In this document: one piece after another, positions 1-55,698 of the stretch | Layout of the letters: every line of letters starts with the position of its first letter | Position numbering within the stretch: the stretch's first letter is position 1 | IMG/VR virus record: IMGVR_UViG_3300021959_008096 | Coordinates: 1 to 55,698 of that record | DNA from: a virus | Strand: one strand, 5' to 3' | Length of the DNA stretch: 55,698 bases | Position numbers and translations under genes: made by a program | The notes under the pieces: model-generated | What the model was told of the DNA's origin: nothing | Databases searched by the model: none | The model's input: the letters and a program-made list of their open reading frames with translations, nothing else

Positions 1-1
1 C

Positions 2-1303
2 TATGACAATCCTTATCTAGGTGTTGCATTTTATACAGCAATGATAGCAGCCTGTACCACAGGTGATACATGGAGTAGTATCTTACTCGGCATACCTGGG
101 TCAAGTTCAAGCGCCGCAACTATTGTAGACGGATATCCTCTGGCGCAAAAAGGCAAGGCTACAATGGCTCTGAGTGCAGCTTTTACCAGTAGTACATTTA
201 GTGGCTTGTTGTTTGGTAGTATAGTATTCCTATTCATGCCATTGTATAGCAAATTACTTCTTGTGTTTGGCATACCTGAACTATTGATGCTTAACATACT
301 TGCACTTACCTGTGTGATCTTTTTAGTAAAAGGAAAGATAGGTTTAGGTATTGTGAGTATCCTAATAGGATTTGTTTTTGGTTATGTTGGTATAGATGAA
401 AACAATGCTCCAAGATTAACTTTTGGCACAGAATATCTAAAAGATGGCATCAGTGTTCTTATTTTTGCAAGTGGAATATTTGCAGTGCCAGAACTTTTTT
501 ATATGTTCTTTTCAAAGTCAAAAATGCAAAAACTTAATCCTAGTTGGCAACAAGTAAAACTAGGAATAGGTGCTTGGAGAAAATACTGGCGTGTAAGTTT
601 GCAGGGAGGCATAATAGGAGCAATAGTTGGTGCAGTTCCCGGAGTGCATGGTGTAGTTGCAGATTGGTTAAGTTATGCTCAAACAAAATTTACCTATCAA
701 AAAAGAAAATTTGGATATGGTAATATTGCAGGAGTAGTTGGTCCTGAGGGTGCAAACAATGCAGTACATGCGGCTAGTTTTGTACCTACTGTTGTGTTTG
801 GTATTCCTGGTACACCATTTGCGGCTGTAATACTAAGCATTTTTTATCTGCTACACTTTGATTTAGGCTCAGTTTCTATACAGTCAGATACCGACTTTTA
901 TAAATATCTTGCAACGGGATTTTTAGGTGGCACTGTACTAGTAGGCTTACTATGCGTAGCATTAAGCAAACCGATTATACTGCTACTAAAAATTCCTACA
1001 AAAATTTATGCGCCTTTGATACTTGTTCTTATTTGTTGGGCTTGTTATCAAGTATCGCATACATACTATGATATTGCCACATTGGCAGTATGTTCAACGA
1101 TTGGCCTACTTTCCAAACGATTTGAACTAAACAGACCAGCGATGCTGTTGGCTTTTATCTTATTTTCTAAGATTGAGGCCTTGACAATACAGACGGTTTC
1201 GTTGTATAATGTTATTAGTTTAATGGAGAGACCAATTTTCTTAAGTTTGTTTCTCCTAACACTTTTAATAGCTTACGCTGGAGTAAAATATGTTAGAAAA
1301 TAA
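2..1303 (+). CDS. tctA: TctA-family large membrane subunit of a tripartite tricarboxylate transporter (5' end outside window)
   Basis: The reading frame is already open at base 2 and codes for sensible TctA sequence before the first ATG at 41, so the gene is cut by the window edge and about 433 residues are visible of a usual ~500. TctA is the large multi-spanning inner-membrane subunit of secondary transporters that take up tricarboxylates or other organic acids with a periplasmic binding protein. Two family signatures are visible: GIPGSSSSAATIVDGYP near the start, and the second-half repeat GPEGANNAVHAASF followed by VFGIPGTP. Long hydrophobic stretches fill the rest. A TctC-type gene follows 17 bases downstream. 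No small TctB subunit is visible; it could lie to the left. A transporter in a phage-like segment is unusual and is best read as a host-derived metabolic gene. Family assignment is firm; the substrate is unknown. Confidence 0.9.
   Translation, partial: YDNPYLGVAFYTAMIAACTTGDTWSSILLGIPGSSSSAATIVDGYPLAQKGKATMALSAAFTSSTFSGLLFGSIVFLFMPLYSKLLLVFGIPELLMLNILALTCVIFLVKGKIGLGIVSILIGFVFGYVGIDENNAPRLTFGTEYLKDGISVLIFASGIFAVPELFYMFFSKSKMQKLNPSWQQVKLGIGAWRKYWRVSLQGGIIGAIVGAVPGVHGVVADWLSYAQTKFTYQKRKFGYGNIAGVVGPEGANNAVHAASFVPTVVFGIPGTPFAAVILSIFYLLHFDLGSVSIQSDTDFYKYLATGFLGGTVLVGLLCVALSKPIILLLKIPTKIYAPLILVLICWACYQVSHTYYDIATLAVCSTIGLLSKRFELNRPAMLLAFILFSKIEALTIQTVSLYNVISLMERPIFLSLFLLTLLIAYAGVKYVRK
1181..1210 (+). 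promoter_or_regulatory. Possible sigma70 promoter inside the 3' end of tctA
   Basis: TTGACA at 1181-1186 and TATAAT at 1205-1210 are both exact consensus hexamers, separated by 18 bases. They lie within tctA coding sequence and point toward the tctC-type gene at 1321. Transcription would start near 1217, giving a leader of about 100 bases. Two exact hexamers at this spacing are unlikely by chance, but coding constraint could have produced them. Confidence 0.45.
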
Positions 1304-1320
1304 AAAGGAGAAAAAAACAC

Positions 1321-2346
1321 ATGAAATATATTCTAACTGCAATTATGACACTTTTCTTAACCGTGGGGACTGCAATGGCTGATTACAGACTCGTAGTACC
1401 AAGTCCTAAAGGCACAGGTACCGCTATATGGGGAGATGTTGTAGCCGCTGAACTTGAAAAATATCTCGGTGAACGAGTTATTGTTGAAAACATCAAAGGC
1501 GGTAAAGGAAATGTAGGACTTGAAACTTTTAACACAAAGTACAAAGACGATCCAAAAACTATTCTACTTGCACATGGTGGTAATGCCAATGCATGGTTGA
1601 TTGAAGATGTAAACTGGAGTTTCAAAGATTGGGAGCCGGTACTTGTACAACCATACAATATCACAACAACAGTTGCATCAGATTGGGATTGGAAAAACGA
1701 AACTTTAAATCTAGCAGATTGTTCTGGCTGTGTTCCAGAAACACTTGCATGGACTATGCTAAAGGGTTGGGACAACATTAACTTTATTCGCAAAATGAGT
1801 GCTGGTGAAGCACAACAGGCTTGGTTGCGTGGAGACTTTAAATATATCCGTGAGCCAGCAAGCAGACATATTAAAAATACTGCTCCAATGGTAGAAGAAG
1901 GCGAAGCAGTTCGTTTATTCAATCACGGTATGTTTACACCAGACAATGGATTTGTACAAGACTACAACTGGCCTGATACTCCAACGGCTGTAGATCTATA
2001 TACTAAAGAGTTTGGTAAAGAGCCAAAGGGTCCTGTATTTGAAGCATATATTCTTGCAGCAGTATGGAGAGATGGTTTACAAAAAGGTTTGTTTATGCAT
2101 CCAGGTGCTAATACAGCAGAAGTGATTAATGCTTTTGAACGCATGATGGCCAATGACGAAAGTCGTGCTTATCTTGTTAGCAAACTAGGTGACTATCCTA
2201 TGTACTTCGGTGACGAGTCAAATATCATTATGGATTCATTATACAAATATGTTACTAAAGAACGCTTAACATATTTGACAGATTTTGCTAAGAATAACAT
2301 GGAATGGTCGACTGCAACATATGTCGAAGGTAAAACTATTGACTAA
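1321..2346 (+). CDS. tctC: TctC/Bug-type periplasmic substrate-binding protein
   Basis: This 341-residue protein begins with a classic signal peptide (Lys at position 2, hydrophobic core, cleavage expected after AMA at residue 20), so the mature protein should be periplasmic. The segment ERVIVENIKGGKGNVGLETF, about 30 residues into the mature part, matches the Bug/TctC family, which usually shows VENRPGAGGNIG there. Length and the pairing with TctA support the assignment. TctC binds an organic acid and delivers it to the TctA/TctB membrane unit. The start is supported by AAAGGAG at 1304-1310, ten bases before the ATG. The next gene overlaps its 3' end. The ligand cannot be predicted. Binding proteins of this family also occur as orphans, but here the membrane subunit is adjacent. 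Confidence 0.85.
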   Translation: MKYILTAIMTLFLTVGTAMADYRLVVPSPKGTGTAIWGDVVAAELEKYLGERVIVENIKGGKGNVGLETFNTKYKDDPKTILLAHGGNANAWLIEDVNWSFKDWEPVLVQPYNITTTVASDWDWKNETLNLADCSGCVPETLAWTMLKGWDNINFIRKMSAGEAQQAWLRGDFKYIREPASRHIKNTAPMVEEGEAVRLFNHGMFTPDNGFVQDYNWPDTPTAVDLYTKEFGKEPKGPVFEAYILAAVWRDGLQKGLFMHPGANTAEVINAFERMMANDESRAYLVSKLGDYPMYFGDESNIIMDSLYKYVTKERLTYLTDFAKNNMEWSTATYVEGKTID

Positions 2347-2977
2347 TACAGATTCAAATCTGTTATTGCATTTAGCAAGTCTAGGGGACATTGTTCCTCT
2401 AGACTTTTGTCTTAATGTTAATAAACTTAAAGAAGAACTAAACCAGTTTTCTGAAGATTGGAAGCAATATAACCCAAGAAAACCTAACAATAGACAAGGA
2501 CTAAGTGTTACAAGTTTAGATGGTAATCTTAGCGGCATTCCAGATTTAGATAGCTTGTTCGAGTATAACAAACAGAATAATACAAACATAAACGAAGTTA
2601 ATATCAACGTAAAAACACCTGTTGCAAGCAATATAAGCGTCATACAGCCGCTTTTAGATATATTTGATACTCTTGGACGTTCACACTTTATACGCCTAAA
2701 TAAGGGCGGTTTTTTCCCGCCTCATCGAGACGGAAAAATACTTAATGCAACGTGTTTTCGTATACTTACAATGTGTCATAACTGCAATAAAGGCCAGTTT
2801 AAGTTTATATACGAAGATCGTGTTATTCCTTTAGAACCTGGAAGACCTTACTTTATAAACACAAGAAAAGAACATAGTGTGTTTTCATTTGTAGACGATT
2901 CAGTTCAACTTGTATTAAACATACCGTTAACCGAGAATAACTATAAGTGTACAATAAAGCACCTGGAGGCAAAATGA
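2321..2977 (+). CDS. 2-oxoglutarate/Fe(II) oxygenase-like protein (AspH-like fold)
   Basis: The protein is 218 residues from the ATG at 2321. It carries the facial-triad pattern of 2OG/Fe(II) oxygenases: PPHRDG with H135 and D137, and a distal His (H185) in RKEHSVFSF followed by hydrophobic beta strands. The spacing and the basic residues after the iron His resemble aspartyl/asparaginyl beta-hydroxylase-like enzymes, which hydroxylate peptide or amino-acid side chains. The frame is also open from a TTG at 2285. A TTG at 2339 has a good ribosome site (GAAGG, eight bases upstream) and may be the true start, while ATG 2321 has only a weak one. It overlaps tctC and joins the next gene through ATGA, so it belongs to the same operon. 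Its substrate is unknown. Confidence 0.7.
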   Translation: MSKVKLLTNTDSNLLLHLASLGDIVPLDFCLNVNKLKEELNQFSEDWKQYNPRKPNNRQGLSVTSLDGNLSGIPDLDSLFEYNKQNNTNINEVNINVKTPVASNISVIQPLLDIFDTLGRSHFIRLNKGGFFPPHRDGKILNATCFRILTMCHNCNKGQFKFIYEDRVIPLEPGRPYFINTRKEHSVFSFVDDSVQLVLNIPLTENNYKCTIKHLEAK

Positions 2978-3456
2978 AAGGTCGTAGCGGAGTTGTAGAT
3001 TTTGAAACTATACTGCCTTTTTGGCAGGAAAAGTTATGGCCTAATAGGACCAGTGAAATCAAACCAATGAGTAGTATGATGTATCAAGGTGGATTTGATA
3101 TGGAAATATACAAAAAATATTCTCCTACATTTTTTGCAGTATATAATGTAGTCGGAGAAATAGTAGGTGTAAATAGCGGTCATAGAACAACAGACGATTT
3201 GTACAGGAGTAGAGGCATCTGGGTAGATCCTCGATATAGAAAACTAGGAGTAAGCGGAGTTTTGTTCTGCGAACTTCACGGTCAGGCAATAAAAGAAAAA
3301 TGCAAAGCTATTTGGAGTATACCTAGAAAAGAAGCGTTGCCGGCATACGAAAAGGTAGGATTTAAAAAAACTAGTGAGTTTTTTGACGAAGGAATGGAGT
3401 TCGGGCCTAACTGTTATGTTTATAAAGATTTAGATCACAAGGAAGAATGCATATGA
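2974..3456 (+). CDS. GNAT-family N-acetyltransferase
   Basis: The protein has 160 residues, the normal size for a single GNAT domain. Motif A, the acetyl-CoA pyrophosphate loop, is seen as GIWVDPRYRKLGVSGVLF at residues 81-98. Motif B is ALPAYEKVGF at 121-130, typical of the GNAT C-terminal half. GNAT enzymes move an acyl group from CoA to an amine, such as an amino sugar, amino acid or protein N-terminus. The start at 2974 is chosen over an in-frame GTG at 2947 because GGAGG sits just upstream and the ATG overlaps the previous stop as ATGA. It lies between two 2OG oxygenase genes and ahead of a PP-loop enzyme, which suggests small-molecule tailoring rather than protein regulation. That reading is inference. 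Confidence 0.8.
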   Translation: MKGRSGVVDFETILPFWQEKLWPNRTSEIKPMSSMMYQGGFDMEIYKKYSPTFFAVYNVVGEIVGVNSGHRTTDDLYRSRGIWVDPRYRKLGVSGVLFCELHGQAIKEKCKAIWSIPRKEALPAYEKVGFKKTSEFFDEGMEFGPNCYVYKDLDHKEECI

Positions 3457-4508
3457 AAGTAAGTAAAATACCAGGATTAGGAAGTTATGGAGTATTTGTA
3501 GACGGTGTAGATTTTAATCATATTACAGATGAAGAATGGATGGAGATTGGTGATCTTTATATAAAAAACTTAGTTGTTATTATACGTAATACTAACTTAG
3601 ATTATCAAGATCAACAAAAATGGGTTAGAAAGTTTGGCGGCAATAGAGATATTGTTAGATATGATATGGCTAAACGCTATAACTTAAACTACGATGAACT
3701 ATGGAAAAAAGTAAGAGAAAAAGATCCTAATATTAGCGAAGATGATTATTATTTGTTAGCAGCGATTGATCGTGTTCTAGAGCCTACACGATCAGGAAGT
3801 ATGATGCGTGTGAGCGGTAAAAAAGACGAAATCGGAAATCCTACTGGTATGTTTGCAGAAGGTGATTTATTATGGCACAGTAACGAAGCAGGAACATTAG
3901 CTTTTACACCCGGCATTGCACTTTTTGCTAAAGAGGGTGTTAAAGGAACAAGTACAGGATTTGTTCAAACTGTAGATTACTATGAAAACGTAAGTGAAAG
4001 TTTTAGATCTGAGCTAGACGACATGATTATACATCATAGATATCTTAAAGGTGCCATTAATCCAGGATATATTGAAGAACAGGACAGAATAAGCAAAGCA
4101 AGTCAGTGTCCTGTAGATGATATTGAAATACCTTTAGTAATACAAAGTCCAGGTGGTATTAAAGGATTGCATTATAGTGTAAACACTGTATATAGCATTA
4201 AGGGTATGAGTAAAGAAGATAGCGACAAAGTGTTTGCAGAAATCAATAAAAATCTTTTTGTTGAAAAATATGTTTACGATCATTGGTACCAGAATGAAGG
4301 AGACTTTTTGTTTTTTGATAACAGTATTACACTACATCGAAGATTAGGAGATACCAAACAACGTTTATGTTATCGTGTCCAACATGATGTAACACATCTA
4401 CAAGAGGGATTTTGGCAACCTTATTTCCAATCTAAGTTCCAAGAAAAATATCGTATACTGATTGAAGATTTTGTAAAGGTATTAGACATTAAAGATTTCA
4501 AATTATGA
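3453..4508 (+). CDS. TauD/TfdA-like 2OG/Fe(II) dioxygenase with altered metal triad
   Basis: This 351-residue protein has the TauD/TfdA layout: a WHSNEAG segment where family members have WHTD, a central jelly-roll, and the C-terminal signature GDFLFFDNSITLHRR giving the distal iron His (H295), followed by an Arg (R308) at about the position that binds 2-oxoglutarate. The first metal pair is H142-x-N144, so the usual Asp/Glu ligand appears to be Asn. Family members hydroxylate taurine, small acids and antibiotic precursors. The ATG at 3453 is chosen over 3447 because AGGAAG sits seven bases upstream and the ATGA overlap is kept. It is coupled the same way to the PP-loop gene downstream. The Asn may mean altered chemistry or loss of activity. 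Confidence 0.8.
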   Translation: MKVSKIPGLGSYGVFVDGVDFNHITDEEWMEIGDLYIKNLVVIIRNTNLDYQDQQKWVRKFGGNRDIVRYDMAKRYNLNYDELWKKVREKDPNISEDDYYLLAAIDRVLEPTRSGSMMRVSGKKDEIGNPTGMFAEGDLLWHSNEAGTLAFTPGIALFAKEGVKGTSTGFVQTVDYYENVSESFRSELDDMIIHHRYLKGAINPGYIEEQDRISKASQCPVDDIEIPLVIQSPGGIKGLHYSVNTVYSIKGMSKEDSDKVFAEINKNLFVEKYVYDHWYQNEGDFLFFDNSITLHRRLGDTKQRLCYRVQHDVTHLQEGFWQPYFQSKFQEKYRILIEDFVKVLDIKDFKL

Positions 4509-5491
4509 ACCTAAATAATATTGACTATTTTTATTGCGAGTTTGAAGTTGGTGAATCTAATAAGATAAATCAAGACTTCTACGAAGAAAGAAAGTTTCTA
4601 GGCGGCTGGACTGTAAGCAATCGGCATCCTTTAACAGGTCTTAAAAGAAAAAGTTCAGACAAAATATTACCCAAAGAAAAAGTATATGATATAGCCCCAA
4701 GTTTTTTACGTGCAATACTCGAAGACAACATTAAAAAATACGCAACTGATAAAAACGTTATATTTCTATCAGGAGGAAAAGATAGTACAGCACTTGCACA
4801 TGCATTTATAAAAAATAATGTTCCTTTTATACCTGTAAGTTTATATAGTGATATATCTACAACAACTGAAAGTAATATAGTAAAACAAATTGCAGATCAG
4901 ATGAAACTTGATGTTGAATATGTAAAAATAGACACTATACCAAAAGTAGAGTTTCCGTATTGGATTGAAAATCCATATACAGCAAAAGTACTTGCAATAA
5001 AAGAACTAGGTCTAGAAGACCACACTATATTTACAGGTGAAATAGGCACAGGCGAAATGCAAGTTAATCAGTCTTTACAATATACTGCTATGATGGGGTA
5101 CGACCCAGTAGCATTATCTTACTGGCATGTAAATGTATGCGGAAGTTACAGACGAATAAACAGTGTTAAACCATTAAGTGAAAATAAGATTTATTTAGAA
5201 TGTGTAGAACACTTTAAAAAAAGATTTGCACAATGGGACAGACACCCAGACATTTTAAACAGAGTTATGTTTAGTAGATTACAAGATGAAGGTGCATATA
5301 GATTATTTAACTATGGACAAGATGATCTAAAATGGGTGCATCCTTATGCAGAAAATAACTTTATAGAGGCTTGCACAAATATGCCCAGCCACTACAAAGG
5401 AAAGAAAAACTTGTACAGAGAAATGTACGAAGACTTAACAGACATTCCATGGAGGTATCCAAAAAGTGGACTTGGCATTCCAACTGTGTAG
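4505..5491 (+). CDS. PP-loop ATP pyrophosphatase, asparagine-synthase C-terminal-like
   Basis: The protein has 328 residues. The PP-loop SGGKDST lies at residues 89-95 after the strand NVIFL, followed by a second strand with IPVSLYSD and an acidic patch. This is the ATP-binding signature of asparagine synthase C-terminal domains, NAD synthetase and tRNA-thiolation enzymes, which adenylate a carboxylate or carbonyl. No glutaminase domain is present: there is no N-terminal catalytic Cys, and only a short N-terminal extension precedes the domain. The later segment EIGTGEMQVNQSLQY is likely part of the substrate pocket. It overlaps the TauD-like gene by ATGA. Asparagine-synthase-like enzymes beside TauD-like oxygenases occur in natural-product pathways (beta-lactam and clavam type), but I cannot claim that product here. 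Confidence 0.75.
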   Translation: MNLNNIDYFYCEFEVGESNKINQDFYEERKFLGGWTVSNRHPLTGLKRKSSDKILPKEKVYDIAPSFLRAILEDNIKKYATDKNVIFLSGGKDSTALAHAFIKNNVPFIPVSLYSDISTTTESNIVKQIADQMKLDVEYVKIDTIPKVEFPYWIENPYTAKVLAIKELGLEDHTIFTGEIGTGEMQVNQSLQYTAMMGYDPVALSYWHVNVCGSYRRINSVKPLSENKIYLECVEHFKKRFAQWDRHPDILNRVMFSRLQDEGAYRLFNYGQDDLKWVHPYAENNFIEACTNMPSHYKGKKNLYREMYEDLTDIPWRYPKSGLGIPTV

Positions 5492-5873
5492 CATTAAGAA
5501 CTTAGTAGTAGTAGCAAGTAACAGCGCAAAACAATCATTTTTAAATAGTGTTTATCAACACAATATAGATTGTATTGTACTAACTGCTAAGGAAGCAAAA
5601 GAATATAAAGGAGACTATAAAGTAGTTTTCTTTGGGTGTTTTGTAAAAGAACTAAAAGACTGCGAAAATATTATCATGGATGATATTATTTACAGGGCAT
5701 GGAGCCCGAAACCTTATACTGTTAGATGGGATCAAGAAAGTCTAGCAACGTTTTTAAGCTGTTGGTTTAATCAAGGCAAACTAAGAAAAATGTCAAATAA
5801 CCATAACTGGAGATTTGAAAACGGCAAACCTACAGATGGAAGATTTGAGTGGTTGAAGGAACTAATGCATTGA
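5466..5873 (+). CDS. Hypothetical protein
   Basis: I do not recognise this 135-residue protein. It begins with a hydrophobic strand (NLVVVASNSA), then alternating helices and strands (DCIVL, KVVFFGCF), giving the look of a small Rossmann-like or formyltransferase-like alpha/beta domain. The C-terminal third is polar and aromatic (NNHNWRFENGKPTDGRFEW). The start is GTG at 5466, supported by GGAGG at 5451-5455 ten bases upstream. It overlaps the PP-loop gene by 26 bases, so the two are probably translationally coupled. Its position between the PP-loop enzyme and a 2OG oxygenase suggests it works in the same pathway. Confidence 0.65.
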   Translation: MDLAFQLCSIKNLVVVASNSAKQSFLNSVYQHNIDCIVLTAKEAKEYKGDYKVVFFGCFVKELKDCENIIMDDIIYRAWSPKPYTVRWDQESLATFLSCWFNQGKLRKMSNNHNWRFENGKPTDGRFEWLKELMH

Positions 5874-6466
5874 TTAAAAACTTTTATAGATTAAATTTAG
5901 ATACAAACTGTTTTAAAGATAGTTTTGATTTTGATTCGTTTTTACATAAAATAAAAACACGAGAGTTTATAGAGCCTACTTTATATCCTTATAACCTTAA
6001 AAAAGAAAATGATCTTATATCAAAAGAATGGTTACAATACATGAAAGATATAGGGTTAGAACCTAGAAGTTTAATATTTTTTTATCGAGAAGAAAACTAT
6101 CAACACTGGGGTGCTCATATAGATTTGAACGACAGCACAGGAGATAATGATAGAATTTATGCAGTAAACTGGACTATTGACCCTGAAGATAAAAGTGAAA
6201 TGACTTGGTATAATCTTCCAGAAAATTGGAGAGAACAAGTTGAATATAGTATGATTGGCAGTGCATATGCCGAATGGCCTATTGAAACTTTAACCGAAGC
6301 AGGAGAAAGATGTACCATAGGAACTACACCTACATTGGTAAGAACTGATATTCCTCATACTGTTTTTATGAAAGATAACTTTAGATTGAGTTTAAGTTTT
6401 AGATTTGACTTAAAGTTCCTCGATTGGAACGATGTAACTAGTTATTTTAACCCGTACTTTTTATAA
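5870..6466 (+). CDS. 2OG/Fe(II) oxygenase-like protein
   Basis: This 198-residue protein shows HWGAHIDLND, giving the metal pair H83-x-D85, and the C-terminal segment TDIPHTVFMKDNFRLSLSF, giving a distal His (H163) and an Arg suited to binding 2-oxoglutarate. This is the ordinary 2OG/Fe(II) oxygenase pattern on a jelly-roll fold. The start is a judgement: TTG at 5870 overlaps the previous stop (TTGA) and has GAAGGA nine bases upstream, while an in-frame GTG at 5849 has a closer GGAAG. It is the penultimate gene of the plus-strand operon. Its substrate is unknown, and it is only distantly similar to the next gene. Confidence 0.7.
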   Translation: MIKNFYRLNLDTNCFKDSFDFDSFLHKIKTREFIEPTLYPYNLKKENDLISKEWLQYMKDIGLEPRSLIFFYREENYQHWGAHIDLNDSTGDNDRIYAVNWTIDPEDKSEMTWYNLPENWREQVEYSMIGSAYAEWPIETLTEAGERCTIGTTPTLVRTDIPHTVFMKDNFRLSLSFRFDLKFLDWNDVTSYFNPYFL

Positions 6467-6469
6467 ATA
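6462..6469 (+). promoter_or_regulatory. T4-late-type promoter box TATAAATA
   Basis: The box is an exact match to the T4 late promoter sequence. It overlaps the stop codon of the preceding gene and ends eight bases before the ATG at 6478. No Shine-Dalgarno sequence lies between the box and the ATG, so a transcript starting here would be leaderless or nearly so. Confidence 0.6.
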
Positions 6470-6477
6470 TTTTTACA

Positions 6478-7026
6478 ATGAAAACTTACAAGCAACTGAG
6501 AATACCTTTTAACTTTGAGCCTCCTTGGGAAAGATTTACCGGAAGCACCTACCGAGAACTTAAGGTTCCGAAAGAGCTACATAACGAAGATTTAAAAAAG
6601 TGGCTTGAACAGTTTAATCTAGAAATAAAATATTCTCGTTATTTTTACATACCTAAAGGATTTGAACTGCCGTTACATATAGATGTTATGGATTATCCTA
6701 ATAACTATGTCAGATTAAACTTTATTTTTGACGGCGTTGGAAGTATTATGTCCTGGTACGAGTTAAAAGATCCTAATGATCCGGATAACTTTGATTTTTA
6801 TGTAAGCGAAAATAATGAAACTGTTCGTTCATATAATAAAGACAAAGTTAGAGTAATAGATCATGCACATGTAAAAAGTGGTGTTCTTGTTAACACTGGA
6901 ATAATCCATAGTGTATATAGTCCTGCAGATCGACACACTTTTGCATTCTTTATGAAAGAAAAAGGAAAAGATAAAAGATTAGAATGGGACAGAGCTTTAG
7001 AAATCTTTAAAGATCATTTTATATAA
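6478..7026 (+). CDS. 2OG/Fe(II) oxygenase-like protein
   Basis: The protein has 182 residues. Metal ligands are suggested by LPLHIDVMD (H67 and D69) and by GVLVNTGIIHSVYSPADRH (H144, with R152 as the likely 2-oxoglutarate contact). The overall pattern resembles the AspH-like oxygenases elsewhere in the window. It starts eight bases after a TATAAATA box and has no clear ribosome site, unlike the genes just upstream. It could be read from the operon transcript or from its own late promoter. Its 3' end overlaps by 13 bases the end of a convergent radical SAM gene, with no room for a separate terminator. Confidence 0.7.
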   Translation: MKTYKQLRIPFNFEPPWERFTGSTYRELKVPKELHNEDLKKWLEQFNLEIKYSRYFYIPKGFELPLHIDVMDYPNNYVRLNFIFDGVGSIMSWYELKDPNDPDNFDFYVSENNETVRSYNKDKVRVIDHAHVKSGVLVNTGIIHSVYSPADRHTFAFFMKEKGKDKRLEWDRALEIFKDHFI

Positions 7027-8579
7027 GTTTTTATTTCTTTTTCTAGTTTTGGTAGTTCAAACTGCATAGGATCGTCGAAATACTTAAAACCTAACTCTTT
7101 ACATCTCGAAGCAAGTTGCTTGTGTCTTCTTACACGAACTTCTAAATCATTATAAACTTTACCATCATCATAAATCCAATACATTCTAAAAGGCCAACCT
7201 TTGGGGAATCTTTGATCCTTTTTAAGATATCCTTTTGAAACATATTCATCTTTGGCTCTTGTATTAGGCTTAACACGCATCAATACACCTATATATAACG
7301 GCTTTAAAATATCATCATAAGGTTTTAGTTTTTCAATAGTATCTAATGTATCTTGAAACTCTTCTTCGCTTTCTGTAGGATAGCCTACAAAATACATACT
7401 TCTTGTAGTAATACCAACTCTATGACATTGCTCCATACAATACAACAAATCTTCTTTGGTATATTTTTTATCCATTTCTTTTAGCGTAGCAGTACTACCA
7501 CTTTCGATACCTAGTTTAATATGATGTAAACCGCTGGCTCTAAGTTTATCCCACATCTCCGGCGGCATTTGTTTTTTAGCTCTAATAGCAAAATAAGCAG
7601 TCCATGCAAACTTTATATTATGGATATTTTGGTATTCTAGTAATACATCTACCATTTCATTTAGATTTTTTAATACACCATTTAATATATTATCAACAAA
7701 TACAAAATCTAATACACCGTATTGTTCATAATAATATATCATTTCTGTAGCAATAGCTTTTCCGTCTCTTGCTCTATATACACCAAACTCACCTCTTACA
7801 TTACAAAACTTACAATCAAAAACACAACTACGTGTTCCTTCAATAAACAAACTAGCAACTCCCATTGTATCTTCTGCTACTTCATATGCATCTTTAGGAT
7901 AAGCATTAAAAATAAAATCGCTATAGTCTGGATAAGGTACTGCCGTAATATCTACTTTAGGTGTGCGGGGGGCTTCTAGTTGCCAGTTAGGGTCATATGT
8001 ATGTTTATTATATACTCCGTTAGGTATAAGATTAATATCATTGTTTATAAGCATTTCTACGCCACGTTCGCCTTCTCCAACAATAATCCAATCTAAAATA
8101 TCCCAACCAAGTTCAAGGCCAAAATGTTCTGCGGCGCTACCACCTAATACAGTTTGTATATGAGGAGCTTTACGTTTCAAACTTTCTAGTAATCTTTTTG
8201 CTGTCATCTGGCTTCGTAAAAAGTGTACACTAATACCAAAAAACTTTGGGTTTGCTTCAACAATAATATCAGTCCATTCTTCTACAATATTACCAAGAGT
8301 AACTTCATAAAAATCATCAAACATCATTTTATCTTGCCATAACTGCCATTTGTCGCTGCCTTCCCAAAATCGGTCTTCGTCACTTTGAAAAAACTCTTTG
8401 TCTTTTTGAAGCCTGTGCCACAAGTCGAGGTTTAGGTCAATATTATAACATTTTAAGTTTACTGTATTAAGATATGCTTTTATACGTGCAGGTCCAATAG
8501 GAGGTCGTAACTCAATGCTAGGAACAGTAGCTATTACTATATCTTGATTTTTAGGTATATGTGTAACTTTATAACTCAT
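7014..8579 (-). CDS. Radical SAM protein with cobalamin-binding-like N-terminal domain
   Basis: The protein has 521 residues. Residues 1-180 look like a Rossmann B12-binding domain (PPIGPARIKAYL, FFGISVHFLRSQ, VLGGSAAEHFG, WIIVGEGERG). The radical SAM core follows with TRSCVFDCKFCNVRG giving C252, C256 and C259 in the CxxxCxxC spacing that holds the [4Fe-4S] cluster, then LGIESGS and a TIM-barrel pattern. Enzymes of this type use SAM and often cobalamin to methylate or rearrange unactivated carbons. I do not see a DxHxxG lower-ligand motif, so cobalamin binding is predicted from the fold alone. It is the last gene of the minus-strand operon from 13439 and overlaps the upstream gene by 11 bases. 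Confidence 0.9.
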   Translation of the reverse strand: MSYKVTHIPKNQDIVIATVPSIELRPPIGPARIKAYLNTVNLKCYNIDLNLDLWHRLQKDKEFFQSDEDRFWEGSDKWQLWQDKMMFDDFYEVTLGNIVEEWTDIIVEANPKFFGISVHFLRSQMTAKRLLESLKRKAPHIQTVLGGSAAEHFGLELGWDILDWIIVGEGERGVEMLINNDINLIPNGVYNKHTYDPNWQLEAPRTPKVDITAVPYPDYSDFIFNAYPKDAYEVAEDTMGVASLFIEGTRSCVFDCKFCNVRGEFGVYRARDGKAIATEMIYYYEQYGVLDFVFVDNILNGVLKNLNEMVDVLLEYQNIHNIKFAWTAYFAIRAKKQMPPEMWDKLRASGLHHIKLGIESGSTATLKEMDKKYTKEDLLYCMEQCHRVGITTRSMYFVGYPTESEEEFQDTLDTIEKLKPYDDILKPLYIGVLMRVKPNTRAKDEYVSKGYLKKDQRFPKGWPFRMYWIYDDGKVYNDLEVRVRRHKQLASRCKELGFKYFDDPMQFELPKLEKEIKTYIK

Positions 8580-10038
8580 ATAGCATCTCTAAATATTTTT
8601 CTTTTAAACTTTTAAGTTTATCACTTCCTGGTTTAATACTAGGATTTTCTTTTCTAAACATTGCAGCCGGAGTTTTTAAAATATAATCCATACTTGATCC
8701 AGTATTGTAAACCCGTGCTAACTGATGTGCATTAAAATGATTGTGTTTTCTAAATCTTTCTAAACATTCTTTTTTAAGTTCTTCAGCTTGATACCAGTTT
8801 ATATATCCGTTATCCCAAATCATTTTATGTTCATTATCAGGTTCTAAATCCTTGTATCCATATTTAACCGGATCTACCATTAGTTTACTGTGATCAAAAT
8901 GACTTTTCAAACTAGGAATACTTAGTGCATATACTTCTTTATTATCTAATGGACATGTAGGGCTATCTAACCATTCAATTGTTTCTCTCATGCTTTCTAA
9001 ACTTTCAAAAGGCAGTCCCATAATAAATCCGCTTCCCAAACTTATATCTGCATTTTCTTTAACCCAATGTAAACCTTCAATAGTTTTCTGTCGGCCCATA
9101 CCCTTTCCGATTGCTGCGCCTGATTGTTTGTTTAATGTTTCTATACCAAACTGCATTCCAATACAACCACTTTCTTCTAGTAACGACAAAGTTTGTGGCT
9201 GGCTTATTAAAAGATCTGCTCTTGCATACGCTCCGTATTTTATTTTGAAAGGAAGACTTGTAAAAACATCATGAACAAACTCACATTTTTCTGGACTATC
9301 ATTTAACAAATCATCCATTATATCGTAGACTGTAGTTCCAAACATTTCATAGTTACGCAGAAGTTCTTGCCGGAGTATATCTTTATTTTTCATGTAATCG
9401 TTTGTGCCACGTTTTCCATTACCAGGAAAGAAACAAAAGCTACATCTAAAAATACATCCTCTTGCAGTTTCTATTGGTAATGCTTCGCCTGGAAAAATAC
9501 AATCTTGTTTTTCCCAAATAATTTGACTGTTTTGAAAATCATCGTATACATATTCAAACTTGCAATCTACTAGTATCTGTTTATCGTTAAACTTTTTTGA
9601 TTTCAACAAAGTTAAATCATCTTTACGACACGCTTCAGCTATTTCTATGATTGCTTTGTCAGCAAATCCAGCAACTAAAATATCAAACAATGATTTTGCT
9701 GCTTTGCTATAATGTCCAATACCGCCTCTATTACCTCCTATAGCAAACTTTACATTGTACTTGTCTTTGTACTCTTGTAAAAGACTAAACATCCAATCTT
9801 GGTCAAATATCTTGTGTCCTTCATTGTGCATAAATGTATTACTTACACCTACTAGTTTTGTTTCGCTAGTAATAAACTTGTCAAAAACTTTTCGTGCTTC
9901 ATTTTCAGTTAATCTGCTACAAAAATCGATCACTTGTGTAGAATAACCGTGCTTTCTAAGCTCAGTGGCAAGTCTGTATGCTCCTGCTGCTCTAATCCAA
10001 CCTTCAGCATAGACATCAGAAAGTATAACTACTTCCAT
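8569..10038 (-). CDS. Radical SAM protein with cobalamin-binding-like N-terminal domain
   Basis: The protein has 489 residues. The N-terminal ~140 residues have a B12-binding-like layout (AAGAYRLATELRKHGY, LVGVSNTF, KFAIGGNRGG). The radical SAM cluster motif is TARGCIFRCSFCFFPG with C195, C199 and C202, followed by MQFGIETLN and GFIMGLPFES, typical of B12-type radical SAM barrels. The start at 10038 is supported by GGAGGG just upstream. Flanking genes overlap by about 10 bases on each side, so translation is coupled with the 2OG oxygenase upstream and the second radical SAM protein downstream. The substrate is unknown. Confidence 0.9.
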   Translation of the reverse strand: MEVVILSDVYAEGWIRAAGAYRLATELRKHGYSTQVIDFCSRLTENEARKVFDKFITSETKLVGVSNTFMHNEGHKIFDQDWMFSLLQEYKDKYNVKFAIGGNRGGIGHYSKAAKSLFDILVAGFADKAIIEIAEACRKDDLTLLKSKKFNDKQILVDCKFEYVYDDFQNSQIIWEKQDCIFPGEALPIETARGCIFRCSFCFFPGNGKRGTNDYMKNKDILRQELLRNYEMFGTTVYDIMDDLLNDSPEKCEFVHDVFTSLPFKIKYGAYARADLLISQPQTLSLLEESGCIGMQFGIETLNKQSGAAIGKGMGRQKTIEGLHWVKENADISLGSGFIMGLPFESLESMRETIEWLDSPTCPLDNKEVYALSIPSLKSHFDHSKLMVDPVKYGYKDLEPDNEHKMIWDNGYINWYQAEELKKECLERFRKHNHFNAHQLARVYNTGSSMDYILKTPAAMFRKENPSIKPGSDKLKSLKEKYLEMLYEL

Positions 10039-10733
10039 TTACCCTCCGGATCTAGACTAGGAAAGTTACTAGAATCAAAATCTTTTTTATAATTTGATAA
10101 ACTGTTAAAAAGAGAAGTCCTATCAACTATAGAACTTAACACAATATGATATCTATAATCAGCGCCTCCATTTAATGCTGTATGTGGTATTGCTGTTTCA
10201 GTAAAATATATGTGTCCATCAGCAGGCATATGTACAATCAATCTATGACTTTGTTCTGGCCAGATCATTATATTACTAGGATTTGTGAGAATAGGTATAT
10301 GAAACTTAAACGTCATATCTCTATGAAATCTATAACATGCTTTAGAGCTAAGACGCACAAATCTTACTCGTGTTACCTCAAATGGAAACATTTTTATTAT
10401 TTCTTCAAAATAAGATCCTTTGAAAAGTTCATTTATTTGATTATAACTTCCTTCAGTCAAAGGGTTTCCTAAATGGTCTTTTGCAAGATCTGGTTGAGGC
10501 CCGCAACTTTCATAGTAAGGATTATCAGAATATGGTCTACATTGTATTGCAAACTGTGCTTGATGCTTTTGCTTGCCTACAGACCACCAACCCATCTTAT
10601 CCATTTCAGGTAGTAACATATTAAAGTCTTTTACCATTCTTTGACAATCAATACCAATATCGTATTTTTGTATTAAATCGTCAAATGAATATTTTTCATA
10701 ATCGTAAAGTCCGTATTCTGCTACTTTATCCAT
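10029..10733 (-). CDS. AspH-like 2OG/Fe(II) oxygenase
   Basis: The protein has 234 residues and a clear AspH-like signature: CYRFHRDMTFKFHIPI gives H137 and D139, and ETAIPHTALNGGADYRYHIVLS gives distal H184 and R194. This family includes aspartyl/asparaginyl beta-hydroxylases and proline or amino-acid hydroxylases in antibiotic pathways. The start has AGGAGC about ten bases upstream and lies inside the 3' end of the preceding 2OG gene. Two adjacent oxygenases placed between radical SAM genes suggest sequential oxidation steps on one substrate. Confidence 0.8.
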   Translation of the reverse strand: MDKVAEYGLYDYEKYSFDDLIQKYDIGIDCQRMVKDFNMLLPEMDKMGWWSVGKQKHQAQFAIQCRPYSDNPYYESCGPQPDLAKDHLGNPLTEGSYNQINELFKGSYFEEIIKMFPFEVTRVRFVRLSSKACYRFHRDMTFKFHIPILTNPSNIMIWPEQSHRLIVHMPADGHIYFTETAIPHTALNGGADYRYHIVLSSIVDRTSLFNSLSNYKKDFDSSNFPSLDPEGKWK

Positions 10734-11377
10734 GTTTCTGTTGCTCCTATAGGCTTTCTATCCTTGTCTCTACCAAAGTTTTTAAATTCTGCTGTAGTAT
10801 ATATACTTCTTCTAGGATAGTTTTCTAACCATTGGCTTACACTGTGCCAAGACTTATTACTATTTTCCGTTAATATTAATCTGTTACGTTTGACATTTAT
10901 AGTTTTTACAATGTCTTTATTACTATCGTGTATATTAAAGGTTCCATATTGGCTATCTACGAAATATAACAATCCTGTCCATATAGTGACTTCGCTATCG
11001 TAGTGAGGTTCTAAGATATTTTCGTTAGTTTTGTAGTTTTCGACAAACATTGCTTCTCTTGCTATTCTATATTCACCGTTTGATCTTCTTACATTTGTAG
11101 TTTCTCCTAATAAAGGTATTTTTAAAAGTTTGCAAACTTGATCAAAAAACTGTTGACTTAAAATAGACTCTAGAAGATCTTTTGTTTTTCCTTCTATAAT
11201 GTCTAGACTGTGTATAGCACTTATACCTTTAGTAACTTCATTTTCTCTTTTACTAAGGTATTTTTCTGTCCATTTTGTATTAGGAAACAAGTCATCTGAA
11301 TAATCTTGTAAAAAGTTATCACAGACAATGTAGTTAAATGGTTCTTTATAAAAAATGCAGTTGTTCCAATTAAACAT
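10721..11377 (-). CDS. 2OG/Fe(II) oxygenase, prolyl-4-hydroxylase-like
   Basis: The protein has 218 residues. The first part (FNYIVCDNFLQDYSDDLFP) resembles the start of many prolyl-4-hydroxylase-like 2OG oxygenases. The metal ligands are H125 and D127 in EPHYDSEVTIW, and H178 in NKSWHSVSQW, with R189 or R190 near the expected 2-oxoglutarate site. The ribosome site GGGGAAGC lies directly before the ATG at 11377. It overlaps the radical SAM gene upstream by eight bases and the AspH-like gene downstream by 13. A structurally similar oxygenase with a known peptide substrate would be P4H, but the substrate here is unknown. Confidence 0.8.
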   Translation of the reverse strand: MFNWNNCIFYKEPFNYIVCDNFLQDYSDDLFPNTKWTEKYLSKRENEVTKGISAIHSLDIIEGKTKDLLESILSQQFFDQVCKLLKIPLLGETTNVRRSNGEYRIAREAMFVENYKTNENILEPHYDSEVTIWTGLLYFVDSQYGTFNIHDSNKDIVKTINVKRNRLILTENSNKSWHSVSQWLENYPRRSIYTTAEFKNFGRDKDRKPIGATETWIK

Positions 11378-13439
11378 AGCTTCCCCTGTTAAACACTGTT
11401 CTTGTTCCTCTCATATATGTTGGTGCCAATATGCTGTTTACAAACATTGTTATTTTTTCTTCGCCTTCTTTATTTGACCATGTAGTGTCCTGATTTGGGC
11501 CCATTGGAAATGCACCTAGTTTACAATCTTTTGTAAGCCAGACTTTAGGACTATCAAACTCTTTTGGTTTTGGTATTAGTGTTTCTTCAATATTAAAATC
11601 TTCTTCAGTATTATCTGCACAGTTCCATGTACAATATTCTAAATACTCAAACCAATCGTGAGTGCAAAGTATTTCTTTTCCTTTTCTATGGTTATAGTCT
11701 AATGTAAGCAACATATTTTTGTTAAAGTTTATTAAATCTTTTAACAACGGATCTTCATATGTTTCTAAAATATATGTTTCAAACTCATTCCAAAAATCTT
11801 GATTCAAGTTATATTCCTCGTTGTATAAACAATTCCATAAAACATATTCTTCTAGTTGATAATATCTTCCATTCTTTAATGCAGGTATTTTTATTTCATC
11901 TGTTGCACTGTCATCGTGTAGAAAGTTTTTAAAATGTAAATATCCTTCTTCAAAAATAGAATAGGCACACTTGTATTTTTTATTTTTAAAAAAGTTTTCA
12001 TAAATATCTTTATAAAAATCGTAGTAAGAAACTCCAAGGGTATTTCTACAAAACATACTTGCCCATTTCGAAATGCTTCCTCCATGTAAAGCCATAAAAA
12101 TTTTTCCAAAGACTTTCATTTCCAGCCAGTCATCTAATGTATATGTACTTGTGCTAACTATAAACTCTGTCGAATGGGGATCTAATGCATGCGATTGTTC
12201 AAGCATTTTATGATATCCATTTATAAAATGGTATCTGGTTCTAGTTCCTATATTCCATTTTTCCATATAATCAGGTTGTGCTGCTGGAGAGTTAGGTAAC
12301 AACTGAAAATCATATATCCTACATTCATAATGTATTCCCCATTCTAAAGTATCTGTAAGAGCTTTAATCCATAGTTCATATCTATCGCCAGGCATTCCCA
12401 TTATCATTTGACTAATACAAGGCATTTTATTTTTGTTTAGTTCTTGTATCATCGGTATCTGTCTTTTAACTGGGATATTATAACGATCAATACAATCTAA
12501 AACATCTTGTACTGTATGCTGTAAACTAACTACATGCTTCTTTAAAAGTTTTGCGTCATATAGTAACTTTGCTATTTCAACTGTACGTTCGGGTGTATTT
12601 TTACTTGTACTATACTGAAAACTTTTTGGATACCCTGTTTCTTTTTTCTTTTCACATATATGTCTAACAAAATCTAAATCTCTAGGAAGTATTCCTAGAT
12701 TTGCTCCGACGTGATACAACACATCGACGTTAAGATCGTTTGTAAAAAAATCTATTTCTTGTGCTATTCTATCATCTGGAAATCTTCTTACTTTACTGTT
12801 AGTAGCACTCCCCCAATCACAAAAACTACATTTAAAAGGACATCCCCTATCAGTTTCCCATAATAATGTAAACTGTTTGTTAAGGCCATTGTCTATGTAT
12901 TTTTCTTTAAACTTTAAGATCCATTCTTTATTTTGTAGCCAAGGACTAACTTCAAAATCTTTAAATAAAGAACTCGCAGGAGTTTTTGTATGAGGCAGTA
13001 TTAAATTATTTACAGTATCTAATGACTTTCCTTGTTGTACACATCTTATTACATCTGCAAACGGTTTTTCGCCGTCATTATAAACAATAGCATCTATTTG
13101 AGGATGCTTTAAAAATATACTTTGATCTTTCCAATCGGGATGAGGTCCTCCAGCTACAACTAAACATCCAGGGTTAGCATCCTTTACCCTTTTTGCTATT
13201 TGTAAGTTAAGACTCCAGTTCCAATCATAACAACTTAGTCCTAGCACATCTATCGACTCAATGTCTACTCCATTTAACATAGTATCTACATCAGTATTCC
13301 GGAATAAAGGATCTAACCAGTTTACCGGTTCAATATCATCTTGTAGATCAGTATATGTTTTAAGGCAGAGGAATACCAAAGGCATAAACACTTTTGAGTC
13401 ATAAAGGTTTGGCTGGGAGATCAATACATTTACGCTCAT
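11370..13439 (-). CDS. Large radical SAM protein with cobalamin-binding-like domain (paralogue of 13479 gene)
   Basis: The protein has 689 residues. It opens with a B12-binding-like Rossmann domain (NVLISQPNLY, VLGLSCYDWN, LVVAGGPHPDW, DAIVYNDGEKPF). The cluster motif TDRGCPFKCSFCDWG gives C200, C204 and C207. The barrel includes QMIMGMPGDRYELW. The last ~250 residues are an extra helical region of unknown function. The segment order and motifs match the 670-residue protein encoded divergently at 13479, so the two are paralogues. It is the first gene of its operon, and a TAAATA box ends five bases before the ATG with no Shine-Dalgarno sequence. Confidence 0.9.
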   Translation of the reverse strand: MSVNVLISQPNLYDSKVFMPLVFLCLKTYTDLQDDIEPVNWLDPLFRNTDVDTMLNGVDIESIDVLGLSCYDWNWSLNLQIAKRVKDANPGCLVVAGGPHPDWKDQSIFLKHPQIDAIVYNDGEKPFADVIRCVQQGKSLDTVNNLILPHTKTPASSLFKDFEVSPWLQNKEWILKFKEKYIDNGLNKQFTLLWETDRGCPFKCSFCDWGSATNSKVRRFPDDRIAQEIDFFTNDLNVDVLYHVGANLGILPRDLDFVRHICEKKKETGYPKSFQYSTSKNTPERTVEIAKLLYDAKLLKKHVVSLQHTVQDVLDCIDRYNIPVKRQIPMIQELNKNKMPCISQMIMGMPGDRYELWIKALTDTLEWGIHYECRIYDFQLLPNSPAAQPDYMEKWNIGTRTRYHFINGYHKMLEQSHALDPHSTEFIVSTSTYTLDDWLEMKVFGKIFMALHGGSISKWASMFCRNTLGVSYYDFYKDIYENFFKNKKYKCAYSIFEEGYLHFKNFLHDDSATDEIKIPALKNGRYYQLEEYVLWNCLYNEEYNLNQDFWNEFETYILETYEDPLLKDLINFNKNMLLTLDYNHRKGKEILCTHDWFEYLEYCTWNCADNTEEDFNIEETLIPKPKEFDSPKVWLTKDCKLGAFPMGPNQDTTWSNKEGEEKITMFVNSILAPTYMRGTRTVFNRGSYV

Positions 13440-13444
13440 AGTTA

Positions 13445-13451
13445 TATTTAC
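13445..13451 (-). promoter_or_regulatory. Late-type promoter box (GTAAATA) for the 13439 operon
   Basis: On the minus strand GTAAATA is followed by five bases and then the ATG at 13439. It mirrors an ATAAATA box for the plus-strand gene at 13479 in the same 39-base intergenic gap. There is no ribosome site in the five bases. Confidence 0.5.
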
Positions 13452-13466
13452 ATAGTTTTTGTATCA

Positions 13467-13473
13467 ATAAATA
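13467..13473 (+). promoter_or_regulatory. Late-type promoter box (ATAAATA) for the 13479 gene
   Basis: ATAAATA ends five bases before the ATG at 13479, the same spacing as the divergent box on the other strand. No Shine-Dalgarno sequence is present, so the transcript would be leaderless if the box works like a T4 late promoter. Confidence 0.5.
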
Positions 13474-13478
13474 CAAAC

Positions 13479-15491
13479 ATGAATGTTCTTATTAGTGTTC
13501 CTACCTTTCCTTTAAGTGGAATGAGGTACTTACCTTTAGTGTGGGCTTGTCTTAAAAGTTATCATGATCATAAAGGAAAATATCCAGAAAAAATAAACTG
13601 GTTACCTCCTTTAAAAAACAGTGTAGATATTGAAAACTTTTTAAAGTCAAACGTAAAAGTTGATGTTTTAGGTTTAAGCAACTATATGTGGAATAGTAAG
13701 ATTAATACATATCTTACAGAAGAAATTAAAAAAAGAAATCCTAACTGTTTTGTAATATGTGGCGGTCCTGAGTTTGACACAACTAATAAAAAGAACTTTG
13801 GAAAACTTATTGACTTATATGTTCCGATAGAAGGGGAAGCAACATTCAGTGCGTTATTAGATAGATTTGTAAAAAATCAAGATTGGAGAGACGTTGGAGG
13901 TATAGTGTACCGTGGCAAGGATAAAGTTATAAAAACTCCTCCGTTGCCGTGGATCAGAGATTGGGAATACAGTCCTTTATTAGACCACAAAGAATATATG
14001 TCTGAAGTAGTAGAAGAAAACGCATCGTTAGGATTAAAAACACTACTTCAGTTTGAAACTACTAGAGGCTGTCCTTATAGCTGTACATATTGCGACTGGG
14101 GCGGAGGTATACATACAAAAATCAGGCAACGTCCTGTAGATATTTTACAAAAAGAGATTGAATGGTCTGGTCAAAATAAAATCTGGAAATATTTTATTAC
14201 TGACGCAAACTTTGGAATACTTAAAAGAGATATAGAAGTAGCAAAGATTATTGTCGATACTAAAAAGGAATACGGATATCCTAGAGGAGTGTTATATCAG
14301 ACTGCTAAAAATCAAACAGAACAGATCGTAGAAATTGCTGATATTTTTTATAAAGGAACAGTTAGCAGTGGACATATGATGAGTATGCAAAGCACAGATG
14401 AAACTGTGCTTGCTAATGTTAAAAGAAGTAACTTACCAGCAGAACGCCAAAAAAAGATTGCAGAGATGTTACATGAAAGAGGTGTTCCTGTAAAAAGTCA
14501 ACTTATTATAGGATTGCCAGGCGACACTATAAAAACATTAAAAGATAGTGTAACTTACCTTTATGAAATGGGAGTTAGCTATGAGGTTGAAAACTTTATT
14601 TTAGGTTTATTTCCAAATGCACCAGCAGCAGATCCAAAATACAGAAAAGAAATGCAGTTTAAAACTACATCTGCATATAGTGGTGTTATATGCAGAGACA
14701 TTACAACAGGTCAAGGCTATAACGGCTACGATCTAGCTACCTGCAACGGTATGGATCACGATGATCAAAGTGCATATGCTGATACTTTATGGAGTGAAAC
14801 GGAAGACAAAAGCGAACTGGTTATAGGTTCGTATAGTTTTGATGAAAGAGAATGGGCAAATATGTTTAGTTGGTTAAACATATTTAATGGATTAGTTGAG
14901 CTAGGTATTTTTAAGTTTTTAAGCGATTTTTATAATGAAAACGGTGTTTCATATAAAACATTCATACACAGATTTCTTGAACTTTTAGTAGAAAAAGATC
15001 CACTTTTTGCAGAAATATATCACGATATTTTTAATCAAACTTTAAAGTTTAGCATGAAAGAAAAAGAATATGCTGAAGTGACTATAACAGGATACAACGA
15101 TACTATAGGGTTTGATATGAGTGTTGTAATACAAAGCTGGATAGCAGAACATAAAGAACATATATCAAAAAAATGGCCGAAAATAATACAAGACGAGTTC
15201 GGCTATTTTGATATGATACCTGAACTTTTTGAGTTCAGCATGGATTACATTGTTGGATATGACACTGTAGAAGATTTCCAAAAAACATATAACTATAACT
15301 GGAAAAAGTTAATAAAAGATAAAAACTATATTTCTGCAAAACCAAAAAAATACACAATAAAGTTTAATAACACATACATTCGACATTTTAAAAAGTTAAA
15401 TGTTAAAATGGATAGATATTATTATGCAATGTGTCTTGTTTATGGAAAAAATAGAAAGTTAATGAACTATAAACTCGATATAGTAGACTAA
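13479..15491 (+). CDS. Large radical SAM protein with cobalamin-binding-like domain (paralogue of 11370 gene)
   Basis: The protein has 670 residues. The N-terminal B12-binding-like domain has NVLISVPTFPLS, DVLGLSNYMW, FVICGGPEFD and VPIEGEATFSA. The radical SAM motif TTRGCPYSCTYCDWGGG gives C198, C202 and C205. The barrel contains QLIIGLPGDTIK. The shared CDWG tail of the cluster motif, LPLVWACLKSY against MPLVFLCLKTY, and the long C-terminal extension show common descent with the minus-strand neighbour. It stands alone as a single-gene plus-strand unit between two minus operons. Its stop overlaps the stop of the convergent 2OG gene at 15488. The substrate is unknown. Confidence 0.9.
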   Translation: MNVLISVPTFPLSGMRYLPLVWACLKSYHDHKGKYPEKINWLPPLKNSVDIENFLKSNVKVDVLGLSNYMWNSKINTYLTEEIKKRNPNCFVICGGPEFDTTNKKNFGKLIDLYVPIEGEATFSALLDRFVKNQDWRDVGGIVYRGKDKVIKTPPLPWIRDWEYSPLLDHKEYMSEVVEENASLGLKTLLQFETTRGCPYSCTYCDWGGGIHTKIRQRPVDILQKEIEWSGQNKIWKYFITDANFGILKRDIEVAKIIVDTKKEYGYPRGVLYQTAKNQTEQIVEIADIFYKGTVSSGHMMSMQSTDETVLANVKRSNLPAERQKKIAEMLHERGVPVKSQLIIGLPGDTIKTLKDSVTYLYEMGVSYEVENFILGLFPNAPAADPKYRKEMQFKTTSAYSGVICRDITTGQGYNGYDLATCNGMDHDDQSAYADTLWSETEDKSELVIGSYSFDEREWANMFSWLNIFNGLVELGIFKFLSDFYNENGVSYKTFIHRFLELLVEKDPLFAEIYHDIFNQTLKFSMKEKEYAEVTITGYNDTIGFDMSVVIQSWIAEHKEHISKKWPKIIQDEFGYFDMIPELFEFSMDYIVGYDTVEDFQKTYNYNWKKLIKDKNYISAKPKKYTIKFNNTYIRHFKKLNVKMDRYYYAMCLVYGKNRKLMNYKLDIVD

Positions 15492-16207
15492 GAAGGAACT
15501 CCGGTAATCTGTAACGTATATCTGTCACTATGACCTACATTACCTGTTCCGTGTGGTGTAAGATTGTGCCATTGAATACAGTCTCCAGATTTCCAGTTTG
15601 CCCATATAGTATTTCCAAAATGCCAAAACTGTCCGTATTCCCAATCATTACATGCTATTCCGAATCGTTTATGATTAGTTTTATGATTTAAGTTATCAAT
15701 GTGTGTAGGAACTAAATGTCCGGGAGGCTGGACCATGAATCTTACTTTAGCTTCTTGTATTTTTAAATCGTCAACTATTTCAGCGAATGTAGGGAAATCT
15801 TTCAAGTCTAAGTTTTTAGTTGTTCTTGTACTTTGAATATATAACGTATCACTTATAAATGCATCTTGGTGTCTATTTTTATCTAGTTCAATATCAATAT
15901 ATTCTAATGCTTTTTCTGTATCTTTAGATAAATCTAAACTGTAGTTTTTTATAAATGTGTATGTATTTGTATTTTCTTTAATGCTACGCTTTATATAATC
16001 AAAATGTATTTCAAAATCTTCGTCCTGTTTTGTTTTATCTACTGTAGGGTTAACATTAATATTAAAAACTTCGCGAAGTATTAAACAATCTGTATATGTG
16101 TATTCTGAAAAGACTTCATCTAACTGCTTGTTTATAATCTTGTTATAGTTATTATACCATTTTTGATTATCAAAAAAACTTAGTTCATATTTGCTTAATA
16201 AATCCAT
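15488..16207 (-). CDS. AspH-like 2OG/Fe(II) oxygenase
   Basis: The protein has 239 residues. The N-terminal ~130 residues are polar and unrecognised. The C-terminal domain carries VQPPGHLVPTHIDNL with H169 and D171, then LTPHGTGNVGHSDRYTLQITG with distal H219 and R229. This core is paralogous to the gene at 31035, which has LQPPGNTIPIHRD and KPKYTLQVSG in the same order. AspH-like enzymes hydroxylate peptide side chains or free amino acids. GAGAAAG precedes the ATG. The gene follows the radical SAM gene 16218 by ten bases and is probably cotranscribed with it. Confidence 0.75.
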   Translation of the reverse strand: MDLLSKYELSFFDNQKWYNNYNKIINKQLDEVFSEYTYTDCLILREVFNINVNPTVDKTKQDEDFEIHFDYIKRSIKENTNTYTFIKNYSLDLSKDTEKALEYIDIELDKNRHQDAFISDTLYIQSTRTTKNLDLKDFPTFAEIVDDLKIQEAKVRFMVQPPGHLVPTHIDNLNHKTNHKRFGIACNDWEYGQFWHFGNTIWANWKSGDCIQWHNLTPHGTGNVGHSDRYTLQITGVPS

Positions 16208-16217
16208 TACTTTCTCT

Positions 16218-17333
16218 TTAAATAACTTTCCTTTTAGGTATTTTTGAATCTGCTGAACTTACACAACTTTTTGTAATACACGTTTTTGGCTCTTTAAACA
16301 AGGTAAACCCTGTTTCGATGTTACCAAGGGGTGCATCATGGCAAGAATAACTCCTTTTTACCGAACCGTCAGGCTCCCGTATTATTATTCCGCTAAAACC
16401 GGCGTTACACCGCCAGCCTTCGAAATTGTTGAAATTAAAGGCATTAAAGCGTTCTGCTTGGTCCATATACCAGCTTTTACCTTTAGAGTCTTTTAGTTCA
16501 ACTTGCATGTGCCACGGGACACTAGCATCGTTTTTACCCATTATTCCTTTAGGTACTTGGAAGCTCGGCTTAGGGCGGTCCTGCCATTTTCGTTTACTTT
16601 CCGTGTATGCTCTTTGTGGCATACCGTTCCAGAGTCGCTCAAGCATATCCCCAGTGTATCCATCAACCACTCTTGACGCAGTCGGATCCGATTGAGGCTT
16701 GAGAGTGACATTGATTCCTTGCTCATGGAAGAAAAGAGCGTTTTCCCAATCACGCTCAAACCATTCTGGAACCATAACTTGATTAATTGTAACCTGTACA
16801 TCATGCTCCTGACATAGTATTAGTTTGTCTGCAAAGTCTTGTAACTTATCACTAGTATTTAAGTGTTCTGTGTGCAGACTTGCTGTAATACTTGCTCTAT
16901 GAAATGGTTTTACACTTTCTACATATTGCTCAAACCACTTCATTGGGCGTGAGCAGTTTGATGTCATATGAACACTAGTATAGTTAGTATTTGGTACGTC
17001 TTCGGCAAGGTATTGTAAAATATCTAAGTAGCCTGGATGGAAAGTAGGTTCGCCGCCACTAAGACTAAAGTGAAAACTGTTAAATCCATTATCACGAGCT
17101 TGTCTTTTTATTTCATCAATCGTTCGTAAACAAAGCTCTGTTGGTCTGTGATCTTTTTTGTCTGAACGGGCGTATGGCCAACAATAGCTGCAACGATAAT
17201 TGCAAAACCTACCAAGTAGCCAACTAACAGTAAACAAATCTCTATAAAGAAGAGTACGTTGTCCAACTTGAACAATGTCGTCAAAAGGTATTTCGGTAAA
17301 GTCATAGTTTGACCATTTTAAATCTTCATTCAT
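16218..17333 (-). CDS. Radical SAM protein with C-terminal SPASM/twitch-like cysteines
   Basis: The protein has 371 residues. LGRFCNYRCSYCWPY gives C44, C48 and C51 for the SAM-binding cluster, and LSGGEPTFHPG at about 91-101 is the GGEP motif that binds the SAM amino group. Toward the C-terminus Cys residues in WRCNAGF, SYSCHD and CITKSC look like ligands for an auxiliary iron-sulfur cluster, as in SPASM or twitch enzymes that often act on peptides. It is first in its operon and has a sigma70-type promoter whose -10 ends five bases before the ATG. The C-terminal half (about 16300-16760) is clearly richer in G and C than its surroundings, suggesting separate origin or recombination. Confidence 0.9.
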   Translation of the reverse strand: MNEDLKWSNYDFTEIPFDDIVQVGQRTLLYRDLFTVSWLLGRFCNYRCSYCWPYARSDKKDHRPTELCLRTIDEIKRQARDNGFNSFHFSLSGGEPTFHPGYLDILQYLAEDVPNTNYTSVHMTSNCSRPMKWFEQYVESVKPFHRASITASLHTEHLNTSDKLQDFADKLILCQEHDVQVTINQVMVPEWFERDWENALFFHEQGINVTLKPQSDPTASRVVDGYTGDMLERLWNGMPQRAYTESKRKWQDRPKPSFQVPKGIMGKNDASVPWHMQVELKDSKGKSWYMDQAERFNAFNFNNFEGWRCNAGFSGIIIREPDGSVKRSYSCHDAPLGNIETGFTLFKEPKTCITKSCVSSADSKIPKRKVI

Positions 17334-17338
17334 AATAT

Positions 17339-17367
17339 ATTGTACTACAACTTTATTCTTTTGTCAA
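17339..17367 (-). promoter_or_regulatory. Sigma70-type promoter with -10 five bases before the ATG
   Basis: On the minus strand TTGACA (17362-17367), a 17-base spacer and TACAAT (17339-17344) are followed by ATATT and the ATG at 17333. The promoter overlaps the 3' end of the upstream SGNH gene. With usual start-site spacing the mRNA begins at or next to the ATG, and no Shine-Dalgarno sequence is present. Confidence 0.75.
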
Positions 17368-18043
17368 GTTTCATTTTTAAGAATCGAGCTTGCTTTAATA
17401 ACCCACCCGACGACAAATGACCTCCATCATCGATGCAGTGTGATTGATATGCGGGTTTGCCTTTAAATATTCTATTTTGCACGTCAAACTCCGCAACCCC
17501 TTTATAAAAATCATCAGGAATCTGAGAAAATATTAAACCATTAACTTTTGACATTAGCTGTTTTAAATAGCTTACTTGTGCTCTAAGATTTGTTTCATAC
17601 AAAGGAGTGTTGTTTATAATAAAATGCTTCCAGTATTCTTTAAAATGGCCATCTCTAAGAGTACTAGGATTACTAGTTAGTAAATCAGCTGTCCCTGTTT
17701 GATAATAGTTAGGAAACTTTTTTATTATGCAATGTGGCTCTGGCTTAGGAATAATTGACACCCGAGGTGATTTTGTCATTTGAAAAAAGACAAACTTAGG
17801 TTTTATACCAGAGTTCAGAACCCATTCAAGTTGTTGAATAGAGTATAGTAAACAAGATCCGCCTTGAGCAAAGTTTATTACATTACAATCTACCATATTT
17901 GATAAATGTAATGGCCAACACGGTATATTTTCAGTGGCACACAAAAACGGTCCCGATGTGAAACTACAACCAAAAGTTAGTATAGAATCATTTAAAAAAT
18001 CTATATCATAATCATAATCAATATTTTTTCCTACTAAACCCAT
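17345..18043 (-). CDS. SGNH/GDSL hydrolase-like protein
   Basis: The protein has 232 residues. SILTFGCSFTSG holds the putative nucleophile Ser27 in the block I position, NFAQGGS resembles block II, and CIDDGGHLSSGG near the C-terminus gives the Asp-x-x-His dyad (D205 or D206 with H209). SGNH enzymes are esterases and deacetylases, often acting on O-acetyl groups of sugars or polysaccharides. It is the last gene of the operon from 29539 and abuts the fusion gene upstream. There is no signal peptide, so it should act in the cytoplasm. A second SGNH-like gene sits at 27058 in the same operon. The substrate is unknown. Confidence 0.7.
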   Translation of the reverse strand: MGLVGKNIDYDYDIDFLNDSILTFGCSFTSGPFLCATENIPCWPLHLSNMVDCNVINFAQGGSCLLYSIQQLEWVLNSGIKPKFVFFQMTKSPRVSIIPKPEPHCIIKKFPNYYQTGTADLLTSNPSTLRDGHFKEYWKHFIINNTPLYETNLRAQVSYLKQLMSKVNGLIFSQIPDDFYKGVAEFDVQNRIFKGKPAYQSHCIDDGGHLSSGGLLKQARFLKMKLDKRIKL

Positions 18044-19950
18044 TAATCTTCCCCATGAACTATCATGTGATATCTTACTTGATCACTATTATTAAATACA
18101 CAATGATAATCACCTATGCGTATGTTATAACTTATATTATCTTTCCAAGGAACTTTGCCAGCGTAAGCAAAGTTCTTTGTCCAAAAGTGCATTTCACACC
18201 CTTTTGGATTATTAATACTTATATTAGTTGCCCAAACATCAGATTTTTTATTGTCACAATGAACACCAATAAATCCTCCAGGATCTAGTTTCATTATTCT
18301 AACACGAAAATACTTTTTCTTTATTTTTCTTTCTTTAAAATACCTAACAATAGAAGGAACATTTTCGATAGCTTCATCTGTCCATTTATAAGGTGTTTCA
18401 GCATCATTAGCATACCCATATTGATCATAGCTTAAAGTTTTATTGTAACCTATTCCGTGTAATACAAAACTACTCCAACCTTTATGGCTTTCGCTATCCC
18501 TATGAGGTGTGAACAGATTACGTTCTTCTAAGTTTTTTATTTCTTCTAGAAATACTTCAACAGGAAATCTCCAAGGATTTTCACTAAAATAGTTATATCC
18601 GTCTTTTGGTATATTTTGTAAACTATCAATATGGCCCCGCGGTCCTGATCCAAACCAATCTGTCGAATAGTTTGATTTTAATATTTCTGTTAAAAGATTA
18701 CATATTTGATTATCAATATCGTTTAGTTGTTTATACTCAGGCAAATAGGAAAAAACATTAGAAAACCAAACATAAGGATTTTTACTGTTTGTTAGTTCTT
18801 TTTTAATAGTTTTGTTTAAGTAAATAATATTCTCATTATAATACGAAAACTGTATTTTAGATAAATCAACTTCTTTTATTTTTTGGAGAATGAGATTATG
18901 TTCATCTGTTATAACACTAATTTTACTTTTTTTAACTTCGTCAGAAAAATCTTCAACTAAGTCTTTCCAACTGTTATAATCTTTACAATTTTTTATAATA
19001 TGTTTATAGAAGTTTACTGATTCATTATTAATATCTACAAAAATATATTTTTTTAAGGTTTTTCGATTTTCGTATATTAGTTCTAAGGGCAACTGTCCAC
19101 TTGCAACTGAAACTATTAAATCTTTTCCTGTTGGTAAAGTATCTATGTGCTCTGTATTACAAATGTATACTTGTCTCTTACTCATAAGAGAAAAGTTTTC
19201 AAAAAAGTCTAGTTGTCCAGCATGACAACTATCTTTATTACCTCTTAACTTTTCTTGGAAACTGTTTTCACTATCTTCTAAATGATAAGAGTAAAACTTT
19301 TGATTTCTTATTTCTTTTGGAATATTCCTTATAACACACTGTTCGTTAACTGCAAACTGTATTAAGTCATGTAATACACAAAAATTAAAATCTTTTTTAA
19401 CTATAGTTCTTTTTCTTTTTTTACCTTTTTTAATCCAAAGAGGAGTATAATCGTCATGTATATCTTCAGAACTTCTTGCACAAACAGGAAATCTGTTTGA
19501 TTGGTATTTGAAAGATTCTTTTACTTTAAATCTTCGATAAGCATTCATGCAAAAATGGCGTCCTAAAATAAAAAACTGTTCGTGCAAGCCATATAAGTTT
19601 TGAAGATCTATTATGTCTTTATTTTTCCTACCAATATCTACAATATGTCCAGCAACATCTATTTTAACAGATTTGCAATACTTAACAATTTCTCTAGCAA
19701 TCTCTGGTGCACTTTTTACTATTGTGCCACTTGCAAATACTACAACATAATCTAAGTTTAACTTTACAACGTCTGATATCATATCATTTATATTAGTGCT
19801 TTCAAGTAACTCAGATCGTGTATTAGTTGTTTTATAAATTTCGCTAGTAATATGAGAAGCTGCTAAGTGAGTAACTCTAAACATGTCATCACTTAAACTA
19901 TTTAGGTTTTTTAAACTTTTTGTGTTCCAGACAGCAACACCTAGTTTCAT
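18043..19950 (-). CDS. Multidomain protein: unknown N-terminal region fused to C-terminal AspH-like 2OG oxygenase
   Basis: The protein has 635 residues. The last ~130 residues form a 2OG/Fe(II) oxygenase: GGFIGVHCDNKK gives H564 and D566, and YHCVFNNSDQVRYHMIVHG gives H616 and R626. Residues ~1-150 include alternating strands (LDYVVVFASG, KIDVAGHIVDIG) that resemble a small Rossmann or glycosyltransferase-like unit. Residues ~290-330 (KDLIVSVASGQLPLELI, KKYIFVDINNESV) resemble a SAM-methyltransferase or similar nucleotide-binding motif. I do not recognise the rest. GGAGAATCAAC precedes the ATG, and the start overlaps the radical SAM gene 19947. Its lysine and asparagine content is high even for this window. 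One chain probably performs two or more steps. Confidence 0.7.
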   Translation of the reverse strand: MKLGVAVWNTKSLKNLNSLSDDMFRVTHLAASHITSEIYKTTNTRSELLESTNINDMISDVVKLNLDYVVVFASGTIVKSAPEIAREIVKYCKSVKIDVAGHIVDIGRKNKDIIDLQNLYGLHEQFFILGRHFCMNAYRRFKVKESFKYQSNRFPVCARSSEDIHDDYTPLWIKKGKKRKRTIVKKDFNFCVLHDLIQFAVNEQCVIRNIPKEIRNQKFYSYHLEDSENSFQEKLRGNKDSCHAGQLDFFENFSLMSKRQVYICNTEHIDTLPTGKDLIVSVASGQLPLELIYENRKTLKKYIFVDINNESVNFYKHIIKNCKDYNSWKDLVEDFSDEVKKSKISVITDEHNLILQKIKEVDLSKIQFSYYNENIIYLNKTIKKELTNSKNPYVWFSNVFSYLPEYKQLNDIDNQICNLLTEILKSNYSTDWFGSGPRGHIDSLQNIPKDGYNYFSENPWRFPVEVFLEEIKNLEERNLFTPHRDSESHKGWSSFVLHGIGYNKTLSYDQYGYANDAETPYKWTDEAIENVPSIVRYFKERKIKKKYFRVRIMKLDPGGFIGVHCDNKKSDVWATNISINNPKGCEMHFWTKNFAYAGKVPWKDNISYNIRIGDYHCVFNNSDQVRYHMIVHGED

Positions 19951-21116
19951 GTTGATTCTCCTTTTATAGTATCTTCAAACTCTGGAATAATATTTAATAT
20001 TGATTGAGATCTACTTTTATCTAGTTCAGTAGTGTAATGCACAAAATCTTTTAACTTACTAGACCAATCTTCAGCAAACATGTAATCTATTATTCCTTGC
20101 ACTTTAGGAATTTCTAAATATGAGTTTAGTTTTTCCTTTGCTTGTTTTTTTAATCTATCAGGCAAACATCTAATATTTAAATATTCAGGATGATTTAAAA
20201 TATTAAAATAAATCCTATGGTTATATGGTTTAGCCCATTCTATTAACTCATGCAATCTTAATATATTATACATCTGAACTGTACAGTGTATTTCTATATT
20301 TGCATTATCTAAACTTCTAATGATTTCAAAGTTTTTCTCTATCGTTTTCCAATCACTTGGATATCGTATATATCTATCTAACTCGCCGATGGCATCTATA
20401 CTACAGTTTAGTTGGATAGATTTAAACTTTTTCCATTTGTCTAATAAGTGTCTAGGAATATTAGTAAGATTTGTATTGTATTTTAACTTTATATTTTTTG
20501 CAGAATCGTTATCTATAAAATAGTCTAGAAGTTTATGTTGTTCTTTAATAATAGTAGGCTCGCCGCCTGTTAAATAGATTTCTTCAACAGTATCAGCAAT
20601 GCTAAAAAGATTTTCCCATGTCTTTGGATGTTCTGGCCATTCCATATTCGACAACCATTTTACTTCTTCGTTGTTTAACTTTTCTTCAACTAGGTGCCAT
20701 TCTTTAACCCATTGATTACTCGAATAAGGATTGCACATACGACATTTTAGATTACACAAGTTACCTAAACGTAAGTCCACATATTTAATGTCAAAAGGTG
20801 CATCTACTGTATACTTAATATCCTCTTTCCATTTTTCATTCCATGCTTGCCTAGAACTTTTAATACCTACATCTTCCTCGCGAAAACACCGTGTACACAT
20901 TTCAGGACGCTCGCCGTTAAGCATTTGTGTTCTTATTTTTTTATATGTTTCACTGTTCCATGCTTCTACTAAGTCATCTCTTTGTAGTTTATAAGGTTTG
21001 CCATCTGATTTTGCAATAAAGTTTTTACCAGGAGTGCTATTACAACAAACACGAAGAGTTCCTCCAGCATTTGTAGCAAGATGCATCCAGGGTAATATAC
21101 AAAATGTGTCAGCCAT
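19947..21116 (-). CDS. Radical SAM protein with N-terminal twitch/SPASM-like cluster domain
   Basis: The protein has 389 residues. The N-terminus has FCILPWMHL with C6, then RVCC (C24, C25) and CTRC (C74, C77), an arrangement expected to bind an auxiliary iron-sulfur cluster. The radical SAM core starts with GNLCNLKCRMCNP (C121, C125, C128) and has TGGEPTI. The same N-terminal Cys pattern recurs in five other proteins here, so this is one of a paralogous set. SPASM/twitch radical SAM enzymes commonly act on peptides, and some act on sugars. AAAGGA precedes the ATG. The gene is followed with a four-base overlap by the 2OG fusion gene, which may act on the same substrate. Confidence 0.9.
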   Translation of the reverse strand: MADTFCILPWMHLATNAGGTLRVCCNSTPGKNFIAKSDGKPYKLQRDDLVEAWNSETYKKIRTQMLNGERPEMCTRCFREEDVGIKSSRQAWNEKWKEDIKYTVDAPFDIKYVDLRLGNLCNLKCRMCNPYSSNQWVKEWHLVEEKLNNEEVKWLSNMEWPEHPKTWENLFSIADTVEEIYLTGGEPTIIKEQHKLLDYFIDNDSAKNIKLKYNTNLTNIPRHLLDKWKKFKSIQLNCSIDAIGELDRYIRYPSDWKTIEKNFEIIRSLDNANIEIHCTVQMYNILRLHELIEWAKPYNHRIYFNILNHPEYLNIRCLPDRLKKQAKEKLNSYLEIPKVQGIIDYMFAEDWSSKLKDFVHYTTELDKSRSQSILNIIPEFEDTIKGEST

Positions 21117-22337
21117 TTATAGTCCTTTAAGTTCAGGAAAGGTTTTTTTATAATCAGTGTTACGGATATTATCAAGTTTAGATAAAGTTTCAAAACACAA
21201 ATCTAAAGATTCTTTGTTTTCATAATCCATATTTGATTCTAAATAGTTTATCAAATGTAAAAGTTTTTGTTTATAAACACTTGAACTATACATTTTTACT
21301 AACTCTTTTTTATTCTTAATAGGAAGTATTTTTACTTCATACATTTCGGGTACTCTGAGTATTCTAAAACTAACTTTAACTTTTTGTTCAGTTGCCCAGT
21401 CAAGCATATCTATAACATTATAAGCATTTAGTATTTGCCAAGTATAAGAAATAGCTACACGTATATTTTCTATTTGTTTTACTTTTGAAATATTTTTAAC
21501 AATTTTATTCCAGTCGCTAGGAAATCTTATGTAGTTATTTCTGTCTTCTAAACTATCTATACTTGCAGTAAGTTCTACTTTTTTAAAGTTTTTCCAGATA
21601 TTAATGTATTTTTCGTAAAGCATTGTTAGATTTGTATCATATTGTATTGTAATATTATGGCTTAATCCCTTTTCTACAAAATATTCTAAATATTTAAAAT
21701 GTCTTTCAATAAGCATTGGTTCGCCGCCTACAAAATACAATGTATCTATATTAGCCGAATAAGATTCTAAATCTTTCCAAAACCCTTCATCCTCATACCA
21801 CTTGTATGAGTTTGTAGTATCTATATATTTTTTACCTTGCTTTTTAAGTTTAATCTCAACGCCTTCATCAAAATATGACATCCGGTTATTTAACTGAACA
21901 TAATCAGAATACCAAAAGTTACTACTAGACGGATGACACATAGTACATTTTAGATTGCAAACATTTCCAAATCTTAAATCAAAAAAAGTAGGTTTAAACT
22001 TTGATGTTCCGTCTTCTTCAGTATAGGACATAGCTGTTTTTATATCAAGTAAAGGATTTTGTATATCGTTAAGTATTTTAGTCCGTCTACTTACTTTAGC
22101 TTCTTCTTCATTTTTCCAACACAAAGAGCATGCATCAGGTTTTTTATTTGAAAGCATTTCTTTTCTTATTTTTTTCATATGCGGAGAGTTGTAAATACTT
22201 TCTAAACTATCTGTGCCAAAGCGGTAGTTAGATCCGTCTTCTTTTTGTAGCGATTTTGCTAAACAGCATGCTCTTGCAACGCCATTTGTTTTTGCAGACA
22301 TATGCATCCAAGGTAAAGGGCAATAAGTATTAGACAT
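21117..22337 (-). CDS. Radical SAM protein with N-terminal twitch/SPASM-like cluster domain
   Basis: The protein has 406 residues and is a paralogue of its neighbours. YCPLPWMHM (C6), ACC (C24, C25) and CSLC (C70, C73) form the N-terminal auxiliary cluster pattern. GNVCNLKCTMCHP (C127, C131, C134) is the SAM cluster motif and VGGEPML the GGEP motif. A charged insertion follows the core motif. AGAGGTAGATA precedes the ATG, and the start overlaps the end of the 22330 gene by eight bases. Only the order of clusters, not the reaction, can be predicted. Confidence 0.9.
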   Translation of the reverse strand: MSNTYCPLPWMHMSAKTNGVARACCLAKSLQKEDGSNYRFGTDSLESIYNSPHMKKIRKEMLSNKKPDACSLCWKNEEEAKVSRRTKILNDIQNPLLDIKTAMSYTEEDGTSKFKPTFFDLRFGNVCNLKCTMCHPSSSNFWYSDYVQLNNRMSYFDEGVEIKLKKQGKKYIDTTNSYKWYEDEGFWKDLESYSANIDTLYFVGGEPMLIERHFKYLEYFVEKGLSHNITIQYDTNLTMLYEKYINIWKNFKKVELTASIDSLEDRNNYIRFPSDWNKIVKNISKVKQIENIRVAISYTWQILNAYNVIDMLDWATEQKVKVSFRILRVPEMYEVKILPIKNKKELVKMYSSSVYKQKLLHLINYLESNMDYENKESLDLCFETLSKLDNIRNTDYKKTFPELKGL

Positions 22338-23616
22338 TATCTACCTCTTTTGCTAACTCCGGAAGTAACTCTCTCCAAGTTTTTTTAACATTTTGTACCT
22401 GATCTAGTTTATCACTATATTCTATAAAATAAGGAATTTGGTCGCTCATATCACCGCCATTTAACATGTTTATAGCATCTTGCATGTGTTGCATTGCATT
22501 ACGCTTTCTATTATGAGTCCAGTTTTTATGGGTTTTAGTAGGAATAGATTCTAAGTATTTTTCTAAATCTTTTACTATATTTTTTCTAAGATTAGAAGGT
22601 ATTACTCTGCTATCTAAGAACATAGGATAGTTTACACGATGTGTGTGTATTTCGATATTAAGTTCTTCAGTAAACTCGTCAAATATTTCAGGTATATGAA
22701 AACTATTGTAAATCTGTAACGTACATGCTGCTCCTAAAAATGTAATCTTAGGATGATTTCCAATCTTTATAATATTTTTTTTAACTTCAGAATAATCACC
22801 AAGTTGTCTAATATAATCGTATACATCGTATGTGCCGTCGATACTAATCATAACATTTACAGACTGAAAATGATTCCAAAGTTCTTCAATACTATCTTTT
22901 TTATAGTTTAGTTTAGTTAAGTTTGTGCTGTATTTTATACCTATATTCTCTCCGTAAGGTTTTAAAATATGAAGAATCTTATAGTGTATAGGATCTATTA
23001 AAGGTTCGCCGCCTGCAAATTCGATTCTTTCTATAAAAGGTGCTAATAGTTCAAACTCTTCCCAGAATCCCTTATTATCATCAAATGCACTTATATAAGG
23101 TTTAGAAGTTAGATCATATTCTTTAACTTTTCTGTATGTACTACCATTTGCATTTTCCATCAAATGTTCAATACTTTTCCAATCCTTACTCCAACTAGTA
23201 GAATCTAAAGGATGACACATTCTACATTTTAAATTACAAAAGTTACTTAACTTTGCTTCAATAACAGGAATTTTAAATGGCATATTGTATTCGTCATCTA
23301 AACTTTCTAGATTATTAATAAATCTTTCTGTTCGGGTTTTATTATATCTTTGTCGCATACTTCGAACACCAATTTCTTCGTGGCGCCAGCATGCATGACA
23401 TTCCTGAGGTTTTTCTCCTTTTAATAACTTTTCCCTAACTTCTTTATATTTTTCACTATTCCATAACTCTTTAATCGAAATATCTTTAATATTTCCAATA
23501 GGCCAACTTCTACAACATAACTTTAAATCGCCATCTGTTTTAGTTGCCATGTGTGTAAATGGTAGAAGACAAAATGTTTTGCTATTTTTTGCTTGTTCTA
23601 CATGTTTTTTAGTCAT
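22330..23616 (-). CDS. Radical SAM protein with N-terminal twitch/SPASM-like cluster domain
   Basis: The protein has 428 residues. FCLLPFTHM (C16), KLCC (C34, C35) and CHAC (C73, C76) give the auxiliary cluster, and SNFCNLKCRMCHP (C127, C131, C134) the SAM cluster; AGGEPLI is the GGEP motif. Compared with the paralogues it has an N-terminal extension of about ten residues and a longer segment between the core motif and GGEP. AAGGAAG precedes the ATG at 23616 by eight bases. It overlaps the upstream radical SAM gene by four bases and the downstream one by eight, so all are translated as a unit. Confidence 0.9.
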   Translation of the reverse strand: MTKKHVEQAKNSKTFCLLPFTHMATKTDGDLKLCCRSWPIGNIKDISIKELWNSEKYKEVREKLLKGEKPQECHACWRHEEIGVRSMRQRYNKTRTERFINNLESLDDEYNMPFKIPVIEAKLSNFCNLKCRMCHPLDSTSWSKDWKSIEHLMENANGSTYRKVKEYDLTSKPYISAFDDNKGFWEEFELLAPFIERIEFAGGEPLIDPIHYKILHILKPYGENIGIKYSTNLTKLNYKKDSIEELWNHFQSVNVMISIDGTYDVYDYIRQLGDYSEVKKNIIKIGNHPKITFLGAACTLQIYNSFHIPEIFDEFTEELNIEIHTHRVNYPMFLDSRVIPSNLRKNIVKDLEKYLESIPTKTHKNWTHNRKRNAMQHMQDAINMLNGGDMSDQIPYFIEYSDKLDQVQNVKKTWRELLPELAKEVDNV

Positions 23617-24584
23617 AACCGACGCTTCCTTGTATTGATATCAGGAAGACATGTACATCTATCAACCGTACAAACTATCGGCTGAGTCAAAAAACTAATA
23701 TCCTCGTCGTATATTGTTTTGTCTGTTAATCCTTTAGTTTTTACAGGACATTTACCCCCTAATGCTAAAGATCCATTATTATTAATTTTTAAAATATCAA
23801 CACCAGCCCAACATTCGAAACCTTTAAAATAGTTTAATCCGTTTGACATAATAGTTCCAGGAGCAGTTTTTTTAGTTTCGTTATTAATACTCGAAATCCT
23901 ATAATATCTATCTTTAGGATTAGCACTTCCTGCTCTAACAGGTTTTTGAAATATAGTTAACTGCTCAGGAGTATAGTCATAAGGATCTGTATCAAAATCT
24001 TTAAGCAAAACTTTAGCTTCTATATGGAAGTTATTCCGACTTTGTTTCATTATTTCAATATCACTTATGCATTTATCCCATAAGTCAGGTATCATAGGAA
24101 TAGATATATTAGCATGGCAACCATGTTCGATTAATGTATCGCAAACTTCGGTACTATGCTCTGCTTTAGCATTTTCAGCATGATGAGTAACTTTTACCAC
24201 ATCAAAATATGGAGCATTTTTCTTCCAATAGTCTATCTTTCTATATGCATTTGTTATAAACTCAACTTGTGTATTAACATTTAATATTTCAGCTTCTTCT
24301 TTTATTGCTGCACATATAGTACTAAAGTCTTTATATAAAGATGTTTCTCCTCCTAAAAAGTTAAAAATAAAAACATCTTTACCTAGAGATTCAGTATAAA
24401 ACCTCATTGCTTTTTTAAGAAACTTGGTTAAATCATCTGCTGGGATCCAAGGCATTGTTCCGTCATGTGAACCAGCAGGACAATAGCTACAAGCCCAAAC
24501 ACATAGATTTCCTAAATTTATATCAAATAAAAGATGGTTTTTTAATCGATTGTCTAAATAATCAATCTGATTTATTTTTTCCAT
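23613..24584 (-). CDS. Radical SAM protein (short, different subgroup)
   Basis: The protein has 323 residues and lacks the N-terminal twitch region of its neighbours. The cluster motif GNLCVWACSYCPAG (C28, C32, C35) is close to the N-terminus, and FLGGETSL replaces the usual GGEP. The C-terminus has Cys residues in FECWAG, GGKCPV, IVCTVDRCTC, likely ligands for one auxiliary cluster. It resembles the 16218 protein more than the twitch paralogues in layout. GAGGACATT precedes the start, and the ATG overlaps the stop of the 24584 gene (TAATG). Its role within the string of radical SAM genes is unknown. Confidence 0.85.
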   Translation of the reverse strand: MEKINQIDYLDNRLKNHLLFDINLGNLCVWACSYCPAGSHDGTMPWIPADDLTKFLKKAMRFYTESLGKDVFIFNFLGGETSLYKDFSTICAAIKEEAEILNVNTQVEFITNAYRKIDYWKKNAPYFDVVKVTHHAENAKAEHSTEVCDTLIEHGCHANISIPMIPDLWDKCISDIEIMKQSRNNFHIEAKVLLKDFDTDPYDYTPEQLTIFQKPVRAGSANPKDRYYRISSINNETKKTAPGTIMSNGLNYFKGFECWAGVDILKINNNGSLALGGKCPVKTKGLTDKTIYDEDISFLTQPIVCTVDRCTCLPDINTRKRRL

Positions 24585-25987
24585 TACATAATGTCCTCAA
24601 ATATCGGAAATACTTCTAAAAATTTATTTTCCCAGTTTCTTTGTTTATTTACAAGGGTTAAATATTCTTTAGTTTCTGGAAGCCTTGCGCTCCAGTCTTC
24701 AGCATTCATAAAGTTAATAATACCTTTAAATCTTTTTAATCCATAGTTAGCAGTTAGGAATGTTTCTTTGTCGATTCCTGCTTCCTTTACTCCGGTAAAC
24801 TGATCCCAATTTTCTTCTATCCAAGGATAAAACTCTTTTTCATATTTTTCTGTAATCTTTTGCTTCACATTTTGTGGTAAAACTTTCAAGTTAAGTTGCG
24901 GAGGCCAATATGCAAAATGCATGTTAATGCCTCCTGCTCCTAAAGGCCATTTATTCCATTTTTTAAATCCTGCTTGTGTTTTCCATTTTACAAACTCAGG
25001 AATGTAAGCAACATTAAGTGCCATAATAGTAGTTGCTGAAGTTAGTTCGACGTTGTCACCTGTGGCGTCTAGCTTCCACATTTGCTCAACTTGATGATCC
25101 CATTTACTAGGATAACGAATATAATCATTTTGTTCGCCAAACGCATCTATACTATAATGAAACCGTACTCTCTTAAACTCTGCCCAAAGGTCAAACAAAT
25201 CATCTCTCCATTCGACTGCATTTGAGTTATAACGTAGTTCAATGTTCTTTGCGTATCCTTGACGAATACATTCTTCTAGTAAATCGTAATGTTCATCAAT
25301 GATTAAACTTTCTCCACCAGCAAAATATAGCTGATACATATGTGGAACTTGTTCCATAAGTTCCTTCCAAAATCTTGGATTATTTTTGTGCCAGTTATAA
25401 CTTGCGCCGTGATTACGTCCTTTATTTTCCCATGCACTTGTATTTTTAAGTTTTTCATTTTGCATCTGTGGATAGATGTCTTGCCATTCTTTAATCCATC
25501 CTGAACTATCGTGCGGGCTACACATAACACATGCTAGTTGGCACTTTGTACCCATTCTAAGGTCTATGTAGCGTATCTTAGGAGGAATACTGCCATCTTC
25601 CTTAGTTTCATCAACTAGTTGCTGTAAGTCATATCTATGACCCCAGTATTCTGTTTCCCAGTTTCTTTTACTAAGGTGTCCTGCTTCTTCTTCTTTATAG
25701 CACTTTAAGCAACTTGCAGGTTTTTCGCCGCGCAACATCATTTTACGCACATTACGCATATATGAACTATTCCATGCATCTTCTAATGTTGTATGGTTAA
25801 AGTTAGCGGGGATACCGTCATCATTTTTTACAATGCCGACTTCGCCGCCACCTATTTTTTTGTTGCTATCTGGATCTTGTACTGAACTTGCATTTGACGT
25901 ACAGCAGGTACGCATTTTACCGTCTGGTCTACTACTTAAATGCATCCAAGGTAGAGCACAAAATGTTGGGGATATATTCTTAGTCAT
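24584..25987 (-). CDS. Radical SAM protein with N-terminal twitch/SPASM-like cluster domain
   Basis: From the ATG at 25987 the protein has 467 residues, the longest of the paralogous set. FCALPWMHL (C10), RTCC (C28, C29) and CLKC (C93, C96) form the auxiliary cluster, GTKCQLACVMCSP (C149, C153, C156) the SAM cluster, and AGGESLI stands for GGEP. An insertion of about 25 residues follows the CC pair. An in-frame start 48 bases upstream, inside the previous gene, is rejected because 25987 aligns with the starts of the paralogues and lies seven bases after the upstream stop. No convincing Shine-Dalgarno sequence is seen here, so translation may depend on coupling to the preceding gene. Confidence 0.88.
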   Translation of the reverse strand: MTKNISPTFCALPWMHLSSRPDGKMRTCCTSNASSVQDPDSNKKIGGGEVGIVKNDDGIPANFNHTTLEDAWNSSYMRNVRKMMLRGEKPASCLKCYKEEEAGHLSKRNWETEYWGHRYDLQQLVDETKEDGSIPPKIRYIDLRMGTKCQLACVMCSPHDSSGWIKEWQDIYPQMQNEKLKNTSAWENKGRNHGASYNWHKNNPRFWKELMEQVPHMYQLYFAGGESLIIDEHYDLLEECIRQGYAKNIELRYNSNAVEWRDDLFDLWAEFKRVRFHYSIDAFGEQNDYIRYPSKWDHQVEQMWKLDATGDNVELTSATTIMALNVAYIPEFVKWKTQAGFKKWNKWPLGAGGINMHFAYWPPQLNLKVLPQNVKQKITEKYEKEFYPWIEENWDQFTGVKEAGIDKETFLTANYGLKRFKGIINFMNAEDWSARLPETKEYLTLVNKQRNWENKFLEVFPIFEDIM

Positions 25988-25994
25988 ACTGTAC

Positions 25995-27071
25995 TTATTT
26001 AAACTGCTCTGCAAAGGGGTCAAACTCGGCACCACACTTCATAGCACATACTTTTAGTTTACCTGAACTACAACTATTTATATTCCAACTTTTTTCTATT
26101 CGATTAAAAATTCCAGTACCGAATACATTTTTTAATCCTTTACGTGCATCAAGTTTTTCTTTACCACCCGATAAATCAATGAATCTCCATATTTGTTCTT
26201 GGTAAGGATTTTCATTCCACCATTTATACATACGTCCAGCAGTCCAGCAACAAGGCAATGCTAGTCCTTCTGCTGTGATGAACAAACTGTTTTCTTTTTT
26301 AACTTTACAAATGATAGGAGCTGCATCATAATATGCGTCCATACTGCCGTATTTCTTGAGTATTGTTTCTTGCTTGGTAAGAGCTTTATTCTGGTATTTT
26401 TCTTCTGGCTTTTTAAGCTCTGCTGTATCTTTGCCTTTACGGTCTTTGGCTTGATGCTTTTCTTTTTTGTTTGATTTTGTGTCAATAAATCTTCCAGTCT
26501 TCTTTTTCATAAACTTTTCAACACCCCACTCGTTGGCAAGAGCTTCTGCTTCTTCAACTTGGTGTTGATTATGTTCAAATATTAAAAAGTCCCAACGGGC
26601 TCTACCGCCGGCATTGATAAAAGTTTTCATGTTGCGTTCTACATTGTCCCAGACAACACCCTGCCTGTATATATGATTAGTGTCCCTAAGACCGTCCACA
26701 CTGAAAATAACAGCACCCATCCTGCCAAAGACTTTGGCCAGTTCACTCCACCACGCTTCATCTTTTGCTCCTCCATTTGTATTCATGCTTAACCACATAT
26801 TAGGGTTATGTTCTCTAAAGTAACGGAATATTTCTAATGTATCTCGTGCAACAATAGGATCTCCTAAGTTACCGCACATATACATTGTATTAAGTTGAGC
26901 AATAAAATCAGGTTCAAAAATACGTTTGCAATCTTCAAGTGTAAGCTCATCAAGATTAATATGCGGATTAACGCCTTCGCCGTTCATATTTCGATCACAC
27001 ATAGGACAACTGGCTTGACAGTTTTGTGTTACTTCTAAATGAATTGTTTTTATATTTTTATATTCGTACAT
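25995..27071 (-). CDS. Radical SAM protein with C-terminal SPASM domain
   Basis: The protein has 358 residues. TQNCQASCPMCDRN (C18, C22, C25) is at the N-terminus. The C-terminal third has the classic SPASM order: ICKVKK, LPCCW, NSCSSG, KVCAMKC. A strongly basic, Lys-rich insertion of about 40 residues lies between (around residues 195-235). In this protein the auxiliary domain is C-terminal, the opposite order from the twitch paralogues. GC content looks somewhat higher than the neighbours. The start overlaps the end of the SGNH-like gene 27058 by 14 bases. SPASM proteins often mature peptides, which fits a peptide-modifying role but does not prove it. Confidence 0.88.
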   Translation of the reverse strand: MYEYKNIKTIHLEVTQNCQASCPMCDRNMNGEGVNPHINLDELTLEDCKRIFEPDFIAQLNTMYMCGNLGDPIVARDTLEIFRYFREHNPNMWLSMNTNGGAKDEAWWSELAKVFGRMGAVIFSVDGLRDTNHIYRQGVVWDNVERNMKTFINAGGRARWDFLIFEHNQHQVEEAEALANEWGVEKFMKKKTGRFIDTKSNKKEKHQAKDRKGKDTAELKKPEEKYQNKALTKQETILKKYGSMDAYYDAAPIICKVKKENSLFITAEGLALPCCWTAGRMYKWWNENPYQEQIWRFIDLSGGKEKLDARKGLKNVFGTGIFNRIEKSWNINSCSSGKLKVCAMKCGAEFDPFAEQFK

Positions 27072-27792
27072 TTTGCTTTTTTCTCAGTGCGTTGCTTATT
27101 TTATTTCCTAATATTTTATTTCCGTGTATATTTAAGTGGGCGCCGTGAGCATCCGATGTTCTTTCTTTTATTGTAGACTTTTCGTACATATTTGTAAGTT
27201 CAAGATCTATAAAATAATCGCTAGTTCCTACCTTGTCTCCCATTTGAAATGTATATGTAGGTATTTGATATTCTTGCATAAGATTAGAAACAAAAAGTTT
27301 AGAAAGATAAGTTGCAGTTTTATATGTATTTGATTCTCCAGATATAGCTACATAAAAATCTTTACTAATGTGTGTTTTAGGAAACTGACTTTTTATTATA
27401 TAATCCATATTTTGAAATTGATTACTAAAGAAAGAGTTTACACTTACGTTAAAATCTATTAACTCAGCATTAAAGTCTTTATATTTTTCTTTGGTGCATT
27501 CAGTTTGATTAGAAATATGAAATCTTGGTTCAATAGTTTCTTGTATTATACACATGTCATAGTATTTTAAAGTTTGAGATTCTAATATCGATAATATAAC
27601 TTCAGCATACCAAAACCAACCTACTCCTCCTCCAGCGTATATGCGTTTGTTCATATCTTTAATATAGTCACAATGTGCCCACCATCCTCCAAGATTAAAG
27701 GCAGTGTATTCTTCACCTTTATCTCGTATAGTATTACTTAAACTATAACTTCCTCTAGAGTGACTGCACCCGAGTATTAAAACGTTTTTCAA
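27058..27792 (-). CDS. SGNH-hydrolase-like protein
   Basis: The protein has 244 residues. NVLILGCSHSRGS puts Ser10 in the SGNH block I position, FNLGGWW resembles block II, and TSDAHGAHLNIHGN near the C-terminus supplies the Asp-x-x-x-x-His pair (D214 and H219). The start codon is TTG at 27792, supported by GAGGAA at the end of the preceding gene. It is distantly similar to the 17345 protein, giving two SGNH-type enzymes in one operon. There is no signal peptide. An O-acyl esterase or acyltransferase role on a sugar is plausible, but the catalytic Asp/His spacing is looser than in the best-known members. Confidence 0.6.
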   Translation of the reverse strand: MKNVLILGCSHSRGSYSLSNTIRDKGEEYTAFNLGGWWAHCDYIKDMNKRIYAGGGVGWFWYAEVILSILESQTLKYYDMCIIQETIEPRFHISNQTECTKEKYKDFNAELIDFNVSVNSFFSNQFQNMDYIIKSQFPKTHISKDFYVAISGESNTYKTATYLSKLFVSNLMQEYQIPTYTFQMGDKVGTSDYFIDLELTNMYEKSTIKERTSDAHGAHLNIHGNKILGNKISNALRKKQNVRI

Positions 27793-27796
27793 CTAT

Positions 27797-28024
27797 CTAT
27801 TCCTCGTCAAAGACTAGTTTTATATCTTTAGCAGGTCCAATACGACTTGGCAAATCTCCATACTGCTCTACATACCATTCTATAACAGCCTTATACCAGT
27901 TTTGACTGTTATGGTGTGCTAGTTTATTAAACTGATAAATGTTATTATTTGTTGCTTCCATTGTACTCAGTGCTCTGGCACTTTCTTTTTGAAGCTCTCT
28001 AAGAGTTAGATCGTCGATGTTCAT
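27797..28024 (-). CDS. Small hypothetical protein (75 residues)
   Basis: I do not recognise this protein. It is mostly helical and charged, begins MNIDDLTLRELQKESARAL, has an aromatic middle (NWYKAVIEWYVEQYG) and no Cys. AGGAAG lies three bases before the ATG, and ATGA couples it to the methyltransferase-like gene upstream; the SGNH gene follows after four bases. Its place inside an enzyme operon suggests an adaptor, carrier-like partner or possible substrate. It lacks a double-glycine cleavage site and the serine attachment motif of acyl carrier proteins, so these roles are speculative. Confidence 0.6.
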   Translation of the reverse strand: MNIDDLTLRELQKESARALSTMEATNNNIYQFNKLAHHNSQNWYKAVIEWYVEQYGDLPSRIGPAKDIKLVFDEE

Positions 28025-28872
28025 GGTCTTCCTATTAACATAAATCTTTTATATCCGTATAGTTCTTTTTCTCCGGAATAATATAGTCTACTCATTGGAA
28101 ACTTTTTTAACATTTCATCAAGGCTATGTACACAGTTTATATGTTCTTTGATAGTAAAAAGATTGTTTGACTGAATAATATATAATGGATCACTTTCTGT
28201 CGTCCTAGTTACAAACTTGTTATACCAATCTTCTTTAAAATGCTCTGCACTAGTATTAATAATCAAACTTGGAAATCTTTTTTCTACGATAACTTTTCCG
28301 GAAGTATAGTTTTTTAAAGAAAACTCCAATCCATTTTGATGAAGAGTAGTTAGATCATTGATGTCCATTTCGGAACTTTTTACAGTGAACCCTTCAATCT
28401 TGTCTATGTTAAAAATCTTATCACTAACCCAACAAGCAGTTGGATCAATATCAAAGTTTCTTATACAACTATATGATATACCAGATTTATCAAGATACTT
28501 TACTGTTTGACCAAACCAGCCGGCAAGTATAAAAATAGTATGAAAATCTTTTTGGTCAATTTTAGCTAACTCTTGCGAAAGCCATATTTTACTTAATACT
28601 TGTCCTCTACTGAATGCATCTTGTAATGCTGCTGGATCTTGACCTGATCTATAATATTTGTGGAATATATCGAATATAGGATTAGGAGCAAACTTACGAA
28701 GCACACTAATAAACTCAACCATGCCTGCTTGATTAGTTGTATCAATAATATTGTTTTCGGAATACATGGACTTCTCTAAAAAATCGATAAACTTTTTAGA
28801 TTCTAAGTCGTTGTCAAACTCTAAAAATGAAGACAGTCCTCGAACCCAGTTTAGTGTATTTTCTTTATTCAT
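28021..28872 (-). CDS. Methyltransferase-like protein (tentative)
   Basis: The protein has 283 residues. The segment FHTIFILAGWFGQ (motif I-like at 116-121) is followed about 20 residues later by RNFDIDP, whose Asp141 is where many class I SAM methyltransferases hold the ribose. FPSLIINTSAEHF could be the motif IV strand. The N-terminal ~110 residues are helical and unassigned. GGAGAAG precedes the ATG at 28872. It lies second in the operon from 29539, just after a glycosyltransferase-like gene with an eight-base overlap. The fold assignment rests on a few short motifs and could be wrong. Confidence 0.5.
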   Translation of the reverse strand: MNKENTLNWVRGLSSFLEFDNDLESKKFIDFLEKSMYSENNIIDTTNQAGMVEFISVLRKFAPNPIFDIFHKYYRSGQDPAALQDAFSRGQVLSKIWLSQELAKIDQKDFHTIFILAGWFGQTVKYLDKSGISYSCIRNFDIDPTACWVSDKIFNIDKIEGFTVKSSEMDINDLTTLHQNGLEFSLKNYTSGKVIVEKRFPSLIINTSAEHFKEDWYNKFVTRTTESDPLYIIQSNNLFTIKEHINCVHSLDEMLKKFPMSRLYYSGEKELYGYKRFMLIGRP

Positions 28873-29539
28873 TAAACTTCTCCATTAGCCAGTCAAAATC
28901 GTTTATTTCTCTTAGCTTGTCTATATTTTCTTTATTTCTTGCACCATATGCTGCGCCTGCTTTGGCTCCTTTAATAGCATAATCGCCGAAAGGTCTATCT
29001 TCGCCAACTGTACACCAAGTATGTAACCGTTCTTGTGTTTCATTATCTTTTTGTCTGTCTATGATTTTGCTAGACAGTTTACAACATTCTCTAAACGCAC
29101 TTTTCCAAGTTTCAAAAGGTGCAGTATTAAATGCTGTAATATTACTTACATCGTGCATTGCACAAAACTTGTCGCTAATGCTAGTTGTCATATCAGGCTT
29201 GCTAGTATCCATGTCAATAGTAAGTTGTGTAGGAAATAGTTTTACACCTCCGTAACCATATTCCATATCGTTAATCGGATTACGACTACGCCATACATGA
29301 ACAGTATCTAAGTTCCATTTGTGTGGCTTAAAACTAAAATCAAAATCATCAACTATATGTGCATCACCATCTACAATCCAGAACATTTTAGTCCAGCACT
29401 GTTTAGCACCTGCAATGTGTGCTTGGTGTATACCTTTTACACCGTGTATACGTTTTGCTGTAGGGAAACGTTTAATAAGACGGTTCCAGTTCTCGTCAGC
29501 ATTAGGTTCTTGGTATGAAATAAAGACAATATCAAACAT
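28865..29539 (-). CDS. Glycosyltransferase-like protein (DGD motif), paralogue of 33982 gene
   Basis: The protein has 224 residues. It begins FDIVFISYQEPNADENW and has FWIVDGDAHIVDDF, with D57-G-D59 as a GT-A-type metal-binding motif. The 33982 protein starts almost the same way (YDIIYLSYDEPNAEENY) and has TIDGDNKI at the same place, which fixes the start codon at 29539 despite the lack of a ribosome site. A sigma70 promoter with perfect hexamers ends five bases before the ATG. The likely role is transfer of a sugar to a glycan or protein in the cytoplasm. Donor and acceptor are unknown. Confidence 0.65.
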   Translation of the reverse strand: MFDIVFISYQEPNADENWNRLIKRFPTAKRIHGVKGIHQAHIAGAKQCWTKMFWIVDGDAHIVDDFDFSFKPHKWNLDTVHVWRSRNPINDMEYGYGGVKLFPTQLTIDMDTSKPDMTTSISDKFCAMHDVSNITAFNTAPFETWKSAFRECCKLSSKIIDRQKDNETQERLHTWCTVGEDRPFGDYAIKGAKAGAAYGARNKENIDKLREINDFDWLMEKFNE

Positions 29540-29544
29540 AACTT

Positions 29545-29573
29545 ATTATACTACTTATTGGTGGTTTTGTCAA
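29545..29573 (-). promoter_or_regulatory. Consensus sigma70 promoter with -10 five bases before the ATG
   Basis: On the minus strand TTGACA (29568-29573), exactly 17 bases, and TATAAT (29545-29550) match the consensus fully. AAGTT and the ATG at 29539 follow directly. Transcription should start at or beside the ATG, giving a leaderless mRNA for the long operon 29539 to 17345. Confidence 0.85.
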
Positions 29574-29601
29574 TAGCAAACATTCATGGTTATATACGCA
29601 C

Positions 29602-29608
29602 ATAAATA
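29602..29608 (+). promoter_or_regulatory. Late-type promoter box (ATAAATA) for the 29616 gene
   Basis: ATAAATA ends seven bases before the ATG at 29616, with no Shine-Dalgarno sequence between them. It lies in the divergent gap that also holds the consensus promoter on the other strand. A TTGTCA at 29567 with TATATA 18 bases later could be an additional weak plus-strand promoter. Confidence 0.5.
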
Positions 29609-29615
29609 TCTAAGC

Positions 29616-31043
29616 ATGAGTAAAGTTATTCAATGGTACGTATCCGATATACCTAATCCCCATATTGACAAACATTTGTCAAACTATTTCCCGTGGAAAA
29701 AACTCCAAACTATGAGTGTGCTACAGACTATACGAGAAATGGATGATAACAAAAGCGAAGACGAGATTGGTAGATATAGTTTTAGATCAGATCCTGAATG
29801 GCATAGTTGGGTAGACTTTTATACACAAACTGAAGTAAGATTTATCAACAAAGATTTTAGAAACTATGATCCTAAAGATATAAACATATTTCCTATTAGA
29901 TTGGTTGCAAACGATGACCAAGTTTTTACTTACAAAAACCTTTGTCCTTTTGGAAACTTGCCCAACGAAACAATAGAATGGTTGCAGAAACATAAAGATT
30001 GTGCTATAGTTTTTCATGATGCTCACGAAGCAAAAGCAGTAAGTAGCAGAGACTTTGTTACAATACCAAGTTTAATAGTAAAACGTAAAGAATTCAAACT
30101 AGAAAACAGATTTGTGTTCTTAGATTCTCATGCAAACACAAAATCAATATACGAAAACTCAGTATATAATATTCCAGATTGGTTAGTATTTCTTTCGTGC
30201 AGTCATTGGATGCAGTTTGTATCTTATACAATGACTAAAAAGCATATAAACGAAATAATAAGATTATCTAAAAGAAAGCCCTTGTTTAAAAAAGGAAGAT
30301 TTTTGTGTTATTCAGGAAGATTTCGTCCTGCTAGATATACTTACCTGTCAAAACTACAAAAAATAGTACAACCTGAACACTTGTGGATGAAAATATCAAA
30401 ACCCACTGATATGGTTGATCCTGAAGTAGAAATAAAAGAAATAATGCAATATCACCAAGCATATCAGCAAAGATTGTTCAAAAGGTCGCACTATCACAGA
30501 ACTGATATCGAAAATATGATAGAGTTATACCATAAACTTCCTATTAATACATTTCCAAAAGAAATACAAGAAGGAAATATCGACTATCATCATTTAAAAT
30601 GGTTTTGGTTGCCAAATCCAACACATTATTCTAGAGCGTTTATAGATATAAGTTGTGAAACATATAACGAAAGAGAAGGCCCATATCATAACGATTTGTT
30701 TATAACAGAAAAAATATGTAAACCTATACTTGCTAGACGTCCGTTTATTACAAGTGCTAATCCCGGGTTATATGACGAGTTACATCGACTAGGATTCAAA
30801 ACTTTCGATCGTTGGTGGAACGAAGATTTTGCAGAAGAAGGTGATGTTAAAATACATATTGAAAAAATCATGCGTGTTATTAGGCGTATAGACAATATGT
30901 CTATACAAGAGTGTGATACTATGTGGGAAGAAATGCAAGATACACTTGACTACAATCAAGAGTTATATCTATATTATGCAAATCGGGCACCTAGATTTTG
31001 GATTACAGAACTTAAAAAAGTAAGAGGCAAAAAACTAATTTAA
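29616..31043 (+). CDS. Glycosyltransferase-like protein with fucosyltransferase/exostosin-type C-terminal half
   Basis: The protein has 475 residues from the ATG at 29616. The C-terminal region has FITEKICKPILARRPFI (about 362-378), then ANPGLYDELHRLGFKTF, a pattern shared by alpha-1,3-fucosyltransferase-like and exostosin-like GT-B enzymes, where the Glu-Lys pair contacts the nucleotide sugar. The N-terminal half is less recognisable and includes IVFHDAHEA. An earlier in-frame ATG at 29586 is rejected in favour of 29616, which follows an ATAAATA box. It is a single-gene plus-strand unit and its stop overlaps by nine bases the stop of the convergent 2OG gene. It likely modifies a surface glycan or a virion glycan. 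Confidence 0.7.
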   Translation: MSKVIQWYVSDIPNPHIDKHLSNYFPWKKLQTMSVLQTIREMDDNKSEDEIGRYSFRSDPEWHSWVDFYTQTEVRFINKDFRNYDPKDINIFPIRLVANDDQVFTYKNLCPFGNLPNETIEWLQKHKDCAIVFHDAHEAKAVSSRDFVTIPSLIVKRKEFKLENRFVFLDSHANTKSIYENSVYNIPDWLVFLSCSHWMQFVSYTMTKKHINEIIRLSKRKPLFKKGRFLCYSGRFRPARYTYLSKLQKIVQPEHLWMKISKPTDMVDPEVEIKEIMQYHQAYQQRLFKRSHYHRTDIENMIELYHKLPINTFPKEIQEGNIDYHHLKWFWLPNPTHYSRAFIDISCETYNEREGPYHNDLFITEKICKPILARRPFITSANPGLYDELHRLGFKTFDRWWNEDFAEEGDVKIHIEKIMRVIRRIDNMSIQECDTMWEEMQDTLDYNQELYLYYANRAPRFWITELKKVRGKKLI

Positions 31044-31571
31044 AAATCCACTTACTTGTAAAGTATACTTTGGTTTCATTCCTGCGTTAGAACTAAGATG
31101 CAAGTGTTTACTATCCCACATCCAACCTTCACCTTGTTTCCAATGAGTGCTGTTATACCATTCTTTATCTGCATCCTGATACTGTAGAAAATGTCCTACT
31201 TTCCAATCTTCAAGATACATATTAGCTCTTACTTTTAATCTAGTATCATCAGGATATCGTTTGTTAATCTGAAAAAAAGTATCTCTATGAATAGGAATAG
31301 TATTTCCTGGAGGTTGCAATATTGAACTAACTGTTACAACTTGCATATCAAGTTGCTGACCTATCTTTTCAAAGTCTACTTGTGATTCGTTCCACCACAA
31401 CTGTCTTATTTTCGTATTCTCACTTTCATAGCTATCTGGAAAACCACCATATTCTTCATGTATGTCTGTTAACTCATGAACTTGGTGTGCTATACAGCTA
31501 CCTTCGTGTACGCTATAATCTGCATCTAAGAAGATGCTAAAATCATAATCAAGTTTAATCGGTTTAAGCAT
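31035..31571 (-). CDS. AspH-like 2OG/Fe(II) oxygenase
   Basis: The protein has 178 residues from the ATG at 31571, chosen because GGAG lies five bases upstream; an in-frame TTG at 31592 has no such site. LQPPGNTIPIHRDTFF gives H95 and D97, and SKHLHLSSNAGMKPKYTLQVSG gives the distal His (H156 or H158). Where the paralogue at 15488 has Arg before YTLQ, this protein has Lys168, so 2-oxoglutarate binding may use Lys or another residue. It is the last gene of the operon from 37498 and overlaps the radical SAM gene upstream by eight bases. Confidence 0.75.
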   Translation of the reverse strand: MLKPIKLDYDFSIFLDADYSVHEGSCIAHQVHELTDIHEEYGGFPDSYESENTKIRQLWWNESQVDFEKIGQQLDMQVVTVSSILQPPGNTIPIHRDTFFQINKRYPDDTRLKVRANMYLEDWKVGHFLQYQDADKEWYNSTHWKQGEGWMWDSKHLHLSSNAGMKPKYTLQVSGFLN

Positions 31572-32841
31572 AGTTACTCCATATGTATTCAAGTTCAGGA
31601 AATGTAGCAGGTGTATTTTGGTTTCTTATTATATCTAACTGTTTAGTTTGTTTGCACATTTCGTACAGTCTTTCTTCTTCTAGTTGTTCACTCATCATAT
31701 AGTTTATAGAGTTATTTATTGTATTTTTTACACTATACAAGTTATCTGTATAGGTTTTTGATAACCAATCAATGTGTTCTTCAAACTTTTGTTTTGCTTG
31801 TTCTTTTAGATGCTGCGGTAATGCTTTTATATTATAAAAACTAGGATCATGTAAAATGTTTAAAAATAAATCATTTGGCTTTAGCCATCCTTTTTGGCAC
31901 CATTGCTTGTGTAGTTCTGGAATAGTTAAAACATTAAGTATCTGTATAGTTGGTGCGATATTAAATCTAATGTGCGGCGCTTCTGCTTTTACACGTTTTA
32001 CATTATCTTCTATTGTGGACCATACAGTATCATGCCTTAGTATCTCAGCTCTCTCTCCGTAAGTATCAACACTTATTGTACAATGTACATTATTAAAGTC
32101 TTTCCATAACTCTAAAATATCTTTGTCTTTGTAATATAACTGCAAAAAGTTTGTATTGTATCTAATAAAAGTATTGTAAAGTTTTAGTTTAGATAATCTT
32201 TTAAGTATACGATAATGTTCTTCCATTATCATAGGTTCGCCGCCTGCAAAATATATTTCTTGTATATGCGGCAGATACTCATCTAATCTTGAAAGCAATC
32301 CTTCTGTATCTTCTACAGCATGAATAATAGCTCTGTCTTTATTTCCTAGGTAACCCGGATTATCATATTCTTCTGCTAGTTTTTTTGCATCAGCAAACCA
32401 CTTGCTACTGCTAAAATGTCCGCACATTCTGCAACGCATATTGCATATATTTGAAAAACGTATATCCCAATATGTAGGTTTACTATCTAAACTTGCACCA
32501 TCTTCAAATGTAGTTTCTAATAAAGGTTTGACGCTGTCGTGATATTTCATTATACTTGCTTTTCTCAAACTCCAATCACTACTGCGTTCTTTTTCATAGC
32601 AACCGGTACATGTGCTTAACGGCATATCTTTTAGCAAGCGTCTACGTGCTTTTTTCATAGCACGACCATTCCAAATTTCATCTAAAGGTTTTTCGTTTAT
32701 ATTTCCTAAACTTGTACCAAAAGGTGCCATACAACAAGGCTGTACATCACCTTCGGTGTTTATATGCAAATGATTCCATAGCAACGGGCAATAATGCTTT
32801 GTAGCTTTATATATTTCTTTTGGTGTTTTATCGAAGTCCAT
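31564..32841 (-). CDS. Radical SAM protein with N-terminal twitch/SPASM-like cluster domain
   Basis: The protein has 425 residues and belongs to the same paralogous set as 19947, 21117, 22330 and 24584. YCPLLWNHL (C18), QPCC (C36, C37) and CTGC (C78, C81) form the auxiliary site, SNICNMRCRMCGH (C133, C137, C140) the SAM cluster, and AGGEPMI the GGEP motif. It lies in a different operon from the other four members, between another radical SAM gene and a 2OG oxygenase with short overlaps. The pairing of a twitch radical SAM protein with a following AspH-like oxygenase is the same as at 19947/18043. Confidence 0.9.
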   Translation of the reverse strand: MDFDKTPKEIYKATKHYCPLLWNHLHINTEGDVQPCCMAPFGTSLGNINEKPLDEIWNGRAMKKARRRLLKDMPLSTCTGCYEKERSSDWSLRKASIMKYHDSVKPLLETTFEDGASLDSKPTYWDIRFSNICNMRCRMCGHFSSSKWFADAKKLAEEYDNPGYLGNKDRAIIHAVEDTEGLLSRLDEYLPHIQEIYFAGGEPMIMEEHYRILKRLSKLKLYNTFIRYNTNFLQLYYKDKDILELWKDFNNVHCTISVDTYGERAEILRHDTVWSTIEDNVKRVKAEAPHIRFNIAPTIQILNVLTIPELHKQWCQKGWLKPNDLFLNILHDPSFYNIKALPQHLKEQAKQKFEEHIDWLSKTYTDNLYSVKNTINNSINYMMSEQLEEERLYEMCKQTKQLDIIRNQNTPATFPELEYIWSNYA

Positions 32842-33985
32842 TTGCTTTTTTCCAAATAGGCTTAAGATTTCCTAAACGAACTTTAGGATTTTTGAATATG
32901 TTATCTTGTAAAACTGTTAATAGTTTACTATGCTCTGGATGACTATCCTTCCATATACATTTTTCTTCGTACACTTCTTTAGGCCAAGTGCCCCAGTCGG
33001 TTACAAGACTAAAGTTAATACTTTCTGCATTAGGAAGTTGATTCTCTATTAAACGTATATACCGTCTCATTTCAGTATAGTTATCTGATTGTACAACAAA
33101 GTCATATGCTATTTTAAAGTTAGGATATTCTAACACCTTATTATCTAAATATTTACAATTTTCTATTAGTAGATCCCAATCGCCTCCTAGACGAGTTTTA
33201 TTTTCATATGTTTCTTTTGTTCCAGCATCAAAACTAATAGCACACCTTCTTAGATTTTTATGTATTTTAGATATACGTCTCCAATTTGTAGGAGTAAACA
33301 TTGTACCATTAGTTTGTAAGTTAACTTCTAGGTTAGGAAAAAGGTCCCCATCTATTTTTTGTAACATATCTCTATATATTTTGCTTGCAAAAGGATCGCC
33401 GCTTCCGGTTACATGTATACTAAAATGCCTATCAGTTGGCTCTTTAAATAACATATTAAATATTTTGTCATTTACTTCTTTTCGTCTGTCGTACAATGGA
33501 CCTTCAGTATAAAGAAGTTTATCAACTCTACAACTCGGACAGCGAAGATTGCAACTTTCGTCATTTGAAAAGTTAAACATAGTCGGAAGATCTGCAACTG
33601 TACTTGTTGGAGGATTATCTATAGTATTAAGATTAGGTAGATTATCACCTGCAATAAGAGGACAAAACTCGTGTTGGCAATACTTCCAATCTCCTGTAAA
33701 TATTTGATTTCGTAGTTCTTGAGCTCTTTTGCCGTTCCATATTTCGTCTAATGTTTGTGTTAGCACATTACCTATAGGATAAGGTAACCAACTTGGACAA
33801 CACATCCATGCTTTGCCAAACATATCAAACTCTAACCATGTATAAAGTTTATTACAATACTTTCCGGATAGATCTTTTTTTGATGATTCCATTCCCTTTG
33901 TTTCTTTGATCCATACAGGTCCAAACAAAGGATCTACAGTCCTACCATCAGATAGTTTACTATAGGGTCTTGAACTTTCGCTCAT
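32828..33985 (-). CDS. Radical SAM protein with N-terminal auxiliary-cluster cysteines
   Basis: The protein has 385 residues. C44, the pair C62-C63 (AWMCCPS), and C103/C108 resemble the auxiliary cluster site of the twitch group but with wider final spacing (CxxxxC). The SAM cluster motif is DESCNLRCPSCRV (C145, C149, C152). The usual GGEP is replaced by VTGSGDPFAS. This is therefore a divergent relative of the twitch set. The start overlaps the stop of the 33982 gene by ATGA, and the end overlaps the next radical SAM gene by 14 bases. The substrate is unknown. Confidence 0.88.
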   Translation of the reverse strand: MSESSRPYSKLSDGRTVDPLFGPVWIKETKGMESSKKDLSGKYCNKLYTWLEFDMFGKAWMCCPSWLPYPIGNVLTQTLDEIWNGKRAQELRNQIFTGDWKYCQHEFCPLIAGDNLPNLNTIDNPPTSTVADLPTMFNFSNDESCNLRCPSCRVDKLLYTEGPLYDRRKEVNDKIFNMLFKEPTDRHFSIHVTGSGDPFASKIYRDMLQKIDGDLFPNLEVNLQTNGTMFTPTNWRRISKIHKNLRRCAISFDAGTKETYENKTRLGGDWDLLIENCKYLDNKVLEYPNFKIAYDFVVQSDNYTEMRRYIRLIENQLPNAESINFSLVTDWGTWPKEVYEEKCIWKDSHPEHSKLLTVLQDNIFKNPKVRLGNLKPIWKKANGLR

Positions 33986-34923
33986 CCATTTGCACCATCT
34001 TCTACATCAATGAGCTTATTAGAGTTGCGTGAAGGATTAATATAAACTGTCTTAAAAAACTTGCTCTGTTCAGGATCAAGAGGATCTGTTGCAATAGGAA
34101 TGTCAAGTTCATACTTTAGTGTTTCGCCTAGACCCATTATTTCATAACGTAAACTTTCTTCTGTAATTTTACTGTATTTGGTATCCCATAGATTATTCAA
34201 ATATTTAAAATCACGTACATTTACATAATCCCAATCTGTACACATAGTTTTGTACAGGCCTTCTCTAGCGCCGTATACTGCCCACAAGCCGTTTTCAACG
34301 TCTGCACCTAACATTGTCCAGATATACAATCTATGTAAGTTTTTCCAATGGCTGTTGCGTAGAGCTTCTGCACTTTCAACTTTAATACCTCTATCTAATG
34401 CCATTTTTACACCTTCACGAAAACCTGCTCTCCATGCTTGTTGTGCAGTAGCATTATTATATACATCTGAAAAACAACTATTTTGCTGAATGTAGTTTAC
34501 GTCCCAGCAAAAATCTACTTGTGCTTGTTTGTTATTTGGGTCTGCGTTTTCGTGTGTACGCATTTTAAGCACATATTCTTTGGGCCAGCATTTGATACCG
34601 CCGTTGCCGTACATAAGATTATTGATTACATTCTGTCCGCACCAACTAATAACACTGCTTTCTAAAACTTGAAAATCTTCAATATCAATTTCTTGGTCTA
34701 AAAACCCATCACGGATTTTATTATCACCATCGATTGTGATAAAACGGTCAGTCTCACTTAGTTCTGCACAGGCTTTGTGTGCGGCATCTGATCCTTCTAC
34801 TCCGTGTACACGTTTTGCCCAAGGTACTTTACTACACAAGTCCGCATAGTTTTCTTCTGCATTAGGTTCATCATAAGAAAGATATATGATGTCGTATTCT
34901 ACTGGACGGAATTTTTTAGTCAT
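33982..34923 (-). CDS. Glycosyltransferase-like protein (DGD motif), paralogue of 28865 gene
   Basis: The protein has 313 residues. Its first 70 residues match the 28865 protein (YDIIYLSYDEPNAEENY, KRVHGVEG, FITIDGDNKI with D65 and D67). It is about 90 residues longer than that paralogue, with extra sequence in the C-terminal half. GAGGTAACTA precedes the ATG at 34923. A GT-A-type sugar transferase is the likely function, from the DxD-like motif and neighbouring glycosyltransferases. It is followed by two radical SAM genes and a 2OG oxygenase in the same operon. Confidence 0.65.
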   Translation of the reverse strand: MTKKFRPVEYDIIYLSYDEPNAEENYADLCSKVPWAKRVHGVEGSDAAHKACAELSETDRFITIDGDNKIRDGFLDQEIDIEDFQVLESSVISWCGQNVINNLMYGNGGIKCWPKEYVLKMRTHENADPNNKQAQVDFCWDVNYIQQNSCFSDVYNNATAQQAWRAGFREGVKMALDRGIKVESAEALRNSHWKNLHRLYIWTMLGADVENGLWAVYGAREGLYKTMCTDWDYVNVRDFKYLNNLWDTKYSKITEESLRYEIMGLGETLKYELDIPIATDPLDPEQSKFFKTVYINPSRNSNKLIDVEDGANG

Positions 34924-35503
34924 TAGTTACCTCAAGGCTATATTTTTCAAATATTTTATTTGTGTATATACTTACACCATTTTCTATTTGCTGCGGTGTT
35001 AAGTGATGCTCATAAGCATTGTTGTCGAGTAGATCTTTTGTTTGTATTTCAATATTTGAATACATTTTGTAAGGATTATTTTGTTCTGTAAACACAAACA
35101 TCATTGTTCCTGTATCATCTTTAATATGTTCGATAAGATCTCGGTTAACTACAAAAGCAATATTAGTTAATGTTAACACGACTTCTAAATCAAAGTTAGA
35201 TAACTTTTCTCCTACTTCAATTAAAGGAATAGTGTCTATGTTTTGGGATTTTTTCTTTTTGATATTATAGTCTTTAGTATTGTAATCAAAAAATACTATG
35301 TAATCGTCAAGTTTAGATGTTCCTAATAATATAGATTCAACTCTTTCTGAATCTATAGCAAAAACTTTATATTCCGAATCTTTTTTTACTGGAGATATTT
35401 TTGTTATAGCCATTGTATCAGAGTTGTAATAAACATAATGTTGTTGTTTTTGTGTATTCTCAACTTTCAACTTTGAAAGCAAATCTAAAATACTATCAGA
35501 CAT
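34916..35503 (-). CDS. Hypothetical protein
   Basis: I do not recognise this 195-residue protein. It is acidic and rich in short beta strands (YKVFAIDSERV, DYIVFFDY, IAFVVNRDLI, GTMMFVFTEQNN), with no Cys, signal peptide or membrane segment. GGAGACAC precedes the ATG at 35503. It overlaps the glycosyltransferase gene upstream and the DGD-type gene downstream by eight bases each. It may be a partner of these enzymes or a small phage protein carried along. Confidence 0.6.
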   Translation of the reverse strand: MSDSILDLLSKLKVENTQKQQHYVYYNSDTMAITKISPVKKDSEYKVFAIDSERVESILLGTSKLDDYIVFFDYNTKDYNIKKKKSQNIDTIPLIEVGEKLSNFDLEVVLTLTNIAFVVNRDLIEHIKDDTGTMMFVFTEQNNPYKMYSNIEIQTKDLLDNNAYEHHLTPQQIENGVSIYTNKIFEKYSLEVTND

Positions 35504-36329
35504 ATGTGTCTCCTAGTTTTGTTAAGGCACCGACATTATGTAAAAAATCTTTTTCGGTATAATGAAAAATACCATCTTGTTTATAACCGCCTACAAAAAG
35601 TTCTATATTTTTTGTTAAAAAAGAAGGAACAGTTTTTTGCCAGCTATTTCTATGCTTGTGCCAGTTCTGTACATAAGGTTTCATATGTACAAACTTAGAC
35701 AACATATTCTTTTTATTCGTAACTTGATTTTCTATTCCCATCAACTTAACTGTCATTGCTATAGCAACATCCATACTTACATGCTCTTGTATTAGTTTTG
35801 GGCAAAGTTCTTTTTGAAAATCTTTAAAGTTTTTTATTACTAGTTCTAAGTATGCAAAAAAGTTGTGCGTAAACTCTGTTTTCTTAAAGTAGTACAATGC
35901 ACAATAGATATTAGGAAGATTATTTTCAACAAACATTTTTCTATAATAGTTAGAATCTACTGCTTCATTTCTATATGTAACAGGTGAAGTAGTAAAGAAC
36001 AAATCATAGTTAGAATAGAAGTTCCATAAGTTATCAATATTTTGAAAAACTAGCATGTCCGTATCCATAACTATTGTTTCTTTGTATGGTGTTTGATGAA
36101 AAACCTTCCATCTATTTTCTACTTTCCAGTCGCTTTCGCTTGCCATATCTCCCCAAGCAATAGGATAGATATTATCAAAATATTTTTCGACCGAAGAAAC
36201 ATCGTCGTCAGTAACTAAGGATACTGATACGTTGTTAAACTTTTTTAAACTCATTGCTAGTGCAGATGCTTGCTCTACATAGTTGTCATCTTTATTATTT
36301 TGTGCAACTAATAAAATACCTTTATCCAA
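35496..36329 (-). CDS. Glycosyltransferase, GT-A fold with DxD motif
   Basis: The protein has 277 residues. GILLVAQNN at the N-terminus, followed by VSVSLVTDDDV and ETIVMDTDMLVFQN with D89-x-D91, is the layout of nucleotide-sugar-binding GT-A (GT8-like) enzymes. The gene starts with TTG at 36329, supported by GGAGAGAG upstream. It is paralogous to the next gene upstream (36322), and the two overlap by eight bases. There is no membrane anchor. The sugar and acceptor are unknown; phage lipopolysaccharide-modifying or virion-glycosylating roles are both possible. Confidence 0.7.
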   Translation of the reverse strand: MDKGILLVAQNNKDDNYVEQASALAMSLKKFNNVSVSLVTDDDVSSVEKYFDNIYPIAWGDMASESDWKVENRWKVFHQTPYKETIVMDTDMLVFQNIDNLWNFYSNYDLFFTTSPVTYRNEAVDSNYYRKMFVENNLPNIYCALYYFKKTEFTHNFFAYLELVIKNFKDFQKELCPKLIQEHVSMDVAIAMTVKLMGIENQVTNKKNMLSKFVHMKPYVQNWHKHRNSWQKTVPSFLTKNIELFVGGYKQDGIFHYTEKDFLHNVGALTKLGDTYV

Positions 36330-37158
36330 TTTCTCTCTCCAAACTTGCTTTATTTAGAACATGGACATTTAATCCTTGCGTGGAACAAAGTGTATATTCT
36401 CCTAGGTGATCTTTTTTACCTAACAAAAATGTCATCTTATCGGATTTAATATTATGTAAAAAATCTTGATCTTTTATATAATACATCTTACCAGGTAACT
36501 CAGACATAAAAGATCCTGACTTCATATCATTCATTATGTGTATAGCCATACTAAATGCAAAGTCATTTCTAAAGTTAGGACTACTTATCTGGTAAAGTGA
36601 GTTATAGTAAGACCAGTTTTCTCGTAGATGAGATACTAGATCAAAAAATATTTTTGTGTTATTATTCTTTTTAAAATAAATTACCGTTGCCCAATAAAAA
36701 TCAATACTTTGATCGCTACATCTTTTAAACTCGTCTGTTTTTATATATCCTAAATATTCTGACTTTTTATACATCATAATATCGTTAACGCTACCAAAAC
36801 ATTGATCTAATAAGTTGTTAGAAAATATGTAATCAGTGTCTAATAGAATAGTTTCATCGTATGGCGTAAGATCGTACGCCATATCTCTTCCAACATTTTT
36901 CCACTGAACTGTTTTGTTAGACAACGCACCATCAAATATTATTCTGTTGTTAGTTCTTGAAGGTAGAACAGTACCGTCAATGACATAATCAAATATTGAA
37001 CTGTCAAAGTTTTTTTCTAAATAGTCTGTATCTTTAGTCACAATAGATACAGAAGCATTGTTACAAAACTTCTTTATTCGCTTTGCACAATATACTGCTT
37101 GTTTTACATAGTTATTTGCACTGTTGTTTTGTGCAATAAGCAAATATCCCTTAGTCAT
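36322..37158 (-). CDS. Glycosyltransferase, GT-A fold with DxD motif
   Basis: The protein has 278 residues. GYLLIAQNNSANNYVKQA parallels the start of the 35496 protein, and ETILLDTDYIFSNN gives D107-x-D109 as the metal-binding motif. About ten residues are inserted before this motif compared with the paralogue. The ATG overlaps the stop region of the 37151 gene by eight bases, and no strong ribosome site is seen, so translation is likely coupled. The two adjacent paralogues probably add successive sugars. A tandem duplication inside the operon is the simplest origin. Confidence 0.7.
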   Translation of the reverse strand: MTKGYLLIAQNNSANNYVKQAVYCAKRIKKFCNNASVSIVTKDTDYLEKNFDSSIFDYVIDGTVLPSRTNNRIIFDGALSNKTVQWKNVGRDMAYDLTPYDETILLDTDYIFSNNLLDQCFGSVNDIMMYKKSEYLGYIKTDEFKRCSDQSIDFYWATVIYFKKNNNTKIFFDLVSHLRENWSYYNSLYQISSPNFRNDFAFSMAIHIMNDMKSGSFMSELPGKMYYIKDQDFLHNIKSDKMTFLLGKKDHLGEYTLCSTQGLNVHVLNKASLEREIG

Positions 37159-37498
37159 ATTCTACTAGTTTTTCTATAGACCGTTTAGTTTTAAGTTCAG
37201 TAAGTTTTGTAAAATATGCATTAGAAGATTGGAAATACAAATCTAAAATAGAATCAAGAAAATCTTGTAGGTTGTCTATTTTAAGAGGATTGTCATTGTC
37301 ATCGATTAGTATAGCAGACTCTTGTTTACTACTAAGTAAACTAACAAAAGTTACTAGTGTTTTATCAACAGTAAACTGGCCGCCATTATAAAAATACACT
37401 AAACTATCAAAGTACTTTTCTTTGATTTGAGTTTTTTGATCTTCAAATGTTCTGGTATAGTTTGCAAAGTCTAGTGCTTTGGAAAGTTTTTCGTCCAT
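37151..37498 (-). CDS. Hypothetical protein, first gene of the 37498 operon
   Basis: I do not recognise this 115-residue protein. It is mostly charged helix (MDEKLSKALDFANYTRTFEDQ at the start, a Lys-rich C-terminus) with a central beta section (VYFYNGGQFTVDKTLVTFVSLL). It has no Cys or signal peptide. TAGGAG lies just upstream of the ATG, downstream of a good sigma70 promoter, so unlike other operon-leading genes in the accessory region it has a normal short leader. It leads an operon of glycosyltransferases and radical SAM proteins. Confidence 0.6.
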   Translation of the reverse strand: MDEKLSKALDFANYTRTFEDQKTQIKEKYFDSLVYFYNGGQFTVDKTLVTFVSLLSSKQESAILIDDNDNPLKIDNLQDFLDSILDLYFQSSNAYFTKLTELKTKRSIEKLVEYD

Positions 37499-37518
37499 AT
37501 AATACTCCTATACTGTTA

Positions 37519-37547
37519 AGTATATATGGTTTTGTAAGATTTGTCAA
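37519..37547 (-). promoter_or_regulatory. Sigma70-type promoter for the 37498 operon
   Basis: On the minus strand TTGACA (37542-37547), a 17-base spacer and TATACT (37519-37524) precede the ATG at 37498 by 20 bases, leaving room for the ribosome site TAGGAG. It separates the accessory operon from the virion genes upstream and should be read by host RNA polymerase. Confidence 0.8.
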
Positions 37548-39200
37548 TCAAAGATTTGAAGTAGTAGCACCTGAAGGCAGTTCGTTATCCGGTATTTCAA
37601 CTGTATCATATATAGTGCCATTGATAGTTACTGTTCCAATAGGTTGGAGAAGTTCAATAATACTGTTGAAATCTCCGTATACCGGTTCGTCAATACCCCA
37701 GGTAAGATCGTTTGGTTGATTGTCTCTAAACTCAGCTTTAAACCGTATTACAGTATCATTTACATTTTGTGCTAACACTCTGTAATCGTTACGAACATAA
37801 CTTGCGCCGCCTGATTTGCTGTAGCAAACTTGGTAAGTAGATGTTAAATCAAAGTTTCCTATATTAGAACCAGTGCCTTCGCCGTTGTTGTTGATAGTGT
37901 TGGTTGCTCTAAAACTAGTTACACCCATATCTGACATTTCTGTTTGCCAATCTACTGTTTTTGCTTGAGAGCCAGAATAATCTACTCTAGCACTAAATCT
38001 TACTTGGCCTCCTGCATTAAAGAACTGTCGTCTTTGTTGAGCATTATTGAAAGTTACAGTAAAGATATGGCTAATAGTACCATTCCATGCTCCGCTGCCT
38101 GCATTAAGTCGTGTACTAACAATAGGTACGCTGCTGGTCGTTTCAAGATTTATTACTTGTGCTTGTCCAGTAGCGTCTATTTCAAATCTATCAGTAGTAA
38201 TATTTGCACCTAGATTTTCTAATGCTTCTATGTGTGTAAGTTCTACCTTATCTGTATCTACCAAGTTAGTTTCATAATCACCGATTAAATACGGGGCGAT
38301 TGAAAGAGCTGTTGTTCCAACTTGGTGTGCTCTAGCTCTAATCAGATCAATGTATAGATCAGCATATTGCTGTGCAGTAATTTTGTCAGTAGCAGATAAG
38401 TTAGTGTCATAATCTCCTGTTACCGCAGTTGTTCCTGTAGATTCACCATAACCGAATGTTGGAGTTGGAGTGTTAGAGTTACCTAAAACTAAGTTACATT
38501 CATCTCTTAATGTATTGTATCTTGTTGTATCGATACTTGTAAGAACTCTGCCAAATGTCGGAGCATAGTGGTTATAGTTGTCTCTTACTTCTGCTCTTGT
38601 AAGTGTTCTGTCCCAAAACTGAACAGGACCTATGTTACCTCTATAGTCTACATCAAAGCCGATACTACCCGGAATAATTGCACTTAAAGTAGAAAACCGC
38701 AAGTCCCCTGTAATAGTTTTCTGACCGCGCTCAATATTGTTTATATATGCTGTTGCTACACCACTGTCGCATACTACAGTTACGTTTGTCCATGTATCTC
38801 CAGGAATAGCTCCAGCAATATCTATATATTCTTCGTTGTTTGTAGTTGTTTCTCCGAATATTCTATACGGAGGACTGTTTTGTACCCAAAGAGAGTATAA
38901 AGGCCATGAGGCGCCGCCGACACCTAAAATAGTTCCTCTACCTGTGTAGTTACCTTTATTAGAATAATCTGTATTAGTTTTAAACCAAACACTGAAAGAA
39001 CTTGCGTTTCTACTTAACGTAATGAATGTACTATCAGGGGTTGCTGTGAATGCTACTTGTTCTTCAGCATCAAAGTTAAAATATGCACTATTATCTGTAT
39101 AGATATCTGTATTAGTATAGGTAATGGTGTAGTTGCCGGCCTGATCTGTAGTGCCTAATGCACGATCTAAATATAATATAGGACTTGCTGCGACTGCCAT
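37548..39200 (-). CDS. Virion tail-fibre-like protein with N-terminal LamG-type lectin domain
   Basis: The protein has 550 residues. Residues ~1-215 form a LamG/concanavalin-like domain (YFNFDAEEQVAF, SFSVWFKTN, WTNVTVVCDSGVATAYINN, GPVQFWDRTLTRAEVRDNY), a carbohydrate-binding beta sandwich. The rest is paralogous to the 39270 protein: both have R-Y/F-N-x-L near its start, ARAHQVGTT against ARVHQVGPG, and RRQFFNAGGQVRFSA against RRHFFNTGGQIRFSA. This suggests a receptor-binding or fibre-tip function outside the cell. GGAG precedes the ATG, with a late-type box further upstream. The LamG domain probably binds a host or environmental glycan. Confidence 0.75.
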   Translation of the reverse strand: MAVAASPILYLDRALGTTDQAGNYTITYTNTDIYTDNSAYFNFDAEEQVAFTATPDSTFITLSRNASSFSVWFKTNTDYSNKGNYTGRGTILGVGGASWPLYSLWVQNSPPYRIFGETTTNNEEYIDIAGAIPGDTWTNVTVVCDSGVATAYINNIERGQKTITGDLRFSTLSAIIPGSIGFDVDYRGNIGPVQFWDRTLTRAEVRDNYNHYAPTFGRVLTSIDTTRYNTLRDECNLVLGNSNTPTPTFGYGESTGTTAVTGDYDTNLSATDKITAQQYADLYIDLIRARAHQVGTTALSIAPYLIGDYETNLVDTDKVELTHIEALENLGANITTDRFEIDATGQAQVINLETTSSVPIVSTRLNAGSGAWNGTISHIFTVTFNNAQQRRQFFNAGGQVRFSARVDYSGSQAKTVDWQTEMSDMGVTSFRATNTINNNGEGTGSNIGNFDLTSTYQVCYSKSGGASYVRNDYRVLAQNVNDTVIRFKAEFRDNQPNDLTWGIDEPVYGDFNSIIELLQPIGTVTINGTIYDTVEIPDNELPSGATTSNL

Positions 39201-39220
39201 TTATTATGTCTCCACCATAG

Positions 39221-39228
39221 TATTTACT
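39221..39228 (-). promoter_or_regulatory. Late-type promoter box (AGTAAATA) for the LamG fibre gene
   Basis: On the minus strand AGTAAATA differs slightly from the T4 late TATAAATA. It lies 20 bases before the ATG at 39200, with a GGAG ribosome site between, the same arrangement as the better boxes at 41734 and 46368. Confidence 0.4.
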
Positions 39229-39248
39229 TTCTTACTATAACACAACCC

Positions 39249-39274
39249 CTTAAAAAGAACAAGTTCTTTTTAAG
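39249..39274 (-). terminator. Hairpin terminator between two fibre genes
   Basis: CTTAAAAAGAAC and its exact 12-base inverted repeat are separated by two bases. The repeat overlaps the stop codon of the 39270 gene. The A-rich and T-rich arms would serve as a terminator in either direction. No long T run follows the stem, so efficiency is uncertain. Confidence 0.6.
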
Positions 39275-40202
39275 CCAGTGTATTATTGTTATAAAAACTA
39301 GGTGCTGCAACATCCACATAAGAACCGTAAGCTCTATAGTATTGAACAACACTTTCTAGTCTTCCGTCTACATTGTTATCGATTGCAGGGTCAGTGACAA
39401 CGTCATTGAACTCGATACGGAAAACTATTCTGTTATCTCCGTCTGTTCTTGCTTTAATAGTATACAAGTTTCCAGCGTATATACCGCTATAGGTTCCTGC
39501 ACCCACTTTTTGATATATTACTTGGTCAGCGCCTGTTAAATCATAGTTTCCTATAGACGATTCTGAGCCGTCACCTGTAGAAGTTGTTGCATCATAGTTA
39601 AACACAACTGTACCAATCTCTGAACAAAGCTCTGCCCAATCTAGGCCTTTAGCTTGGGCTGCTAAAGTATTGTTTGCACTAAATCTTATTTGGCCGCCTG
39701 TATTGAAAAAATGTCTACGATGATCTGCATCATCAAATGTTACAACGATTTCGTGATATATTAAACCATTCCATGCTGTAGTTCTTACACTGCTGATAGC
39801 TGAGTCTAAATCAGCTTGGCTAGAGTGTACTAGAAACTTGTCAGTTTCAATAGTTGTCATAAGATCTTCAAAGTCTGTTAAACCTTTTTTAGCACCGTCT
39901 GGATCTGCTGTTGTTGCTCCGGCGTCATCTACAAAAAAACTTTCATCTTCTGCAACAACATTTAAGTTTTGTGTCATTTGAGCTATGCTTATATCTCCGG
40001 GTCCAACTTGGTGTACTCTTGCTTTAAGCATATCTGCATATATTTTATTGATATCTGTGGCTTCAACTACATCACTTCCGTCAGCAGTAACGTTTGCACT
40101 GGATAGTGTTTGTCCGTATCCGTTTTGTCCTGCACCATTTCCGAAAATAAGTTCGATTCTTGATTGTAAGTTGTTAAATCGGGCGGAGTCAATAATAGCC
40201 AT
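39270..40202 (-). CDS. Virion tail-fibre-like structural protein
   Basis: The protein has 310 residues and corresponds to the C-terminal part of the LamG fibre protein without the lectin domain. Recognisable features are DSARFNNLQSRIELIFGNG, KARVHQVGPGDISIAQ, DADHRRHFFNTGGQIRFSA and IVFRIEFNDV. The protein is Gly, Asp and Thr rich with alternating strands, as expected of a trimeric beta-rich fibre. AAGGATATTATAG precedes the ATG. It follows the 40214 gene by 11 bases and ends at a hairpin. The exact place in the virion is unknown. Confidence 0.7.
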   Translation of the reverse strand: MAIIDSARFNNLQSRIELIFGNGAGQNGYGQTLSSANVTADGSDVVEATDINKIYADMLKARVHQVGPGDISIAQMTQNLNVVAEDESFFVDDAGATTADPDGAKKGLTDFEDLMTTIETDKFLVHSSQADLDSAISSVRTTAWNGLIYHEIVVTFDDADHRRHFFNTGGQIRFSANNTLAAQAKGLDWAELCSEIGTVVFNYDATTSTGDGSESSIGNYDLTGADQVIYQKVGAGTYSGIYAGNLYTIKARTDGDNRIVFRIEFNDVVTDPAIDNNVDGRLESVVQYYRAYGSYVDVAAPSFYNNNTLA

Positions 40203-40213
40203 CTATAATATCC

Positions 40214-41707
40214 TTAAACTTTTAATATGCACTCTACTAGTTTTTCGGCCTCGTCGCTGTTAGACTCTAACGCAACGCCGACCATATCTCCTAATCCATC
40301 AACAGAAGCAATACCATCAGCAAAAACTTTTACTGCATCACCTTTATTTACCGGACCAGTTACTCTCACAGGAACTCTTCCGACTAGTGCAATAGCTTGT
40401 CCTTCTGCTTCTGCATTCATTAAGTAAGCAGGCTTGTCGGAAATAACACCTGAAACAATGCTTGCTGGAGTAGCAAGTGCCATCTCATGTTCTTCATGAG
40501 CACAAACTGCTACTACAGTACCTACTGCATACTCTGATTCTGTTGTATATTTTTCTGCTAAGTCAGCGTAACGTGCTTGTGTAGCAGTACCTTGGAATAG
40601 ATTTGCTGCTAAGTTGCCAGTTGCATCACGTACTGCTACAGTATTATTTGATGCACTTACGCTTGCTGTACGGAAGTCTGTTCCGACACGCACCGATGTT
40701 GCTTTAGTTGCTTCACCTACAAAACTATATGCATGTATGTTTTTCCATGCTAAACTTGAGCTACCAATATCAAAAGTATTGTCTGCTGCTGGAATAAGGC
40801 CATTAATATTAAATGTAGCCATATGAGTTAATGAGCCAGTACCGTCTGTAACTTTTACTTTTACAATACTATTTGTTCCGGAAATATTTTGGATGACACC
40901 TTCGTCTCCGTTTTCAACTATAAGCTGAAAATCTTGGCTGTCACCAACAAGTACACCGCTATCTGGAAACTCAACTGCTTCGTTAAAAACAGTGTTTGAT
41001 CCTGACGAAACTTGTACAAAACTGCTTGCTGGTAATCCGCCTAACTTTTCAGAGTTTGAAGCAGTACCCCAATAATAAAAATCTTGGCCGCTTACTGATG
41101 CACTATTTGTAACACCATTGTCAGCTGCTTTTGTCCACTTTAGGGTCAAACCTTTTTTGATTCTATCAAAACCTTCTAATGGCGTTACTGCGTTTAGTGT
41201 AAACTCATCTGGACTAATAACGTATACTATAGTATCTTCAATAGTAGCAGCAATAATAATTTTAGCGGTGCCGCTTAAATCTTGCACCGACAGGCTTTGC
41301 ATTTGGGTTACACCTTCGCCTGCTGTTTGCGGTCCTACTAGTACAAATCCGCTTGAACCTTGTGCATATAGTTGTTCGTTTTGGTTATCCCACCAAAAAT
41401 CACCTTCTGCTAATCCTGAAGGTTCAGTTGCACTTACTTCAGCACCACCCGAAGTTCTCCATTGTGTGCCATCGTAAAACTTCATTTTACTTGCACCACT
41501 ATCAAACCAGTTTTGACCGCTTATTGGTCTTGAAGGTTGATTTGCTCCGCTAAAGTTTTCTAGCAAGAACAAAAAGTTTTCGTTTTGTATTTCACCGTAA
41601 CCAGCATAGTTCTTACCAATGAACTTAAGGTCAGTAGTTTGATCTATTGTGCCGTCTTCTACACTTGTTAACAGTGTATTATTATATCTATCAATTTGAT
41701 ACGCCAT
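40214..41707 (-). CDS. Virion tail-fibre-like protein with shared N-terminal module and DLAEKY-type C-terminal domain
   Basis: The protein has 497 residues. Residues ~1-130 are the module shared with the 41745 and 43654 proteins (YGEIQNENFLFLLENF, GQNWFDSG, KFYDGTQWRTSGG, GDFWWDNQNEQLY). The centre is beta-rich with NTFDIGSSSLAWKNIHAYSF, a fibre-repeat signature. The C-terminal ~120 residues begin YADLAEKY and include VGRVPVRVTGPVNKGDAV, a domain found at the ends of many phage fibres. AGGGG precedes the ATG, and an ATAAATA late box lies 26 bases further upstream. It is likely a distal fibre or receptor-contacting part. Confidence 0.75.
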   Translation of the reverse strand: MAYQIDRYNNTLLTSVEDGTIDQTTDLKFIGKNYAGYGEIQNENFLFLLENFSGANQPSRPISGQNWFDSGASKMKFYDGTQWRTSGGAEVSATEPSGLAEGDFWWDNQNEQLYAQGSSGFVLVGPQTAGEGVTQMQSLSVQDLSGTAKIIIAATIEDTIVYVISPDEFTLNAVTPLEGFDRIKKGLTLKWTKAADNGVTNSASVSGQDFYYWGTASNSEKLGGLPASSFVQVSSGSNTVFNEAVEFPDSGVLVGDSQDFQLIVENGDEGVIQNISGTNSIVKVKVTDGTGSLTHMATFNINGLIPAADNTFDIGSSSLAWKNIHAYSFVGEATKATSVRVGTDFRTASVSASNNTVAVRDATGNLAANLFQGTATQARYADLAEKYTTESEYAVGTVVAVCAHEEHEMALATPASIVSGVISDKPAYLMNAEAEGQAIALVGRVPVRVTGPVNKGDAVKVFADGIASVDGLGDMVGVALESNSDEAEKLVECILKV

Positions 41708-41733
41708 TTATGTAACCCCTAGTGTTATAATAT

Positions 41734-41740
41734 TATTTAT
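41734..41740 (-). promoter_or_regulatory. Late-type promoter box (ATAAATA) for the 41707 fibre gene
   Basis: On the minus strand ATAAATA is followed by 26 bases holding AGGGG and then the ATG. This is a conventional late promoter with a leader, in contrast to the boxes beside accessory genes. Confidence 0.6.
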
Positions 41741-41744
41741 CCAT

Positions 41745-43652
41745 TTATGTATATGCCGCTGTTGACACATGTGACCATGATGAACCGTTTGATTCAAATA
41801 TTAGTGTATACCTTGAAGGTATTAGTGTAACATCACCGTCAATGTTACTAAATGTAAAGTCTTGTACAACAGATTCATTTTGTGTGCCGTTTGAATCAAC
41901 ATCTATTCTACTATAGTTGATTGCAGCGTTAATATCTGCTGCTGCCAATGTTGCACTTGCACCTGCATACGATGTTGCATGTATCCTTGCAATCTTACCA
42001 TTATTTTGACCTTGTGCAGGATATAATGATTGTAATATTGCTGCAACATCGTTAATAGGACCATCCGATGTTCCAATCGGATTTGGATCTAATAAGCCTG
42101 TAATGTCTAGAGAAAATACAATAGTTTCTGTTGCGATCTGATCATCTACATAAAACTTTGTAGCAGCATCCTGATTATCAGTGGGGTCTGCAAGTCCTGT
42201 AATCTTCTGACTATCTTGTATCGCAATGTCACCGCCAGCTGTAATATTTAAACCTGTTGAAGATGTAAATGTTAACGGACTTAGTGCTATTGCACTATTT
42301 GTAATAGTAGCGCCATTTATGTTTATATCGTCAATATTTAAATATTCTAATGTTGAACTTATTCTTACAAGATCTGTTGCATCTGTAATATTTGTTAAAC
42401 TTGTATCTGTAAGTTTTGGCTGACCGCCTATTTTATAAGTTTTTGTATCGTCACTTAAATTAATATGTACATTTGATGTCCAAGAATCTTGTACATTAAT
42501 CCATGTCCATGTCTTAGATCCATCATCATTTGTTTCTAGTGTCAATCCGGCGCCGTCAGCGTCAACTGCATCTAATATATCTCCGTCACTAGTCTTAGCT
42601 ATTTCAATGTTTTTATCTTCAACACGAAGTGTAGAAACATCTATACTAGTTGTTTCACCTTCTACTAGCAAGTTTCCTGTAACTCTTAAATCGCCTTCAA
42701 CATCAAGTGTATATTCAGGCAATCTTTCAGTAGTAAATATACCTACACGCCCTTCACTAGCATCAATATAAAGTGCATCAACGGTAATACTACCATAACT
42801 AGATGAACTAACACGTAGACTTATATCATCGTCATTAAGCTGGTTTTCAATATAAAATCTAGGACCAACTACTTTTTGTACGTTTGCTTGTGAAGCACCA
42901 ATAGTTAGACCACCATTGTTAAGTATCTTCAATGTACCAACTGTCTCACCATTAGCATTTGATGGTAAGAATGAATCAGCAGTTCTTACAACTCCGGCAC
43001 CTGTTACAAGTGCGTTTGCTGACTCTGCAATACCTCTGTATTTAAAATTGTCTTTATCAATAATATTAAATCCAGTAAATATTCTACCGTCCGGATTAGC
43101 ATCTGTAACTAGTCCTAATATTCTTTGACTGTAAATAGGTGTAAAGTCAAGATAACTAATAACTGCTAATAATGTATTTGCTGCATAAAGATAAACTACT
43201 GTTCTAGATCTACTTTGTTCATCTAGCAAACTTCCTATTTCAAATCCACTTTTGCCTTGTGCTGTTGTATATTGAGGACCTACTAAAAATAAATCTGTTC
43301 CGTCAAATGCATACATTTGATTTTTTAGATTATCAATCCATAAATCACCTGCAACCATTTGGGGTTGATCGTCTTGAACAAAAGGGCCGCCGGAGGCTTT
43401 CCACTGTGTGCCATCATAAACTTTTAACCGTTGTTCAGTATTATCCCACCAAGTTTGACCTTGTAAAGGATTACTAGGAGCTGCTGTGTTTGCAAAATTT
43501 TCTAATAGCTTGATAAAGTTTTCGTTAAAATATTCACCATATCCGCTATAGTTGCGTCCTACTAGTACTAAGTTTGTAGAACTATTATCTATTTGTCCGT
43601 CTACTAGGTCTGTTAATAAATCTCCATTTGTTTTGTTTAACTGATAACTCAC
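41745..43652 (-). CDS. Virion tail-fibre-like protein with shared N-terminal module
   Basis: The protein has 635 residues and starts with GTG at 43652, supported by GGAG six bases upstream. The shared N-terminal module is clear: YGEYFNENFIKLLENF, GQTWWDNTEQRLKVYDGTQWKASGG, GDLWIDNLKNQMYAFDG. The centre has EYTLDVEGDLRVTGNLLVEG, a common fibre segment, and long repeats of short strands with turns at Asp and Asn. The C-terminal ~110 residues (GQNNGKIARIHATSYAG to SWSHVSTAAYT) are specific to this member. It is likely part of the fibre or baseplate periphery. Confidence 0.75.
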   Translation of the reverse strand: MSYQLNKTNGDLLTDLVDGQIDNSSTNLVLVGRNYSGYGEYFNENFIKLLENFANTAAPSNPLQGQTWWDNTEQRLKVYDGTQWKASGGPFVQDDQPQMVAGDLWIDNLKNQMYAFDGTDLFLVGPQYTTAQGKSGFEIGSLLDEQSRSRTVVYLYAANTLLAVISYLDFTPIYSQRILGLVTDANPDGRIFTGFNIIDKDNFKYRGIAESANALVTGAGVVRTADSFLPSNANGETVGTLKILNNGGLTIGASQANVQKVVGPRFYIENQLNDDDISLRVSSSSYGSITVDALYIDASEGRVGIFTTERLPEYTLDVEGDLRVTGNLLVEGETTSIDVSTLRVEDKNIEIAKTSDGDILDAVDADGAGLTLETNDDGSKTWTWINVQDSWTSNVHINLSDDTKTYKIGGQPKLTDTSLTNITDATDLVRISSTLEYLNIDDININGATITNSAIALSPLTFTSSTGLNITAGGDIAIQDSQKITGLADPTDNQDAATKFYVDDQIATETIVFSLDITGLLDPNPIGTSDGPINDVAAILQSLYPAQGQNNGKIARIHATSYAGASATLAAADINAAINYSRIDVDSNGTQNESVVQDFTFSNIDGDVTLIPSRYTLIFESNGSSWSHVSTAAYT

Positions 43653-43653
43653 T

Positions 43654-45741
43654 TTATTCTCCAGTATAGATAATATAATTTAATGCTAAGTAAGGATTCA
43701 TAACATTAAGTTCTTCGCCTAGTCGAGGAACAATGTTACCCAGTGAATCTGTTACTGTATTTGGTTGTTTAACACCGCCACTTGATGCATACCCTTGTGT
43801 GCCTCCTGCTCCTGGTTCAATAGTCAATGAAACTGCTTCATCGTCTAGAACTGCTCCGGAGCCAACTCGTGTTGCATAGTACTGTGTACCTGAATCGCCT
43901 TCCATGTCGTGTTCATGTTCTGGTAAGTTTTCAAGTTCAATAGTTGCACCTTCGTCACCAGCATTACCACCTATTGAGTCAGCAGCAATATCTGTAACTC
44001 TGTTTATACTAGGCCCGCCCATGTTATCCAGGCCTAATGGAAAACGTCCTCTCATATCAGGCAATGCAAAACTATTCACACCTTCGTCAGCAAGCAAACT
44101 TGCATCTTTAAAGTTATACCTGATTACATTAAACAGCGCAGTATAGTCTGAAATCTTAACTTCACTACCATCGCATAATAACCACCCGTCTGGTGATTCT
44201 TCTCCACCAAATGGTAATATAATACCTGGTGGATTTAAAGGTATTGTTTTTAAGAAGTTACGTTTAGTAATTCTATATACCCCAGTTGTTCCTGTTTTAA
44301 CATTAAGTAATAACTCGTCTGCATTTCCAGCATCATAAGTAACGTTTTTATTACTAATAAAACTGTTTGAAACTCTTAAGTTAAATGTTTTAGTGCTGCC
44401 GCCAGATTGTCCGTCAAACTCAAAACTTACATTGTCAACATCACCTGTTGCAGAAAATGTAGTAGCACTAGCAAGTTTATCAGCAGATCCAGCTCTGCCC
44501 GAAACTGTACCACTAACGTTACCTTGCAAATTTCCTATAAAGTTATTTGCATAAACTTGATCAAACTTATTGTTTGCAGTACCTATATTCCTTGAAGCAG
44601 GGTTATCTGGAGCAATATTAGCAGTTGTTGTTGCTCCTTCAACTGTAAGATTTCCGCCTATGAACGTATCTCTAGCTACACCTAGTCCGCCTTTAGTTCT
44701 AATAGAACCTGTACTAATGTTCGAAGATTGGACTGTACTTTCTACTTGTATAAATCCGCTATCCGGAACACCCGATTCTGGGTTAACTTTTATATTTCCA
44801 GAAACTTCAAGTTTCTGTTCTGGAGCACCTGTATTAATACCTACATTTCCTGCAGAATCTAAGCGCATTACCGTAGGTATTAAATCTCCGTTACGTAAAC
44901 GAAAGTCAATATTTGAACCTGAAGTGTTATGTTGAATAACGCCTGCTTGTCCGCTTACTAAAAGACCAAGTTGTCCACCTGTTCCAATTTGAATACCTTC
45001 ATTATTTTTAACTTTTAAATCAAAGTTAGTAGTTGAACTTGAGTTACTTCTTAAGAAGTTACTTGCAGGTACTGATTCTCCGCCTATTACAAGTGCTTCT
45101 GCTTTTTCAGCTGTTCCATAATATTTTAATGTTTCTGTACCAACTAGTGCTTCGTCACTAAGATTTAAACCTGCCTTAACCCCTGATCTAAATCCTGGTA
45201 TTGTAACTTTTGGAACAAACTCTTGCGCACTAAAAATTGCAGCAACTTCGTCTTCAATCTTTACTGTTAGTATATTGTATGCAACATCGTCGTCACCAAG
45301 AATATTTTCTGCTGCTGTACCTGTAAGCAATCCGTCACTAAACTCAGGACCAACTAATATCCAGTTTGATCCTGTAAACAAGTATAACTGCTGTGTAGCT
45401 GTATTAGCCCATAAATCGCCTGGGTTAGAGTTTGCTACTTCCGGAGCACTTCCTGCTTTTTTAAGTCCGCCAGCAGTTACCCACTGTGTACCGTCATAAA
45501 TCTTTAACTGGTCAATACCGTCTGTATTATCATACCATAACTGTCCTTCTACAGGACTAGCAGGAGCCGAACTATTTGCAAAGTTTTCTAATAAATGTAA
45601 AAAGTTTGTGTTAATAGCCGAACCATAATCAGTTCTCTGTCTTCCAGGAAACTGTAAACTAGTATCCTGGTTAAGGGTGCCGTCTTCTATAACAATAGTA
45701 CCTTTGTTAACAGAGTCAGTATAGTTTATTTCATATGCCAT
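43654..45741 (-). CDS. Virion short-tail-fibre-like protein with collar domain
   Basis: The protein has 695 residues. The N-terminal shared module reads YGSAINTNFLHLLENF, GQLWYDNTDG, KIYDGTQWVTAGG, GDLWANTATQQLYLF. Near residues 515-600 the phage tail collar domain is plain: PPGIILPFGG, GWLLCDGSEV, YTALFNVI and FALPDMRGRFPLG, followed by LENLPEHEHDMEGD. Collar domains are found in T4 gp12-type short tail fibres and related host-contact proteins. The His in PEHEHDM are typical metal-binding positions in that family. AAGGAATAAA precedes the ATG. The next gene downstream starts two bases after its stop. Confidence 0.82.
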   Translation of the reverse strand: MAYEINYTDSVNKGTIVIEDGTLNQDTSLQFPGRQRTDYGSAINTNFLHLLENFANSSAPASPVEGQLWYDNTDGIDQLKIYDGTQWVTAGGLKKAGSAPEVANSNPGDLWANTATQQLYLFTGSNWILVGPEFSDGLLTGTAAENILGDDDVAYNILTVKIEDEVAAIFSAQEFVPKVTIPGFRSGVKAGLNLSDEALVGTETLKYYGTAEKAEALVIGGESVPASNFLRSNSSSTTNFDLKVKNNEGIQIGTGGQLGLLVSGQAGVIQHNTSGSNIDFRLRNGDLIPTVMRLDSAGNVGINTGAPEQKLEVSGNIKVNPESGVPDSGFIQVESTVQSSNISTGSIRTKGGLGVARDTFIGGNLTVEGATTTANIAPDNPASRNIGTANNKFDQVYANNFIGNLQGNVSGTVSGRAGSADKLASATTFSATGDVDNVSFEFDGQSGGSTKTFNLRVSNSFISNKNVTYDAGNADELLLNVKTGTTGVYRITKRNFLKTIPLNPPGIILPFGGEESPDGWLLCDGSEVKISDYTALFNVIRYNFKDASLLADEGVNSFALPDMRGRFPLGLDNMGGPSINRVTDIAADSIGGNAGDEGATIELENLPEHEHDMEGDSGTQYYATRVGSGAVLDDEAVSLTIEPGAGGTQGYASSGGVKQPNTVTDSLGNIVPRLGEELNVMNPYLALNYIIYTGE

Positions 45742-45751
45742 ATTTTATTCC

Positions 45752-46351
45752 TTACCCTGTTAAACTCTGTACACGCACTGTATAATCTATCTGTATAAGT
45801 CTGTTTAATGACTTTTGTACAGGATGGAAAATAACATGTGTTAGTAATCTTCCTTCGCCTGTTGCAGAGTAACTTTTTAATCCTAGTTCATCAAAGACAT
45901 AAGCATTATCAGATCCTGTTGCAGTATCGAACGCTTGCTGTCCGTCTGGCTCACCGTAATCTAATAAACAGCTTACAACAATATCAGTATAGGAAGTACC
46001 GCTCAAGTGTCTTATTTCTATTTTATTACGTGCTGGATCAGTGTTATTAACATTTCTATCATCTACAATCTTAGTATATGTTTCGTTATACAAACTTGCA
46101 TTTGCACCTGTACTGTTTGGTGTAAGGTATGTAATAATACCTGTAGGATCAACACTTGTTCCGCCATTGCCTAGTGCCATGGTTGAAATATATCCTTGTC
46201 CTTCGTTTCCTAGACTTTCTGCCATTGCAATACTCATATTTTCATAATGTATTGCATTACGCTTGTTTACTAGAATCTCTTGTGTTTGAGGATCAAAGAT
46301 TTTAATATGTCCTTGAACCAAAAAATTGTTTGTGTCTTGCATGTTACTCAT
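45752..46351 (-). CDS. Virion structural protein, unknown role
   Basis: The protein has 199 residues from the ATG at 46351, chosen because AGGAAAAG lies just upstream and a late promoter box stands 16 bases further up; the longer in-frame start at 46414 lies inside the giant gene. It begins MSNMQDTNNFLVQGHIKIFDP and contains NAIHYENMSIAMAESLGN and ALGNGGTSVDPTG, a pattern I associate with small T4-like phage virion proteins encoded between the baseplate and fibre genes. The protein is mostly beta with no Cys-rich or catalytic motif. It is first in the fibre operon. Confidence 0.65.
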   Translation of the reverse strand: MSNMQDTNNFLVQGHIKIFDPQTQEILVNKRNAIHYENMSIAMAESLGNEGQGYISTMALGNGGTSVDPTGIITYLTPNSTGANASLYNETYTKIVDDRNVNNTDPARNKIEIRHLSGTSYTDIVVSCLLDYGEPDGQQAFDTATGSDNAYVFDELGLKSYSATGEGRLLTHVIFHPVQKSLNRLIQIDYTVRVQSLTG

Positions 46352-46367
46352 CACTTTTCCTATACTG

Positions 46368-46374
46368 TATTTAT
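46368..46374 (-). promoter_or_regulatory. Late-type promoter box (ATAAATA) for the 46351 operon
   Basis: On the minus strand the box overlaps the stop codon of the giant structural gene. It precedes the ATG at 46351 by 16 bases, which contain TAGGAAAAG as ribosome site. Confidence 0.6.
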
Positions 46375-49300
46375 TCTGGTAACTCACTTGTGCCTGCACG
46401 TAAGAATCTTGCAATGTTATTTTCTGTCTGTGCTAACTGTTCACCTTCGGGGCTCCATAAAGAACCTGTCTTTTTAACTATCATAACTTGTGTTTCATCT
46501 GCTGGTATATTTACAATACTAACAATATTGTTTTCTACACTAAACTCTGCAGATTCAGTACTGTCACCTTCTGGACTGTCTTGGGCAACTGTAGGATCAA
46601 ATACTTCTATAGATGCTTTGCGCAATCTTGTTCCGCCTGCAAATACTTCTACTTCGTTTATATTAGATATTTCAAATCCTGGTTCAAAATCTGTTGTTAC
46701 GCCATCTGCTATAAATGCTTTGCTCACTGTAATATCCTGATAAGGAACAGTTTTACTAACATTTTGGTCATAAACCTCAGAACCTTCCTCATGAATATTT
46801 TTAATACCTGTACCTAATGTACCTCTACGAAGCTGACGTAGAGTGTTTTCTTCTTTAACAAAGTACTCTATACGCTCTCCATTAATCCAAATAATGCCTG
46901 GTAAGTTTTTACCTTTATTTGGTTCTGCTAATAGATTGCCTTTTCTAACTTCGATTCGCTGATCATAATAGTTTAATGGCTGGCGTAGTGTAACCTCTGC
47001 TTTATCTAAACGCTTATAATGTGTTCTATTAAGCATATCTTTAAACTGACGATATGCAAACTTAGCTGCACCAACTGGTGCTGTAAAGTGTAATATATCT
47101 ATAACATCATCATCAGCAGGAGTTTGAACTAGTTTCACTTCAGTCTTATCATCGTTTATATAATAATCCACACTCGGAGTAAGCAGCTCGTTATTTTTGC
47201 TTACCCAAACATACTGTGCATCAACTGCAGGCTCGCGTAGTCTAATAGTTCCAGATTTTAATAATCTGTAAGTTGTAACCTCGCTTGCAATAGATCTAGA
47301 ACCTCTATCAACTACATCATAATTTATGCGTTCAATGCCCAAGAAATCATGATTACTGAACTGATATACTTCAAGTTCTTCACCTAACAATGGTGGTGTG
47401 TCTAGATGTAAGGTTCCTGGAGTATCAATCCACACATCCGAACCGTTTAAATATCCAAACGCATATTCACCGTCTGCAATAGCAAATATTTCCAATGTAT
47501 CTCCTGGTTGTCCGGTATTATCTGTCAATAAAATAGTAGCATTTGCAACATCATATCTCCAATCTATAGGAGAAAATATTTCTTCGCCATTTAAGAATAC
47601 TTTTAATTCTTCAACATCTAGTGTTCCTATTGCTTGTTGGAATGATTCAAATGCATAAGTTCTTTGATTATTTTCAGGTATTGTAAACTTAATATTGTAT
47701 CCCGGATTTAAAATCTTGTTTCCAACTTTTACAATTATTTTATGTTCTAATGGTACTGCTGTAAATGGAACGTCATCTAGTGTAAACGCCGTTCTTGATC
47801 CGTCTCCGATAAAGTTACTAACAATAACTCTACTGTAGTTTGTAATATCGTTTGAAGAAAATACTGCATAGTGTACAACCCTGTCTTCTAACAAGATTTC
47901 CTCAAACCTAATTCCAACTTTAGGATTAGGTAAATCGTATCCTTCATCCTTGCTATTGAATACAATAATATCTATAGGCTCGCCATCAACTGATGCACTT
48001 ACACTTGCTCCGTCAACCCAATCAACAGTTGTTATGATTTCAGAAGTCGACCCGTCTGTAATATGTTTTCCATAATCTAGCAAGCTATTAGTACCCAAAG
48101 ACTGAGCAATAATATTAAGTTCCTGATTTGCTGCTGGAACACTGTTAAGTGTTAAAATATTATTAGTCCAATCTATTGTATACTCTGTATCTACAACTAA
48201 GATATCATTTATTTTTACAAATACTGCATATTTTGTAGAAGGTATTGTTCCTAAACTAAACTTAGTTCTTATTCCATCAGTTGTATAACTTTGACTATGA
48301 ATAACTCCGTTGCCGTCTTGATCTCTAGTGTATACTTTAATATCAAGTGCATCTGTAACTAATCCAGGAATAAGTTCTTCAGGGCCTGCATGTGTTACAG
48401 GATTAATAAATCCGTCGCCATCAACAACTATTTCTTCAGCATTTACACCTTTTGCCGTTGCATATGGTAAATCGCCACCGCTTATTTGTGTGTCATAGCT
48501 TGTAGGATCAGGTGTAATCGAACCATCACTTGAAACTTTTCTTACAACAAGTGTTTCGCCGTCATTAAAGCTAATACCCAATGTATCAAGATCAATAACT
48601 GTAGTTGTGCTGTCACCAGTAATACTTTCTATAATAGCATCTTCATTTACTTGCTGTTCAGTTCCAAAGTTAGGGTCATCAAGTCTTACAAGATTAACTG
48701 ATCCTGATTCACCTTTGTAAACATTATAAATAATACCACTTTCCAATGGCTTACTTAGTTCTACAAATATAGTAGATCCATCTGCAACAAATACTTCATC
48801 TTCATAAGTATTATCAAATGTATCCCAAGTGTCAGTATACCATCCTGCTGTATCCCAACCACTTGGTCCTGCAAAATCAATTGACTTAACTTCTACTCCA
48901 CCGTAATCAATACCTTTCATTAACTGTGAAAAATCTTTGCCTAGCATTCCTGTCATTGGTTCGTAAAAATGATGTATTCTATCTTGTGCTGCTAACATAT
49001 CAATAGGCTTATAATAACTAACTACAATCTGTTCTCCTTGTAAAGGAGGTGTAGCAAACGTAATCTTACCATTTTGTCTTGTATAAGTCTTATCTGTATT
49101 TTCTACGTTTTCGTATGTATATGCACTGTTTAAAAGTTCTTTACCATCTATTGTGATTGAAACTTTCTTACGATCAACATCCATTGGCCATTCTAGTTCA
49201 AACTGTGCTTGCACATTATTCCCAGTAAATGTTTCAACTTCTTGGAGTTCTTCAATAAACACTGTTCCAGAATGTCTATCAAACTTAATACGCAGGTGTG

Positions 49301-52300
49301 CTGTTCTTATCGGACTATCGCCTAATATTACACTAAGTCTTGCAGGAGTGCCGTCATCTGTTTGGGCTCCTTGTATTTCAACAATAGGACTTGTGATATA
49401 TCCACTACCAGGGTCTGTTATTTTTACATTTGTAATCTTTCCGTAACCAATATATGCAACTGCTTTAGCTTGTCTTGTGCTTTCTCCGATAATGTTAATC
49501 TTAGGAGTAAATGTATAACCGCTTCCTCCGTCTTTTATTTTTATTTCGGTAACGGTGTAGCCTACATTTTCAATAAAATGTTTTCTCGGATATTCGTCAA
49601 ACTCAGTAGTGTTTACAGTATCAATATTGCTGTTCTTTACTACACTTCTATTTGGTACAATAGTACCGTCTGAAACACTATAAAATGGTGGTAGATCAAA
49701 ATCTGTAACACTAGTATTTGTAGGATCTACTTTATCATAAACGTCAACGTATTCTCTTATTTTTGTTTTATAAGGTTTTACTTCTTTCAAATAATCTTCA
49801 AAACTCTTAAGATTATCGCTGTTAAACGTTAAATCATTTCTAAGTTCGCTAACATTATATTTTGCTTTTACGAAACTAGTTTTAAATATCCAATCTAAAC
49901 CAGGCTGCTCTGCAAGAGCATATCTTACCGAAACAAAGAATAAGTTATTATATTCTGCTGCTAGATCATTAACAAATATATCATCTCTAAGTGTTTCTAA
50001 TATAATACGCAACTCTTTTACTGGATTATTATCGTAAAAGAAACTGTCGAAAGATCTATTATCAAATCCTACAGCATTTACACTATAGTCGTATAAAGAT
50101 TCTTTAAAATATATAGTTCCTTTTTCTCTACCAACAACATTGTAGTTTTCAGTATAATCCTCAGTATAACCAGAAGCAACTTTTTGTAAAAGTATCCAGC
50201 CGCCTGAACCAGTAGACTCAACTTTTACAATGTCTCCTAACTGATCAGTTAGACTAGGTAATAAGTATGTTCCTTTTACTGAATAGTTGATAGTTGAGAA
50301 CTGGTTAAATCCTTCAGCATACCAATCTTGATATTCCCAATAGTTAGAAACATCATAATCTTGTATACTTCTAACATACCAAGAACTACCATTCCAACTG
50401 TAAATGGTCCACTTACCATATAGGTTTTCATTTGTTTCTACAAGAACACTAAATGGTCTTACTATCAGTCTAGTAGTATCAAGATATCCTGAGCCGCTAT
50501 TTGAGATATTCACCGCAGTTATTTGTCCTAGATTATTGATTGTAAAATCAATAATAACACCAGATCCTGGTCCTTCTATATCAAACGACGGAGCAACTTT
50601 GTAACCACGTCCGGCATTAATAATATTTGCACTTACAATACGCCCATTACTAATAACTAAGTCAATCTCAGCTTGTTGTACTTTATTTGTACTAACAAAT
50701 CGGATATCACTATAGTTTGTAATCTTAGTATCATATTGCCCTGTTGTTTCTAGAGGTTGTGCCTCTTTTTCTAGCAACCTTGATAAATCGTAACTATCAA
50801 TAAGTAGTTGAGATTCTACTGCTAAGTTTACACGCTCGATTGTTTGTTTCAGTGCTTCGAAACGATTTTTAAACATACTCTGCCTAGGTCTATTCTGTAT
50901 ACCATATCTCTTGTTAGCAGGGATGCCTAAATCCGGAACAGGCCTTAAGTTGGTGTCAAACCCAATAAGACTGTCCCACCATTTTCTTTCTATGTCAGGG
51001 TGAATAAAGCTAGTTTCTAAACCTTCACTTAAGATTTGATATTCGTTATGTCTATTGATAACATTTTCAGTATCTTCTTTATATCTTATTTGAAGTATAA
51101 CATCGTCACCTTGTATAAGATCATTACAGTTATTAAGAATAAATCTATTTGCGCCTATAAGACTTGCATACTTATAACCCTGCAATCTAGGATTTTCTAT
51201 TAAGTTTGAAATATCTACACAGTTTAGTTTTCTCTTAGGTTTATAATCTGTAGGTATTGTACGTTTATTTTGCACCCAGAAATAGTATTTTGCTCTAAAG
51301 TTTTGAGATATTTTATCATATGTTAACTGTGTGCTGTAACGAGTATTTCCGTAAACACTTTGTCCACTTATTCCGAGTTTTAATCCATTGTCAGTATCTG
51401 CAAGTTCGTCCCAAACTTGTGGTACGTAATCGCTTTCTACCCATTCAAAAATATCTATACTAGAACCTCTAATAAGTTTATTCCAATCACGTTTTTGATC
51501 ATTAATAGAGCCACGGTATGGATATGTAAATCTTGCGCCGTTAGTTGCCCACCATGTTTCACCGACATGCTCTTTCCCCCAATATCTTGCAGGGTCTACT
51601 AAGAAATCGCTTGCTAGTCCTGTATTATAGTTTGCAGGATCAAACCCAGCTTTGTAATCTATTTCTTGTTCTGCAGGGCCTGCTATTTTTCCTTGTAAGG
51701 GATCGATATAGTCTAGTCTTGATATAAAAGTATTAGTTCTCTTGTTATACAAAGTTATTCCAGAAATCTTATCAACATCAACAGGAAGTACTTGTGTGTC
51801 TAATCTTTCCCATGCTGTTGAACCAACATCTTTTCTAAAGTTTACTACTTGTCCTCTATATCCGTCAAGTGTATCATTTTCTGCGTCCCATGTTCCAGAA
51901 CTTTGTAGAGGGATACCAACATAGATATGGTTTTTAACATTGTATAAGTTTTCGCCAAATGTTGCTTGTACACTCGGATATATTATGTTTTCAGAATAAA
52001 CAAGTTCGTTGTTTAAATCTTCGTAGATATAAATCACACCTTTATCTAGTTTAATATTTTCAAACTTAGTAAATCTACTATCAAAGAATGTTGTTTCGCT
52101 GTCAAATGTAGTTGGAATTTTTTGATCGCCATTAAGACTGCTAATCAATAAGTTTTCACTACCAAAGTCTAGTGCATGTCCAAACTCTTCTGCTACTTCG
52201 TTTTGCTGACTAGTTAGCATTTGATCTAATACAAACTGTCCGTTTTGTAGTTTGTAAATATAAACTATTCCTTTGTCTGTACCAGCTTCATCATTTTTAG

Positions 52301-55300
52301 ACGCACTTACTGCAAACTTGTCACCTTGCGGATTAAGACTGATGTTTTCGCCCCATTCTGTATCATTATTAGGAGATTCTATAATCTGGTCAACAGCAAA
52401 CTTATTGTCTATAGCACGGTAAACAACTATGCGCTTTTTAGTAGTACTATCACTAGCAGCAAGTTCTGATTTTACAACTAATACTTCAGCATCGTCGCTT
52501 ATATCAAATGTTTGTGTAAACTGTAAAACATCAGTTGCTGGATCATAGATGTCTTCATCGTATAACGTTTGTCCAGTTAGATTAGGCAAATACCCTACAT
52601 AGTCTATTCTACTATCAACTTCAGTCCAATCACTAGTGGTAAAAGGAACATCTTGACTTATATTAGTAGTTGCTTTATAAAGAGTATTGTCTTTGAGTAC
52701 AATATTGTCTTCTGCATAGCTGTAAGCATTATTCCATTCGCCTCTGTAGTTAACGTCTTTACCATATCTCCAACTTATATTTCTCCAATAAACTGGATCT
52801 GTAGGAATAACTATGCTAGGCACAGATCTAATAGCTTCATAATATTCATCTTTATAATAAACTATTTCGTCTATTTCATAATCTCTAACTTGGTAATCTC
52901 CGCTAAAGGCGTCTGTCGGTCTAATACCGTGTCTAAATATTTCTATTTGTCCTGCATTTTCTTTAGTACCTGATCCACTTGCAGATACTAATAAGGTATA
53001 ATACTTGTTATTTTGTACGATTCTAACTTTAGACCCAAACTGTCTATCTTCTTTAAAATATAAACTTGCAAGGGTTTTTTGTAAAGCATAAGTGGAATCA
53101 TTTTTACGCCTGTATATTGCTATTACTCCTTCGTTAGCAAAGCCATTTGAAGTACCAAACTCATCTACAGGCATATTGAACAACTGTCGGTAATCCTTAT
53201 TTAAACTATAAGGCGGATTTTCATCAAGAGGTATACCAGGATTTATTCCTTCTCTAAAGAAATAATATTCTATGTCTGATAATATAGGAGTATCTGTCCA
53301 AGAATTACTAGAGTTTACAAAATCAGAATCTGCTTCAAACACTAGTAACTTTCCTACAACACTTGTTCCTACAACTATATCGTTTTGAGAAGACTCGACT
53401 TCTCCAAATACTCTGTCAACATCGCCGCTGCCTCTAATATCATCATTGGCTAACCGTTTTAGTTCATACCTTCCAATATTATTAAGTTCTTCAAAAGTTC
53501 CGCTTACTGATACAACAGTTCCATCTGCTTCTGTGTATTCATCAAGTAATCGAACGTATAATCTTAGTTTATTAAAATCACGCTGCACATACATTACTTC
53601 GGCAGCACTATTAGGAGCCAATGCACTAACAGCAAGTCCTCCAGACCCGTCACTTGCTGTTTGTACATCAATAATCACATCGCCTCGATCTCTAGTTTGT
53701 AAAATGGTTCCGTCATGATAATATCTTCCTTGTGGCTGGAAGGGGAATCCAGAAGCGTCAAACCTAGATAGTTCACAATCGATATATCCATCCCAAATTT
53801 CTGAGATAGTTTGTTCAGTGTTTACTATCGAGTCTGATAATAGTGTTCCATCATAATTAATGTCTACATCGACATCATATATTTGTAGATTAAAACTATC
53901 TCCAGGACTTAAATCATTTGAAAATTGCTTTCCAACTCTTACTACCCATTTATTTGTAATACGGACTAGTTCTGTTCCATCTTGGCCGTCTGCATCTGTT
54001 GGATCACCGGTGTAGGACAGTTGTGTCATAAAACTTACTCTGTTTTTTAAGTTAACATATTCACCTATTTCTCCTACATCGTCTTGAACATTATAGTATC
54101 TTCTAACTGCTCTTCCTTCTTCAGCAGCAATAATAACATCTGAAACTGTCAACCCCTGGCCAACATCATAAAAACTTGATAAGTTTCTATACGTAAATCC
54201 GTCAACATCTACTATTTCGCTTTCCCAACCCGATACAGGTGCTGCATCTGAATTATAAGTTTTGAATACCCAATATCCGCCTAGCAAATCGCTAGTAGTA
54301 AAGGTTTCTTCTAATGAATAAAGTCCTATAAACTCTGTTTCGTTAACAAAAAGCTCTCCTGTTATTTCAAATATACCATTTATTTCTTTAACATATATCA
54401 CTGCACTGTCTTCTGCTGTAGAAACATAGACAACTTCTGCTCTACCTGTGTTTGATGTTACAAAATCTCCGACATCAGGAAGGGCAATAAATGTCGGTAT
54501 TTGCAATACAGCATCTACTTTATGAATAATCTCATGCAATGTATTTGTTAACCAAGAAGCATTTAGATTTGGAAATGCTCCGTTAAACGGTTGATAGTTA
54601 TCAAGTGTTGGATATGCAAAACTGCGCTGATTCCAAATAAGGCTTACAAAATCTCCCGACTCGTCTGTTTCAAAGTTTCTTGATTTTGTACCTAAGTACA
54701 TATCAAGCGGTGCTCTTACTAAGAAGTGATCTACATAGTTATTTTCTAATCCCGGATCACCGGACACAAGTAATGTTAAGTTTGTTGAATCGACGGATGG
54801 ATCTTGGATGATATTTTGATAGTTATCAAAAGTTGAGAAATCTTGGGAAACAGTTTTCGGTTGTATTTCTCGGAGAGCTTGCCATAAACTTTCTCTATAT
54901 TTTACAATATCTCCTTTAACATAACCCAAAGTAGGATTAAACTCTCCTTTATATTTTGTCTTTACATTAGAGGCATTAGGTATACCTACAACAATATATT
55001 CTCCGTCGGGTGAAATATCCACAGATTGTGAAAATCTACTATCAGTAACATCAAACTTATCTTCTTCAGTAAATGTTATTTCCTGGTTAACAATAAAGTT
55101 ACTATTTTCTCTAGGTCTTTGATATACTGTTATCTTACCATTTTCGTCACCTGGTGCACCTATAACCATAGTTCTGTTATTTGCGGTAACAGCCATAGTT
55201 TTTCCAAACTCTTGATCTGTACTATCCCAATCACTTGGATTAGCAACTACTTGACGCTGGCTATAAACCGGATTATTTTCAACAACTGCCCACGACCCAT

Positions 55301-55698
55301 TATTAAAATCATCTACCCAAAAACGCTGATCGTTTAATAATGACTCTTTAACAACATCATTTATTTCAGAAGATTTTGTAACTCTTACAGGTCTAAGTTT
55401 TACTAAAGCTAACTCTTGATTTTCAAAGTTAGTTGGAGTAGTTGTAGACACAAACTTTATTTTGTTAAGTTCTGCTTTTTGAACTTCATAAAGTCCTTCT
55501 AACTCATAAGATGAAGCACCTAATACTCCAAATATTTCGCCTACTTGTATATTATTTTTTGTCCACTTATCTAGTGTTATTTCTATAAGCGGATCGTTAT
55601 CTTCTGTAAAATCACCAGTGTTAGGTTCTAGGTCTATTGCTTTTATCTTTGTATCTATTATTTGGTAAACAGTCCAATCATCTGCGCCGGTTTCTATT
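46371..55698 (-). CDS. Giant virion structural protein (5' end outside window, more than 3,100 residues)
   Basis: The frame is open from the stop at 46371 to the right edge, giving about 3,108 visible residues. A GTG at 55451 is not the start, since sequence above it (GEIFGVLGASSYELEG, YEVQKAELNKIKF) is plainly coding. The N-terminal third has FG-GAP-like propeller segments (MVIGAPGDENGKITVYQ, YIVVGIPNAS, FGHALDFGSENLLISS) and chitin-binding/CBM5-like motifs. The middle has four GxGY repeats. The C-terminal third has repeats of a fibre type (FSLGTIPSTKYAVFVKINDI, TLNSVPAANQELNI). Several segments resemble giant structural proteins of marine T4-like phages, probably a baseplate or fibre scaffold. 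The 3' end overlaps a late promoter for the next operon. Confidence 0.8.
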   Translation of the reverse strand, partial: IETGADDWTVYQIIDTKIKAIDLEPNTGDFTEDNDPLIEITLDKWTKNNIQVGEIFGVLGASSYELEGLYEVQKAELNKIKFVSTTTPTNFENQELALVKLRPVRVTKSSEINDVVKESLLNDQRFWVDDFNNGSWAVVENNPVYSQRQVVANPSDWDSTDQEFGKTMAVTANNRTMVIGAPGDENGKITVYQRPRENSNFIVNQEITFTEEDKFDVTDSRFSQSVDISPDGEYIVVGIPNASNVKTKYKGEFNPTLGYVKGDIVKYRESLWQALREIQPKTVSQDFSTFDNYQNIIQDPSVDSTNLTLLVSGDPGLENNYVDHFLVRAPLDMYLGTKSRNFETDESGDFVSLIWNQRSFAYPTLDNYQPFNGAFPNLNASWLTNTLHEIIHKVDAVLQIPTFIALPDVGDFVTSNTGRAEVVYVSTAEDSAVIYVKEINGIFEITGELFVNETEFIGLYSLEETFTTSDLLGGYWVFKTYNSDAAPVSGWESEIVDVDGFTYRNLSSFYDVGQGLTVSDVIIAAEEGRAVRRYYNVQDDVGEIGEYVNLKNRVSFMTQLSYTGDPTDADGQDGTELVRITNKWVVRVGKQFSNDLSPGDSFNLQIYDVDVDINYDGTLLSDSIVNTEQTISEIWDGYIDCELSRFDASGFPFQPQGRYYHDGTILQTRDRGDVIIDVQTASDGSGGLAVSALAPNSAAEVMYVQRDFNKLRLYVRLLDEYTEADGTVVSVSGTFEELNNIGRYELKRLANDDIRGSGDVDRVFGEVESSQNDIVVGTSVVGKLLVFEADSDFVNSSNSWTDTPILSDIEYYFFREGINPGIPLDENPPYSLNKDYRQLFNMPVDEFGTSNGFANEGVIAIYRRKNDSTYALQKTLASLYFKEDRQFGSKVRIVQNNKYYTLLVSASGSGTKENAGQIEIFRHGIRPTDAFSGDYQVRDYEIDEIVYYKDEYYEAIRSVPSIVIPTDPVYWRNISWRYGKDVNYRGEWNNAYSYAEDNIVLKDNTLYKATTNISQDVPFTTSDWTEVDSRIDYVGYLPNLTGQTLYDEDIYDPATDVLQFTQTFDISDDAEVLVVKSELAASDSTTKKRIVVYRAIDNKFAVDQIIESPNNDTEWGENISLNPQGDKFAVSASKNDEAGTDKGIVYIYKLQNGQFVLDQMLTSQQNEVAEEFGHALDFGSENLLISSLNGDQKIPTTFDSETTFFDSRFTKFENIKLDKGVIYIYEDLNNELVYSENIIYPSVQATFGENLYNVKNHIYVGIPLQSSGTWDAENDTLDGYRGQVVNFRKDVGSTAWERLDTQVLPVDVDKISGITLYNKRTNTFISRLDYIDPLQGKIAGPAEQEIDYKAGFDPANYNTGLASDFLVDPARYWGKEHVGETWWATNGARFTYPYRGSINDQKRDWNKLIRGSSIDIFEWVESDYVPQVWDELADTDNGLKLGISGQSVYGNTRYSTQLTYDKISQNFRAKYYFWVQNKRTIPTDYKPKRKLNCVDISNLIENPRLQGYKYASLIGANRFILNNCNDLIQGDDVILQIRYKEDTENVINRHNEYQILSEGLETSFIHPDIERKWWDSLIGFDTNLRPVPDLGIPANKRYGIQNRPRQSMFKNRFEALKQTIERVNLAVESQLLIDSYDLSRLLEKEAQPLETTGQYDTKITNYSDIRFVSTNKVQQAEIDLVISNGRIVSANIINAGRGYKVAPSFDIEGPGSGVIIDFTINNLGQITAVNISNSGSGYLDTTRLIVRPFSVLVETNENLYGKWTIYSWNGSSWYVRSIQDYDVSNYWEYQDWYAEGFNQFSTINYSVKGTYLLPSLTDQLGDIVKVESTGSGGWILLQKVASGYTEDYTENYNVVGREKGTIYFKESLYDYSVNAVGFDNRSFDSFFYDNNPVKELRIILETLRDDIFVNDLAAEYNNLFFVSVRYALAEQPGLDWIFKTSFVKAKYNVSELRNDLTFNSDNLKSFEDYLKEVKPYKTKIREYVDVYDKVDPTNTSVTDFDLPPFYSVSDGTIVPNRSVVKNSNIDTVNTTEFDEYPRKHFIENVGYTVTEIKIKDGGSGYTFTPKINIIGESTRQAKAVAYIGYGKITNVKITDPGSGYITSPIVEIQGAQTDDGTPARLSVILGDSPIRTAHLRIKFDRHSGTVFIEELQEVETFTGNNVQAQFELEWPMDVDRKKVSITIDGKELLNSAYTYENVENTDKTYTRQNGKITFATPPLQGEQIVVSYYKPIDMLAAQDRIHHFYEPMTGMLGKDFSQLMKGIDYGGVEVKSIDFAGPSGWDTAGWYTDTWDTFDNTYEDEVFVADGSTIFVELSKPLESGIIYNVYKGESGSVNLVRLDDPNFGTEQQVNEDAIIESITGDSTTTVIDLDTLGISFNDGETLVVRKVSSDGSITPDPTSYDTQISGGDLPYATAKGVNAEEIVVDGDGFINPVTHAGPEELIPGLVTDALDIKVYTRDQDGNGVIHSQSYTTDGIRTKFSLGTIPSTKYAVFVKINDILVVDTEYTIDWTNNILTLNSVPAANQELNIIAQSLGTNSLLDYGKHITDGSTSEIITTVDWVDGASVSASVDGEPIDIIVFNSKDEGYDLPNPKVGIRFEEILLEDRVVHYAVFSSNDITNYSRVIVSNFIGDGSRTAFTLDDVPFTAVPLEHKIIVKVGNKILNPGYNIKFTIPENNQRTYAFESFQQAIGTLDVEELKVFLNGEEIFSPIDWRYDVANATILLTDNTGQPGDTLEIFAIADGEYAFGYLNGSDVWIDTPGTLHLDTPPLLGEELEVYQFSNHDFLGIERINYDVVDRGSRSIASEVTTYRLLKSGTIRLREPAVDAQYVWVSKNNELLTPSVDYYINDDKTEVKLVQTPADDDVIDILHFTAPVGAAKFAYRQFKDMLNRTHYKRLDKAEVTLRQPLNYYDQRIEVRKGNLLAEPNKGKNLPGIIWINGERIEYFVKEENTLRQLRRGTLGTGIKNIHEEGSEVYDQNVSKTVPYQDITVSKAFIADGVTTDFEPGFEISNINEVEVFAGGTRLRKASIEVFDPTVAQDSPEGDSTESAEFSVENNIVSIVNIPADETQVMIVKKTGSLWSPEGEQLAQTENNIARFLRAGTSELPE
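49360..49557 (-). repeat. Pair of GSGY beta-repeats in the giant protein
   Basis: Two tandem protein repeats share the form I/V-T-x-(V/I)-K-I-x-(D)-x-G-S-G-Y-x-x-x-P-x-(I/V)-x-I: one around DGGSGYTFTPKINI and one around DPGSGYITSPIVEI. They are about 39 residues apart and appear to be structural strands. Confidence 0.7.
50455..50643 (-). repeat. Second pair of GxGY beta-repeats in the giant protein
   Basis: NAGRGYKVAPSFDI and NSGSGYLDTTRLIV follow the same pattern as the pair at 49360-49557. The two pairs are separated by about 300 residues of unrelated sequence, suggesting duplication of a two-repeat unit. Confidence 0.65.
52615..52900 (-). repeat. Two CBM5/12-like carbohydrate-binding motifs in the giant protein
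   Basis: YEIDEIVYYKDEYYEAIRS with PVYWRNIS, and WNNAYSYAEDNIVLKDNTLY with TTSDWTEV, fit the small chitin-binding module pattern (aromatic, strand with V-x-Y/L-x-x-x-x-Y-x-A, then P and a final W). A third copy with YVKGDIVKYRESLWQALREI lies near 54860-54960. The glycan-binding role is predicted from pattern only. Confidence 0.55.

Follow-up and report, generated by a model that had tools for sequence, protein, structure and literature searches.

The window, meaning the whole 55.7-kb stretch of uncultured phage DNA from an IMG/VR virus record analysed here, carries a perfect sigma70-type promoter sequence almost touching the start codon of a gene that heads a long co-directional gene run. This arrangement raises the question of whether the gene is expressed from a leaderless mRNA and whether the spacing reflects selection or coincidence.

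Promoter geometry

The initial annotation described TTGACA, 17 bases, TATAAT, five bases and ATG at positions 29540-29573, and every element and spacing could be located in the sequence. The site lies on the minus strand, which had not been named previously. The -35 element TTGACA (6/6, 29573-29568) and the -10 element TATAAT (6/6, 29550-29545) flank the 17-nt spacer AAACCACCAATAAGTAG (29567-29551), so that all 12 hexamer positions match the sigma70 consensus at a separation within the usual 16-18 nt. The five-base discriminator AAGTT (29544-29540) follows, and the ATG of the first cistron (29539-29537) is located directly 3' of it. This is the sole 12/12 match with a 17-nt spacer in the window; a first-order Markov model predicts 0.035 of them per window on average, with at least one found in 7 of 200 shuffles. 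Matches with up to three mismatches occur at chance frequency (174 versus 175 in shuffles), and only near-perfect sites in meaningful positions therefore carry weight. A promoter with at most one mismatch is found 3-8 nt before 2 of about 44 gene starts (29539 and 17333), in both cases at 5 nt; the expected number of starts with such a promoter at 5-7 nt is 0.006. The same two sites (12/12 and 11/12, respectively) represent the best sigma70 matches in the region 15400-30000. A T4-type late promoter, defined as a TATAAATA octamer lacking a -35 element, was considered for the 29540-29573 site and rejected, with TATAATAA and a perfect -35 element being present instead. RNA folding of the first 40 nt did not reveal any special structure.

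The first cistron and the downstream gene run

The first cistron (28865-29539, minus strand) encodes a 224-residue protein with a confidently predicted fold (pLDDT 91.5) whose weak PDB matches are mostly glycosyltransferases. Judged by two stop codons just upstream (TAA TAA GTT in frame before the ATG), by the position of the next in-frame ATG, GTG or TTG at codon 51 and by the start codon of its orthologues, no start other than ATG 29539 is usable. The orthologues, which are stand-alone genes of other phages, share this codon, with M1 at least 90% conserved and followed by [YF]DI.FIS. The paralogue at 33982-34923, previously offered as proof of the start codon, did not serve this purpose as it starts 8 residues earlier (MTKKFRPVEYDIIYLSYDEP versus MFDIVFISYQEP). 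Its longer N-terminus makes it the weaker evidence, and the orthologues take its place. The reported lack of a Shine-Dalgarno sequence was borne out for the transcript of this promoter: only AAGTT separates the -10 element and the ATG, and five bases cannot accommodate one.

The first cistron is followed by 11 packed ORFs, several of them encoding radical SAM proteins, and the resulting 12-gene co-directional run of 12.2 kb (17345-29539, minus strand; junctions of -41 to +4 nt) ends where the promoter of the gene starting at 17333 begins. The proposed 12-kb operon is thus well founded as a series of 12 tightly packed ORFs with gaps of at most 4 nt, and as a single transcription unit it is putative. 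Terminator-like sites over 15400-30000 are near chance (7 versus 5.3). A dense radical SAM gene array, some members of which contain SPASM or B12-binding domains, extends over 7014-27071 of the window.

Conservation of the spacing upstream of a radical-SAM gene

The second putative leaderless promoter, TTGACA-17-TACAAT (17339-17367, minus strand), ends 5 nt before ATG 17333 and precedes a radical-SAM gene (16218-17333, minus strand; Pfam PF04055, E 4e-14) that was used for a comparative test. Eighty relatives of this gene were retrieved (83-91% identity), with largely unrelated upstream DNA, yielding 59 non-redundant upstream regions including that of the window. Allowing up to two mismatches, 45 of the 59 regions carry a near-consensus promoter upstream of the conserved ATG, with a gap of 5 nt in 28 regions, 6 nt in 16 and 7 nt in one; none of the 59 has its best site at any other distance from 0 to 29 nt. 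Permuted hexamers gave 0.31 instead of the 45 observed. Of the 44 cases with 5- or 6-nt spacing, 41 have a pyrimidine immediately before the ATG, compared with 47% of all genes in the group (nominal binomial P 8e-11, which is optimistic given shared ancestry). An AAAGRTG stretch just before TATAAT is common among the sister promoters of L505-L584, and 28 of the 44 carry an extended -10 TG. The possibility that AAGGTG before TATAAT acts as a Shine-Dalgarno sequence for read-through transcripts was rejected, as the stretch lies some 12 nt away from the ATG and an extended -10 is the simpler reading. One relative (L551) contains, about 60 nt upstream of the radical-SAM start, a leaderless promoter and a short copy of the first codons, followed by the full gene, an arrangement resembling a start-region duplication. 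No matches to the first cistron or the sister radical-SAM gene were found in an isolated-phage collection.

Since dozens of related contigs from uncultured giant phages have retained this spacing, the distance between promoter and ATG very likely constitutes a real, selected mode of starting expression and not a coincidence.

Distribution among homologues, related contigs and other phages

Comparison of the same intergenic gap in related phages, suggested in the initial annotation, gave a divided result. In 75 of 80 loci encoding relatives of the first cistron, no own promoter was found upstream, a result explained by the gene lying within another operon or being fused to further domains. The promoter is present only in the longer tandem-domain homologues L009-L011, L015 and L016, representing two non-redundant lineages, all of which start 5 nt after TATAAT.

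A survey of about 3 Mb of related contigs considered sites with at most one mismatch that are followed by an ORF, with only exact duplicates removed. The promoter-to-ATG distance is 5 nt in 39 cases, 6 in 12 and 7 in 2, most of these representing the sister gene; two further cases lie at 0-4 nt, none at 8-11 nt and 59 at 12-57 nt. This bimodality was also apparent before sister-gene relatives were added, when seven genes were found at exactly 5 nt. The second mode, at about 12-30 nt, is usually accompanied by a Shine-Dalgarno sequence: leadered sites usually carry an AGGAG-like sequence, whereas true sigma70 sites at 5 nt do not. A leadered example in the window is TTGACA-17-TATACT (37519-37547, minus strand), located 20 nt before ATG 37498 with AGGAG in between. 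Upstream of phage queE, 7 of 26 non-redundant starts have a promoter (up to two mismatches) at 5-6 nt and none at other distances. The recurrence of this geometry before the radical-SAM gene, queE and the longer homologues of the first cistron makes a lone coincidence an unlikely source.

In the wider IMG/VR collection, nine of 91 TTGACA-17-TATAATAA sites are followed by an ORF after 5-7 nt and none after 0-4 or 8-14 nt; at least two of the nine represent the coding false positive LTGEELGAIITDMEMEDPFSV. A second IMG/VR sample, conditioned on a nearby ATG and on ORFs of at least 60 codons, contained starts at 4 (1), 5 (6), 6 (10), 7 (19), 8 (3) and 9 (2) nt; nine of the 19 starts at 7 nt were discounted, the promoter-like string being part of the conserved coding sequence LTGEELGAIITDMEMEDPFSV. 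A leaderless sigma70 class thus probably exists in phages generally, and within these data a distance of 5-6 nt is the one favoured by the lineage of this window.

Late-like octamers at the same distance

In genes lacking a Shine-Dalgarno sequence, T4-late-like octamers with no more than one mismatch to TATAAATA cluster at exactly 5 nt upstream of the ATG (8 of 203 versus a permuted mean of 0.75). The permutation maximum was 4 at 5 nt and 7 when any distance from 0 to 11 was allowed, and one of the eight cases (L004) is actually a sigma70 site at 7 nt. Two octamers of this kind in the window, again without a Shine-Dalgarno sequence, belong to the starts at 13439 (minus strand, TGTAAATA-TAACT-ATG) and 13479 (plus strand, AATAAATA-CAAAC-ATG). 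Near cases are found on the plus strand at 6478 (TATAAATA, 8 nt before the ATG) and at 29600-29616 (CATAAATA, 7 nt before ATG 29616). The latter concerns the plus-strand ORF 29586-31043, whose listed start at 29586 is probably not real; translation from ATG 29616 would give a protein beginning MSKVIQWYV. We tentatively suggest that NATAAATA-5-ATG marks a leaderless late-like class. No relatives of the B12/radical-SAM gene 13479-15491 were found.

It could be speculated that this jumbo-phage lineage has two translation regimes, one for virion genes, whose mRNAs have leaders with Shine-Dalgarno sequences, and one for accessory genes (radical SAM, glycosyltransferase-like, queE), which would be leaderless from sigma70 as well as T4-type late promoters. 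Expression could then be switched between the two by an altered ribosome state in the course of infection, although we consider this scenario doubtful.

Start-site prediction and alternative explanations

Bacterial RNA polymerase favours a start 7 bp downstream of the -10 element and uses positions 6-9 (PMC5730371). The A of ATG 29539, the predicted +1, occupies position 6 and is preceded by T, giving the Y-R step T5-A6. The original placement of +1 at or beside this A is consistent with these rules and with the geometry conserved in relatives, and the sequence alone allows, without proving, a start there. The -10 hexamer occupies -11 to -6 here and in the relatives, matching the distance of about 10-12 bp from the start codon that is expected of leaderless genes, and is combined with a true AUG start and no usable Shine-Dalgarno sequence. 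Counting against a leaderless reading are the location of the A at position 6 and not at the modal position 7, the G at position 8, which likewise follows a pyrimidine, and the absence of the promoter before most homologues of the first cistron. Overall, we assign a probability of roughly 0.8 to a functional sigma70-type promoter with +1 at the A of the AUG that yields a leaderless mRNA for the first cistron of the putative 12-kb operon.

RNA polymerase containing the housekeeping sigma factor would bind TTGACA and TATAAT, open the AT-rich discriminator and start 6 bp downstream of the -10 element at the T/A step. A ribosome, presumably a 70S particle carrying initiator tRNA, would then bind the 5'-AUG itself without the help of a Shine-Dalgarno interaction. 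Overlaps between stop and start codons would probably allow the later cistrons to be reached by translational coupling. We infer the exact +1, the type of polymerase, initiation by 70S ribosomes and co-transcription of the 12 genes, as well as the use of unmodified host polymerase at this promoter.

The polymerase could instead be altered by a phage factor, either a phage sigma or one that appropriates sigma70, which would still result in a leaderless mRNA. The AAAGRTG stretch shared by relatives of the sister promoter points in this direction, and CBB, a distant relative, has sigma factors of its own alongside RpoD-like promoters (PMC5259590). The site at 29540-29573 is, however, a plain 12/12 consensus without this stretch and needs no helper, making such an alteration unlikely. 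Somewhat less likely still is a real promoter at which most transcripts start inside the ATG, at position 7 or 8, leaving the first cistron largely untranslated and the promoter serving mainly the downstream cistrons. E. coli polymerase most often starts at position 7, and the G at position 8, which follows the pyrimidine T, is a possible competitor. Position 7 here is a T, a poor start, and in the sister-gene relatives the ATG stays at 5-6 nt and a pyrimidine precedes its A, the pattern predicted for a +1 at this A.

Translation of the first cistron mainly from a longer upstream transcript, with the promoter being minor or internal, would be compatible with the additional minus-strand genes upstream (31035 and beyond). 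We regard this as very unlikely, given that such a transcript would run 1.5 kb antisense to 29586-31043 and that no Shine-Dalgarno sequence precedes ATG 29539. Chance resemblance in AT-rich DNA is the least probable explanation: the window has a GC content of 33.9% and weaker matches are no commoner than in shuffles, but this perfect match on the correct strand of an intergenic gap, 5 nt from the ATG, is joined by a sister site in the window and by dozens of comparable cases elsewhere.

Lineage, significance and comparison with known leaderless systems

The structural protein encoded at 45752-46414 has relatives in jumbo phages such as Agrobacterium phage Atu_ph07, GAP32 and CBB, with about 42-54% identity among the matches listed. 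A TctA transporter gene is cut by the window edge and followed by an unassigned 341-residue gene with a signal-like N-terminus (region 41-2346, plus strand); a perfect TTGACA-18-TATAAT ends 110 nt before ATG 1321. The TctA gene was followed as a host lead, and no relative was found in genome_contigs. Rfam and tRNA scans found nothing.

Leaderless phage mRNAs as such are already known, most familiarly from isolated examples such as the repressor genes of temperate phages. The new element here is a class of putatively leaderless genes conserved within a lineage of uncultured jumbo phages, with a 5-6 nt spacing between consensus promoter and AUG conserved before one gene in dozens of diverged phages. 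The sister-gene set offers natural comparative material on joint selection of start-site choice and leaderless translation. It also suggests a practical rule for annotating promoters and start codons of metagenomic phages like these, whose gene starts may be misassigned by gene finders that rely on a Shine-Dalgarno sequence.

In the jumbo phages CBB and GAP32, RpoD-like promoters serve one gene set and ATAAATA late promoters the structural genes, as stated in an excerpt of PMC5259590 that does not mention leaderless placement of the CBB promoters. Leaderless mRNAs are numerous in some Alphaproteobacteria, with 171 leaderless genes in S. meliloti (PMC3616915) and 375 in Caulobacter (PMC4117421). 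In bacterial leaderless (TA-led) genes, TANNNT precedes the start codon by about 10-12 bp (PMC3160421); such genes share with the window site a -10 element at -11 to -6 from the A of the ATG, an AUG start and the absence of a leader, whereas the window site has a full TTGACA -35 element and is found in a phage. Established leaderless phage mRNAs include lambda cI as well as PY54 cI and cro (PMC4488713, PMC11514452), in which the promoter is likewise directly upstream of the ATG, the transcript begins at the AUG and there is no Shine-Dalgarno sequence. Their 5' ends are mapped or part of the textbook model, whereas that of the window is a prediction. The lambda and PY54 cases are regulatory genes of temperate phages, while the gene described here heads a long putative accessory operon in a jumbo-phage relative.
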